NCBI GenBank assembly: GCA_030272155.1
Contig: CP126202.1
Span: 3,989,501-4,053,500 of the forward strand
Reading direction: 5' to 3'
Source: Tetradesmus obliquus
Lineage: Eukaryota > Chlorophyta > Chlorophyceae > Sphaeropleales > Scenedesmaceae
Length of the DNA stretch: 64,000 bases
The notes below the pieces were generated by a model. That model was not told where the DNA came from. It ran no database searches and saw nothing but the letters and a program-made list of their open reading frames with translations. Positions 1 through 64,000 of the stretch are shown piece after piece. The position numbers and the translations under genes were made by a program. Each line of letters opens with the position of its first letter. Position 1 is the first letter of the stretch.

Positions 1-16
1 AACATATGGATATGTT
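1..16. repeat. Near-palindrome upstream of the transposase start
   Basis: AACATATGGATATGTT is symmetric around a central GG. It recurs at each unit start, 9 bases upstream of the transposase ATG of the preceding unit. In units 3, 4, 5 and 7 one arm base is changed (A to G). It could be a promoter or protein-binding site, or simply a chance palindrome. Confidence 0.5.
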
Positions 17-58
17 AGCTGTGCTTCTAGCAGCAGTGTGAACAGAAGTAACTGGTCA

Positions 59-95
59 GGTCAAACAACAGCCTGCGGCATCATGGAGTTTGACC
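59..95. repeat. Short inverted repeat beside the footprint junction
   Basis: GGTCAAAC (59-66) and GTTTGACC (88-95) are perfect reverse complements around a 21-base spacer, ending two bases before GTCTC. Present in every unit, long or short, and in the partial unit; possibly a subterminal binding site. Confidence 0.45.
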
Positions 96-96
96 G

Positions 97-107
97 GTCT
101 CAGAGAC
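97..107. other. Putative excision footprint, CAG type (unit 1)
   Basis: GTCTC-A-GAGAC, where long units carry GTCT-[CAG...CTG]-AGAC. The three bases left match one end of the 721-bp element. The same sequence with central A recurs at 50711-50721. The T form is at 7939-7949, 15781-15791, 23623-23633, 31465-31475, 39307-39317 and 42869-42879. Confidence 0.6.
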
Positions 108-345
108 TGTAATTGCATGCCAGCCTTTGCTGCAGCAGTTCTTAGCCTGCACTGCATCCCTTCTGTTGCTGTTCCTGGACTTGGTGCCTGAAGTGCACAC
201 CTACCTTTTTATGCTATGGCTGATGTGCTCCTGCTGCTGCTGGGTATGCAGCTGATTTTACTGCGGCAGTAGCACTGTTTGCAATCTATGATATCTGCCT
301 GGGCAGGAGCAGCAGCAGCAGCAGACGACAGGAAACGTTACAGCT

Positions 346-801
346 ATGTGTGCTTTGAATCACGGTGGCATGTGCTTTTCAACTGCAGTTGTTGGTGGGC
401 GTGACAGCAGCAGCATGTGCCAGCAGGTGCCTCACTGCTGCTACCTAATTTTTTTGCGAAGGCTTTCAGTACAGCGCTGTGTTCAACGTCGTTTAATGTT
501 CATTCCAAATTGTTTACAGGTGCTGCAGCAACGCGATCGAGCTGCAGTGCTCTGGACATCCGTGTTGACCCGTCAGGCTCACCTGCAACGTGGGCTTGCG
601 AGGGCCCTTCAGGATTGGTTTTCTGCCTCAACCAAAGGTACGTTGCATAATGTGTCGACGATGATGATTTGGCAGCGTGGCAGCTGTGTGGCTCGGAGCA
701 GGCTTGTTTCAGGGCACCTTTCCGTCTTGAAGTTCTTCACCATACCGCAGTTTATTTCGGCTCGAGCCATGCTTAAATCAATCATCAAATATAAAAGTTA
801 A
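346..801 (+). CDS. Weak hypothetical ORF in the unit core (unit 1; repeated in every full unit)
   Basis: 151 codons from a true ATG, rich in Arg and Cys, not recognised. A convincing acceptor (TTGTTTACAG before about 540) and donor (AAAG|GTACGT, about 637) bracket a helical-looking stretch, LQRGLARALQDWF, inside it. Real coding sequence here, if any, may therefore be a single exon rather than the whole ORF. Copies sit at the same offset in the other 13 full units (4626, 8188, 12468, 16030, 20310, 23872, 28152, 31714, 35994, 39556, 43118, 47398, 50960). Selection cannot be judged because the copies do not differ. Confidence 0.25.
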   Translation: MCALNHGGMCFSTAVVGGRDSSSMCQQVPHCCYLIFLRRLSVQRCVQRRLMFIPNCLQVLQQRDRAAVLWTSVLTRQAHLQRGLARALQDWFSASTKGTLHNVSTMMIWQRGSCVARSRLVSGHLSVLKFFTIPQFISARAMLKSIIKYKS

Positions 802-1350
802 TTTACCGCAAGGTTTCTTGCAGGCTCCGTGCATAAAGCTTGGCAGGCCAACAGTCGTCACAACTCACGCGAGTGACAGCAGCAGGAGCCATGTTCAAGA
901 GCTACGAGCGTAGTTGAATTATGCCAGGAATTTTTCCGTTACATTCGGCAATTCAGCATGACTGCAAATGCCTGTATGTGAAATGGCCACCAAGTGCCTT
1001 GCTGCCTTGCAGCAGTTGTTTGAAGCAGGAACCACTCCTGACAAGTCTGAGCACCAAAGCACAACATCCACATGTATTTTACTCATACCATAAGCTTCTG
1101 AACATGCCATTTTGTTCCCACACTCGCTCTCAGGTGAACACCAGGAAGTAACCACCCTACAGCAGCATGGTGCCAGCACCTCCCAAGCCCCGGGCGGTGC
1201 GAACATGCAGGACGGCGACAAGCGCAGGTGCCCTCAAACAGGTGAGCTCAAGGGCTCTCTGAGTGACACCCTGTGCACTGCTGGCTAGCCATCTTGCATG
1301 CAGCTGACAGCCACAATCCCTACATGCCATGCAGCAGCACAACAGCAGAC
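802..1350. other. No recognised gene; probable 3' side of the transposase gene
   Basis: Between the weak ORF and the transposase stop I see only short overlapping frames on both strands. A few splice-like sites occur on the plus strand (TTTCTTGCAG near 828, CCT|GTATGT near 974). It may be the 3' untranslated part of the transposase transcript or remnants of a plus-strand gene. The same segment recurs in each unit. Confidence 0.4.
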
Positions 1351-3554
1351 TCAGCGCTGGTCTTTCCTGGGGTAGTCGCCAGCAGTGCCGCGGCGCTGCT
1401 TCCCGTCTCGGCACACACAAAGACTCCTCTTGCGGCTGCGCACCATGTTCCACAAATCTGGCAGCTTCAATACATCAGCCATGACAGATGCAGCTGTGAT
1501 CTTCATAAAGGTGTTGTACAGGCCGTGCTGCAGGTCTCGCGGCTTCACATCAGCACCACCCAGCTGGCAGCTGTTATACAAGTAGTTGCGGAAGGCTGCT
1601 TTGAGGCTGCCAAATGCATGTTCAATGGGCTTGTTGAAATCTGGGGAGTAGGGTGCAAAGTGCAGCAGTTGATCTTCATTGATGCCACCTGCAACCAACA
1701 TCTGTAGGCCATCCTTCCCCAGGTGAACACTTGGGTTGTCAAAGATGTACAGCGGCGTAGTGCCGCGCTGCGCCTGCTGTTGGTTGGCTATGTCTTTGAT
1801 CTCCATCATGCAGTGAACAAACTCCAGCTGAGTCATGCTCTTGGCCTGCTGGGTTGGTTTGTCCTTCAACTGCAGGTGCAAGAATTGCCGGATTGGCAGC
1901 GCGCAGCCTTGTTAGCAGCGCAGGAGCGCAACGCAGCGGTGTGGATGGATGCGATGGGACGCTTCTACATCAGGCTCAGTGCAGACAAGGTCAGATACAT
2001 CACCAAGTCTATGAGGGGGCAGAGATTGTTCTGGGGCTTGACTGGCTGCTTGCCAGGTGTGCAGCACTTCAAGTTCTGCGCGCCGCGTGCAGTCGCCACA
2101 GCAGCAGCGCTTCAGTGCAAGATGTGTGCATGTGTGCTGGCTGATATGGTTGGCACATGCATGGGCTACATGCACACAAGCGAGGAGCAGCTGGTGTGCA
2201 TGCTGTACTGGTTAGGCACCAGCAGCAGTATGTGTGCTCAGGTAGCAGTGGACTGGTGGGATGGGCGGATTGATTTCCTCCATGCACAGCACAACATGCT
2301 GATTCAAGCTGATGGCTCATGTCATGACAAGGGTTATTACAGCAGCAGCAGGCAGCTGGTGCTGGAGCGCGACTTTGAGTTCTGCGCTGCAGCATATGAC
2401 AACTGGCTGCAGCCAGGGGGCAGTGTGCTGCGCGTGAGCACGCGCGGATGTGACATGCACCAATCCTTGCACATTGGTTTCCAGCTTGCTGCTGCAGGTG
2501 GTGTCATTGTACTGTCACCAAGTTACTCTGCTGTTATGTTCACAGCAGAGGACGGGCAGCGCTGCAGCTTCACTACAGCACTAAAAAAAGCACTGCGGGA
2601 CTGTTACTACACAGTACAGCAGGGCTGGCATGTCTTTCAATGGCAGGCGCCTGCGCAGTAGCAGCGCACACTCACCATGTACGGTACATTGAGGTTGCCA
2701 ACATGGTCCTTGTTGTCTGTTGTGCCGGTGACAAACTTGCAGTAGACGGGCCCGTGCACAGCGTTGACGGCGCAGACAAAGTGCAACTTGACCGGCTCTG
2801 CGTCCTTGCCCTTGCGCATCCATTTGCATGGCAGCACAGCATGCACGTTTTCATCGTGTGCATCACAATAGACCTTGACGGAGCCGCCTGCCAGGTCTGA
2901 CATCCAGAATTTGCACTCATCAATGAAATATATGCGCTGCAGCATGTCGGGGTCACTTTGGTACTTCTGCCACAGCGCCGCAGCTGCTGCCTTTCGCCTT
3001 TGTTTCTGTATCTTTGTCAAGTCCAGCTTCACATCTATTCTCCTGCGCACCAGGTCGGGGTCAGCCCATTTCATGTACTTCAGCAGTCTCTTGGGTGTGA
3101 TGTTGTAGTCAGTGCACAGCTGGCGCAGTGTGTCATTTTCCTGACATGCGACTTCGATTGAAGTCCACCACACGTGCACATCAACCTTTCTCTTTGATTC
3201 TGCAGATGGGTAGGCCTTTACCACCTTGCCAGCCTTGAATATTGTGCTGGCATGGAAGGCGACAGCATGTGGGACATTTGAGGGCCTGCCGCCATGCTTG
3301 GGTGTAGCCACTGTGCCGTTTGCTGTGAAGTTCTTGTGATGAAGTTTGCAGAACCGGTTCAGGTCCCCGTGTACCTCCTTGGCGTAGTCAGGGTACTGCT
3401 CTCTGTAATAATATGCGGGCGTAAACTTTTCGTCAGCTGTGGTCAAAGCCATTATCACACACACCACCGCCGCCACCCTCATGGCCGTGGTGCTGCGGTT
3501 GCTCTTCCATCCTGAAGGGTGCTTGCGCACCATGGACAGCCCCCCTGCAGGCAT
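1351..3554 (-). CDS. DDE transposase, IS630/Tc1/mariner superfamily, two exons (unit 1)
   Basis: Predicted exons: 3554-2676 (293 codons) and 1869-1351 (172 codons plus stop), 465 aa in total. The donor after Met293 is GTGAGT; the acceptor is CACCTGCAG before 1869. Both are phase 0, and neither half alone holds a full catalytic core. The start is the first ATG after an in-frame stop about 60 nt upstream. Residues about 125-165 look like a helix-turn-helix, with a GGRP hinge at 88-91. Catalytic triad as read: D212 in YFIDECKFW, D337 in YIFDNPSVH, E376 in NKPIEHAFGSLK, so 38 residues separate the second Asp and Glu. This fits the DDE_3 fold, whose role is excision and reintegration of inverted-repeat elements in the nucleus. 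All key residues are present, so it may be active. The intron hosts an antisense nuclease ORF. Confidence 0.88.
1945..2661 (+). CDS. Putative PD-(D/E)XK nuclease (Vsr/DUF559/EDxHD-like) inside the transposase intron (unit 1)
   Basis: ATG to TAG, 238 aa, opposite strand to the transposase and wholly inside its intron (1870-2675). The frame stays open upstream to 1723, but that part overlaps transposase exon 2 and lacks an ATG. Motifs in order: possible zinc-ribbon cysteines C35, C45, C58, C61; TSEEQL with E80/E81; GRIDF with D110; LIQADGSCH with D123 and H127; LERDFEF with D143; VLRV at 161-164; and a hydrophobic strand, GGVIVLSPSYS. This order (Glu helix, D-F strand, DG-x2-H, R-D helix, VLR strand) is that of Vsr-like and DUF559 nuclease folds, and of EDxHD homing endonucleases. 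Function is inferred; no target is known. It could also be one exon of a longer gene. Confidence 0.68.
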   Translation: MDAMGRFYIRLSADKVRYITKSMRGQRLFWGLTGCLPGVQHFKFCAPRAVATAAALQCKMCACVLADMVGTCMGYMHTSEEQLVCMLYWLGTSSSMCAQVAVDWWDGRIDFLHAQHNMLIQADGSCHDKGYYSSSRQLVLERDFEFCAAAYDNWLQPGGSVLRVSTRGCDMHQSLHIGFQLAAAGGVIVLSPSYSAVMFTAEDGQRCSFTTALKKALRDCYYTVQQGWHVFQWQAPAQ

Positions 3555-3662
3555 GAATCCAAAACATATGGATATGTTAGCTGTGCTTCTAGCAGCAGTG
3601 TGAACAGAAGTAACTGGTCAGGTCAAACAACAGCCTGCGGCATCATGGAGTTTGACCGGTCT

Positions 3663-4383
3663 CAGCTGGGCATGGTACAAATGTAGCGAACAAGTGGCCT
3701 ACATATAAATGTCAAGCTTTCAACGACGAATCTAAATCAATTTGAGCTGTTAGCAGTGGCACAGTGTGCTGCAAGAAAAGTGCTAAAACACGTTGCCCTG
3801 AAGTGCCCCGACTCGGCTGTTACATATGTTAACTTGCGCTGTAGAGTGTTGCTGTGGGTGCTGCTGCCTGCAACATGTTTTGATGTGTAATGTAATTCTT
3901 CTGGGCTTCCCTTGCTGGCTGATCAGGCACTGCAGTTCTGGTGTGCCAAGTGCCCTGCCGCTGCTGTTGCGCTCTGCTGCTTGGCGCTGTGCGCTGCACA
4001 TACAGTTTCAACTGTCATATCTGTTACATAGTGCGCAACACCGCTTCAGGCCCACCGGCAGCTGCTGCGCGCGTGCAGCTAGTGTGGCTGCACAGAGTTT
4101 GTTGAGGACTAGTATTCTACACAGTTTCCTGCAAACATCCTTCTTGTGTGATCAAGGCGAATTCTGGAGCTCAAAATTACTAGCAGTTTGGAGCTGCTGC
4201 TGCTGGCAGGTGAGGCCCTGCTGTGCAGTTGGGATGCAAGCAAACCAAAGCAGCAGCACTGGCAGCTGTGCCTTACTGTGCCTGCCACATACAGCAGGTT
4301 GCTATGCCAGCATGGCTGTCTGCTTGCAAGCTGTGTTGATTTGTTGCAAAATGCAGATGCTGCGTTTGTACCATGCCCAGCTG
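3663..4383. mobile_element. 721-bp segment with perfect terminal inverted repeats (unit 2)
   Basis: It begins CAGCTGGGCATGGTACAAA and ends with the exact reverse complement. The symmetry extends into the flanking GTCT/AGAC, giving 23 matching bases (3659-3681 and 4365-4387), with partial match beyond. It encodes no recognised protein. There is a TATAAAT at 3704-3710 and an ATG-less open stretch of 67 codons (3687-3887, plus strand); a 188-codon Cys/Leu-rich frame (3826-4392) overlaps these. CAG-initial termini are common in Tc1/mariner elements, so this may be a non-autonomous (MITE-like) partner mobilised by the neighbouring transposase. No TA target duplication is seen, which is atypical for that superfamily. 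Confidence 0.75.
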
Positions 4384-5630
4384 AGACTGTAATTGCATGC
4401 CAGCCTTTGCTGCAGCAGTTCTTAGCCTGCACTGCATCCCTTCTGTTGCTGTTCCTGGACTTGGTGCCTGAAGTGCACACCTACCTTTTTATGCTATGGC
4501 TGATGTGCTCCTGCTGCTGCTGGGTATGCAGCTGATTTTACTGCGGCAGTAGCACTGTTTGCAATCTATGATATCTGCCTGGGCAGGAGCAGCAGCAGCA
4601 GCAGACGACAGGAAACGTTACAGCTATGTGTGCTTTGAATCACGGTGGCATGTGCTTTTCAACTGCAGTTGTTGGTGGGCGTGACAGCAGCAGCATGTGC
4701 CAGCAGGTGCCTCACTGCTGCTACCTAATTTTTTTGCGAAGGCTTTCAGTACAGCGCTGTGTTCAACGTCGTTTAATGTTCATTCCAAATTGTTTACAGG
4801 TGCTGCAGCAACGCGATCGAGCTGCAGTGCTCTGGACATCCGTGTTGACCCGTCAGGCTCACCTGCAACGTGGGCTTGCGAGGGCCCTTCAGGATTGGTT
4901 TTCTGCCTCAACCAAAGGTACGTTGCATAATGTGTCGACGATGATGATTTGGCAGCGTGGCAGCTGTGTGGCTCGGAGCAGGCTTGTTTCAGGGCACCTT
5001 TCCGTCTTGAAGTTCTTCACCATACCGCAGTTTATTTCGGCTCGAGCCATGCTTAAATCAATCATCAAATATAAAAGTTAATTTACCGCAAGGTTTCTTG
5101 CAGGCTCCGTGCATAAAGCTTGGCAGGCCAACAGTCGTCACAACTCACGCGAGTGACAGCAGCAGGAGCCATGTTCAAGAGCTACGAGCGTAGTTGAATT
5201 ATGCCAGGAATTTTTCCGTTACATTCGGCAATTCAGCATGACTGCAAATGCCTGTATGTGAAATGGCCACCAAGTGCCTTGCTGCCTTGCAGCAGTTGTT
5301 TGAAGCAGGAACCACTCCTGACAAGTCTGAGCACCAAAGCACAACATCCACATGTATTTTACTCATACCATAAGCTTCTGAACATGCCATTTTGTTCCCA
5401 CACTCGCTCTCAGGTGAACACCAGGAAGTAACCACCCTACAGCAGCATGGTGCCAGCACCTCCCAAGCCCCGGGCGGTGCGAACATGCAGGACGGCGACA
5501 AGCGCAGGTGCCCTCAAACAGGTGAGCTCAAGGGCTCTCTGAGTGACACCCTGTGCACTGCTGGCTAGCCATCTTGCATGCAGCTGACAGCCACAATCCC
5601 TACATGCCATGCAGCAGCACAACAGCAGAC

Positions 5631-7834
5631 TCAGCGCTGGTCTTTCCTGGGGTAGTCGCCAGCAGTGCCGCGGCGCTGCTTCCCGTCTCGGCACACACAA
5701 AGACTCCTCTTGCGGCTGCGCACCATGTTCCACAAATCTGGCAGCTTCAATACATCAGCCATGACAGATGCAGCTGTGATCTTCATAAAGGTGTTGTACA
5801 GGCCGTGCTGCAGGTCTCGCGGCTTCACATCAGCACCACCCAGCTGGCAGCTGTTATACAAGTAGTTGCGGAAGGCTGCTTTGAGGCTGCCAAATGCATG
5901 TTCAATGGGCTTGTTGAAATCTGGGGAGTAGGGTGCAAAGTGCAGCAGTTGATCTTCATTGATGCCACCTGCAACCAACATCTGTAGGCCATCCTTCCCC
6001 AGGTGAACACTTGGGTTGTCAAAGATGTACAGCGGCGTAGTGCCGCGCTGCGCCTGCTGTTGGTTGGCTATGTCTTTGATCTCCATCATGCAGTGAACAA
6101 ACTCCAGCTGAGTCATGCTCTTGGCCTGCTGGGTTGGTTTGTCCTTCAACTGCAGGTGCAAGAATTGCCGGATTGGCAGCGCGCAGCCTTGTTAGCAGCG
6201 CAGGAGCGCAACGCAGCGGTGTGGATGGATGCGATGGGACGCTTCTACATCAGGCTCAGTGCAGACAAGGTCAGATACATCACCAAGTCTATGAGGGGGC
6301 AGAGATTGTTCTGGGGCTTGACTGGCTGCTTGCCAGGTGTGCAGCACTTCAAGTTCTGCGCGCCGCGTGCAGTCGCCACAGCAGCAGCGCTTCAGTGCAA
6401 GATGTGTGCATGTGTGCTGGCTGATATGGTTGGCACATGCATGGGCTACATGCACACAAGCGAGGAGCAGCTGGTGTGCATGCTGTACTGGTTAGGCACC
6501 AGCAGCAGTATGTGTGCTCAGGTAGCAGTGGACTGGTGGGATGGGCGGATTGATTTCCTCCATGCACAGCACAACATGCTGATTCAAGCTGATGGCTCAT
6601 GTCATGACAAGGGTTATTACAGCAGCAGCAGGCAGCTGGTGCTGGAGCGCGACTTTGAGTTCTGCGCTGCAGCATATGACAACTGGCTGCAGCCAGGGGG
6701 CAGTGTGCTGCGCGTGAGCACGCGCGGATGTGACATGCACCAATCCTTGCACATTGGTTTCCAGCTTGCTGCTGCAGGTGGTGTCATTGTACTGTCACCA
6801 AGTTACTCTGCTGTTATGTTCACAGCAGAGGACGGGCAGCGCTGCAGCTTCACTACAGCACTAAAAAAAGCACTGCGGGACTGTTACTACACAGTACAGC
6901 AGGGCTGGCATGTCTTTCAATGGCAGGCGCCTGCGCAGTAGCAGCGCACACTCACCATGTACGGTACATTGAGGTTGCCAACATGGTCCTTGTTGTCTGT
7001 TGTGCCGGTGACAAACTTGCAGTAGACGGGCCCGTGCACAGCGTTGACGGCGCAGACAAAGTGCAACTTGACCGGCTCTGCGTCCTTGCCCTTGCGCATC
7101 CATTTGCATGGCAGCACAGCATGCACGTTTTCATCGTGTGCATCACAATAGACCTTGACGGAGCCGCCTGCCAGGTCTGACATCCAGAATTTGCACTCAT
7201 CAATGAAATATATGCGCTGCAGCATGTCGGGGTCACTTTGGTACTTCTGCCACAGCGCCGCAGCTGCTGCCTTTCGCCTTTGTTTCTGTATCTTTGTCAA
7301 GTCCAGCTTCACATCTATTCTCCTGCGCACCAGGTCGGGGTCAGCCCATTTCATGTACTTCAGCAGTCTCTTGGGTGTGATGTTGTAGTCAGTGCACAGC
7401 TGGCGCAGTGTGTCATTTTCCTGACATGCGACTTCGATTGAAGTCCACCACACGTGCACATCAACCTTTCTCTTTGATTCTGCAGATGGGTAGGCCTTTA
7501 CCACCTTGCCAGCCTTGAATATTGTGCTGGCATGGAAGGCGACAGCATGTGGGACATTTGAGGGCCTGCCGCCATGCTTGGGTGTAGCCACTGTGCCGTT
7601 TGCTGTGAAGTTCTTGTGATGAAGTTTGCAGAACCGGTTCAGGTCCCCGTGTACCTCCTTGGCGTAGTCAGGGTACTGCTCTCTGTAATAATATGCGGGC
7701 GTAAACTTTTCGTCAGCTGTGGTCAAAGCCATTATCACACACACCACCGCCGCCACCCTCATGGCCGTGGTGCTGCGGTTGCTCTTCCATCCTGAAGGGT
7801 GCTTGCGCACCATGGACAGCCCCCCTGCAGGCAT
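5631..7834 (-). CDS. Transposase, unit 2
   Basis: Exons 7834-6956 and 6149-5631; protein identical to the unit 1 copy. In this long unit the 721-bp segment lies at the 3' side of the gene, 1.25 kb past the stop. Confidence 0.87.
6225..6941 (+). CDS. Putative intron-nested nuclease, unit 2
   Basis: Identical to the unit 1 ORF, inside intron 6150-6955; E, D, H, D residues all retained. Confidence 0.66.
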   Translation: MDAMGRFYIRLSADKVRYITKSMRGQRLFWGLTGCLPGVQHFKFCAPRAVATAAALQCKMCACVLADMVGTCMGYMHTSEEQLVCMLYWLGTSSSMCAQVAVDWWDGRIDFLHAQHNMLIQADGSCHDKGYYSSSRQLVLERDFEFCAAAYDNWLQPGGSVLRVSTRGCDMHQSLHIGFQLAAAGGVIVLSPSYSAVMFTAEDGQRCSFTTALKKALRDCYYTVQQGWHVFQWQAPAQ

Positions 7835-9192
7835 GAATCCAAAACGTATGGATATGTTAGCTGTGCTTCTAGCAGCAGTGTGAACAGAAGTAACTGGTCA
7901 GGTCAAACAACAGCCTGCGGCATCATGGAGTTTGACCGGTCTCTGAGACTGTGATTGCATGCCAGCCTTTGCTGCAGCAGTTCTTAGCCTGCACTGCATC
8001 CCTTCTGTTGCTGTTCCTGGACTTGGTGCCTGAAGTGCACACCTACCTTTTTATGCTATGGCTGATGTGCTCCTGCTGCTGCTGGGTATGCAGCTGATTT
8101 TACTGCGGCAGTAGCACTGTTTGCAATCTATGATATCTGCCTGGGCAGGAGCAGCAGCAGCAGCAGACGACAGGAAACGTTACAGCTATGTGTGCTTTGA
8201 ATCACGGTGGCATGTGCTTTTCAACTGCAGTTGTTGGTGGGCGTGACAGCAGCAGCATGTGCCAGCAGGTGCCTCACTGCTGCTACCTAATTTTTTTGCG
8301 AAGGCTTTCAGTACAGCGCTGTGTTCAACGTCGTTTAATGTTCATTCCAAATTGTTTACAGGTGCTGCAGCAACGCGATCGAGCTGCAGTGCTCTGGACA
8401 TCCGTGTTGACCCGTCAGGCTCACCTGCAACGTGGGCTTGCGAGGGCCCTTCAGGATTGGTTTTCTGCCTCAACCAAAGGTACGTTGCATAATGTGTCGA
8501 CGATGATGATTTGGCAGCGTGGCAGCTGTGTGGCTCGGAGCAGGCTTGTTTCAGGGCACCTTTCCGTCTTGAAGTTCTTCACCATACCGCAGTTTATTTC
8601 GGCTCGAGCCATGCTTAAATCAATCATCAAATATAAAAGTTAATTTACCGCAAGGTTTCTTGCAGGCTCCGTGCATAAAGCTTGGCAGGCCAACAGTCGT
8701 CACAACTCACGCGAGTGACAGCAGCAGGAGCCATGTTCAAGAGCTACGAGCGTAGTTGAATTATGCCAGGAATTTTTCCGTTACATTCGGCAATTCAGCA
8801 TGACTGCAAATGCCTGTATGTGAAATGGCCACCAAGTGCCTTGCTGCCTTGCAGCAGTTGTTTGAAGCAGGAACCACTCCTGACAAGTCTGAGCACCAAA
8901 GCACAACATCCACATGTATTTTACTCATACCATAAGCTTCTGAACATGCCATTTTGTTCCCACACTCGCTCTCAGGTGAACACCAGGAAGTAACCACCCT
9001 ACAGCAGCATGGTGCCAGCACCTCCCAAGCCCCGGGCGGTGCGAACATGCAGGACGGCGACAAGCGCAGGTGCCCTCAAACAGGTGAGCTCAAGGGCTCT
9101 CTGAGTGACACCCTGTGCACTGCTGGCTAGCCATCTTGCATGCAGCTGACAGCCACAATCCCTACATGCCATGCAGCAGCACAACAGCAGAC

Positions 9193-11396
9193 TCAGCGCT
9201 GGTCTTTCCTGGGGTAGTCGCCAGCAGTGCCGCGGCGCTGCTTCCCGTCTCGGCACACACAAAGACTCCTCTTGCGGCTGCGCACCATGTTCCACAAATC
9301 TGGCAGCTTCAATACATCAGCCATGACAGATGCAGCTGTGATCTTCATAAAGGTGTTGTACAGGCCGTGCTGCAGGTCTCGCGGCTTCACATCAGCACCA
9401 CCCAGCTGGCAGCTGTTATACAAGTAGTTGCGGAAGGCTGCTTTGAGGCTGCCAAATGCATGTTCAATGGGCTTGTTGAAATCTGGGGAGTAGGGTGCAA
9501 AGTGCAGCAGTTGATCTTCATTGATGCCACCTGCAACCAACATCTGTAGGCCATCCTTCCCCAGGTGAACACTTGGGTTGTCAAAGATGTACAGCGGCGT
9601 AGTGCCGCGCTGCGCCTGCTGTTGGTTGGCTATGTCTTTGATCTCCATCATGCAGTGAACAAACTCCAGCTGAGTCATGCTCTTGGCCTGCTGGGTTGGT
9701 TTGTCCTTCAACTGCAGGTGCAAGAATTGCCGGATTGGCAGCGCGCAGCCTTGTTAGCAGCGCAGGAGCGCAACGCAGCGGTGTGGATGGATGCGATGGG
9801 ACGCTTCTACATCAGGCTCAGTGCAGACAAGGTCAGATACATCACCAAGTCTATGAGGGGGCAGAGATTGTTCTGGGGCTTGACTGGCTGCTTGCCAGGT
9901 GTGCAGCACTTCAAGTTCTGCGCGCCGCGTGCAGTCGCCACAGCAGCAGCGCTTCAGTGCAAGATGTGTGCATGTGTGCTGGCTGATATGGTTGGCACAT
10001 GCATGGGCTACATGCACACAAGCGAGGAGCAGCTGGTGTGCATGCTGTACTGGTTAGGCACCAGCAGCAGTATGTGTGCTCAGGTAGCAGTGGACTGGTG
10101 GGATGGGCGGATTGATTTCCTCCATGCACAGCACAACATGCTGATTCAAGCTGATGGCTCATGTCATGACAAGGGTTATTACAGCAGCAGCAGGCAGCTG
10201 GTGCTGGAGCGCGACTTTGAGTTCTGCGCTGCAGCATATGACAACTGGCTGCAGCCAGGGGGCAGTGTGCTGCGCGTGAGCACGCGCGGATGTGACATGC
10301 ACCAATCCTTGCACATTGGTTTCCAGCTTGCTGCTGCAGGTGGTGTCATTGTACTGTCACCAAGTTACTCTGCTGTTATGTTCACAGCAGAGGACGGGCA
10401 GCGCTGCAGCTTCACTACAGCACTAAAAAAAGCACTGCGGGACTGTTACTACACAGTACAGCAGGGCTGGCATGTCTTTCAATGGCAGGCGCCTGCGCAG
10501 TAGCAGCGCACACTCACCATGTACGGTACATTGAGGTTGCCAACATGGTCCTTGTTGTCTGTTGTGCCGGTGACAAACTTGCAGTAGACGGGCCCGTGCA
10601 CAGCGTTGACGGCGCAGACAAAGTGCAACTTGACCGGCTCTGCGTCCTTGCCCTTGCGCATCCATTTGCATGGCAGCACAGCATGCACGTTTTCATCGTG
10701 TGCATCACAATAGACCTTGACGGAGCCGCCTGCCAGGTCTGACATCCAGAATTTGCACTCATCAATGAAATATATGCGCTGCAGCATGTCGGGGTCACTT
10801 TGGTACTTCTGCCACAGCGCCGCAGCTGCTGCCTTTCGCCTTTGTTTCTGTATCTTTGTCAAGTCCAGCTTCACATCTATTCTCCTGCGCACCAGGTCGG
10901 GGTCAGCCCATTTCATGTACTTCAGCAGTCTCTTGGGTGTGATGTTGTAGTCAGTGCACAGCTGGCGCAGTGTGTCATTTTCCTGACATGCGACTTCGAT
11001 TGAAGTCCACCACACGTGCACATCAACCTTTCTCTTTGATTCTGCAGATGGGTAGGCCTTTACCACCTTGCCAGCCTTGAATATTGTGCTGGCATGGAAG
11101 GCGACAGCATGTGGGACATTTGAGGGCCTGCCGCCATGCTTGGGTGTAGCCACTGTGCCGTTTGCTGTGAAGTTCTTGTGATGAAGTTTGCAGAACCGGT
11201 TCAGGTCCCCGTGTACCTCCTTGGCGTAGTCAGGGTACTGCTCTCTGTAATAATATGCGGGCGTAAACTTTTCGTCAGCTGTGGTCAAAGCCATTATCAC
11301 ACACACCACCGCCGCCACCCTCATGGCCGTGGTGCTGCGGTTGCTCTTCCATCCTGAAGGGTGCTTGCGCACCATGGACAGCCCCCCTGCAGGCAT
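9193..11396 (-). CDS. Transposase, unit 3
   Basis: Exons 11396-10518 and 9711-9193; identical protein, no frame damage. Confidence 0.87.
9787..10503 (+). CDS. Putative intron-nested nuclease, unit 3
   Basis: Intact 238-codon copy inside intron 9712-10517. Confidence 0.66.
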   Translation: MDAMGRFYIRLSADKVRYITKSMRGQRLFWGLTGCLPGVQHFKFCAPRAVATAAALQCKMCACVLADMVGTCMGYMHTSEEQLVCMLYWLGTSSSMCAQVAVDWWDGRIDFLHAQHNMLIQADGSCHDKGYYSSSRQLVLERDFEFCAAAYDNWLQPGGSVLRVSTRGCDMHQSLHIGFQLAAAGGVIVLSPSYSAVMFTAEDGQRCSFTTALKKALRDCYYTVQQGWHVFQWQAPAQ

Positions 11397-11504
11397 GAAT
11401 CCAAAACGTATGGATATGTTAGCTGTGCTTCTAGCAGCAGTGTGAACAGAAGTAACTGGTCAGGTCAAACAACAGCCTGCGGCATCATGGAGTTTGACCG
11501 GTCT

Positions 11505-12225
11505 CAGCTGGGCATGGTACAAATGTAGCGAACAAGTGGCCTACATATAAATGTCAAGCTTTCAACGACGAATCTAAATCAATTTGAGCTGTTAGCAGTG
11601 GCACAGTGTGCTGCAAGAAAAGTGCTAAAACACGTTGCCCTGAAGTGCCCCGACTCGGCTGTTACATATGTTAACTTGCGCTGTAGAGTGTTGCTGTGGG
11701 TGCTGCTGCCTGCAACATGTTTTGATGTGTAATGTAATTCTTCTGGGCTTCCCTTGCTGGCTGATCAGGCACTGCAGTTCTGGTGTGCCAAGTGCCCTGC
11801 CGCTGCTGTTGCGCTCTGCTGCTTGGCGCTGTGCGCTGCACATACAGTTTCAACTGTCATATCTGTTACATAGTGCGCAACACCGCTTCAGGCCCACCGG
11901 CAGCTGCTGCGCGCGTGCAGCTAGTGTGGCTGCACAGAGTTTGTTGAGGACTAGTATTCTACACAGTTTCCTGCAAACATCCTTCTTGTGTGATCAAGGC
12001 GAATTCTGGAGCTCAAAATTACTAGCAGTTTGGAGCTGCTGCTGCTGGCAGGTGAGGCCCTGCTGTGCAGTTGGGATGCAAGCAAACCAAAGCAGCAGCA
12101 CTGGCAGCTGTGCCTTACTGTGCCTGCCACATACAGCAGGTTGCTATGCCAGCATGGCTGTCTGCTTGCAAGCTGTGTTGATTTGTTGCAAAATGCAGAT
12201 GCTGCGTTTGTACCATGCCCAGCTG
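11505..12225. mobile_element. 721-bp inverted-repeat segment (unit 4)
   Basis: Same boundaries and flanks (GTCT/AGAC) as the copy in unit 2. Confidence 0.75.
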
Positions 12226-13472
12226 AGACTGTAATTGCATGCCAGCCTTTGCTGCAGCAGTTCTTAGCCTGCACTGCATCCCTTCTGTTGCTGTTCCTGG
12301 ACTTGGTGCCTGAAGTGCACACCTACCTTTTTATGCTATGGCTGATGTGCTCCTGCTGCTGCTGGGTATGCAGCTGATTTTACTGCGGCAGTAGCACTGT
12401 TTGCAATCTATGATATCTGCCTGGGCAGGAGCAGCAGCAGCAGCAGACGACAGGAAACGTTACAGCTATGTGTGCTTTGAATCACGGTGGCATGTGCTTT
12501 TCAACTGCAGTTGTTGGTGGGCGTGACAGCAGCAGCATGTGCCAGCAGGTGCCTCACTGCTGCTACCTAATTTTTTTGCGAAGGCTTTCAGTACAGCGCT
12601 GTGTTCAACGTCGTTTAATGTTCATTCCAAATTGTTTACAGGTGCTGCAGCAACGCGATCGAGCTGCAGTGCTCTGGACATCCGTGTTGACCCGTCAGGC
12701 TCACCTGCAACGTGGGCTTGCGAGGGCCCTTCAGGATTGGTTTTCTGCCTCAACCAAAGGTACGTTGCATAATGTGTCGACGATGATGATTTGGCAGCGT
12801 GGCAGCTGTGTGGCTCGGAGCAGGCTTGTTTCAGGGCACCTTTCCGTCTTGAAGTTCTTCACCATACCGCAGTTTATTTCGGCTCGAGCCATGCTTAAAT
12901 CAATCATCAAATATAAAAGTTAATTTACCGCAAGGTTTCTTGCAGGCTCCGTGCATAAAGCTTGGCAGGCCAACAGTCGTCACAACTCACGCGAGTGACA
13001 GCAGCAGGAGCCATGTTCAAGAGCTACGAGCGTAGTTGAATTATGCCAGGAATTTTTCCGTTACATTCGGCAATTCAGCATGACTGCAAATGCCTGTATG
13101 TGAAATGGCCACCAAGTGCCTTGCTGCCTTGCAGCAGTTGTTTGAAGCAGGAACCACTCCTGACAAGTCTGAGCACCAAAGCACAACATCCACATGTATT
13201 TTACTCATACCATAAGCTTCTGAACATGCCATTTTGTTCCCACACTCGCTCTCAGGTGAACACCAGGAAGTAACCACCCTACAGCAGCATGGTGCCAGCA
13301 CCTCCCAAGCCCCGGGCGGTGCGAACATGCAGGACGGCGACAAGCGCAGGTGCCCTCAAACAGGTGAGCTCAAGGGCTCTCTGAGTGACACCCTGTGCAC
13401 TGCTGGCTAGCCATCTTGCATGCAGCTGACAGCCACAATCCCTACATGCCATGCAGCAGCACAACAGCAGAC

Positions 13473-15676
13473 TCAGCGCTGGTCTTTCCTGGGGTAGTCG
13501 CCAGCAGTGCCGCGGCGCTGCTTCCCGTCTCGGCACACACAAAGACTCCTCTTGCGGCTGCGCACCATGTTCCACAAATCTGGCAGCTTCAATACATCAG
13601 CCATGACAGATGCAGCTGTGATCTTCATAAAGGTGTTGTACAGGCCGTGCTGCAGGTCTCGCGGCTTCACATCAGCACCACCCAGCTGGCAGCTGTTATA
13701 CAAGTAGTTGCGGAAGGCTGCTTTGAGGCTGCCAAATGCATGTTCAATGGGCTTGTTGAAATCTGGGGAGTAGGGTGCAAAGTGCAGCAGTTGATCTTCA
13801 TTGATGCCACCTGCAACCAACATCTGTAGGCCATCCTTCCCCAGGTGAACACTTGGGTTGTCAAAGATGTACAGCGGCGTAGTGCCGCGCTGCGCCTGCT
13901 GTTGGTTGGCTATGTCTTTGATCTCCATCATGCAGTGAACAAACTCCAGCTGAGTCATGCTCTTGGCCTGCTGGGTTGGTTTGTCCTTCAACTGCAGGTG
14001 CAAGAATTGCCGGATTGGCAGCGCGCAGCCTTGTTAGCAGCGCAGGAGCGCAACGCAGCGGTGTGGATGGATGCGATGGGACGCTTCTACATCAGGCTCA
14101 GTGCAGACAAGGTCAGATACATCACCAAGTCTATGAGGGGGCAGAGATTGTTCTGGGGCTTGACTGGCTGCTTGCCAGGTGTGCAGCACTTCAAGTTCTG
14201 CGCGCCGCGTGCAGTCGCCACAGCAGCAGCGCTTCAGTGCAAGATGTGTGCATGTGTGCTGGCTGATATGGTTGGCACATGCATGGGCTACATGCACACA
14301 AGCGAGGAGCAGCTGGTGTGCATGCTGTACTGGTTAGGCACCAGCAGCAGTATGTGTGCTCAGGTAGCAGTGGACTGGTGGGATGGGCGGATTGATTTCC
14401 TCCATGCACAGCACAACATGCTGATTCAAGCTGATGGCTCATGTCATGACAAGGGTTATTACAGCAGCAGCAGGCAGCTGGTGCTGGAGCGCGACTTTGA
14501 GTTCTGCGCTGCAGCATATGACAACTGGCTGCAGCCAGGGGGCAGTGTGCTGCGCGTGAGCACGCGCGGATGTGACATGCACCAATCCTTGCACATTGGT
14601 TTCCAGCTTGCTGCTGCAGGTGGTGTCATTGTACTGTCACCAAGTTACTCTGCTGTTATGTTCACAGCAGAGGACGGGCAGCGCTGCAGCTTCACTACAG
14701 CACTAAAAAAAGCACTGCGGGACTGTTACTACACAGTACAGCAGGGCTGGCATGTCTTTCAATGGCAGGCGCCTGCGCAGTAGCAGCGCACACTCACCAT
14801 GTACGGTACATTGAGGTTGCCAACATGGTCCTTGTTGTCTGTTGTGCCGGTGACAAACTTGCAGTAGACGGGCCCGTGCACAGCGTTGACGGCGCAGACA
14901 AAGTGCAACTTGACCGGCTCTGCGTCCTTGCCCTTGCGCATCCATTTGCATGGCAGCACAGCATGCACGTTTTCATCGTGTGCATCACAATAGACCTTGA
15001 CGGAGCCGCCTGCCAGGTCTGACATCCAGAATTTGCACTCATCAATGAAATATATGCGCTGCAGCATGTCGGGGTCACTTTGGTACTTCTGCCACAGCGC
15101 CGCAGCTGCTGCCTTTCGCCTTTGTTTCTGTATCTTTGTCAAGTCCAGCTTCACATCTATTCTCCTGCGCACCAGGTCGGGGTCAGCCCATTTCATGTAC
15201 TTCAGCAGTCTCTTGGGTGTGATGTTGTAGTCAGTGCACAGCTGGCGCAGTGTGTCATTTTCCTGACATGCGACTTCGATTGAAGTCCACCACACGTGCA
15301 CATCAACCTTTCTCTTTGATTCTGCAGATGGGTAGGCCTTTACCACCTTGCCAGCCTTGAATATTGTGCTGGCATGGAAGGCGACAGCATGTGGGACATT
15401 TGAGGGCCTGCCGCCATGCTTGGGTGTAGCCACTGTGCCGTTTGCTGTGAAGTTCTTGTGATGAAGTTTGCAGAACCGGTTCAGGTCCCCGTGTACCTCC
15501 TTGGCGTAGTCAGGGTACTGCTCTCTGTAATAATATGCGGGCGTAAACTTTTCGTCAGCTGTGGTCAAAGCCATTATCACACACACCACCGCCGCCACCC
15601 TCATGGCCGTGGTGCTGCGGTTGCTCTTCCATCCTGAAGGGTGCTTGCGCACCATGGACAGCCCCCCTGCAGGCAT
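13473..15676 (-). CDS. Transposase, unit 4
   Basis: Exons 15676-14798 and 13991-13473; identical protein. Confidence 0.87.
14067..14783 (+). CDS. Putative intron-nested nuclease, unit 4
   Basis: Intact copy inside intron 13992-14797. Confidence 0.66.
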   Translation: MDAMGRFYIRLSADKVRYITKSMRGQRLFWGLTGCLPGVQHFKFCAPRAVATAAALQCKMCACVLADMVGTCMGYMHTSEEQLVCMLYWLGTSSSMCAQVAVDWWDGRIDFLHAQHNMLIQADGSCHDKGYYSSSRQLVLERDFEFCAAAYDNWLQPGGSVLRVSTRGCDMHQSLHIGFQLAAAGGVIVLSPSYSAVMFTAEDGQRCSFTTALKKALRDCYYTVQQGWHVFQWQAPAQ

Positions 15677-17034
15677 GAATCCAAAACGTATGGATATGTT
15701 AGCTGTGCTTCTAGCAGCAGTGTGAACAGAAGTAACTGGTCAGGTCAAACAACAGCCTGCGGCATCATGGAGTTTGACCGGTCTCTGAGACTGTGATTGC
15801 ATGCCAGCCTTTGCTGCAGCAGTTCTTAGCCTGCACTGCATCCCTTCTGTTGCTGTTCCTGGACTTGGTGCCTGAAGTGCACACCTACCTTTTTATGCTA
15901 TGGCTGATGTGCTCCTGCTGCTGCTGGGTATGCAGCTGATTTTACTGCGGCAGTAGCACTGTTTGCAATCTATGATATCTGCCTGGGCAGGAGCAGCAGC
16001 AGCAGCAGACGACAGGAAACGTTACAGCTATGTGTGCTTTGAATCACGGTGGCATGTGCTTTTCAACTGCAGTTGTTGGTGGGCGTGACAGCAGCAGCAT
16101 GTGCCAGCAGGTGCCTCACTGCTGCTACCTAATTTTTTTGCGAAGGCTTTCAGTACAGCGCTGTGTTCAACGTCGTTTAATGTTCATTCCAAATTGTTTA
16201 CAGGTGCTGCAGCAACGCGATCGAGCTGCAGTGCTCTGGACATCCGTGTTGACCCGTCAGGCTCACCTGCAACGTGGGCTTGCGAGGGCCCTTCAGGATT
16301 GGTTTTCTGCCTCAACCAAAGGTACGTTGCATAATGTGTCGACGATGATGATTTGGCAGCGTGGCAGCTGTGTGGCTCGGAGCAGGCTTGTTTCAGGGCA
16401 CCTTTCCGTCTTGAAGTTCTTCACCATACCGCAGTTTATTTCGGCTCGAGCCATGCTTAAATCAATCATCAAATATAAAAGTTAATTTACCGCAAGGTTT
16501 CTTGCAGGCTCCGTGCATAAAGCTTGGCAGGCCAACAGTCGTCACAACTCACGCGAGTGACAGCAGCAGGAGCCATGTTCAAGAGCTACGAGCGTAGTTG
16601 AATTATGCCAGGAATTTTTCCGTTACATTCGGCAATTCAGCATGACTGCAAATGCCTGTATGTGAAATGGCCACCAAGTGCCTTGCTGCCTTGCAGCAGT
16701 TGTTTGAAGCAGGAACCACTCCTGACAAGTCTGAGCACCAAAGCACAACATCCACATGTATTTTACTCATACCATAAGCTTCTGAACATGCCATTTTGTT
16801 CCCACACTCGCTCTCAGGTGAACACCAGGAAGTAACCACCCTACAGCAGCATGGTGCCAGCACCTCCCAAGCCCCGGGCGGTGCGAACATGCAGGACGGC
16901 GACAAGCGCAGGTGCCCTCAAACAGGTGAGCTCAAGGGCTCTCTGAGTGACACCCTGTGCACTGCTGGCTAGCCATCTTGCATGCAGCTGACAGCCACAA
17001 TCCCTACATGCCATGCAGCAGCACAACAGCAGAC

Positions 17035-19238
17035 TCAGCGCTGGTCTTTCCTGGGGTAGTCGCCAGCAGTGCCGCGGCGCTGCTTCCCGTCTCGGCACAC
17101 ACAAAGACTCCTCTTGCGGCTGCGCACCATGTTCCACAAATCTGGCAGCTTCAATACATCAGCCATGACAGATGCAGCTGTGATCTTCATAAAGGTGTTG
17201 TACAGGCCGTGCTGCAGGTCTCGCGGCTTCACATCAGCACCACCCAGCTGGCAGCTGTTATACAAGTAGTTGCGGAAGGCTGCTTTGAGGCTGCCAAATG
17301 CATGTTCAATGGGCTTGTTGAAATCTGGGGAGTAGGGTGCAAAGTGCAGCAGTTGATCTTCATTGATGCCACCTGCAACCAACATCTGTAGGCCATCCTT
17401 CCCCAGGTGAACACTTGGGTTGTCAAAGATGTACAGCGGCGTAGTGCCGCGCTGCGCCTGCTGTTGGTTGGCTATGTCTTTGATCTCCATCATGCAGTGA
17501 ACAAACTCCAGCTGAGTCATGCTCTTGGCCTGCTGGGTTGGTTTGTCCTTCAACTGCAGGTGCAAGAATTGCCGGATTGGCAGCGCGCAGCCTTGTTAGC
17601 AGCGCAGGAGCGCAACGCAGCGGTGTGGATGGATGCGATGGGACGCTTCTACATCAGGCTCAGTGCAGACAAGGTCAGATACATCACCAAGTCTATGAGG
17701 GGGCAGAGATTGTTCTGGGGCTTGACTGGCTGCTTGCCAGGTGTGCAGCACTTCAAGTTCTGCGCGCCGCGTGCAGTCGCCACAGCAGCAGCGCTTCAGT
17801 GCAAGATGTGTGCATGTGTGCTGGCTGATATGGTTGGCACATGCATGGGCTACATGCACACAAGCGAGGAGCAGCTGGTGTGCATGCTGTACTGGTTAGG
17901 CACCAGCAGCAGTATGTGTGCTCAGGTAGCAGTGGACTGGTGGGATGGGCGGATTGATTTCCTCCATGCACAGCACAACATGCTGATTCAAGCTGATGGC
18001 TCATGTCATGACAAGGGTTATTACAGCAGCAGCAGGCAGCTGGTGCTGGAGCGCGACTTTGAGTTCTGCGCTGCAGCATATGACAACTGGCTGCAGCCAG
18101 GGGGCAGTGTGCTGCGCGTGAGCACGCGCGGATGTGACATGCACCAATCCTTGCACATTGGTTTCCAGCTTGCTGCTGCAGGTGGTGTCATTGTACTGTC
18201 ACCAAGTTACTCTGCTGTTATGTTCACAGCAGAGGACGGGCAGCGCTGCAGCTTCACTACAGCACTAAAAAAAGCACTGCGGGACTGTTACTACACAGTA
18301 CAGCAGGGCTGGCATGTCTTTCAATGGCAGGCGCCTGCGCAGTAGCAGCGCACACTCACCATGTACGGTACATTGAGGTTGCCAACATGGTCCTTGTTGT
18401 CTGTTGTGCCGGTGACAAACTTGCAGTAGACGGGCCCGTGCACAGCGTTGACGGCGCAGACAAAGTGCAACTTGACCGGCTCTGCGTCCTTGCCCTTGCG
18501 CATCCATTTGCATGGCAGCACAGCATGCACGTTTTCATCGTGTGCATCACAATAGACCTTGACGGAGCCGCCTGCCAGGTCTGACATCCAGAATTTGCAC
18601 TCATCAATGAAATATATGCGCTGCAGCATGTCGGGGTCACTTTGGTACTTCTGCCACAGCGCCGCAGCTGCTGCCTTTCGCCTTTGTTTCTGTATCTTTG
18701 TCAAGTCCAGCTTCACATCTATTCTCCTGCGCACCAGGTCGGGGTCAGCCCATTTCATGTACTTCAGCAGTCTCTTGGGTGTGATGTTGTAGTCAGTGCA
18801 CAGCTGGCGCAGTGTGTCATTTTCCTGACATGCGACTTCGATTGAAGTCCACCACACGTGCACATCAACCTTTCTCTTTGATTCTGCAGATGGGTAGGCC
18901 TTTACCACCTTGCCAGCCTTGAATATTGTGCTGGCATGGAAGGCGACAGCATGTGGGACATTTGAGGGCCTGCCGCCATGCTTGGGTGTAGCCACTGTGC
19001 CGTTTGCTGTGAAGTTCTTGTGATGAAGTTTGCAGAACCGGTTCAGGTCCCCGTGTACCTCCTTGGCGTAGTCAGGGTACTGCTCTCTGTAATAATATGC
19101 GGGCGTAAACTTTTCGTCAGCTGTGGTCAAAGCCATTATCACACACACCACCGCCGCCACCCTCATGGCCGTGGTGCTGCGGTTGCTCTTCCATCCTGAA
19201 GGGTGCTTGCGCACCATGGACAGCCCCCCTGCAGGCAT
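17035..19238 (-). CDS. Transposase, unit 5
   Basis: Exons 19238-18360 and 17553-17035; identical protein. Confidence 0.87.
17629..18345 (+). CDS. Putative intron-nested nuclease, unit 5
   Basis: Intact copy inside intron 17554-18359. Confidence 0.66.
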   Translation: MDAMGRFYIRLSADKVRYITKSMRGQRLFWGLTGCLPGVQHFKFCAPRAVATAAALQCKMCACVLADMVGTCMGYMHTSEEQLVCMLYWLGTSSSMCAQVAVDWWDGRIDFLHAQHNMLIQADGSCHDKGYYSSSRQLVLERDFEFCAAAYDNWLQPGGSVLRVSTRGCDMHQSLHIGFQLAAAGGVIVLSPSYSAVMFTAEDGQRCSFTTALKKALRDCYYTVQQGWHVFQWQAPAQ

Positions 19239-19346
19239 GAATCCAAAACATATGGATATGTTAGCTGTGCTTCTAGCAGCAGTGTGAACAGAAGTAACTG
19301 GTCAGGTCAAACAACAGCCTGCGGCATCATGGAGTTTGACCGGTCT

Positions 19347-20067
19347 CAGCTGGGCATGGTACAAATGTAGCGAACAAGTGGCCTACATATAAATGTCAAG
19401 CTTTCAACGACGAATCTAAATCAATTTGAGCTGTTAGCAGTGGCACAGTGTGCTGCAAGAAAAGTGCTAAAACACGTTGCCCTGAAGTGCCCCGACTCGG
19501 CTGTTACATATGTTAACTTGCGCTGTAGAGTGTTGCTGTGGGTGCTGCTGCCTGCAACATGTTTTGATGTGTAATGTAATTCTTCTGGGCTTCCCTTGCT
19601 GGCTGATCAGGCACTGCAGTTCTGGTGTGCCAAGTGCCCTGCCGCTGCTGTTGCGCTCTGCTGCTTGGCGCTGTGCGCTGCACATACAGTTTCAACTGTC
19701 ATATCTGTTACATAGTGCGCAACACCGCTTCAGGCCAACCGGCAGCTGCTGCGCGCGTGCAGCTAGTGTGGCTGCACAGAGTTTGTTGAGGACTAGTATT
19801 CTACACAGTTTCCTGCAAACATCCTTCTTGTGTGATCAAGGCGAATTCTGGAGCTCAAAATTACTAGCAGTTTGGAGCTGCTGCTGCTGGCAGGTGAGGC
19901 CCTGCTGTGCAGTTGGGATGCAAGCAAACCAAAGCAGCAGCACTGGCAGCTGTGCCTTACTGTGCCTGCCACATACAGCAGGTTGCTATGCCAGCATGGC
20001 TGTCTGCTTGCAAGCTGTGTTGATTTGTTGCAAAATGCAGATGCTGCGTTTGTACCATGCCCAGCTG
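19347..20067. mobile_element. 721-bp inverted-repeat segment (unit 6)
   Basis: Same boundaries; carries the private C-to-A change near 19737. Confidence 0.75.
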
Positions 20068-21314
20068 AGACTGTAATTGCATGCCAGCCTTTGCTGCAGC
20101 AGTTCTTAGCCTGCACTGCATCCCTTCTGTTGCTGTTCCTGGACTTGGTGCCTGAAGTGCACACCTACCTTTTTATGCTATGGCTGATGTGCTCCTGCTG
20201 CTGCTGGGTATGCAGCTGATTTTACTGCGGCAGTAGCACTGTTTGCAATCTATGATATCTGCCTGGGCAGGAGCAGCAGCAGCAGCAGACGACAGGAAAC
20301 GTTACAGCTATGTGTGCTTTGAATCACGGTGGCATGTGCTTTTCAACTGCAGTTGTTGGTGGGCGTGACAGCAGCAGCATGTGCCAGCAGGTGCCTCACT
20401 GCTGCTACCTAATTTTTTTGCGAAGGCTTTCAGTACAGCGCTGTGTTCAACGTCGTTTAATGTTCATTCCAAATTGTTTACAGGTGCTGCAGCAACGCGA
20501 TCGAGCTGCAGTGCTCTGGACATCCGTGTTGACCCGTCAGGCTCACCTGCAACGTGGGCTTGCGAGGGCCCTTCAGGATTGGTTTTCTGCCTCAACCAAA
20601 GGTACGTTGCATAATGTGTCGACGATGATGATTTGGCAGCGTGGCAGCTGTGTGGCTCGGAGCAGGCTTGTTTCAGGGCACCTTTCCGTCTTGAAGTTCT
20701 TCACCATACCGCAGTTTATTTCGGCTCGAGCCATGCTTAAATCAATCATCAAATATAAAAGTTAATTTACCGCAAGGTTTCTTGCAGGCTCCGTGCATAA
20801 AGCTTGGCAGGCCAACAGTCGTCACAACTCACGCGAGTGACAGCAGCAGGAGCCATGTTCAAGAGCTACGAGCGTAGTTGAATTATGCCAGGAATTTTTC
20901 CGTTACATTCGGCAATTCAGCATGACTGCAAATGCCTGTATGTGAAATGGCCACCAAGTGCCTTGCTGCCTTGCAGCAGTTGTTTGAAGCAGGAACCACT
21001 CCTGACAAGTCTGAGCACCAAAGCACAACATCCACATGTATTTTACTCATACCATAAGCTTCTGAACATGCCATTTTGTTCCCACACTCGCTCTCAGGTG
21101 AACACCAGGAAGTAACCACCCTACAGCAGCATGGTGCCAGCACCTCCCAAGCCCCGGGCGGTGCGAACATGCAGGACGGCGACAAGCGCAGGTGCCCTCA
21201 AACAGGTGAGCTCAAGGGCTCTCTGAGTGACACCCTGTGCACTGCTGGCTAGCCATCTTGCATGCAGCTGACAGCCACAATCCCTACATGCCATGCAGCA
21301 GCACAACAGCAGAC

Positions 21315-23518
21315 TCAGCGCTGGTCTTTCCTGGGGTAGTCGCCAGCAGTGCCGCGGCGCTGCTTCCCGTCTCGGCACACACAAAGACTCCTCTTGCGGC
21401 TGCGCACCATGTTCCACAAATCTGGCAGCTTCAATACATCAGCCATGACAGATGCAGCTGTGATCTTCATAAAGGTGTTGTACAGGCCGTGCTGCAGGTC
21501 TCGCGGCTTCACATCAGCACCACCCAGCTGGCAGCTGTTATACAAGTAGTTGCGGAAGGCTGCTTTGAGGCTGCCAAATGCATGTTCAATGGGCTTGTTG
21601 AAATCTGGGGAGTAGGGTGCAAAGTGCAGCAGTTGATCTTCATTGATGCCACCTGCAACCAACATCTGTAGGCCATCCTTCCCCAGGTGAACACTTGGGT
21701 TGTCAAAGATGTACAGCGGCGTAGTGCCGCGCTGCGCCTGCTGTTGGTTGGCTATGTCTTTGATCTCCATCATGCAGTGAACAAACTCCAGCTGAGTCAT
21801 GCTCTTGGCCTGCTGGGTTGGTTTGTCCTTCAACTGCAGGTGCAAGAATTGCCGGATTGGCAGCGCGCAGCCTTGTTAGCAGCGCAGGAGCGCAACGCAG
21901 CGGTGTGGATGGATGCGATGGGACGCTTCTACATCAGGCTCAGTGCAGACAAGGTCAGATACATCACCAAGTCTATGAGGGGGCAGAGATTGTTCTGGGG
22001 CTTGACTGGCTGCTTGCCAGGTGTGCAGCACTTCAAGTTCTGCGCGCCGCGTGCAGTCGCCACAGCAGCAGCGCTTCAGTGCAAGATGTGTGCATGTGTG
22101 CTGGCTGATATGGTTGGCACATGCATGGGCTACATGCACACAAGCGAGGAGCAGCTGGTGTGCATGCTGTACTGGTTAGGCACCAGCAGCAGTATGTGTG
22201 CTCAGGTAGCAGTGGACTGGTGGGATGGGCGGATTGATTTCCTCCATGCACAGCACAACATGCTGATTCAAGCTGATGGCTCATGTCATGACAAGGGTTA
22301 TTACAGCAGCAGCAGGCAGCTGGTGCTGGAGCGCGACTTTGAGTTCTGCGCTGCAGCATATGACAACTGGCTGCAGCCAGGGGGCAGTGTGCTGCGCGTG
22401 AGCACGCGCGGATGTGACATGCACCAATCCTTGCACATTGGTTTCCAGCTTGCTGCTGCAGGTGGTGTCATTGTACTGTCACCAAGTTACTCTGCTGTTA
22501 TGTTCACAGCAGAGGACGGGCAGCGCTGCAGCTTCACTACAGCACTAAAAAAAGCACTGCGGGACTGTTACTACACAGTACAGCAGGGCTGGCATGTCTT
22601 TCAATGGCAGGCGCCTGCGCAGTAGCAGCGCACACTCACCATGTACGGTACATTGAGGTTGCCAACATGGTCCTTGTTGTCTGTTGTGCCGGTGACAAAC
22701 TTGCAGTAGACGGGCCCGTGCACAGCGTTGACGGCGCAGACAAAGTGCAACTTGACCGGCTCTGCGTCCTTGCCCTTGCGCATCCATTTGCATGGCAGCA
22801 CAGCATGCACGTTTTCATCGTGTGCATCACAATAGACCTTGACGGAGCCGCCTGCCAGGTCTGACATCCAGAATTTGCACTCATCAATGAAATATATGCG
22901 CTGCAGCATGTCGGGGTCACTTTGGTACTTCTGCCACAGCGCCGCAGCTGCTGCCTTTCGCCTTTGTTTCTGTATCTTTGTCAAGTCCAGCTTCACATCT
23001 ATTCTCCTGCGCACCAGGTCGGGGTCAGCCCATTTCATGTACTTCAGCAGTCTCTTGGGTGTGATGTTGTAGTCAGTGCACAGCTGGCGCAGTGTGTCAT
23101 TTTCCTGACATGCGACTTCGATTGAAGTCCACCACACGTGCACATCAACCTTTCTCTTTGATTCTGCAGATGGGTAGGCCTTTACCACCTTGCCAGCCTT
23201 GAATATTGTGCTGGCATGGAAGGCGACAGCATGTGGGACATTTGAGGGCCTGCCGCCATGCTTGGGTGTAGCCACTGTGCCGTTTGCTGTGAAGTTCTTG
23301 TGATGAAGTTTGCAGAACCGGTTCAGGTCCCCGTGTACCTCCTTGGCGTAGTCAGGGTACTGCTCTCTGTAATAATATGCGGGCGTAAACTTTTCGTCAG
23401 CTGTGGTCAAAGCCATTATCACACACACCACCGCCGCCACCCTCATGGCCGTGGTGCTGCGGTTGCTCTTCCATCCTGAAGGGTGCTTGCGCACCATGGA
23501 CAGCCCCCCTGCAGGCAT
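21315..23518 (-). CDS. Transposase, unit 6
   Basis: Exons 23518-22640 and 21833-21315; identical protein. Confidence 0.87.
21909..22625 (+). CDS. Putative intron-nested nuclease, unit 6
   Basis: Intact copy inside intron 21834-22639. Confidence 0.66.
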   Translation: MDAMGRFYIRLSADKVRYITKSMRGQRLFWGLTGCLPGVQHFKFCAPRAVATAAALQCKMCACVLADMVGTCMGYMHTSEEQLVCMLYWLGTSSSMCAQVAVDWWDGRIDFLHAQHNMLIQADGSCHDKGYYSSSRQLVLERDFEFCAAAYDNWLQPGGSVLRVSTRGCDMHQSLHIGFQLAAAGGVIVLSPSYSAVMFTAEDGQRCSFTTALKKALRDCYYTVQQGWHVFQWQAPAQ

Positions 23519-24876
23519 GAATCCAAAACGTATGGATATGTTAGCTGTGCTTCTAGCAGCAGTGTGAACAGAAGTAACTGGTCAGGTCAAACAACAGCCT
23601 GCGGCATCATGGAGTTTGACCGGTCTCTGAGACTGTGATTGCATGCCAGCCTTTGCTGCAGCAGTTCTTAGCCTGCACTGCATCCCTTCTGTTGCTGTTC
23701 CTGGACTTGGTGCCTGAAGTGCACACCTACCTTTTTATGCTATGGCTGATGTGCTCCTGCTGCTGCTGGGTATGCAGCTGATTTTACTGCGGCAGTAGCA
23801 CTGTTTGCAATCTATGATATCTGCCTGGGCAGGAGCAGCAGCAGCAGCAGACGACAGGAAACGTTACAGCTATGTGTGCTTTGAATCACGGTGGCATGTG
23901 CTTTTCAACTGCAGTTGTTGGTGGGCGTGACAGCAGCAGCATGTGCCAGCAGGTGCCTCACTGCTGCTACCTAATTTTTTTGCGAAGGCTTTCAGTACAG
24001 CGCTGTGTTCAACGTCGTTTAATGTTCATTCCAAATTGTTTACAGGTGCTGCAGCAACGCGATCGAGCTGCAGTGCTCTGGACATCCGTGTTGACCCGTC
24101 AGGCTCACCTGCAACGTGGGCTTGCGAGGGCCCTTCAGGATTGGTTTTCTGCCTCAACCAAAGGTACGTTGCATAATGTGTCGACGATGATGATTTGGCA
24201 GCGTGGCAGCTGTGTGGCTCGGAGCAGGCTTGTTTCAGGGCACCTTTCCGTCTTGAAGTTCTTCACCATACCGCAGTTTATTTCGGCTCGAGCCATGCTT
24301 AAATCAATCATCAAATATAAAAGTTAATTTACCGCAAGGTTTCTTGCAGGCTCCGTGCATAAAGCTTGGCAGGCCAACAGTCGTCACAACTCACGCGAGT
24401 GACAGCAGCAGGAGCCATGTTCAAGAGCTACGAGCGTAGTTGAATTATGCCAGGAATTTTTCCGTTACATTCGGCAATTCAGCATGACTGCAAATGCCTG
24501 TATGTGAAATGGCCACCAAGTGCCTTGCTGCCTTGCAGCAGTTGTTTGAAGCAGGAACCACTCCTGACAAGTCTGAGCACCAAAGCACAACATCCACATG
24601 TATTTTACTCATACCATAAGCTTCTGAACATGCCATTTTGTTCCCACACTCGCTCTCAGGTGAACACCAGGAAGTAACCACCCTACAGCAGCATGGTGCC
24701 AGCACCTCCCAAGCCCCGGGCGGTGCGAACATGCAGGACGGCGACAAGCGCAGGTGCCCTCAAACAGGTGAGCTCAAGGGCTCTCTGAGTGACACCCTGT
24801 GCACTGCTGGCTAGCCATCTTGCATGCAGCTGACAGCCACAATCCCTACATGCCATGCAGCAGCACAACAGCAGAC

Positions 24877-27080
24877 TCAGCGCTGGTCTTTCCTGGGGTA
24901 GTCGCCAGCAGTGCCGCGGCGCTGCTTCCCGTCTCGGCACACACAAAGACTCCTCTTGCGGCTGCGCACCATGTTCCACAAATCTGGCAGCTTCAATACA
25001 TCAGCCATGACAGATGCAGCTGTGATCTTCATAAAGGTGTTGTACAGGCCGTGCTGCAGGTCTCGCGGCTTCACATCAGCACCACCCAGCTGGCAGCTGT
25101 TATACAAGTAGTTGCGGAAGGCTGCTTTGAGGCTGCCAAATGCATGTTCAATGGGCTTGTTGAAATCTGGGGAGTAGGGTGCAAAGTGCAGCAGTTGATC
25201 TTCATTGATGCCACCTGCAACCAACATCTGTAGGCCATCCTTCCCCAGGTGAACACTTGGGTTGTCAAAGATGTACAGCGGCGTAGTGCCGCGCTGCGCC
25301 TGCTGTTGGTTGGCTATGTCTTTGATCTCCATCATGCAGTGAACAAACTCCAGCTGAGTCATGCTCTTGGCCTGCTGGGTTGGTTTGTCCTTCAACTGCA
25401 GGTGCAAGAATTGCCGGATTGGCAGCGCGCAGCCTTGTTAGCAGCGCAGGAGCGCAACGCAGCGGTGTGGATGGATGCGATGGGACGCTTCTACATCAGG
25501 CTCAGTGCAGACAAGGTCAGATACATCACCAAGTCTATGAGGGGGCAGAGATTGTTCTGGGGCTTGACTGGCTGCTTGCCAGGTGTGCAGCACTTCAAGT
25601 TCTGCGCGCCGCGTGCAGTCGCCACAGCAGCAGCGCTTCAGTGCAAGATGTGTGCATGTGTGCTGGCTGATATGGTTGGCACATGCATGGGCTACATGCA
25701 CACAAGCGAGGAGCAGCTGGTGTGCATGCTGTACTGGTTAGGCACCAGCAGCAGTATGTGTGCTCAGGTAGCAGTGGACTGGTGGGATGGGCGGATTGAT
25801 TTCCTCCATGCACAGCACAACATGCTGATTCAAGCTGATGGCTCATGTCATGACAAGGGTTATTACAGCAGCAGCAGGCAGCTGGTGCTGGAGCGCGACT
25901 TTGAGTTCTGCGCTGCAGCATATGACAACTGGCTGCAGCCAGGGGGCAGTGTGCTGCGCGTGAGCACGCGCGGATGTGACATGCACCAATCCTTGCACAT
26001 TGGTTTCCAGCTTGCTGCTGCAGGTGGTGTCATTGTACTGTCACCAAGTTACTCTGCTGTTATGTTCACAGCAGAGGACGGGCAGCGCTGCAGCTTCACT
26101 ACAGCACTAAAAAAAGCACTGCGGGACTGTTACTACACAGTACAGCAGGGCTGGCATGTCTTTCAATGGCAGGCGCCTGCGCAGTAGCAGCGCACACTCA
26201 CCATGTACGGTACATTGAGGTTGCCAACATGGTCCTTGTTGTCTGTTGTGCCGGTGACAAACTTGCAGTAGACGGGCCCGTGCACAGCGTTGACGGCGCA
26301 GACAAAGTGCAACTTGACCGGCTCTGCGTCCTTGCCCTTGCGCATCCATTTGCATGGCAGCACAGCATGCACGTTTTCATCGTGTGCATCACAATAGACC
26401 TTGACGGAGCCGCCTGCCAGGTCTGACATCCAGAATTTGCACTCATCAATGAAATATATGCGCTGCAGCATGTCGGGGTCACTTTGGTACTTCTGCCACA
26501 GCGCCGCAGCTGCTGCCTTTCGCCTTTGTTTCTGTATCTTTGTCAAGTCCAGCTTCACATCTATTCTCCTGCGCACCAGGTCGGGGTCAGCCCATTTCAT
26601 GTACTTCAGCAGTCTCTTGGGTGTGATGTTGTAGTCAGTGCACAGCTGGCGCAGTGTGTCATTTTCCTGACATGCGACTTCGATTGAAGTCCACCACACG
26701 TGCACATCAACCTTTCTCTTTGATTCTGCAGATGGGTAGGCCTTTACCACCTTGCCAGCCTTGAATATTGTGCTGGCATGGAAGGCGACAGCATGTGGGA
26801 CATTTGAGGGCCTGCCGCCATGCTTGGGTGTAGCCACTGTGCCGTTTGCTGTGAAGTTCTTGTGATGAAGTTTGCAGAACCGGTTCAGGTCCCCGTGTAC
26901 CTCCTTGGCGTAGTCAGGGTACTGCTCTCTGTAATAATATGCGGGCGTAAACTTTTCGTCAGCTGTGGTCAAAGCCATTATCACACACACCACCGCCGCC
27001 ACCCTCATGGCCGTGGTGCTGCGGTTGCTCTTCCATCCTGAAGGGTGCTTGCGCACCATGGACAGCCCCCCTGCAGGCAT
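24877..27080 (-). CDS. Transposase, unit 7
   Basis: Exons 27080-26202 and 25395-24877; identical protein. Confidence 0.87.
25471..26187 (+). CDS. Putative intron-nested nuclease, unit 7
   Basis: Intact copy inside intron 25396-26201. Confidence 0.66.
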   Translation: MDAMGRFYIRLSADKVRYITKSMRGQRLFWGLTGCLPGVQHFKFCAPRAVATAAALQCKMCACVLADMVGTCMGYMHTSEEQLVCMLYWLGTSSSMCAQVAVDWWDGRIDFLHAQHNMLIQADGSCHDKGYYSSSRQLVLERDFEFCAAAYDNWLQPGGSVLRVSTRGCDMHQSLHIGFQLAAAGGVIVLSPSYSAVMFTAEDGQRCSFTTALKKALRDCYYTVQQGWHVFQWQAPAQ

Positions 27081-27188
27081 GAATCCAAAACATATGGATA
27101 TGTTAGCTGTGCTTCTAGCAGCAGTGTGAACAGAAGTAACTGGTCAGGTCAAACAACAGCCTGCGGCATCATGGAGTTTGACCGGTCT

Positions 27189-27909
27189 CAGCTGGGCATG
27201 GTACAAATGTAGCGAACAAGTGGCCTACATATAAATGTCAAGCTTTCAACGACGAATCTAAATCAATTTGAGCTGTTAGCAGTGGCACAGTGTGCTGCAA
27301 GAAAAGTGCTAAAACACGTTGCCCTGAAGTGCCCCGACTCGGCTGTTACATATGTTAACTTGCGCTGTAGAGTGTTGCTGTGGGTGCTGCTGCCTGCAAC
27401 ATGTTTTGATGTGTAATGTAATTCTTCTGGGCTTCCCTTGCTGGCTGATCAGGCACTGCAGTTCTGGTGTGCCAAGTGCCCTGCCGCTGCTGTTGCGCTC
27501 TGCTGCTTGGCGCTGTGCGCTGCACATACAGTTTCAACTGTCATATCTGTTACATAGTGCGCAACACCGCTTCAGGCCCACCGGCAGCTGCTGCGCGCGT
27601 GCAGCTAGTGTGGCTGCACAGAGTTTGTTGAGGACTAGTATTCTACACAGTTTCCTGCAAACATCCTTCTTGTGTGATCAAGGCGAATTCTGGAGCTCAA
27701 AATTACTAGCAGTTTGGAGCTGCTGCTGCTGGCAGGTGAGGCCCTGCTGTGCAGTTGGGATGCAAGCAAACCAAAGCAGCAGCACTGGCAGCTGTGCCTT
27801 ACTGTGCCTGCCACATACAGCAGGTTGCTATGCCAGCATGGCTGTCTGCTTGCAAGCTGTGTTGATTTGTTGCAAAATGCAGATGCTGCGTTTGTACCAT
27901 GCCCAGCTG
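27189..27909. mobile_element. 721-bp inverted-repeat segment (unit 8)
   Basis: Same boundaries and flanks as unit 2. Confidence 0.75.
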
Positions 27910-29156
27910 AGACTGTAATTGCATGCCAGCCTTTGCTGCAGCAGTTCTTAGCCTGCACTGCATCCCTTCTGTTGCTGTTCCTGGACTTGGTGCCTGAAGT
28001 GCACACCTACCTTTTTATGCTATGGCTGATGTGCTCCTGCTGCTGCTGGGTATGCAGCTGATTTTACTGCGGCAGTAGCACTGTTTGCAATCTATGATAT
28101 CTGCCTGGGCAGGAGCAGCAGCAGCAGCAGACGACAGGAAACGTTACAGCTATGTGTGCTTTGAATCACGGTGGCATGTGCTTTTCAACTGCAGTTGTTG
28201 GTGGGCGTGACAGCAGCAGCATGTGCCAGCAGGTGCCTCACTGCTGCTACCTAATTTTTTTGCGAAGGCTTTCAGTACAGCGCTGTGTTCAACGTCGTTT
28301 AATGTTCATTCCAAATTGTTTACAGGTGCTGCAGCAACGCGATCGAGCTGCAGTGCTCTGGACATCCGTGTTGACCCGTCAGGCTCACCTGCAACGTGGG
28401 CTTGCGAGGGCCCTTCAGGATTGGTTTTCTGCCTCAACCAAAGGTACGTTGCATAATGTGTCGACGATGATGATTTGGCAGCGTGGCAGCTGTGTGGCTC
28501 GGAGCAGGCTTGTTTCAGGGCACCTTTCCGTCTTGAAGTTCTTCACCATACCGCAGTTTATTTCGGCTCGAGCCATGCTTAAATCAATCATCAAATATAA
28601 AAGTTAATTTACCGCAAGGTTTCTTGCAGGCTCCGTGCATAAAGCTTGGCAGGCCAACAGTCGTCACAACTCACGCGAGTGACAGCAGCAGGAGCCATGT
28701 TCAAGAGCTACGAGCGTAGTTGAATTATGCCAGGAATTTTTCCGTTACATTCGGCAATTCAGCATGACTGCAAATGCCTGTATGTGAAATGGCCACCAAG
28801 TGCCTTGCTGCCTTGCAGCAGTTGTTTGAAGCAGGAACCACTCCTGACAAGTCTGAGCACCAAAGCACAACATCCACATGTATTTTACTCATACCATAAG
28901 CTTCTGAACATGCCATTTTGTTCCCACACTCGCTCTCAGGTGAACACCAGGAAGTAACCACCCTACAGCAGCATGGTGCCAGCACCTCCCAAGCCCCGGG
29001 CGGTGCGAACATGCAGGACGGCGACAAGCGCAGGTGCCCTCAAACAGGTGAGCTCAAGGGCTCTCTGAGTGACACCCTGTGCACTGCTGGCTAGCCATCT
29101 TGCATGCAGCTGACAGCCACAATCCCTACATGCCATGCAGCAGCACAACAGCAGAC

Positions 29157-31360
29157 TCAGCGCTGGTCTTTCCTGGGGTAGTCGCCAGCAGTGCCGCGGC
29201 GCTGCTTCCCGTCTCGGCACACACAAAGACTCCTCTTGCGGCTGCGCACCATGTTCCACAAATCTGGCAGCTTCAATACATCAGCCATGACAGATGCAGC
29301 TGTGATCTTCATAAAGGTGTTGTACAGGCCGTGCTGCAGGTCTCGCGGCTTCACATCAGCACCACCCAGCTGGCAGCTGTTATACAAGTAGTTGCGGAAG
29401 GCTGCTTTGAGGCTGCCAAATGCATGTTCAATGGGCTTGTTGAAATCTGGGGAGTAGGGTGCAAAGTGCAGCAGTTGATCTTCATTGATGCCACCTGCAA
29501 CCAACATCTGTAGGCCATCCTTCCCCAGGTGAACACTTGGGTTGTCAAAGATGTACAGCGGCGTAGTGCCGCGCTGCGCCTGCTGTTGGTTGGCTATGTC
29601 TTTGATCTCCATCATGCAGTGAACAAACTCCAGCTGAGTCATGCTCTTGGCCTGCTGGGTTGGTTTGTCCTTCAACTGCAGGTGCAAGAATTGCCGGATT
29701 GGCAGCGCGCAGCCTTGTTAGCAGCGCAGGAGCGCAACGCAGCGGTGTGGATGGATGCGATGGGACGCTTCTACATCAGGCTCAGTGCAGACAAGGTCAG
29801 ATACATCACCAAGTCTATGAGGGGGCAGAGATTGTTCTGGGGCTTGACTGGCTGCTTGCCAGGTGTGCAGCACTTCAAGTTCTGCGCGCCGCGTGCAGTC
29901 GCCACAGCAGCAGCGCTTCAGTGCAAGATGTGTGCATGTGTGCTGGCTGATATGGTTGGCACATGCATGGGCTACATGCACACAAGCGAGGAGCAGCTGG
30001 TGTGCATGCTGTACTGGTTAGGCACCAGCAGCAGTATGTGTGCTCAGGTAGCAGTGGACTGGTGGGATGGGCGGATTGATTTCCTCCATGCACAGCACAA
30101 CATGCTGATTCAAGCTGATGGCTCATGTCATGACAAGGGTTATTACAGCAGCAGCAGGCAGCTGGTGCTGGAGCGCGACTTTGAGTTCTGCGCTGCAGCA
30201 TATGACAACTGGCTGCAGCCAGGGGGCAGTGTGCTGCGCGTGAGCACGCGCGGATGTGACATGCACCAATCCTTGCACATTGGTTTCCAGCTTGCTGCTG
30301 CAGGTGGTGTCATTGTACTGTCACCAAGTTACTCTGCTGTTATGTTCACAGCAGAGGACGGGCAGCGCTGCAGCTTCACTACAGCACTAAAAAAAGCACT
30401 GCGGGACTGTTACTACACAGTACAGCAGGGCTGGCATGTCTTTCAATGGCAGGCGCCTGCGCAGTAGCAGCGCACACTCACCATGTACGGTACATTGAGG
30501 TTGCCAACATGGTCCTTGTTGTCTGTTGTGCCGGTGACAAACTTGCAGTAGACGGGCCCGTGCACAGCGTTGACGGCGCAGACAAAGTGCAACTTGACCG
30601 GCTCTGCGTCCTTGCCCTTGCGCATCCATTTGCATGGCAGCACAGCATGCACGTTTTCATCGTGTGCATCACAATAGACCTTGACGGAGCCGCCTGCCAG
30701 GTCTGACATCCAGAATTTGCACTCATCAATGAAATATATGCGCTGCAGCATGTCGGGGTCACTTTGGTACTTCTGCCACAGCGCCGCAGCTGCTGCCTTT
30801 CGCCTTTGTTTCTGTATCTTTGTCAAGTCCAGCTTCACATCTATTCTCCTGCGCACCAGGTCGGGGTCAGCCCATTTCATGTACTTCAGCAGTCTCTTGG
30901 GTGTGATGTTGTAGTCAGTGCACAGCTGGCGCAGTGTGTCATTTTCCTGACATGCGACTTCGATTGAAGTCCACCACACGTGCACATCAACCTTTCTCTT
31001 TGATTCTGCAGATGGGTAGGCCTTTACCACCTTGCCAGCCTTGAATATTGTGCTGGCATGGAAGGCGACAGCATGTGGGACATTTGAGGGCCTGCCGCCA
31101 TGCTTGGGTGTAGCCACTGTGCCGTTTGCTGTGAAGTTCTTGTGATGAAGTTTGCAGAACCGGTTCAGGTCCCCGTGTACCTCCTTGGCGTAGTCAGGGT
31201 ACTGCTCTCTGTAATAATATGCGGGCGTAAACTTTTCGTCAGCTGTGGTCAAAGCCATTATCACACACACCACCGCCGCCACCCTCATGGCCGTGGTGCT
31301 GCGGTTGCTCTTCCATCCTGAAGGGTGCTTGCGCACCATGGACAGCCCCCCTGCAGGCAT
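29157..31360 (-). CDS. Transposase, unit 8
   Basis: Exons 31360-30482 and 29675-29157; identical protein. Confidence 0.87.
29751..30467 (+). CDS. Putative intron-nested nuclease, unit 8
   Basis: Intact copy inside intron 29676-30481. Confidence 0.66.
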   Translation: MDAMGRFYIRLSADKVRYITKSMRGQRLFWGLTGCLPGVQHFKFCAPRAVATAAALQCKMCACVLADMVGTCMGYMHTSEEQLVCMLYWLGTSSSMCAQVAVDWWDGRIDFLHAQHNMLIQADGSCHDKGYYSSSRQLVLERDFEFCAAAYDNWLQPGGSVLRVSTRGCDMHQSLHIGFQLAAAGGVIVLSPSYSAVMFTAEDGQRCSFTTALKKALRDCYYTVQQGWHVFQWQAPAQ

Positions 31361-32718
31361 GAATCCAAAACATATGGATATGTTAGCTGTGCTTCTAGCA
31401 GCAGTGTGAACAGAAGTAACTGGTCAGGTCAAACAACAGCCTGCGGCATCATGGAGTTTGACCGGTCTCTGAGACTGTAATTGCATGCCAGCCTTTGCTG
31501 CAGCAGTTCTTAGCCTGCACTGCATCCCTTCTGTTGCTGTTCCTGGACTTGGTGCCTGAAGTGCACACCTACCTTTTTATGCTATGGCTGATGTGCTCCT
31601 GCTGCTGCTGGGTATGCAGCTGATTTTACTGCGGCAGTAGCACTGTTTGCAATCTATGATATCTGCCTGGGCAGGAGCAGCAGCAGCAGCAGACGACAGG
31701 AAACGTTACAGCTATGTGTGCTTTGAATCACGGTGGCATGTGCTTTTCAACTGCAGTTGTTGGTGGGCGTGACAGCAGCAGCATGTGCCAGCAGGTGCCT
31801 CACTGCTGCTACCTAATTTTTTTGCGAAGGCTTTCAGTACAGCGCTGTGTTCAACGTCGTTTAATGTTCATTCCAAATTGTTTACAGGTGCTGCAGCAAC
31901 GCGATCGAGCTGCAGTGCTCTGGACATCCGTGTTGACCCGTCAGGCTCACCTGCAACGTGGGCTTGCGAGGGCCCTTCAGGATTGGTTTTCTGCCTCAAC
32001 CAAAGGTACGTTGCATAATGTGTCGACGATGATGATTTGGCAGCGTGGCAGCTGTGTGGCTCGGAGCAGGCTTGTTTCAGGGCACCTTTCCGTCTTGAAG
32101 TTCTTCACCATACCGCAGTTTATTTCGGCTCGAGCCATGCTTAAATCAATCATCAAATATAAAAGTTAATTTACCGCAAGGTTTCTTGCAGGCTCCGTGC
32201 ATAAAGCTTGGCAGGCCAACAGTCGTCACAACTCACGCGAGTGACAGCAGCAGGAGCCATGTTCAAGAGCTACGAGCGTAGTTGAATTATGCCAGGAATT
32301 TTTCCGTTACATTCGGCAATTCAGCATGACTGCAAATGCCTGTATGTGAAATGGCCACCAAGTGCCTTGCTGCCTTGCAGCAGTTGTTTGAAGCAGGAAC
32401 CACTCCTGACAAGTCTGAGCACCAAAGCACAACATCCACATGTATTTTACTCATACCATAAGCTTCTGAACATGCCATTTTGTTCCCACACTCGCTCTCA
32501 GGTGAACACCAGGAAGTAACCACCCTACAGCAGCATGGTGCCAGCACCTCCCAAGCCCCGGGCGGTGCGAACATGCAGGACGGCGACAAGCGCAGGTGCC
32601 CTCAAACAGGTGAGCTCAAGGGCTCTCTGAGTGACACCCTGTGCACTGCTGGCTAGCCATCTTGCATGCAGCTGACAGCCACAATCCCTACATGCCATGC
32701 AGCAGCACAACAGCAGAC

Positions 32719-34922
32719 TCAGCGCTGGTCTTTCCTGGGGTAGTCGCCAGCAGTGCCGCGGCGCTGCTTCCCGTCTCGGCACACACAAAGACTCCTCTTG
32801 CGGCTGCGCACCATGTTCCACAAATCTGGCAGCTTCAATACATCAGCCATGACAGATGCAGCTGTGATCTTCATAAAGGTGTTGTACAGGCCGTGCTGCA
32901 GGTCTCGCGGCTTCACATCAGCACCACCCAGCTGGCAGCTGTTATACAAGTAGTTGCGGAAGGCTGCTTTGAGGCTGCCAAATGCATGTTCAATGGGCTT
33001 GTTGAAATCTGGGGAGTAGGGTGCAAAGTGCAGCAGTTGATCTTCATTGATGCCACCTGCAACCAACATCTGTAGGCCATCCTTCCCCAGGTGAACACTT
33101 GGGTTGTCAAAGATGTACAGCGGCGTAGTGCCGCGCTGCGCCTGCTGTTGGTTGGCTATGTCTTTGATCTCCATCATGCAGTGAACAAACTCCAGCTGAG
33201 TCATGCTCTTGGCCTGCTGGGTTGGTTTGTCCTTCAACTGCAGGTGCAAGAATTGCCGGATTGGCAGCGCGCAGCCTTGTTAGCAGCGCAGGAGCGCAAC
33301 GCAGCGGTGTGGATGGATGCGATGGGACGCTTCTACATCAGGCTCAGTGCAGACAAGGTCAGATACATCACCAAGTCTATGAGGGGGCAGAGATTGTTCT
33401 GGGGCTTGACTGGCTGCTTGCCAGGTGTGCAGCACTTCAAGTTCTGCGCGCCGCGTGCAGTCGCCACAGCAGCAGCGCTTCAGTGCAAGATGTGTGCATG
33501 TGTGCTGGCTGATATGGTTGGCACATGCATGGGCTACATGCACACAAGCGAGGAGCAGCTGGTGTGCATGCTGTACTGGTTAGGCACCAGCAGCAGTATG
33601 TGTGCTCAGGTAGCAGTGGACTGGTGGGATGGGCGGATTGATTTCCTCCATGCACAGCACAACATGCTGATTCAAGCTGATGGCTCATGTCATGACAAGG
33701 GTTATTACAGCAGCAGCAGGCAGCTGGTGCTGGAGCGCGACTTTGAGTTCTGCGCTGCAGCATATGACAACTGGCTGCAGCCAGGGGGCAGTGTGCTGCG
33801 CGTGAGCACGCGCGGATGTGACATGCACCAATCCTTGCACATTGGTTTCCAGCTTGCTGCTGCAGGTGGTGTCATTGTACTGTCACCAAGTTACTCTGCT
33901 GTTATGTTCACAGCAGAGGACGGGCAGCGCTGCAGCTTCACTACAGCACTAAAAAAAGCACTGCGGGACTGTTACTACACAGTACAGCAGGGCTGGCATG
34001 TCTTTCAATGGCAGGCGCCTGCGCAGTAGCAGCGCACACTCACCATGTACGGTACATTGAGGTTGCCAACATGGTCCTTGTTGTCTGTTGTGCCGGTGAC
34101 AAACTTGCAGTAGACGGGCCCGTGCACAGCGTTGACGGCGCAGACAAAGTGCAACTTGACCGGCTCTGCGTCCTTGCCCTTGCGCATCCATTTGCATGGC
34201 AGCACAGCATGCACGTTTTCATCGTGTGCATCACAATAGACCTTGACGGAGCCGCCTGCCAGGTCTGACATCCAGAATTTGCACTCATCAATGAAATATA
34301 TGCGCTGCAGCATGTCGGGGTCACTTTGGTACTTCTGCCACAGCGCCGCAGCTGCTGCCTTTCGCCTTTGTTTCTGTATCTTTGTCAAGTCCAGCTTCAC
34401 ATCTATTCTCCTGCGCACCAGGTCGGGGTCAGCCCATTTCATGTACTTCAGCAGTCTCTTGGGTGTGATGTTGTAGTCAGTGCACAGCTGGCGCAGTGTG
34501 TCATTTTCCTGACATGCGACTTCGATTGAAGTCCACCACACGTGCACATCAACCTTTCTCTTTGATTCTGCAGATGGGTAGGCCTTTACCACCTTGCCAG
34601 CCTTGAATATTGTGCTGGCATGGAAGGCGACAGCATGTGGGACATTTGAGGGCCTGCCGCCATGCTTGGGTGTAGCCACTGTGCCGTTTGCTGTGAAGTT
34701 CTTGTGATGAAGTTTGCAGAACCGGTTCAGGTCCCCGTGTACCTCCTTGGCGTAGTCAGGGTACTGCTCTCTGTAATAATATGCGGGCGTAAACTTTTCG
34801 TCAGCTGTGGTCAAAGCCATTATCACACACACCACCGCCGCCACCCTCATGGCCGTGGTGCTGCGGTTGCTCTTCCATCCTGAAGGGTGCTTGCGCACCA
34901 TGGACAGCCCCCCTGCAGGCAT
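32719..34922 (-). CDS. Transposase, unit 9
   Basis: Exons 34922-34044 and 33237-32719; identical protein. Confidence 0.87.
33313..34029 (+). CDS. Putative intron-nested nuclease, unit 9
   Basis: Intact copy inside intron 33238-34043. Confidence 0.66.
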   Translation: MDAMGRFYIRLSADKVRYITKSMRGQRLFWGLTGCLPGVQHFKFCAPRAVATAAALQCKMCACVLADMVGTCMGYMHTSEEQLVCMLYWLGTSSSMCAQVAVDWWDGRIDFLHAQHNMLIQADGSCHDKGYYSSSRQLVLERDFEFCAAAYDNWLQPGGSVLRVSTRGCDMHQSLHIGFQLAAAGGVIVLSPSYSAVMFTAEDGQRCSFTTALKKALRDCYYTVQQGWHVFQWQAPAQ

Positions 34923-35030
34923 GAATCCAAAACATATGGATATGTTAGCTGTGCTTCTAGCAGCAGTGTGAACAGAAGTAACTGGTCAGGTCAAACAACA
35001 GCCTGCGGCATCATGGAGTTTGACCGGTCT

Positions 35031-35751
35031 CAGCTGGGCATGGTACAAATGTAGCGAACAAGTGGCCTACATATAAATGTCAAGCTTTCAACGACGAATC
35101 TAAATCAATTTGAGCTGTTAGCAGTGGCACAGTGTGCTGCAAGAAAAGTGCTAAAACACGTTGCCCTGAAGTGCCCCGACTCGGCTGTTACATATGTTAA
35201 CTTGCGCTGTAGAGTGTTGCTGTGGGTGCTGCTGCCTGCAACATGTTTTGATGTGTAATGTAATTCTTCTGGGCTTCCCTTGCTGGCTGATCAGGCACTG
35301 CAGTTCTGGTGTGCCAAGTGCCCTGCCGCTGCTGTTGCGCTCTGCTGCTTGGCGCTGTGCGCTGCACATACAGTTTCAACTGTCATATCTGTTACATAGT
35401 GCGCAACACCGCTTCAGGCCCACCGGCAGCTGCTGCGCGCGTGCAGCTAGTGTGGCTGCACAGAGTTTGTTGAGGACTAGTATTCTACACAGTTTCCTGC
35501 AAACATCCTTCTTGTGTGATCAAGGCGAATTCTGGAGCTCAAAATTACTAGCAGTTTGGAGCTGCTGCTGCTGGCAGGTGAGGCCCTGCTGTGCAGTTGG
35601 GATGCAAGCAAACCAAAGCAGCAGCACTGGCAGCTGTGCCTTACTGTGCCTGCCACATACAGCAGGTTGCTATGCCAGCATGGCTGTCTGCTTGCAAGCT
35701 GTGTTGATTTGTTGCAAAATGCAGATGCTGCGTTTGTACCATGCCCAGCTG
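35031..35751. mobile_element. 721-bp inverted-repeat segment (unit 10)
   Basis: Same boundaries and flanks as unit 2. Confidence 0.75.
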
Positions 35752-36998
35752 AGACTGTAATTGCATGCCAGCCTTTGCTGCAGCAGTTCTTAGCCTGCAC
35801 TGCATCCCTTCTGTTGCTGTTCCTGGACTTGGTGCCTGAAGTGCACACCTACCTTTTTATGCTATGGCTGATGTGCTCCTGCTGCTGCTGGGTATGCAGC
35901 TGATTTTACTGCGGCAGTAGCACTGTTTGCAATCTATGATATCTGCCTGGGCAGGAGCAGCAGCAGCAGCAGACGACAGGAAACGTTACAGCTATGTGTG
36001 CTTTGAATCACGGTGGCATGTGCTTTTCAACTGCAGTTGTTGGTGGGCGTGACAGCAGCAGCATGTGCCAGCAGGTGCCTCACTGCTGCTACCTAATTTT
36101 TTTGCGAAGGCTTTCAGTACAGCGCTGTGTTCAACGTCGTTTAATGTTCATTCCAAATTGTTTACAGGTGCTGCAGCAACGCGATCGAGCTGCAGTGCTC
36201 TGGACATCCGTGTTGACCCGTCAGGCTCACCTGCAACGTGGGCTTGCGAGGGCCCTTCAGGATTGGTTTTCTGCCTCAACCAAAGGTACGTTGCATAATG
36301 TGTCGACGATGATGATTTGGCAGCGTGGCAGCTGTGTGGCTCGGAGCAGGCTTGTTTCAGGGCACCTTTCCGTCTTGAAGTTCTTCACCATACCGCAGTT
36401 TATTTCGGCTCGAGCCATGCTTAAATCAATCATCAAATATAAAAGTTAATTTACCGCAAGGTTTCTTGCAGGCTCCGTGCATAAAGCTTGGCAGGCCAAC
36501 AGTCGTCACAACTCACGCGAGTGACAGCAGCAGGAGCCATGTTCAAGAGCTACGAGCGTAGTTGAATTATGCCAGGAATTTTTCCGTTACATTCGGCAAT
36601 TCAGCATGACTGCAAATGCCTGTATGTGAAATGGCCACCAAGTGCCTTGCTGCCTTGCAGCAGTTGTTTGAAGCAGGAACCACTCCTGACAAGTCTGAGC
36701 ACCAAAGCACAACATCCACATGTATTTTACTCATACCATAAGCTTCTGAACATGCCATTTTGTTCCCACACTCGCTCTCAGGTGAACACCAGGAAGTAAC
36801 CACCCTACAGCAGCATGGTGCCAGCACCTCCCAAGCCCCGGGCGGTGCGAACATGCAGGACGGCGACAAGCGCAGGTGCCCTCAAACAGGTGAGCTCAAG
36901 GGCTCTCTGAGTGACACCCTGTGCACTGCTGGCTAGCCATCTTGCATGCAGCTGACAGCCACAATCCCTACATGCCATGCAGCAGCACAACAGCAGAC

Positions 36999-39202
36999 TC
37001 AGCGCTGGTCTTTCCTGGGGTAGTCGCCAGCAGTGCCGCGGCGCTGCTTCCCGTCTCGGCACACACAAAGACTCCTCTTGCGGCTGCGCACCATGTTCCA
37101 CAAATCTGGCAGCTTCAATACATCAGCCATGACAGATGCAGCTGTGATCTTCATAAAGGTGTTGTACAGGCCGTGCTGCAGGTCTCGCGGCTTCACATCA
37201 GCACCACCCAGCTGGCAGCTGTTATACAAGTAGTTGCGGAAGGCTGCTTTGAGGCTGCCAAATGCATGTTCAATGGGCTTGTTGAAATCTGGGGAGTAGG
37301 GTGCAAAGTGCAGCAGTTGATCTTCATTGATGCCACCTGCAACCAACATCTGTAGGCCATCCTTCCCCAGGTGAACACTTGGGTTGTCAAAGATGTACAG
37401 CGGCGTAGTGCCGCGCTGCGCCTGCTGTTGGTTGGCTATGTCTTTGATCTCCATCATGCAGTGAACAAACTCCAGCTGAGTCATGCTCTTGGCCTGCTGG
37501 GTTGGTTTGTCCTTCAACTGCAGGTGCAAGAATTGCCGGATTGGCAGCGCGCAGCCTTGTTAGCAGCGCAGGAGCGCAACGCAGCGGTGTGGATGGATGC
37601 GATGGGACGCTTCTACATCAGGCTCAGTGCAGACAAGGTCAGATACATCACCAAGTCTATGAGGGGGCAGAGATTGTTCTGGGGCTTGACTGGCTGCTTG
37701 CCAGGTGTGCAGCACTTCAAGTTCTGCGCGCCGCGTGCAGTCGCCACAGCAGCAGCGCTTCAGTGCAAGATGTGTGCATGTGTGCTGGCTGATATGGTTG
37801 GCACATGCATGGGCTACATGCACACAAGCGAGGAGCAGCTGGTGTGCATGCTGTACTGGTTAGGCACCAGCAGCAGTATGTGTGCTCAGGTAGCAGTGGA
37901 CTGGTGGGATGGGCGGATTGATTTCCTCCATGCACAGCACAACATGCTGATTCAAGCTGATGGCTCATGTCATGACAAGGGTTATTACAGCAGCAGCAGG
38001 CAGCTGGTGCTGGAGCGCGACTTTGAGTTCTGCGCTGCAGCATATGACAACTGGCTGCAGCCAGGGGGCAGTGTGCTGCGCGTGAGCACGCGCGGATGTG
38101 ACATGCACCAATCCTTGCACATTGGTTTCCAGCTTGCTGCTGCAGGTGGTGTCATTGTACTGTCACCAAGTTACTCTGCTGTTATGTTCACAGCAGAGGA
38201 CGGGCAGCGCTGCAGCTTCACTACAGCACTAAAAAAAGCACTGCGGGACTGTTACTACACAGTACAGCAGGGCTGGCATGTCTTTCAATGGCAGGCGCCT
38301 GCGCAGTAGCAGCGCACACTCACCATGTACGGTACATTGAGGTTGCCAACATGGTCCTTGTTGTCTGTTGTGCCGGTGACAAACTTGCAGTAGACGGGCC
38401 CGTGCACAGCGTTGACGGCGCAGACAAAGTGCAACTTGACCGGCTCTGCGTCCTTGCCCTTGCGCATCCATTTGCATGGCAGCACAGCATGCACGTTTTC
38501 ATCGTGTGCATCACAATAGACCTTGACGGAGCCGCCTGCCAGGTCTGACATCCAGAATTTGCACTCATCAATGAAATATATGCGCTGCAGCATGTCGGGG
38601 TCACTTTGGTACTTCTGCCACAGCGCCGCAGCTGCTGCCTTTCGCCTTTGTTTCTGTATCTTTGTCAAGTCCAGCTTCACATCTATTCTCCTGCGCACCA
38701 GGTCGGGGTCAGCCCATTTCATGTACTTCAGCAGTCTCTTGGGTGTGATGTTGTAGTCAGTGCACAGCTGGCGCAGTGTGTCATTTTCCTGACATGCGAC
38801 TTCGATTGAAGTCCACCACACGTGCACATCAACCTTTCTCTTTGATTCTGCAGATGGGTAGGCCTTTACCACCTTGCCAGCCTTGAATATTGTGCTGGCA
38901 TGGAAGGCGACAGCATGTGGGACATTTGAGGGCCTGCCGCCATGCTTGGGTGTAGCCACTGTGCCGTTTGCTGTGAAGTTCTTGTGATGAAGTTTGCAGA
39001 ACCGGTTCAGGTCCCCGTGTACCTCCTTGGCGTAGTCAGGGTACTGCTCTCTGTAATAATATGCGGGCGTAAACTTTTCGTCAGCTGTGGTCAAAGCCAT
39101 TATCACACACACCACCGCCGCCACCCTCATGGCCGTGGTGCTGCGGTTGCTCTTCCATCCTGAAGGGTGCTTGCGCACCATGGACAGCCCCCCTGCAGGC
39201 AT
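36999..39202 (-). CDS. Transposase, unit 10
   Basis: Exons 39202-38324 and 37517-36999; identical protein. Confidence 0.87.
37593..38309 (+). CDS. Putative intron-nested nuclease, unit 10
   Basis: Intact copy inside intron 37518-38323. Confidence 0.66.
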   Translation: MDAMGRFYIRLSADKVRYITKSMRGQRLFWGLTGCLPGVQHFKFCAPRAVATAAALQCKMCACVLADMVGTCMGYMHTSEEQLVCMLYWLGTSSSMCAQVAVDWWDGRIDFLHAQHNMLIQADGSCHDKGYYSSSRQLVLERDFEFCAAAYDNWLQPGGSVLRVSTRGCDMHQSLHIGFQLAAAGGVIVLSPSYSAVMFTAEDGQRCSFTTALKKALRDCYYTVQQGWHVFQWQAPAQ

Positions 39203-40560
39203 GAATCCAAAACATATGGATATGTTAGCTGTGCTTCTAGCAGCAGTGTGAACAGAAGTAACTGGTCAGGTCAAACAACAGCCTGCGGCATCATGGAGTT
39301 TGACCGGTCTCTGAGACTGTAATTGCATGCCAGCCTTTGCTGCAGCAGTTCTTAGCCTGCACTGCATCCCTTCTGTTGCTGTTCCTGGACTTGGTGCCTG
39401 AAGTGCACACCTACCTTTTTATGCTATGGCTGATGTGCTCCTGCTGCTGCTGGGTATGCAGCTGATTTTACTGCGGCAGTAGCACTGTTTGCAATCTATG
39501 ATATCTGCCTGGGCAGGAGCAGCAGCAGCAGCAGACGACAGGAAACGTTACAGCTATGTGTGCTTTGAATCACGGTGGCATGTGCTTTTCAACTGCAGTT
39601 GTTGGTGGGCGTGACAGCAGCAGCATGTGCCAGCAGGTGCCTCACTGCTGCTACCTAATTTTTTTGCGAAGGCTTTCAGTACAGCGCTGTGTTCAACGTC
39701 GTTTAATGTTCATTCCAAATTGTTTACAGGTGCTGCAGCAACGCGATCGAGCTGCAGTGCTCTGGACATCCGTGTTGACCCGTCAGGCTCACCTGCAACG
39801 TGGGCTTGCGAGGGCCCTTCAGGATTGGTTTTCTGCCTCAACCAAAGGTACGTTGCATAATGTGTCGACGATGATGATTTGGCAGCGTGGCAGCTGTGTG
39901 GCTCGGAGCAGGCTTGTTTCAGGGCACCTTTCCGTCTTGAAGTTCTTCACCATACCGCAGTTTATTTCGGCTCGAGCCATGCTTAAATCAATCATCAAAT
40001 ATAAAAGTTAATTTACCGCAAGGTTTCTTGCAGGCTCCGTGCATAAAGCTTGGCAGGCCAACAGTCGTCACAACTCACGCGAGTGACAGCAGCAGGAGCC
40101 ATGTTCAAGAGCTACGAGCGTAGTTGAATTATGCCAGGAATTTTTCCGTTACATTCGGCAATTCAGCATGACTGCAAATGCCTGTATGTGAAATGGCCAC
40201 CAAGTGCCTTGCTGCCTTGCAGCAGTTGTTTGAAGCAGGAACCACTCCTGACAAGTCTGAGCACCAAAGCACAACATCCACATGTATTTTACTCATACCA
40301 TAAGCTTCTGAACATGCCATTTTGTTCCCACACTCGCTCTCAGGTGAACACCAGGAAGTAACCACCCTACAGCAGCATGGTGCCAGCACCTCCCAAGCCC
40401 CGGGCGGTGCGAACATGCAGGACGGCGACAAGCGCAGGTGCCCTCAAACAGGTGAGCTCAAGGGCTCTCTGAGTGACACCCTGTGCACTGCTGGCTAGCC
40501 ATCTTGCATGCAGCTGACAGCCACAATCCCTACATGCCATGCAGCAGCACAACAGCAGAC

Positions 40561-42764
40561 TCAGCGCTGGTCTTTCCTGGGGTAGTCGCCAGCAGTGCCG
40601 CGGCGCTGCTTCCCGTCTCGGCACACACAAAGACTCCTCTTGCGGCTGCGCACCATGTTCCACAAATCTGGCAGCTTCAATACATCAGCCATGACAGATG
40701 CAGCTGTGATCTTCATAAAGGTGTTGTACAGGCCGTGCTGCAGGTCTCGCGGCTTCACATCAGCACCACCCAGCTGGCAGCTGTTATACAAGTAGTTGCG
40801 GAAGGCTGCTTTGAGGCTGCCAAATGCATGTTCAATGGGCTTGTTGAAATCTGGGGAGTAGGGTGCAAAGTGCAGCAGTTGATCTTCATTGATGCCACCT
40901 GCAACCAACATCTGTAGGCCATCCTTCCCCAGGTGAACACTTGGGTTGTCAAAGATGTACAGCGGCGTAGTGCCGCGCTGCGCCTGCTGTTGGTTGGCTA
41001 TGTCTTTGATCTCCATCATGCAGTGAACAAACTCCAGCTGAGTCATGCTCTTGGCCTGCTGGGTTGGTTTGTCCTTCAACTGCAGGTGCAAGAATTGCCG
41101 GATTGGCAGCGCGCAGCCTTGTTAGCAGCGCAGGAGCGCAACGCAGCGGTGTGGATGGATGCGATGGGACGCTTCTACATCAGGCTCAGTGCAGACAAGG
41201 TCAGATACATCACCAAGTCTATGAGGGGGCAGAGATTGTTCTGGGGCTTGACTGGCTGCTTGCCAGGTGTGCAGCACTTCAAGTTCTGCGCGCCGCGTGC
41301 AGTCGCCACAGCAGCAGCGCTTCAGTGCAAGATGTGTGCATGTGTGCTGGCTGATATGGTTGGCACATGCATGGGCTACATGCACACAAGCGAGGAGCAG
41401 CTGGTGTGCATGCTGTACTGGTTAGGCACCAGCAGCAGTATGTGTGCTCAGGTAGCAGTGGACTGGTGGGATGGGCGGATTGATTTCCTCCATGCACAGC
41501 ACAACATGCTGATTCAAGCTGATGGCTCATGTCATGACAAGGGTTATTACAGCAGCAGCAGGCAGCTGGTGCTGGAGCGCGACTTTGAGTTCTGCGCTGC
41601 AGCATATGACAACTGGCTGCAGCCAGGGGGCAGTGTGCTGCGCGTGAGCACGCGCGGATGTGACATGCACCAATCCTTGCACATTGGTTTCCAGCTTGCT
41701 GCTGCAGGTGGTGTCATTGTACTGTCACCAAGTTACTCTGCTGTTATGTTCACAGCAGAGGACGGGCAGCGCTGCAGCTTCACTACAGCACTAAAAAAAG
41801 CACTGCGGGACTGTTACTACACAGTACAGCAGGGCTGGCATGTCTTTCAATGGCAGGCGCCTGCGCAGTAGCAGCGCACACTCACCATGTACGGTACATT
41901 GAGGTTGCCAACATGGTCCTTGTTGTCTGTTGTGCCGGTGACAAACTTGCAGTAGACGGGCCCGTGCACAGCGTTGACGGCGCAGACAAAGTGCAACTTG
42001 ACCGGCTCTGCGTCCTTGCCCTTGCGCATCCATTTGCATGGCAGCACAGCATGCACGTTTTCATCGTGTGCATCACAATAGACCTTGACGGAGCCGCCTG
42101 CCAGGTCTGACATCCAGAATTTGCACTCATCAATGAAATATATGCGCTGCAGCATGTCGGGGTCACTTTGGTACTTCTGCCACAGCGCCGCAGCTGCTGC
42201 CTTTCGCCTTTGTTTCTGTATCTTTGTCAAGTCCAGCTTCACATCTATTCTCCTGCGCACCAGGTCGGGGTCAGCCCATTTCATGTACTTCAGCAGTCTC
42301 TTGGGTGTGATGTTGTAGTCAGTGCACAGCTGGCGCAGTGTGTCATTTTCCTGACATGCGACTTCGATTGAAGTCCACCACACGTGCACATCAACCTTTC
42401 TCTTTGATTCTGCAGATGGGTAGGCCTTTACCACCTTGCCAGCCTTGAATATTGTGCTGGCATGGAAGGCGACAGCATGTGGGACATTTGAGGGCCTGCC
42501 GCCATGCTTGGGTGTAGCCACTGTGCCGTTTGCTGTGAAGTTCTTGTGATGAAGTTTGCAGAACCGGTTCAGGTCCCCGTGTACCTCCTTGGCGTAGTCA
42601 GGGTACTGCTCTCTGTAATAATATGCGGGCGTAAACTTTTCGTCAGCTGTGGTCAAAGCCATTATCACACACACCACCGCCGCCACCCTCATGGCCGTGG
42701 TGCTGCGGTTGCTCTTCCATCCTGAAGGGTGCTTGCGCACCATGGACAGCCCCCCTGCAGGCAT
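40561..42764 (-). CDS. Transposase, unit 11
   Basis: Exons 42764-41886 and 41079-40561; identical protein. Confidence 0.87.
41155..41871 (+). CDS. Putative intron-nested nuclease, unit 11
   Basis: Intact copy inside intron 41080-41885. Confidence 0.66.
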   Translation: MDAMGRFYIRLSADKVRYITKSMRGQRLFWGLTGCLPGVQHFKFCAPRAVATAAALQCKMCACVLADMVGTCMGYMHTSEEQLVCMLYWLGTSSSMCAQVAVDWWDGRIDFLHAQHNMLIQADGSCHDKGYYSSSRQLVLERDFEFCAAAYDNWLQPGGSVLRVSTRGCDMHQSLHIGFQLAAAGGVIVLSPSYSAVMFTAEDGQRCSFTTALKKALRDCYYTVQQGWHVFQWQAPAQ

Positions 42765-44122
42765 GAATCCAAAACATATGGATATGTTAGCTGTGCTTCT
42801 AGCAGCAGTGTGAACAGAAGTAACTGGTCAGGTCAAACAACAGCCTGCGGCATCATGGAGTTTGACCGGTCTCTGAGACTGTAATTGCATGCCAGCCTTT
42901 GCTGCAGCAGTTCTTAGCCTGCACTGCATCCCTTCTGTTGCTGTTCCTGGACTTGGTGCCTGAAGTGCACACCTACCTTTTTATGCTATGGCTGATGTGC
43001 TCCTGCTGCTGCTGGGTATGCAGCTGATTTTACTGCGGCAGTAGCACTGTTTGCAATCTATGATATCTGCCTGGGCAGGAGCAGCAGCAGCAGCAGACGA
43101 CAGGAAACGTTACAGCTATGTGTGCTTTGAATCACGGTGGCATGTGCTTTTCAACTGCAGTTGTTGGTGGGCGTGACAGCAGCAGCATGTGCCAGCAGGT
43201 GCCTCACTGCTGCTACCTAATTTTTTTGCGAAGGCTTTCAGTACAGCGCTGTGTTCAACGTCGTTTAATGTTCATTCCAAATTGTTTACAGGTGCTGCAG
43301 CAACGCGATCGAGCTGCAGTGCTCTGGACATCCGTGTTGACCCGTCAGGCTCACCTGCAACGTGGGCTTGCGAGGGCCCTTCAGGATTGGTTTTCTGCCT
43401 CAACCAAAGGTACGTTGCATAATGTGTCGACGATGATGATTTGGCAGCGTGGCAGCTGTGTGGCTCGGAGCAGGCTTGTTTCAGGGCACCTTTCCGTCTT
43501 GAAGTTCTTCACCATACCGCAGTTTATTTCGGCTCGAGCCATGCTTAAATCAATCATCAAATATAAAAGTTAATTTACCGCAAGGTTTCTTGCAGGCTCC
43601 GTGCATAAAGCTTGGCAGGCCAACAGTCGTCACAACTCACGCGAGTGACAGCAGCAGGAGCCATGTTCAAGAGCTACGAGCGTAGTTGAATTATGCCAGG
43701 AATTTTTCCGTTACATTCGGCAATTCAGCATGACTGCAAATGCCTGTATGTGAAATGGCCACCAAGTGCCTTGCTGCCTTGCAGCAGTTGTTTGAAGCAG
43801 GAACCACTCCTGACAAGTCTGAGCACCAAAGCACAACATCCACATGTATTTTACTCATACCATAAGCTTCTGAACATGCCATTTTGTTCCCACACTCGCT
43901 CTCAGGTGAACACCAGGAAGTAACCACCCTACAGCAGCATGGTGCCAGCACCTCCCAAGCCCCGGGCGGTGCGAACATGCAGGACGGCGACAAGCGCAGG
44001 TGCCCTCAAACAGGTGAGCTCAAGGGCTCTCTGAGTGACACCCTGTGCACTGCTGGCTAGCCATCTTGCATGCAGCTGACAGCCACAATCCCTACATGCC
44101 ATGCAGCAGCACAACAGCAGAC

Positions 44123-46326
44123 TCAGCGCTGGTCTTTCCTGGGGTAGTCGCCAGCAGTGCCGCGGCGCTGCTTCCCGTCTCGGCACACACAAAGACTCCT
44201 CTTGCGGCTGCGCACCATGTTCCACAAATCTGGCAGCTTCAATACATCAGCCATGACAGATGCAGCTGTGATCTTCATAAAGGTGTTGTACAGGCCGTGC
44301 TGCAGGTCTCGCGGCTTCACATCAGCACCACCCAGCTGGCAGCTGTTATACAAGTAGTTGCGGAAGGCTGCTTTGAGGCTGCCAAATGCATGTTCAATGG
44401 GCTTGTTGAAATCTGGGGAGTAGGGTGCAAAGTGCAGCAGTTGATCTTCATTGATGCCACCTGCAACCAACATCTGTAGGCCATCCTTCCCCAGGTGAAC
44501 ACTTGGGTTGTCAAAGATGTACAGCGGCGTAGTGCCGCGCTGCGCCTGCTGTTGGTTGGCTATGTCTTTGATCTCCATCATGCAGTGAACAAACTCCAGC
44601 TGAGTCATGCTCTTGGCCTGCTGGGTTGGTTTGTCCTTCAACTGCAGGTGCAAGAATTGCCGGATTGGCAGCGCGCAGCCTTGTTAGCAGCGCAGGAGCG
44701 CAACGCAGCGGTGTGGATGGATGCGATGGGACGCTTCTACATCAGGCTCAGTGCAGACAAGGTCAGATACATCACCAAGTCTATGAGGGGGCAGAGATTG
44801 TTCTGGGGCTTGACTGGCTGCTTGCCAGGTGTGCAGCACTTCAAGTTCTGCGCGCCGCGTGCAGTCGCCACAGCAGCAGCGCTTCAGTGCAAGATGTGTG
44901 CATGTGTGCTGGCTGATATGGTTGGCACATGCATGGGCTACATGCACACAAGCGAGGAGCAGCTGGTGTGCATGCTGTACTGGTTAGGCACCAGCAGCAG
45001 TATGTGTGCTCAGGTAGCAGTGGACTGGTGGGATGGGCGGATTGATTTCCTCCATGCACAGCACAACATGCTGATTCAAGCTGATGGCTCATGTCATGAC
45101 AAGGGTTATTACAGCAGCAGCAGGCAGCTGGTGCTGGAGCGCGACTTTGAGTTCTGCGCTGCAGCATATGACAACTGGCTGCAGCCAGGGGGCAGTGTGC
45201 TGCGCGTGAGCACGCGCGGATGTGACATGCACCAATCCTTGCACATTGGTTTCCAGCTTGCTGCTGCAGGTGGTGTCATTGTACTGTCACCAAGTTACTC
45301 TGCTGTTATGTTCACAGCAGAGGACGGGCAGCGCTGCAGCTTCACTACAGCACTAAAAAAAGCACTGCGGGACTGTTACTACACAGTACAGCAGGGCTGG
45401 CATGTCTTTCAATGGCAGGCGCCTGCGCAGTAGCAGCGCACACTCACCATGTACGGTACATTGAGGTTGCCAACATGGTCCTTGTTGTCTGTTGTGCCGG
45501 TGACAAACTTGCAGTAGACGGGCCCGTGCACAGCGTTGACGGCGCAGACAAAGTGCAACTTGACCGGCTCTGCGTCCTTGCCCTTGCGCATCCATTTGCA
45601 TGGCAGCACAGCATGCACGTTTTCATCGTGTGCATCACAATAGACCTTGACGGAGCCGCCTGCCAGGTCTGACATCCAGAATTTGCACTCATCAATGAAA
45701 TATATGCGCTGCAGCATGTCGGGGTCACTTTGGTACTTCTGCCACAGCGCCGCAGCTGCTGCCTTTCGCCTTTGTTTCTGTATCTTTGTCAAGTCCAGCT
45801 TCACATCTATTCTCCTGCGCACCAGGTCGGGGTCAGCCCATTTCATGTACTTCAGCAGTCTCTTGGGTGTGATGTTGTAGTCAGTGCACAGCTGGCGCAG
45901 TGTGTCATTTTCCTGACATGCGACTTCGATTGAAGTCCACCACACGTGCACATCAACCTTTCTCTTTGATTCTGCAGATGGGTAGGCCTTTACCACCTTG
46001 CCAGCCTTGAATATTGTGCTGGCATGGAAGGCGACAGCATGTGGGACATTTGAGGGCCTGCCGCCATGCTTGGGTGTAGCCACTGTGCCGTTTGCTGTGA
46101 AGTTCTTGTGATGAAGTTTGCAGAACCGGTTCAGGTCCCCGTGTACCTCCTTGGCGTAGTCAGGGTACTGCTCTCTGTAATAATATGCGGGCGTAAACTT
46201 TTCGTCAGCTGTGGTCAAAGCCATTATCACACACACCACCGCCGCCACCCTCATGGCCGTGGTGCTGCGGTTGCTCTTCCATCCTGAAGGGTGCTTGCGC
46301 ACCATGGACAGCCCCCCTGCAGGCAT
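44123..46326 (-). CDS. Transposase, unit 12
   Basis: Exons 46326-45448 and 44641-44123; identical protein. Confidence 0.87.
44717..45433 (+). CDS. Putative intron-nested nuclease, unit 12
   Basis: Intact copy inside intron 44642-45447. Confidence 0.66.
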   Translation: MDAMGRFYIRLSADKVRYITKSMRGQRLFWGLTGCLPGVQHFKFCAPRAVATAAALQCKMCACVLADMVGTCMGYMHTSEEQLVCMLYWLGTSSSMCAQVAVDWWDGRIDFLHAQHNMLIQADGSCHDKGYYSSSRQLVLERDFEFCAAAYDNWLQPGGSVLRVSTRGCDMHQSLHIGFQLAAAGGVIVLSPSYSAVMFTAEDGQRCSFTTALKKALRDCYYTVQQGWHVFQWQAPAQ

Positions 46327-46434
46327 GAATCCAAAACATATGGATATGTTAGCTGTGCTTCTAGCAGCAGTGTGAACAGAAGTAACTGGTCAGGTCAAAC
46401 AACAGCCTGCGGCATCATGGAGTTTGACCGGTCT

Positions 46435-47155
46435 CAGCTGGGCATGGTACAAATGTAGCGAACAAGTGGCCTACATATAAATGTCAAGCTTTCAACGACG
46501 AATCTAAATCAATTTGAGCTGTTAGCAGTGGCACAGTGTGCTGCAAGAAAAGTGCTAAAACACGTTGCCCTGAAGTGCCCCGACTCGGCTGTTACATATG
46601 TTAACTTGCGCTGTAGAGTGTTGCTGTGGGTGCTGCTGCCTGCAACATGTTTTGATGTGTAATGTAATTCTTCTGGGCTTCCCTTGCTGGCTGATCAGGC
46701 ACTGCAGTTCTGGTGTGCCAAGTGCCCTGCCGCTGCTGTTGCGCTCTGCTGCTTGGCGCTGTGCGCTGCACATACAGTTTCAACTGTCATATCTGTTACA
46801 TAGTGCGCAACACCGCTTCAGGCCCACCGGCAGCTGCTGCGCGCGTGCAGCTAGTGTGGCTGCACAGAGTTTGTTGAGGACTAGTATTCTACACAGTTTC
46901 CTGCAAACATCCTTCTTGTGTGATCAAGGCGAATTCTGGAGCTCAAAATTACTAGCAGTTTGGAGCTGCTGCTGCTGGCAGGTGAGGCCCTGCTGTGCAG
47001 TTGGGATGCAAGCAAACCAAAGCAGCAGCACTGGCAGCTGTGCCTTACTGTGCCTGCCACATACAGCAGGTTGCTATGCCAGCATGGCTGTCTGCTTGCA
47101 AGCTGTGTTGATTTGTTGCAAAATGCAGATGCTGCGTTTGTACCATGCCCAGCTG
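46435..47155. mobile_element. 721-bp inverted-repeat segment (unit 13)
   Basis: Same boundaries and flanks as unit 2. Confidence 0.75.
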
Positions 47156-48402
47156 AGACTGTAATTGCATGCCAGCCTTTGCTGCAGCAGTTCTTAGCCT
47201 GCACTGCATCCCTTCTGTTGCTGTTCCTGGACTTGGTGCCTGAAGTGCACACCTACCTTTTTATGCTATGGCTGATGTGCTCCTGCTGCTGCTGGGTATG
47301 CAGCTGATTTTACTGCGGCAGTAGCACTGTTTGCAATCTATGATATCTGCCTGGGCAGGAGCAGCAGCAGCAGCAGACGACAGGAAACGTTACAGCTATG
47401 TGTGCTTTGAATCACGGTGGCATGTGCTTTTCAACTGCAGTTGTTGGTGGGCGTGACAGCAGCAGCATGTGCCAGCAGGTGCCTCACTGCTGCTACCTAA
47501 TTTTTTTGCGAAGGCTTTCAGTACAGCGCTGTGTTCAACGTCGTTTAATGTTCATTCCAAATTGTTTACAGGTGCTGCAGCAACGCGATCGAGCTGCAGT
47601 GCTCTGGACATCCGTGTTGACCCGTCAGGCTCACCTGCAACGTGGGCTTGCGAGGGCCCTTCAGGATTGGTTTTCTGCCTCAACCAAAGGTACGTTGCAT
47701 AATGTGTCGACGATGATGATTTGGCAGCGTGGCAGCTGTGTGGCTCGGAGCAGGCTTGTTTCAGGGCACCTTTCCGTCTTGAAGTTCTTCACCATACCGC
47801 AGTTTATTTCGGCTCGAGCCATGCTTAAATCAATCATCAAATATAAAAGTTAATTTACCGCAAGGTTTCTTGCAGGCTCCGTGCATAAAGCTTGGCAGGC
47901 CAACAGTCGTCACAACTCACGCGAGTGACAGCAGCAGGAGCCATGTTCAAGAGCTACGAGCGTAGTTGAATTATGCCAGGAATTTTTCCGTTACATTCGG
48001 CAATTCAGCATGACTGCAAATGCCTGTATGTGAAATGGCCACCAAGTGCCTTGCTGCCTTGCAGCAGTTGTTTGAAGCAGGAACCACTCCTGACAAGTCT
48101 GAGCACCAAAGCACAACATCCACATGTATTTTACTCATACCATAAGCTTCTGAACATGCCATTTTGTTCCCACACTCGCTCTCAGGTGAACACCAGGAAG
48201 TAACCACCCTACAGCAGCATGGTGCCAGCACCTCCCAAGCCCCGGGCGGTGCGAACATGCAGGACGGCGACAAGCGCAGGTGCCCTCAAACAGGTGAGCT
48301 CAAGGGCTCTCTGAGTGACACCCTGTGCACTGCTGGCTAGCCATCTTGCATGCAGCTGACAGCCACAATCCCTACATGCCATGCAGCAGCACAACAGCAG
48401 AC

Positions 48403-50606
48403 TCAGCGCTGGTCTTTCCTGGGGTAGTCGCCAGCAGTGCCGCGGCGCTGCTTCCCGTCTCGGCACACACAAAGACTCCTCTTGCGGCTGCGCACCATGT
48501 TCCACAAATCTGGCAGCTTCAATACATCAGCCATGACAGATGCAGCTGTGATCTTCATAAAGGTGTTGTACAGGCCGTGCTGCAGGTCTCGCGGCTTCAC
48601 ATCAGCACCACCCAGCTGGCAGCTGTTATACAAGTAGTTGCGGAAGGCTGCTTTGAGGCTGCCAAATGCATGTTCAATGGGCTTGTTGAAATCTGGGGAG
48701 TAGGGTGCAAAGTGCAGCAGTTGATCTTCATTGATGCCACCTGCAACCAACATCTGTAGGCCATCCTTCCCCAGGTGAACACTTGGGTTGTCAAAGATGT
48801 ACAGCGGCGTAGTGCCGCGCTGCGCCTGCTGTTGGTTGGCTATGTCTTTGATCTCCATCATGCAGTGAACAAACTCCAGCTGAGTCATGCTCTTGGCCTG
48901 CTGGGTTGGTTTGTCCTTCAACTGCAGGTGCAAGAATTGCCGGATTGGCAGCGCGCAGCCTTGTTAGCAGCGCAGGAGCGCAACGCAGCGGTGTGGATGG
49001 ATGCGATGGGACGCTTCTACATCAGGCTCAGTGCAGACAAGGTCAGATACATCACCAAGTCTATGAGGGGGCAGAGATTGTTCTGGGGCTTGACTGGCTG
49101 CTTGCCAGGTGTGCAGCACTTCAAGTTCTGCGCGCCGCGTGCAGTCGCCACAGCAGCAGCGCTTCAGTGCAAGATGTGTGCATGTGTGCTGGCTGATATG
49201 GTTGGCACATGCATGGGCTACATGCACACAAGCGAGGAGCAGCTGGTGTGCATGCTGTACTGGTTAGGCACCAGCAGCAGTATGTGTGCTCAGGTAGCAG
49301 TGGACTGGTGGGATGGGCGGATTGATTTCCTCCATGCACAGCACAACATGCTGATTCAAGCTGATGGCTCATGTCATGACAAGGGTTATTACAGCAGCAG
49401 CAGGCAGCTGGTGCTGGAGCGCGACTTTGAGTTCTGCGCTGCAGCATATGACAACTGGCTGCAGCCAGGGGGCAGTGTGCTGCGCGTGAGCACGCGCGGA
49501 TGTGACATGCACCAATCCTTGCACATTGGTTTCCAGCTTGCTGCTGCAGGTGGTGTCATTGTACTGTCACCAAGTTACTCTGCTGTTATGTTCACAGCAG
49601 AGGACGGGCAGCGCTGCAGCTTCACTACAGCACTAAAAAAAGCACTGCGGGACTGTTACTACACAGTACAGCAGGGCTGGCATGTCTTTCAATGGCAGGC
49701 GCCTGCGCAGTAGCAGCGCACACTCACCATGTACGGTACATTGAGGTTGCCAACATGGTCCTTGTTGTCTGTTGTGCCGGTGACAAACTTGCAGTAGACG
49801 GGCCCGTGCACAGCGTTGACGGCGCAGACAAAGTGCAACTTGACCGGCTCTGCGTCCTTGCCCTTGCGCATCCATTTGCATGGCAGCACAGCATGCACGT
49901 TTTCATCGTGTGCATCACAATAGACCTTGACGGAGCCGCCTGCCAGGTCTGACATCCAGAATTTGCACTCATCAATGAAATATATGCGCTGCAGCATGTC
50001 GGGGTCACTTTGGTACTTCTGCCACAGCGCCGCAGCTGCTGCCTTTCGCCTTTGTTTCTGTATCTTTGTCAAGTCCAGCTTCACATCTATTCTCCTGCGC
50101 ACCAGGTCGGGGTCAGCCCATTTCATGTACTTCAGCAGTCTCTTGGGTGTGATGTTGTAGTCAGTGCACAGCTGGCGCAGTGTGTCATTTTCCTGACATG
50201 CGACTTCGATTGAAGTCCACCACACGTGCACATCAACCTTTCTCTTTGATTCTGCAGATGGGTAGGCCTTTACCACCTTGCCAGCCTTGAATATTGTGCT
50301 GGCATGGAAGGCGACAGCATGTGGGACATTTGAGGGCCTGCCGCCATGCTTGGGTGTAGCCACTGTGCCGTTTGCTGTGAAGTTCTTGTGATGAAGTTTG
50401 CAGAACCGGTTCAGGTCCCCGTGTACCTCCTTGGCGTAGTCAGGGTACTGCTCTCTGTAATAATATGCGGGCGTAAACTTTTCGTCAGCTGTGGTCAAAG
50501 CCATTATCACACACACCACCGCCGCCACCCTCATGGCCGTGGTGCTGCGGTTGCTCTTCCATCCTGAAGGGTGCTTGCGCACCATGGACAGCCCCCCTGC
50601 AGGCAT
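48403..50606 (-). CDS. Transposase, unit 13
   Basis: Exons 50606-49728 and 48921-48403; identical protein. Confidence 0.87.
48997..49713 (+). CDS. Putative intron-nested nuclease, unit 13
   Basis: Intact copy inside intron 48922-49727. Confidence 0.66.
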   Translation: MDAMGRFYIRLSADKVRYITKSMRGQRLFWGLTGCLPGVQHFKFCAPRAVATAAALQCKMCACVLADMVGTCMGYMHTSEEQLVCMLYWLGTSSSMCAQVAVDWWDGRIDFLHAQHNMLIQADGSCHDKGYYSSSRQLVLERDFEFCAAAYDNWLQPGGSVLRVSTRGCDMHQSLHIGFQLAAAGGVIVLSPSYSAVMFTAEDGQRCSFTTALKKALRDCYYTVQQGWHVFQWQAPAQ

Positions 50607-51964
50607 GAATCCAAAACATATGGATATGTTAGCTGTGCTTCTAGCAGCAGTGTGAACAGAAGTAACTGGTCAGGTCAAACAACAGCCTGCGGCATCATGG
50701 AGTTTGACCGGTCTCAGAGACTGTAATTGCATGCCAGCCTTTGCTGCAGCAGTTCTTAGCCTGCACTGCATCCCTTCTGTTGCTGTTCCTGGACTTGGTG
50801 CCTGAAGTGCACACCTACCTTTTTATGCTATGGCTGATGTGCTCCTGCTGCTGCTGGGTATGCAGCTGATTTTACTGCGGCAGTAGCACTGTTTGCAATC
50901 TATGATATCTGCCTGGGCAGGAGCAGCAGCAGCAGCAGACGACAGGAAACGTTACAGCTATGTGTGCTTTGAATCACGGTGGCATGTGCTTTTCAACTGC
51001 AGTTGTTGGTGGGCGTGACAGCAGCAGCATGTGCCAGCAGGTGCCTCACTGCTGCTACCTAATTTTTTTGCGAAGGCTTTCAGTACAGCGCTGTGTTCAA
51101 CGTCGTTTAATGTTCATTCCAAATTGTTTACAGGTGCTGCAGCAACGCGATCGAGCTGCAGTGCTCTGGACATCCGTGTTGACCCGTCAGGCTCACCTGC
51201 AACGTGGGCTTGCGAGGGCCCTTCAGGATTGGTTTTCTGCCTCAACCAAAGGTACGTTGCATAATGTGTCGACGATGATGATTTGGCAGCGTGGCAGCTG
51301 TGTGGCTCGGAGCAGGCTTGTTTCAGGGCACCTTTCCGTCTTGAAGTTCTTCACCATACCGCAGTTTATTTCGGCTCGAGCCATGCTTAAATCAATCATC
51401 AAATATAAAAGTTAATTTACCGCAAGGTTTCTTGCAGGCTCCGTGCATAAAGCTTGGCAGGCCAACAGTCGTCACAACTCACGCGAGTGACAGCAGCAGG
51501 AGCCATGTTCAAGAGCTACGAGCGTAGTTGAATTATGCCAGGAATTTTTCCGTTACATTCGGCAATTCAGCATGACTGCAAATGCCTGTATGTGAAATGG
51601 CCACCAAGTGCCTTGCTGCCTTGCAGCAGTTGTTTGAAGCAGGAACCACTCCTGACAAGTCTGAGCACCAAAGCACAACATCCACATGTATTTTACTCAT
51701 ACCATAAGCTTCTGAACATGCCATTTTGTTCCCACACTCGCTCTCAGGTGAACACCAGGAAGTAACCACCCTACAGCAGCATGGTGCCAGCACCTCCCAA
51801 GCCCCGGGCGGTGCGAACATGCAGGACGGCGACAAGCGCAGGTGCCCTCAAACAGGTGAGCTCAAGGGCTCTCTGAGTGACACCCTGTGCACTGCTGGCT
51901 AGCCATCTTGCATGCAGCTGACAGCCACAATCCCTACATGCCATGCAGCAGCACAACAGCAGAC

Positions 51965-54168
51965 TCAGCGCTGGTCTTTCCTGGGGTAGTCGCCAGCAGT
52001 GCCGCGGCGCTGCTTCCCGTCTCGGCACACACAAAGACTCCTCTTGCGGCTGCGCACCATGTTCCACAAATCTGGCAGCTTCAATACATCAGCCATGACA
52101 GATGCAGCTGTGATCTTCATAAAGGTGTTGTACAGGCCGTGCTGCAGGTCTCGCGGCTTCACATCAGCACCACCCAGCTGGCAGCTGTTATACAAGTAGT
52201 TGCGGAAGGCTGCTTTGAGGCTGCCAAATGCATGTTCAATGGGCTTGTTGAAATCTGGGGAGTAGGGTGCAAAGTGCAGCAGTTGATCTTCATTGATGCC
52301 ACCTGCAACCAACATCTGTAGGCCATCCTTCCCCAGGTGAACACTTGGGTTGTCAAAGATGTACAGCGGCGTAGTGCCGCGCTGCGCCTGCTGTTGGTTG
52401 GCTATGTCTTTGATCTCCATCATGCAGTGAACAAACTCCAGCTGAGTCATGCTCTTGGCCTGCTGGGTTGGTTTGTCCTTCAACTGCAGGTGCAAGAATT
52501 GCCGGATTGGCAGCGCGCAGCCTTGTTAGCAGCGCAGGAGCGCAACGCAGCGGTGTGGATGGATGCGATGGGACGCTTCTACATCAGGCTCAGTGCAGAC
52601 AAGGTCAGATACATCACCAAGTCTATGAGGGGGCAGAGATTGTTCTGGGGCTTGACTGGCTGCTTGCCAGGTGTGCAGCACTTCAAGTTCTGCGCGCCGC
52701 GTGCAGTCGCCACAGCAGCAGCGCTTCAGTGCAAGATGTGTGCATGTGTGCTGGCTGATATGGTTGGCACATGCATGGGCTACATGCACACAAGCGAGGA
52801 GCAGCTGGTGTGCATGCTGTACTGGTTAGGCACCAGCAGCAGTATGTGTGCTCAGGTAGCAGTGGACTGGTGGGATGGGCGGATTGATTTCCTCCATGCA
52901 CAGCACAACATGCTGATTCAAGCTGATGGCTCATGTCATGACAAGGGTTATTACAGCAGCAGCAGGCAGCTGGTGCTGGAGCGCGACTTTGAGTTCTGCG
53001 CTGCAGCATATGACAACTGGCTGCAGCCAGGGGGCAGTGTGCTGCGCGTGAGCACGCGCGGATGTGACATGCACCAATCCTTGCACATTGGTTTCCAGCT
53101 TGCTGCTGCAGGTGGTGTCATTGTACTGTCACCAAGTTACTCTGCTGTTATGTTCACAGCAGAGGACGGGCAGCGCTGCAGCTTCACTACAGCACTAAAA
53201 AAAGCACTGCGGGACTGTTACTACACAGTACAGCAGGGCTGGCATGTCTTTCAATGGCAGGCGCCTGCGCAGTAGCAGCGCACACTCACCATGTACGGTA
53301 CATTGAGGTTGCCAACATGGTCCTTGTTGTCTGTTGTGCCGGTGACAAACTTGCAGTAGACGGGCCCGTGCACAGCGTTGACGGCGCAGACAAAGTGCAA
53401 CTTGACCGGCTCTGCGTCCTTGCCCTTGCGCATCCATTTGCATGGCAGCACAGCATGCACGTTTTCATCGTGTGCATCACAATAGACCTTGACGGAGCCG
53501 CCTGCCAGGTCTGACATCCAGAATTTGCACTCATCAATGAAATATATGCGCTGCAGCATGTCGGGGTCACTTTGGTACTTCTGCCACAGCGCCGCAGCTG
53601 CTGCCTTTCGCCTTTGTTTCTGTATCTTTGTCAAGTCCAGCTTCACATCTATTCTCCTGCGCACCAGGTCGGGGTCAGCCCATTTCATGTACTTCAGCAG
53701 TCTCTTGGGTGTGATGTTGTAGTCAGTGCACAGCTGGCGCAGTGTGTCATTTTCCTGACATGCGACTTCGATTGAAGTCCACCACACGTGCACATCAACC
53801 TTTCTCTTTGATTCTGCAGATGGGTAGGCCTTTACCACCTTGCCAGCCTTGAATATTGTGCTGGCATGGAAGGCGACAGCATGTGGGACATTTGAGGGCC
53901 TGCCGCCATGCTTGGGTGTAGCCACTGTGCCGTTTGCTGTGAAGTTCTTGTGATGAAGTTTGCAGAACCGGTTCAGGTCCCCGTGTACCTCCTTGGCGTA
54001 GTCAGGGTACTGCTCTCTGTAATAATATGCGGGCGTAAACTTTTCGTCAGCTGTGGTCAAAGCCATTATCACACACACCACCGCCGCCACCCTCATGGCC
54101 GTGGTGCTGCGGTTGCTCTTCCATCCTGAAGGGTGCTTGCGCACCATGGACAGCCCCCCTGCAGGCAT
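51965..54168 (-). CDS. Transposase, unit 14
   Basis: Exons 54168-53290 and 52483-51965; identical protein. The last transposase of the array. Confidence 0.87.
52559..53275 (+). CDS. Putative intron-nested nuclease, unit 14
   Basis: Intact copy inside intron 52484-53289. Confidence 0.66.
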   Translation: MDAMGRFYIRLSADKVRYITKSMRGQRLFWGLTGCLPGVQHFKFCAPRAVATAAALQCKMCACVLADMVGTCMGYMHTSEEQLVCMLYWLGTSSSMCAQVAVDWWDGRIDFLHAQHNMLIQADGSCHDKGYYSSSRQLVLERDFEFCAAAYDNWLQPGGSVLRVSTRGCDMHQSLHIGFQLAAAGGVIVLSPSYSAVMFTAEDGQRCSFTTALKKALRDCYYTVQQGWHVFQWQAPAQ

Positions 54169-54176
54169 GAATCCAA

Positions 54177-54997
54177 AACATATGGATATGTTAGCTGTGC
54201 TTCTAGCAGCAGTGTGAACAGAAGTAACTGGTCAGGTCAAACAACAGCCTGCGGCATCATGGAGTTTGACCGGTCTCAGCTGGGCATGGTACAAATGTAG
54301 CGAACAAGTGGCCTACATATAAATGTCAAGCTTTCAACGACGAATCTAAATCAATTTGAGCTGTTAGCAGTGGCACAGTGTGCTGCAAGAAAAGTGCTAA
54401 AACACGTTGCCCTGAAGTGCCCCGACTCGGCTGTTACATATGTTAACTTGCGCTGTAGAGTGTTGCTGTGGGTGCTGCTGCCTGCAACATGTTTTGATGT
54501 GTAATGTAATTCTTCTGGGCTTCCCTTGCTGGCTGATCAGGCACTGCAGTTCTGGTGTGCCAAGTGCCCTGCCGCTGCTGTTGCGCTCTGCTGCTTGGCG
54601 CTGTGCGCTGCACATACAGTTTCAACTGTCATATCTGTTACATAGTGCGCAACACCGCTTCAGGCCCACCGGCAGCTGCTGCGCGCGTGCAGCTAGTGTG
54701 GCTGCACAGAGTTTGTTGAGGACTAGTATTCTACACAGTTTCCTGCAAACATCCTTCTTGTGTGATCAAGGCGAATTCTGGAGCTCAAAATTACTAGCAG
54801 TTTGGAGCTGCTGCTGCTGGCAGGTGAGGCCCTGCTGTGCAGTTGGGATGCAAGCAAACCAAAGCAGCAGCACTGGCAGCTGTGCCTTACTGTGCCTGCC
54901 ACATACAGCAGGTTGCTATGCCAGCATGGCTGTCTGCTTGCAAGCTGTGTTGATTTGTTGCAAAATGCAGATGCTGCGTTTGTACCATGCCCAGCTG
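54177..54997. repeat. Array unit 15, partial, ending at a terminal inverted repeat
   Basis: Contains the palindrome region and one full 721-bp segment (54277-54997). It then stops at the final CAGCTG, where the other long units continue with AGACTG. Downstream sequence (CGGCCCTCGC...) is unique. Confidence 0.95.
54277..54997. mobile_element. 721-bp inverted-repeat segment at the array edge (unit 15)
   Basis: The left flank is the usual GTCT, but the right flank is unique DNA (CGGCCC) in place of AGACTG. The array ends on the last base of this element, which independently supports CAG...CTG as its true ends. Confidence 0.78.
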
Positions 54998-55370
54998 CGG
55001 CCCTCGCTCACTCGCTTGCCCGATTTCCGGCACTTCTGACGAGCATCGTCGGCAGATATAGGTGAGTGGCTTGGGCGCAATACATTGGCTGGCTGAAACA
55101 CGGCTTGGTAAGCGGTGTGTGTTATTTGGGGTGCTTGAGTAAGCTGGCTGCACTGAGCAGTGAGTGCAGGAGCTGAGGCACTGCAGCAGTCACAGCAAAC
55201 ACGCACAGCAGCCGCTGAAAACGTCAGACTCACCTGTTATTTCACGCAAAGGGCACCTGAAACGATCACCACTCCAACCTCTGTGTCTCTGCACACTTGC
55301 ACTGCTGCTGTGGCTGCTGGACCTGCACACAAAAATTTCACAGCGACAGATTCCCCACACGCTGACAACC
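54998..55370. promoter_or_regulatory. Unique DNA between array edge and secreted-protein gene
   Basis: Likely holds the promoter and 5' leader of the gene starting at 55371, but no clear TATA box was found. A donor-like site (ATATAG|GTGAGT, about 55060) allows an upstream non-coding exon. No gene is recognised. Confidence 0.3.
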
Positions 55371-56783
55371 ATGGCCACAAAAAGCTCTGTGTATGACAAG
55401 GCTACCTGCCTGCTTCTGGTGGTCATGCTATCGGCCTCAGCTAACCCTGCCAGCGCACAGGGCTTTTACGCTTTCAAAGCTCCAGCCAACGCCAACCCCT
55501 CGATGGCTGACGACTCCGCTCCTCCCGCTGCTGCTGCTGCTGATGGCGCTTCGATCGCCAGTGTCCCTGCCGTGCCTGCTGCAGCCGCAGCTGCAGCAGC
55601 GGCCAGCAGCATCGTGTGGGTGAACAGGATGTCTGCTGATCCAGGGCAGTGCAACGTCACCTGCGCTGCTGCAGGTTTGGCTCGCTTCAACGAGTCGGGC
55701 TGGGTGACAGCAGGCGCGCCCAACATAACTGGCCTCAAGGGCCCAATGGGTGGACTGTGCAGGCGCCTGTACAACGGAAGATACATTACAGGTGCGCTTG
55801 CAAGAAACTTTGCAGGAAGCTTTGCAGGAAGCTTTCTCGGCAGCGGCCAGCATTGACCAGCATTGACCAGCATCAACCAGGCACGATCGCATTTAAGCTG
55901 CATCAACTAGCGTTGACCAGCTTTGGCCAGCAGGGCCAGCATTGGCCAAGTATGACTTCGGTTGAACAGCGTTAACTAGCGTTGACCAGCATCGACCAGC
56001 ATTGACCAGGCTTGCCCAGCATCATCTACCCAGGTGCTATAGCATTGACCGTATCGGTCAGCAATAACCAGCATCAGTCAGCATTGACCGGGATTGACCA
56101 GCATTGACCGGGCTTGCACAGCATGAACTAGCATTCACCGGCATTGACCAGCGTTGACCAGTATTAACCGCTTCTGACCACGATCGGCGAGTGCCGAGCA
56201 GCAACTTGTCACTGCACCAATGGGGGCCTTCGCAAAGCCTTCGCAGAATGTTTCACAAACATGGCTTGCGAAGGTTAGCACAGCCGCGTCATGCGACTGC
56301 TGCCTGCTGCCTTGTTGTGAGCCTGTCATTGGCTCCGCAGCAGGGCGGGATCATCCGTGTGTAACTTCCGCAATGTGTTGTTTTGCAGGCTTTGTCAACA
56401 GAGTCTACAAGTATGGCGAATCCACAGGCGAGTGGGGCTGTTACATTGCTGATGACGTAAGCAAGGCTGGTGTAATTGCCAGCAGCAGTTACGAGTGTGG
56501 CTGTGGCAGGCGCTGCGCTTCTAGCATAACCAATTCCGGCTGGACTGCTGATGGATGCGGCATCTGGAAGCGGACCAAGGCGTGCACCTGCAACAGCGGC
56601 TGCGCCTGCGGCGGCTTCTGGCCTGCGAAAAGAACCGAGTATAAGGGCTTTTATGCGTTCGGGATGACAGCAAAGGGAGCAAATGCCACCAAGTGCAGCG
56701 TCATGGATCTCCTGGGAGATGCCACCAACTACCTTGCTAGCGTGACGACAATGCACATCGGCGTCTGCGCTGGCCCCAACTGA
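55371..56783 (+). CDS. Secreted cysteine-rich protein, two exons, unrecognised family
   Basis: Exons 55371-55791 and 56389-56783, joined in phase 1 (ACAG|GTGCGC donor, GTTTTGCAG acceptor), give 271 aa ending GVCAGPN. The start ATG is followed by a signal peptide (hydrophobic CLLLVVMLSASA, likely cleaved after ASA at about 29). An Ala/Pro-rich linker (about 49-79) leads to a Cys-rich domain, which includes QCNVTC (93-98), a YECGCGRRC cluster and ACTCNSGCACGG. Potential N-glycosylation sites include NVT, NES and NIT. GFYAF occurs near both ends of the mature protein. These traits suggest an extracellular or cell-wall protein; I do not recognise the family. A longer in-frame ORF starts at 55164 but lacks a signal at its N-terminus, so I prefer 55371. 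Confidence 0.72.
55847..56180 (+). repeat. Degenerate decamer minisatellite in an intron
   Basis: Variants of TTGACCAGCA repeat about every 10 bases over roughly 330 bp inside the secreted-protein intron (55792-56388), with members such as TTGACCGGCA and TCAACCAGGC. Confidence 0.8.
56225..56277. repeat. Imperfect inverted repeat in the same intron
   Basis: CCTTCGCAAAGCC and GGCTTGCGAAGG can pair with one bulged base. Close to the decamer tract; function unknown. Confidence 0.35.
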
Positions 56784-57689
56784 TTGTACAATCAGTCAAC
56801 ATGTTGACGTCAGCTGCAGTGCTGGGTGCTCTGTTGCAGCCGCTGGCTGATGGAATGCAAGCCTGCACATAATGCAGCGGCATCCTGTGCATAGTACAGC
56901 TGATGATATGCTGCTAGTGGTGCAGCATTGTCGAGTGGAAGGCACATGCAGCATGCAGTGCTGAACTTCAGCGATAGTATCGCTGCTTCAAGAAGGTCAG
57001 TTTGTACAAGTTTGACCGCTGATCAGCATGCACTGCGTAGCGCGCTGCTGTGCCCTACTAGAGCATAGTATGCATGCGTGAATGGCTGCTGGCACTACCA
57101 CCACCATAGTGCGCACATTGTTACGTGCGTGCACTGCGCGGCTGCCCACATTTGTTACTTTCGTTACGTCTTTTCTTGTAACTTCTTTCCTTGTTACTTT
57201 TAGAAGGCCACAAAGCGTTTGCTGCGCTGCACATGCAATTGAACCACAAAGCTATCTGCACAGTTGGGCGCAGCTTTTTGCATTGGTGTGTAGCTGCCTT
57301 GAGCACCACAAACAGCTGAACATAACTGTGTGTGACGTAACGTCAACGTAACGTTGATCACTTGACGACCTTTGCTGTCCAAGCACTGCCAATGGCTGCT
57401 GTGGATTTGGGCAGCCATGCTTCCCAAACGCGCCCTTGTAATATTTACGGCATGTGCACAGCACGTACAAATGCGCATCGCATTGCAAGCGTCTCTGTGA
57501 CATGTGAACAGCCAACCGTGAACATCCAGCACGAAAGCCAGTCGGATGCAAGTTACCGCACTAAACAAAACAGATGTTCACGCCGCCTGCTCACCCTGGC
57601 ACAGACATGCGTATGTCAAAACAGAAAATAGCAAGCAACTGGAGCATCCAGCAGCAACCTTGGCCAGCAATTTGTATTTGTAATTAAAT
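56784..57689. other. Intergenic region, no gene recognised
   Basis: Presumed 3' leader of the secreted-protein gene, then spacer before the C-terminal repeats of the convergent minus-strand gene. TGTAA, the usual green-algal polyadenylation signal, occurs at 57177-57181. A cluster of short palindromes sits near 57331-57357. Frames here are short and lack ATG or protein-like composition. Confidence 0.4.
57331..57357. promoter_or_regulatory. Cluster of ACGT palindromes (bZIP/CRE-like)
   Basis: GACGTAACGTC is directly followed by AACGTAACGTT and then TGATCA. The TGACGT core resembles bZIP sites. No gene start is adjacent, so a role is doubtful. Confidence 0.25.
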
Positions 57690-58068
57690 GCAAGCACAGG
57701 CATGGTACTTCCACCCTAAACCTTTTCTGCTGCTCCTGCAGGAGCAGCTGCCACGCCACTGCTGCTGCTGCTGCTTGCAGAAGCAGTATCAGCTCCTGTC
57801 GCTGCTGCTTCACTTTGCGCTGCTTGCTGCTGCTACTGCTGCTGCCCTGACCTCCCTCAATGCTTGCACAGACCGCCGCGCCAATTCAACAGCCTCACAT
57901 CCAGCAACATTGGACCAATGCAAGCCACCACGCGCAGCCATAAAGTCACCTCAAGCTTTCTCTGCTGCTCCTGCCACCCCACTGCTGCTGCTGCTGCTGC
58001 TGCTGCTGCTTCTGCTAACAGGAGCAGCACCAGCTCCTGTCGCTGCTGCTCCACTTTGCTGTGGCGGC

Positions 58069-58106
<38 letters not shown>

Positions 58107-58323
58107 TTTAGGCTCCCGCAACGCCTGCATTGACCTCCGTGCAAGCTTCACTGCCTCACACCCCGCAACCTTGGACCAATGCAAGCCACCACGCACCACC
58201 ACACAGCCACCTCAAGCTTTCTCTGCTGCCCCTGCCACCCCACTGCTGCTGCTGCTGCTGCTGCCCGCAGTAGCAGCACCAGCTCCTATTGTTGCCGCTG
58301 CTGCCTCACTTTGCACTCCAGGC

Positions 58324-58364
<41 letters not shown>

Positions 58365-58470
58365 TTGAGGCTCCCGCAGCCCCTGCATCGACCTCCGTGC
58401 AAGCCTCACCACCTCACACCCCGCAACCTTGGACCAATGCAAGCCACCACGCACCACCACACAGCCTCCC
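57690..58470 (-). repeat. Three tandem copies (about 260 bp) of the C-terminal coding segment
   Basis: Each copy encodes a variant of RGGLHWSKVAGCEVVRLARRS followed by a CTG/AGC-driven poly-Ser stretch. The first two copies also end in GVAGAAEKA and a TGA. Anchors GCAAGCCACCACGC lie at 58439, 58181 and 57920. Only the copy at 58470-58212 is in frame with the upstream gene; the other two lie past its stop. Confidence 0.85.
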
Positions 58471-59123
58471 TGCAGTGCCCGGTCCCAAAGTGTCAGCTGC
58501 TCAGGGTCTAGCTCAAGCACTGTGTTACACCCTAGCTCCGCCTCCAGCTCATCTTCTGCCTCATAAACCACAAGGTTTTGCTGCAGCGCAAACACCAGCG
58601 GCTGCTTTAGCTGCTCCAGAAGGGCCTGAGCAGCAGGCTCCTGCGAGCTCATTGCTGCACGCACACTGCTGCTGCTGCTGCTGGTGTTGTTTGTGCCTGC
58701 TTGCTGAAGGCTGCTGCTGCTGCTGGCAGCCTTAGGGGCACCCACAATGTACACCCGAGCTGGCGCGCCTCCTGCCGCTGCCGGTGCAGCAGCTGCTGCT
58801 GCTGCACCAACAGCAGCACCGCCGGGCTTGCTGCTGTTGGAGTCCTCACTGCCGCCGCTGCTGCTGCTGCTGCTGCTGCTGCGTTCTTGAGCAGCCGTTG
58901 CTTGCTGCGCTGCTGCTGCCGCTGCTGCTGTGCCTTCTGCTCCTTTCAATGCTTTACTAGGCAGCTCCACCAGCAGGCTCTTGAAGGCATACTTGCCACC
59001 TGGTAGCTTCTTGGCCTGCAGCAGCAGCAGCAGCATGGCCTCAGCAGTTGTTGACACCAAAACATGTCCTCCAAACTAGTAAGCTCTTGAAAGCATATTT
59101 GCCACCTGGCAGCTTCTTGGCCT

Positions 59124-59154
<31 letters not shown>

Positions 59155-59249
59155 GGCCCCAGCAGTCGTTGACACCAAAACATGTCCTCCAAACTAATAA
59201 GCTCTTGAAGGCACACTTGCCACCTGGCAGCTTCTTGGCCTGCGGCGGC

Positions 59250-59289
<40 letters not shown>

Positions 59290-59374
59290 CCTCAGCAGTT
59301 GCTGACACCAAAACATGTCCTCCAATCTAGTAAGCTCTTGAAGGCATACTTGCCACCTGGCAGCTTCTTGGCCT

Positions 59375-59414
<40 letters not shown>

Positions 59415-61397
59415 ATGTTGTGTAAAGGTACTTTCCACGCAAGCAAGTGATCTGAACTGTGTTGCGAGCAGTGAATAGCCAGTCGGTCAAATCCTTAAAC
59501 TCTAAACAGCAGAGCAGCAGCAGCAGCAGCAGCAGAGCAGCAGCAGCAAGGCCTCAGCAGCTGCTGACACCAAAACATGTTCCAACTAGTAAGCTCATGA
59601 AGGCGCACTTGCCACCTGGCAGATGCTTGGCCTGCAGCAGCAGCAGCAGCAGCAAGGCCTCAGCAGTTGCTGACACCAATACATGTCCTCAGTGCGCGGT
59701 ATGAGCTGTATGCACTCAGAGGAGTTCGAAGCACGTGCTGCTACTGCTGCTTTACCATGCAGTGTCTTTAACCCTTTCAGAATGCGGGGTGGCAGCACAC
59801 ACCAGCATGCTTGTTTGCTGCTGCTGACAATAGCACAGCTGCTCCTGTTTATGCATACAGTGTGGCTGCAGGCACATGATGATGCATCGCACCTGCAGAG
59901 ACACTACGCCTGATTGCAGCGGCCCACTCAGCGGGAACAGCATGTGGATGCGCGGCGCGCGGCGCTGCAGCAGCAGCGTTTCCGGTATGAACCAGCTGCC
60001 ACGCGTCACCAGCTGCACCCGCATGGGGCTGCCTGCGATTGCGTTTGTCAGCACATTAGTGTGTGTGGGCTGGGGCCAGACAGGAAGCGATGAGTGTGTT
60101 TGTGGGTTGAGCATGGGACAGGCAAGCACGCGCATTGACAAGTGACAGCGCTGACATGTTGGCTTGAACACGTGCAGCTGCCCACACATGCGAATGTCAC
60201 ACACCCACATCCAGCAGATCCCTGACTGATTTGCAGCTCACCAGCCAGAGGGGCTCCCATGACTTCCTGCAGGCCTGCATGCTGAGTCAGCTTGCGCATC
60301 GCCACCTGGTAAACCCTCTCCGGATCCACCATAAACCCTGACCTCACATAAAGCCCTAAACCTGCCACAGCCGCAGCAGACGCCCCCACACAGCCGAATG
60401 CAACGCCAGGTGCAGACATGTCCACAAAATGCGCTGCTGCTGAATATGTGAGGTGGTACAGGCCTGCTGTTGCTGCTGCTGCTGCAAGGGATGTTATGGC
60501 TGTGCTGTGGGATTGCCAGGTGCTTGAGATCTGCAGGGACGCTGCTTGCAGGAGAGACGTCTGCTGCACAAGCTTCACAAGCTTGGCTACCTGCAGCATT
60601 AGCAGAGCACAACGTGTTGACTGCAAGTTATTTTGAAGATGCTGTATGCTTCATTAGCCTACTTGCATACGACGGATGCATTTTCGATGCCAACAACACA
60701 CAACCACTACCACCAACATTTGCATGCGTCCATGCACTCTTTACATTGCTGCCCATCGCTTCCTGTGCCCACCTGCTTAGCCCCCGCCCTGAGTGCCTTG
60801 GTCACCACACAGCCAGCCACGCAGGCCTGCTGAGCCTTCTCCCCTGCCACTAACACTTGCACGTGCCCATGCATTCCTGCATTGCTGCCTAATTAACCTA
60901 CCCACCTGCTTAGCTCCCGCCTTCGCCACCACCGAGCCAGCCATGCAGGCCTGCTGAGCCTTCTCCCTTCCACCAACACATGCACGTGCACTACTGCAGC
61001 GATGCCACTCCTCCTGCCCACCTGCTTAGCTCCCGCCCTTGATGCCTTGGCCGCCATACACGCAGTGCTGTTGGCAGTTGCCACCACCACAGGCGGCAGC
61101 CGCAACTTTGTTGCAATGCGGGCAGCAGCAGCGCCAGCAGCAGCATCTGCACTTTGAGCCCTTTCTGCTGCTGCCTGCGCACTGCTGCTGCCGGCAGGAG
61201 GAGCACTGGTGGTACCAGTGCTGCTGCTGCTGCTGCTCACTGACCTGTACATACATCCCCCACCAACCATGCTGCTGCTGTTGCTGCTATGCAGCCGGTG
61301 CAGGGCAGCTCTGCTGGTGGTGCTGCCTCGTAGCCCGCTGTGCATGCACAGCTGCGCGCAAGCCTGCAGCGAAGTTTGCCATTGCTTGTGCTGCTGC

Positions 61398-61438
<41 letters not shown>

Positions 61439-61774
61439 TTGCCAGTGCTGATGTTCCTGCAGCTGCCATCCCCGCTCATGTGCACTTGCTGGATGTTGCT
61501 GTGCGTGCACATTGCAGCTGCTGTTGGATGTGTGCTGCTTGGAGCTCGTGCTGCTTTGCTGCCCAGCTGCGGCAGCGGCAGCTTGCAGCAAGCTGTTGCT
61601 GCTTTCACTGCTGCACATTTTGGAGTTATTGTTGCTGCATGCACCTTGCTGCAGCTGCGTGCTTGCTGTGTGAGCAGCTCGGGCGTACAGCAGAGGTGCA
61701 AGGCACCTGCTGCTGCATGATGTCAACATGCTGCAGGATCGACCCCAACAGGCCTGCAGCAGCATCCAAAGCAT
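58212..61774 (-). CDS. Tim21/Coa1-like mitochondrial inner-membrane protein, four exons
   Basis: Predicted exons 61774-61022, 60590-60242, 60032-59893 and 59015-58212 join in compatible phases (0, 1, 0) to give 681 aa. The N-terminus, MLWMLLQACWGRSC..., is Arg-rich and ends in RAAHTAS like a mitochondrial presequence. A Ser/Gln-rich region with a poly-Gln tract follows. Exon 2 has a membrane-like segment (SAPGVAFGCVGASAAAVAGL) and then MVDPERVYQVAMRKL and QEVMGAPLAG. Exon 3 adds LFPLSGPLQSGVVSLQ; exon 4 adds AKKLPGGKYAFKSLLVELP, ARVYIVG and LKQPLVFAL. This order matches my memory of the plant/algal Tim21-like family, thought to act in protein import or respiratory assembly at the inner membrane. 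The start and the first junction are the least certain; exon 2 could instead begin at its own ATG (60599). Confidence 0.58.
58975..59700 (-). repeat. Tandem copies (about 105-130 bp) of the exon 4 acceptor region
   Basis: Five recognisable copies of a block reading, on the minus strand, (CTG)n-CAG then codons for AKKLPGGKYAFKSLL. Anchors CTTGCCACCTGG sit near 58992, 59098, 59217, 59349 and 59608, with a degraded copy near 59545. Only the copy nearest exon 4 continues into VELPSKALKG. The next one runs into a stop (GVNNC then TGA); the others shift frame. Confidence 0.85.
59127..59550. repeat. Long CAG/CTG trinucleotide tracts
   Basis: Uninterrupted CAG runs at about 59127-59153, 59247-59285, 59380-59413 and 59515-59535, all in the last intron of the Tim21-like gene. 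Similar tracts encode poly-Ser or poly-Gln at about 58073-58103, 58325-58366 and 61398-61435. Confidence 0.9.
60690..61045 (-). repeat. Tandem copies (about 116-133 bp) of the exon 1 donor region
   Basis: Three copies of a block containing GCTAAGCAG|GTGGGC (minus strand), at plus-strand anchors 61017, 60901 and 60768. Each preserves a candidate splice donor; the first gives the phase-0 junction used in the gene model. Confidence 0.75.
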
Positions 61775-61872
61775 AATTTTTCGGATGGGGGCCAAGCAAG
61801 CCTTACGAAGCTCGTTGACGTGCACGATCCAATGCAGAGGGGCTGGTAGTGACTTCACAACCTAATCAGTGA

Positions 61873-62211
61873 TCAGGGTCGCTGGGGCTTGTAGAGCCTG
61901 TTCGCACCCTGATTGTTGACCTAGTTCAGCGTTTTCCGGCGTTGAAGCAAGCCGCAACTGTTCTTACCCCGATGATCGAGTACAGACTGAGAGCTTGTCG
62001 TGGTACCCTTCCCTGCCCTGAGTTGACTGCTGAGGAAAATAATCAAGTTGAGCTGGACCAAGCCAATGTGAAGCGGGAACTGCCGTTGAAGCGCACATCC
62101 GCGACGAGCTCGACACATGAAGCAGCATGTCAGTCAAAAATTCTTGACACATTGGTGCCTGTGACGTACTCCACCGTCAACGCTTCCCAAACTGAACAAC
62201 TGAAAGTGTAA
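61873..62211 (+). CDS. Open frame of 112 codons, possible terminal exon, unrecognised
   Basis: Open from an in-frame TGA (61870-61872) to TAA, without an ATG near its 5' end. An acceptor-like GATCAG sits at 61871-61876. The product has mixed, protein-like composition (VRTLIVDLVQRFPALKQAA, TLPCPELTAEENNQVEL) unlike the homopolymer-rich shadows nearby. TGTAA overlaps the stop, as expected for a green-algal 3' end. No upstream exon was found; it may be a gene remnant. Confidence 0.3.
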   Translation, partial: SGSLGLVEPVRTLIVDLVQRFPALKQAATVLTPMIEYRLRACRGTLPCPELTAEENNQVELDQANVKRELPLKRTSATSSTHEAACQSKILDTLVPVTYSTVNASQTEQLKV

Positions 62212-62880
62212 TCACCTTAGAGGCCAGGCAAAAGCATCAATCCCGCGCAGATGAGGGCATCTTTGTCAGCAGCAGTACATGTGCAGGACATTTGATGGCA
62301 GGATCCCATTGGTACAGAGATGGTAGGACTTTGTGCAGCATCCCAGCCTTTATCTCACCGGGATGCAGCGCAAAAGGCTTTTTAGTCCAATCTCAATAAA
62401 ATATGCAGGATTGCAAGGTACAGCACAGGTACAGAGCAAGCAATCTCACTGCAGCTCATGAGCTCATCACAGCCACTACGGGATGCTGCCACAGCCTGGT
62501 CTGTCAGAGCGAAACAGAGTCATGATTCGACTACTACACTACCTTACCAATGGCTTAAAAAGGAAAAGTAAGTGCGCATCTGGCAAGCTCTGGAATCTGG
62601 GCAGCCATGGTTGGTTGTGGTGGAGCAGCAGCAAACCCTACTTGTCACTCCAAAAATGACGACACCACATTCAAAATTTAAGAATCAGTACATCTTACAT
62701 CAAGCTTGTAATTGCAACCAGGAAGCGCTAAACAGCTCACAGCCATCATCTCATTATTCTCGCACTACTGTTGTTGGCCTGTGCCTTGTCGCTGAACGCA
62801 GTGTGCTGTGAGCAGCAACTTTTGAAAGCTTTTCTTGGTTATCAGGGTACACTTGTAAGTAGCCCTGTCCTCAAGCGCAA
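62212..62880. other. Intergenic region, no gene recognised
   Basis: Contains AATAAA near 62395 but no ORF with convincing composition. A 79-codon frame at 62572-62811 begins with GTG and looks accidental. Confidence 0.4.
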
Positions 62881-62882
62881 TA

Positions 62883-62940
62883 CCCGCCGGAAATCACTTT
62901 TGGCGGTGCTGGACTTTTGGCGGTGCTGGGCGGGAAGTCA
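62883..62940 (+). promoter_or_regulatory. Cluster of E2F-like sites
   Basis: TTTTGGCGG occurs at 62898-62906 and 62915-62923 in a 17-bp direct repeat. Each contains TTTGGCGG, which fits the plant E2F consensus TTTSSCGS. GGCGGGAA follows at 62929-62936. The cluster lies about 200 bp upstream of the ATG at 63127 and could give cell-cycle control to that gene. Confidence 0.45.
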
Positions 62941-63126
62941 CCACGTTGCTAGCTGGGCTCTTGTAAGGCATTGTCTGACATCTACTTGGGTAAGAAAACC
63001 GTGTGCCGCTGCGTTGCGAGCTGGTAGCCCGAGCAAGCAAACGGCATCCCTGACACCACAACCATCGTGTCCCGCAAATTCGCAGCTATCTCAACGCGTG
63101 CAGTCGTCATTAGCAGCAGTAACAAC

Positions 63127-64000
63127 ATGAACATGACCTACGATGGCGCCAGCAGTGCCACGGACGCTGCACCCCATTTCTTGGCAGCATTCCTGCGGGA
63201 GCCTGATGTACTGCAGGCCCTTGCAGCGCTGCAGCACAAGGGCAGCCTGCCTGTCTGCAGCAAAGATGGAAAAGGTAAGCAACTTGCAGCGCAAAGGCAT
63301 GCCACACGGACCTAGCAGTGCTGCCTGCAATAGCAGCCCGTCTCACTGCTACAGCAGCAGTATCAGCCCATCTGTCCTGTGCAAAGCATGCTAGCAACTT
63401 CCAACCTTGCACACTGTGCCGAACTCTTCCTGGGACATTTGTGTTCTGCTGCTGCAGACTCGCTGCCGGACACTCTGGCGCACATGTTTGTCATTGTGCA
63501 GCGCACAAACCAGAGCAGGATGTGCAGCGCACTGCGGGCGGCCACCTGCACACCAACCATGCACAGCCTGCTGCTGGCTCTGGTGAGACACTTCATGCAG
63601 TTGCCTCTGGCTATGCCTGTGCCTCTGGCTGGTGCTTGCCTGCTGCAATGCCTGCACCCAGAACGCTGCCCCCAGAAGTAGAAACGAGTCCAGCCATTTC
63701 ACTATCCTGCACAAAGCTGCACCAACACAACCAACCCCTCCTTGCTCACTACTCTGCTTCTGCCTGCGCTGCTGCTTACTGTGTTCAGCTGTGGCTGGTG
63801 GAGAGCTACAACAGTGGTGCCCCAAGGAGCCGCCCCATGGCAGTGCTGCAAGATTACTTGTTTTACCGGTCAGGTGAGAAACACGACCTGCTAGTCATGT
63901 TGCCTGTGAGCAGACAGCAGTGGCCAAACACTGCGCTGCAGCTTGCAGGAATCCTGCAAGCCCTGCACAATGTGATACAGCTTGCCTTTTCAAAGCAGCC
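63127..64000 (+). CDS. 5' part of an unrecognised multi-exon gene, cut by the window end
   Basis: Exons 63127-63274, 63458-63582 and 63789 onward, open to 64000. Junctions AAAAG|GTAAGC to TGCTGCAG (phase 1) and CTCTG|GTGAGA to TGTTCAG (phase 0) keep one frame. The first 162 residues run from MNMTYDGASSATDAAPHFL through DSLPDTLAHMFVIVQR and LWLVESYNSGAPRSR to NVIQLAFSKQP. The product is mostly helical-looking, with no signal peptide or motif I can name. A further donor (TCAG|GTGAGA, about 63877) could end exon 3 earlier. E2F-like sites upstream suggest S-phase expression. Confidence 0.55.

Follow-up and report, generated by a model that had tools for sequence, protein, structure and literature searches.

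A candidate composite DNA transposon in Tetradesmus obliquus with predicted interlocked genes for a DDE transposase and a DUF559/Vsr-like nuclease

The window analysed here, a stretch of 64,000 nucleotides from the Tetradesmus obliquus genome (G000:C12:3989501-4053500; 104.7 Mb in 17 contigs), contains a tandem array whose units carry a nuclease-like frame on one strand and a transposase gene on the other. In our reading, for which we consider the chances to be about even, the array is a multimer of a composite DNA transposon of the form (LTDR-INT)n-LTDR, in which internal regions (INT) and terminal direct repeats (LTDR) follow one another, with two interlocked spliced genes and the mechanism proposed below. 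This model is favoured because a related family, B, has the same layout at 74% DNA identity, because both frames have been conserved in the long term, because LTDR pairs are identical, because CAG and CTG flank the elements, and because profile comparison relates the nuclease to DUF559. In addition, it is favoured by the presence of four structures like those of the animal element KolobokP, namely monomers, arrays, INT-INT junctions and probable solo LTDRs.

Two genes on opposite strands of one unit

The features of the first unit and of the array are as follows, in window positions:

1..54994, no strand: part of the tandem array, 14 units in the window; it closes on the right with an LTDR, after which comes CTGCGGCCCTC
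104..3665, no strand: INT of the first unit, from sequence comparison of units
1167..1241, plus strand: predicted nuclease exon 1, 75 nt, MVPAPPKPRAVRTCRTATSAGALKQ, phase 0, donor GTGAGC, from comparison with family B
1242..1875, plus strand: predicted nuclease intron, from sequence, holding transposase exon 2 on the opposite strand
1351..1869, minus strand: transposase exon 2, 172 codons and stop, with the presumed second D and the E (FDN...PIE), from a DDE_3 match
1870..1875, no strand: CTGCAG palindrome, predicted from sequence as 3' splice site for both genes
1870..2675, minus strand: transposase intron, GTGAGT...CTGCAG, from sequence, holding nuclease exon 2 on the opposite strand
1876..2661, plus strand: nuclease exon 2, 261 codons and stop, with a DUF559/Vsr-like core, from homology and profile comparison
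2182..2436, plus strand: putative active-site stretch, E104, D134, Q145-x-D147, H151, D167 and VLRV, from conservation and DUF559 alignment
2676..3554, minus strand: transposase exon 1, 293 codons, with the presumed first catalytic D (FIDEC), from sequence
3666..4380, no strand: LTDR, here 715 bp long and bearing inverted ends of its own, CTGGGCATGGTACAAA...TTTGTACCATGCCCAG

The initial annotation had predicted the transposase intron with phase 0 on both sides, which the reading of 2675-1870 on the minus strand bears out, and had placed within it an opposite-strand frame whose stop lies 14 bases from the transposase donor, which was confirmed. That frame had been taken for a complete ORF of 238 codons; it is indeed open, but represents only part of exon 2 of a gene that would have two exons and, once joined, a product of 286 amino acids. 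In fact, the proposed start, 75 bases inside the intron, had to be abandoned, as similarity to the homologues reaches past that ATG on its 5' side, up to roughly the GTG at 1876, and a predicted exon 1, which begins with ATG, lies at 1167-1241 and would join in phase 0 to 1876, after CTGCAG, in both families. The joined transposase exons encode 465 amino acids.

Family B, represented by L054 (G000:C4:126400-129900), aligns with the window family over 1131-3657 at 74% DNA identity (blastn) and keeps the interlocked layout, with an exon 1 of exactly 75 nt, of the same phase and donor type. The match opens 36 nt 5' of the exon 1 ATG, and L054 shows no similarity to the unit in the 625 bases beyond that point; an in-frame TAA precedes exon 1 in the window family as well as in L054. 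Over the aligned codons the nuclease frame has no stop in either family, against 2 to 14 stops in each of the five remaining frames. From the exon positions in both families it follows that each predicted intron contains the second exon of the other gene, and we infer from this arrangement that both genes are spliced, with the palindrome CTGCAG acting as the 3' splice site on both strands. The nuclease gene would thus not lie wholly in the transposase intron, since its exon 1, which ends 109 nt past the transposase stop codon, is located beyond transposase exon 2. Upstream of the nuclease, on the plus strand, window 519-657 is an exon-like stretch (TTTACAG before, GGTACG after), which may be a leader exon or due to chance.

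Classes of the two proteins and selection on their frames

By its sequence, the minus-strand gene appears to encode an IS630/Tc1/mariner-like DDE transposase. DDE_3 is its sole Pfam match, at 24.4 bits for the window copy (below the cut-off of 28.6) and 28.9 bits for family B (above it), and the protein carries the blocks DN..H and PYSPDFN.PIE, which we take to be ITm hallmarks. The element differs from ITm in having composite ends, CAG/CTG flanks (13 of 13 monomers) rather than a TA target, and a second gene. Reading by eye, the signature C/DxxH between FDN and PIE was absent from both of the two spliced transposases. Sixteen transposase homologues were obtained, nine at 57-99% identity and seven at 29-41%, and in 15 of them, by our own reading (P0041 being ambiguous), similarity to the first exon stops at the same place and is followed by a V codon, as a GT donor would give. 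The intron position thus seems to have been kept in transposases down to 29% identity. Moreover, the tail of P0035 resembles the antisense peptide of the window over the nuclease C-terminus, a hint that its family is nested likewise. No relative with an empty intron was seen, the DNA of one other family (L054) having been read.

Twenty homologues of the nuclease share 44-94% identity across the aligned rows, and six of them carry the source name very-short-patch-repair endonuclease. Some of the metagenome nucleases cannot count as independent of the genome studied here: P0007 shares 97-99% identity with its families C and B, and P0002 shares 94% with the window family. Single-protein Pfam scans found DUF559 in 14 of the 20 (best E 0.0018); the window protein, P0001, reached 11.7 bits, below the cut-off of 20.6, and a DUF559 scan of the genome gave nothing above that cut-off, with a best value of 14.1 bits. 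None of the seven Pfam families listed for the 20 nuclease members is of the His-Me type. When an alignment of 51 bacterial DUF559 sequences (relatives of YcjD) was compared with 21 rows of the nuclease family, a score of 37.6 was obtained (P 3e-5, probability 72%), while 100 column shuffles gave at most 21.2, none of them reaching 37.6, the reversed alignment 10.4 and the transposase 11.9; in the opposite direction the score was 33.9 (P 1e-4, probability 57%). The residues aligned to DUF559 are the E in SE(E/Q)QL, the D in VDF, Q-A-D-G and the H in SCHD, so that the order E, D, (E/Q)-x-D-G, H is shared with the DUF559/Vsr protein YcjD of E. coli. Nevertheless, YcjD has 117 amino acids against 286 here, about 170 fewer, and the present gene would be spliced and lies within a transposon.

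With residues numbered on P0001, which starts at 1873, conservation was assessed in 26 homologues, two of which are fragments that do not extend to the active-site part. In the remaining 24, D134 and Q145 are invariant, H151 and D167 each occur in 23 and D147 in 22, and E104 is present in 21 of the 23 covering it. Within the genome, D167 is replaced by N in family B (L054) and D134 by N in two of 15 monomers (L039, L041), the frames being otherwise open, and D152 by Y in two monomers (L046, L047). Structure searches with two weak AlphaFold models (mean pLDDT 57 and 67) did not list a PD-(D/E)XK fold. The assignment to a Vsr/DUF559-type nuclease made by the initial annotation is therefore likely on the grounds of profile comparison and conserved motifs; the profile search it had called for did recover the DUF559 relation, while the structure searches, with these weak models, returned no such fold.

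Between the window family and family B, dN/dS is 0.52 for nuclease exon 2, where differences fall on 72 of 176 synonymous and 153 of 604 nonsynonymous sites (Fisher p 1e-4), and 0.62 for exon 1 (25 codons); the transposase exons gave 0.33 and 0.36, and the other frames of the nuclease stretch 0.66 to 1.07. When 15 recent copies were compared, 6 synonymous and 36 nonsynonymous variants were counted for the nuclease, a ratio with no significant departure from neutrality (p 0.27); for the transposase the counts were 25 and 31, which differs from the nuclease (p 0.002, or 0.09 without the two most diverged copies). Variants per site in these copies amount to 0.05 for the nuclease, 0.04 for the transposase exons and 0.16 for the non-coding stretch 103-1130, although the low nuclease variation cannot be attributed to protein constraint, because its synonymous variants are also few. 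The dN/dS check suggested at the outset had, then, two outcomes: the nuclease frame is under purifying selection between families (0.52), and it is not among recent copies.

An in-frame nuclease stop occurs in 14 of 146 scored copies of the window family, eleven of them on C17 (G000:C17:931051-1034878), where the eleven scored copies have one TGA in the nuclease frame; in L053, the single C17 copy read, the stop is at codon 255 of exon 2. Furthermore, the nuclease is frameshifted near its end by the loss of one base from an A run (unit position 2587), both in one unit of an array on C16 (G000:C16:260481-278121) and in a copy on C5 (C5:3651600-3653200) (L137, L138), the rest of the stretch read being nearly unchanged in both; the C16 locus has five transposase matches at 4279-bp spacing, and part of one unit was read. 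The 103 scored copies of families B and C are all free of in-frame stops; of two additional relatives located on C6, one carries such a stop. Copies with a degraded frame beside a conserved transposase, which the initial annotation had held to speak against its reading, do therefore exist, in the form of late stops or of a single frameshift. Constraint between families together with broken copies implies that the frame is kept in the long term and is not required intact in each copy, and arrays with a frameshifted or late-truncated nuclease imply that no intact copy is required in cis.

Anatomy of the element and its copies in the genome

The anatomy was established from 15 fetched regions around seemingly isolated copies, 13 of which are complete monomers. 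In this element, an internal region of 3557-3566 bp is enclosed by two copies of a direct repeat (about 717 bp, range 706-718), each with inverted ends of its own. The two LTDRs are identical in nine of the 13 complete monomers, and between elements the median is 13 mismatches (78 pairs); L046 is an outlier, its two repeats differing by 18 mismatches and 12 gap positions. In all 13 monomers the left flank is CAG and the right flank CTG, and CAGCTG also borders every LTDR within the element. In L049 (G000:C5:6494800-6504700), both LTDRs are inverted with respect to the internal region, with a difference of a single base between the two, which suggests that both were copied from one repeat. Among the first 100 of 179 places with the LTDR end pattern, four had no nearby INT match among the matches listed (G000 C1:9134755, C12:401295, C12:4565850 and C14:2161461), and these are probably solo LTDRs.

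In the window, the nuclease frame occurs 14 times, at a spacing of 4280 or 3562 bp. The short unit results from an INT-INT junction, as at 103/104, which lacks the direct repeat and one CTG (3 bp). The initial annotation had counted 14 intact copies; they are all present, but as units of a single tandem array, the 4280-bp unit being 99.9-100% identical over its full length among the window copies, and they are not independent witnesses. Across the genome, a 35-mer from the nuclease is matched at 163 places when at most 3 mismatches are allowed. Two related families, B with 43 copies and C with 60 (rows counted among 145 scored matches), also have long and short units, with spacings of 4310/3590 bp and 4307/3587 bp, respectively. 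Units of mixed orientation are found in arrays at G000:C3:7158670-7213668 and C13:1053204-1265740, and the flank of the window array has minisatellite-like repeats at 55847-56169 and 57819-58466, with units of 10 bp and about 260 bp.

Among known arrangements, that of IS26 is bacterial and has its transposase inside the repeat, whereas here the transposase belongs to the internal region. The IS26 translocatable units resemble the present element in that a unit is framed by direct repeats whose ends are inverted, and possibly in a one-repeat circle, as far as the excerpted text of PMC9587614 describes them.

Proposed working and comparison with other systems

The closest likeness found is to KolobokP, as portrayed in the excerpted text of Kojima and Bao (2022, PMC9587614), where INT lies between two long terminal direct repeats with their own short inverted repeats, where (LTDR-INT)n-LTDR multimers and solo LTDRs occur, where INT-INT junctions lose 3-4 bp (here one CTG is missing), and where a DDE transposase on one strand is accompanied by a homing-type nuclease on the complementary strand. 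Nevertheless, the KolobokP transposase is a Kolobok one with the signature C/DxxH, and the one here is DDE_3-like and lacks it; its nuclease is a His-Me finger protein encoded downstream of the transposase, and here it is DUF559/Vsr-like and intron-interlocked; and KolobokP is given there as having no strong target preference, in contrast to CAG/CTG in 13 of 13 monomers (PMC9587614). As the Kolobok signature is absent and the nuclease belongs to another class, the element is not a member of KolobokP, although by analogy it may work like it. Other DNA transposons associated with nucleases are KolobokE, with a PD-(D/E)XK nuclease (PMC9587614), and ISL2EU, whose second ORF encodes a nuclease domain (YqaJ exonuclease), but which has a PHIS-group transposase and an AT target duplication, long direct-repeat ends not being described in the excerpt of PMC4482050. 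No description of an element like the present one, apart from KolobokP, appeared in the titles and abstract openings among the matches listed for the open-licence PubMed Central literature.

The working that we infer, from splicing and target use to cleavage activity, cut site and amplification, would be as follows. The transposase would move LTDR-INT-LTDR, and lone LTDRs, into CAGCTG sites, while the nuclease would cut the element's own DNA, probably within or at the ends of an LTDR, and repair from an adjacent LTDR would add an LTDR-INT unit through unequal crossover or a one-LTDR circle. Cutting that leads to unequal crossover and thereby to amplification is the likeliest role of the nuclease, by analogy with KolobokP, whose multimers are attributed to nuclease-induced unequal crossover in what is its authors' own proposal (PMC9587614); of the functions that the initial annotation had considered, cutting for copy-number amplification is the one that this analogy favours. 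However, altered catalytic-type residues, broken frames and the lack of selection in recent copies speak against nuclease activity, and arrays can also be obtained by unequal crossover without a nuclease.

The nuclease gene could instead be an inactive remnant, or matter only as an antisense transcript restraining the transposase. The absence of purifying selection on the nuclease among the 15 recent copies, the in-frame stops in 14 of 146 copies of the window family, the frameshifted unit within an array, and the replacement by N of D167 in family B and of D134 in two of the 15 monomers are consistent with a remnant, and the layout predicts overlapping antisense transcripts. Nevertheless, we find this rather doubtful in view of the interfamily dN/dS of 0.52 (p 1e-4), the conservation of D134, Q145, H151, D147 and D167 in 22 to 24 of the 24 covering homologues, and the frames free of in-frame stops in 103 of 103 scored copies of families B and C, even if one of the two C6 relatives has one.

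An active nuclease could also serve transposition itself, by recognising or opening the CAGCTG target or the LTDR ends and so setting the strict target, with no part in array amplification. The CAG and CTG at either side of all 13 monomers and the CAGCTG bordering each internal LTDR agree with such a role, as do the reports, in the portions available, that KolobokP lacks a strong target preference (PMC9587614) and that ITm elements use TA, TAA or TAAA (PMC7386202); yet the transposase alone could fix the CAGCTG target, and we regard this role as unlikely. Very improbable is an intron-encoded homing endonuclease mobilising the transposase intron, even though the excerpted review PMC5718144 lists Vsr (EDxHD) among homing endonuclease types and nuclease exon 2 does sit in that intron. 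With exon 1 placed 109 nt past the transposase stop, a move of the intron would leave the nuclease gene incomplete, transposases down to 29% identity seem to retain the intron position, and no intronless relative emerged among the protein hits to which the search was confined. The mobile intron put forward in the initial annotation therefore finds no support here, as the predicted nuclease exon 1 falls outside the transposase intron.

A wider reading, which we advance tentatively, is that two unrelated DNA-transposon lineages have independently evolved a nuclease-armed composite design. In the present case, a Vsr-type nuclease whose gene interlocks with that of the transposase via the common palindromic splice site would cut the repeats of its own element (perhaps at CAGCTG), and long satellite-like arrays would grow out of single insertions. 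KolobokP was proposed to be a unique lineage, with multimers that may derive from its nuclease, and is reported only from animal phyla in the excerpted text (PMC9587614). Another instance, in which transposase and nuclease are both of other kinds, would show the design to have evolved more than once, and would let the idea of induced unequal crossover be tested by comparison. If true, the Vsr/EDxHD type would join the homing-type nucleases of eukaryotic transposons, which comprised at least GIY-YIG and PD-(D/E)XK in the available portion of a 2017 review (PMC5718144), and to which KolobokP brought the His-Me type in 2022 (PMC9587614). Moreover, interlocked antisense genes that would share one palindromic 3' splice site raise the question of how both are expressed.
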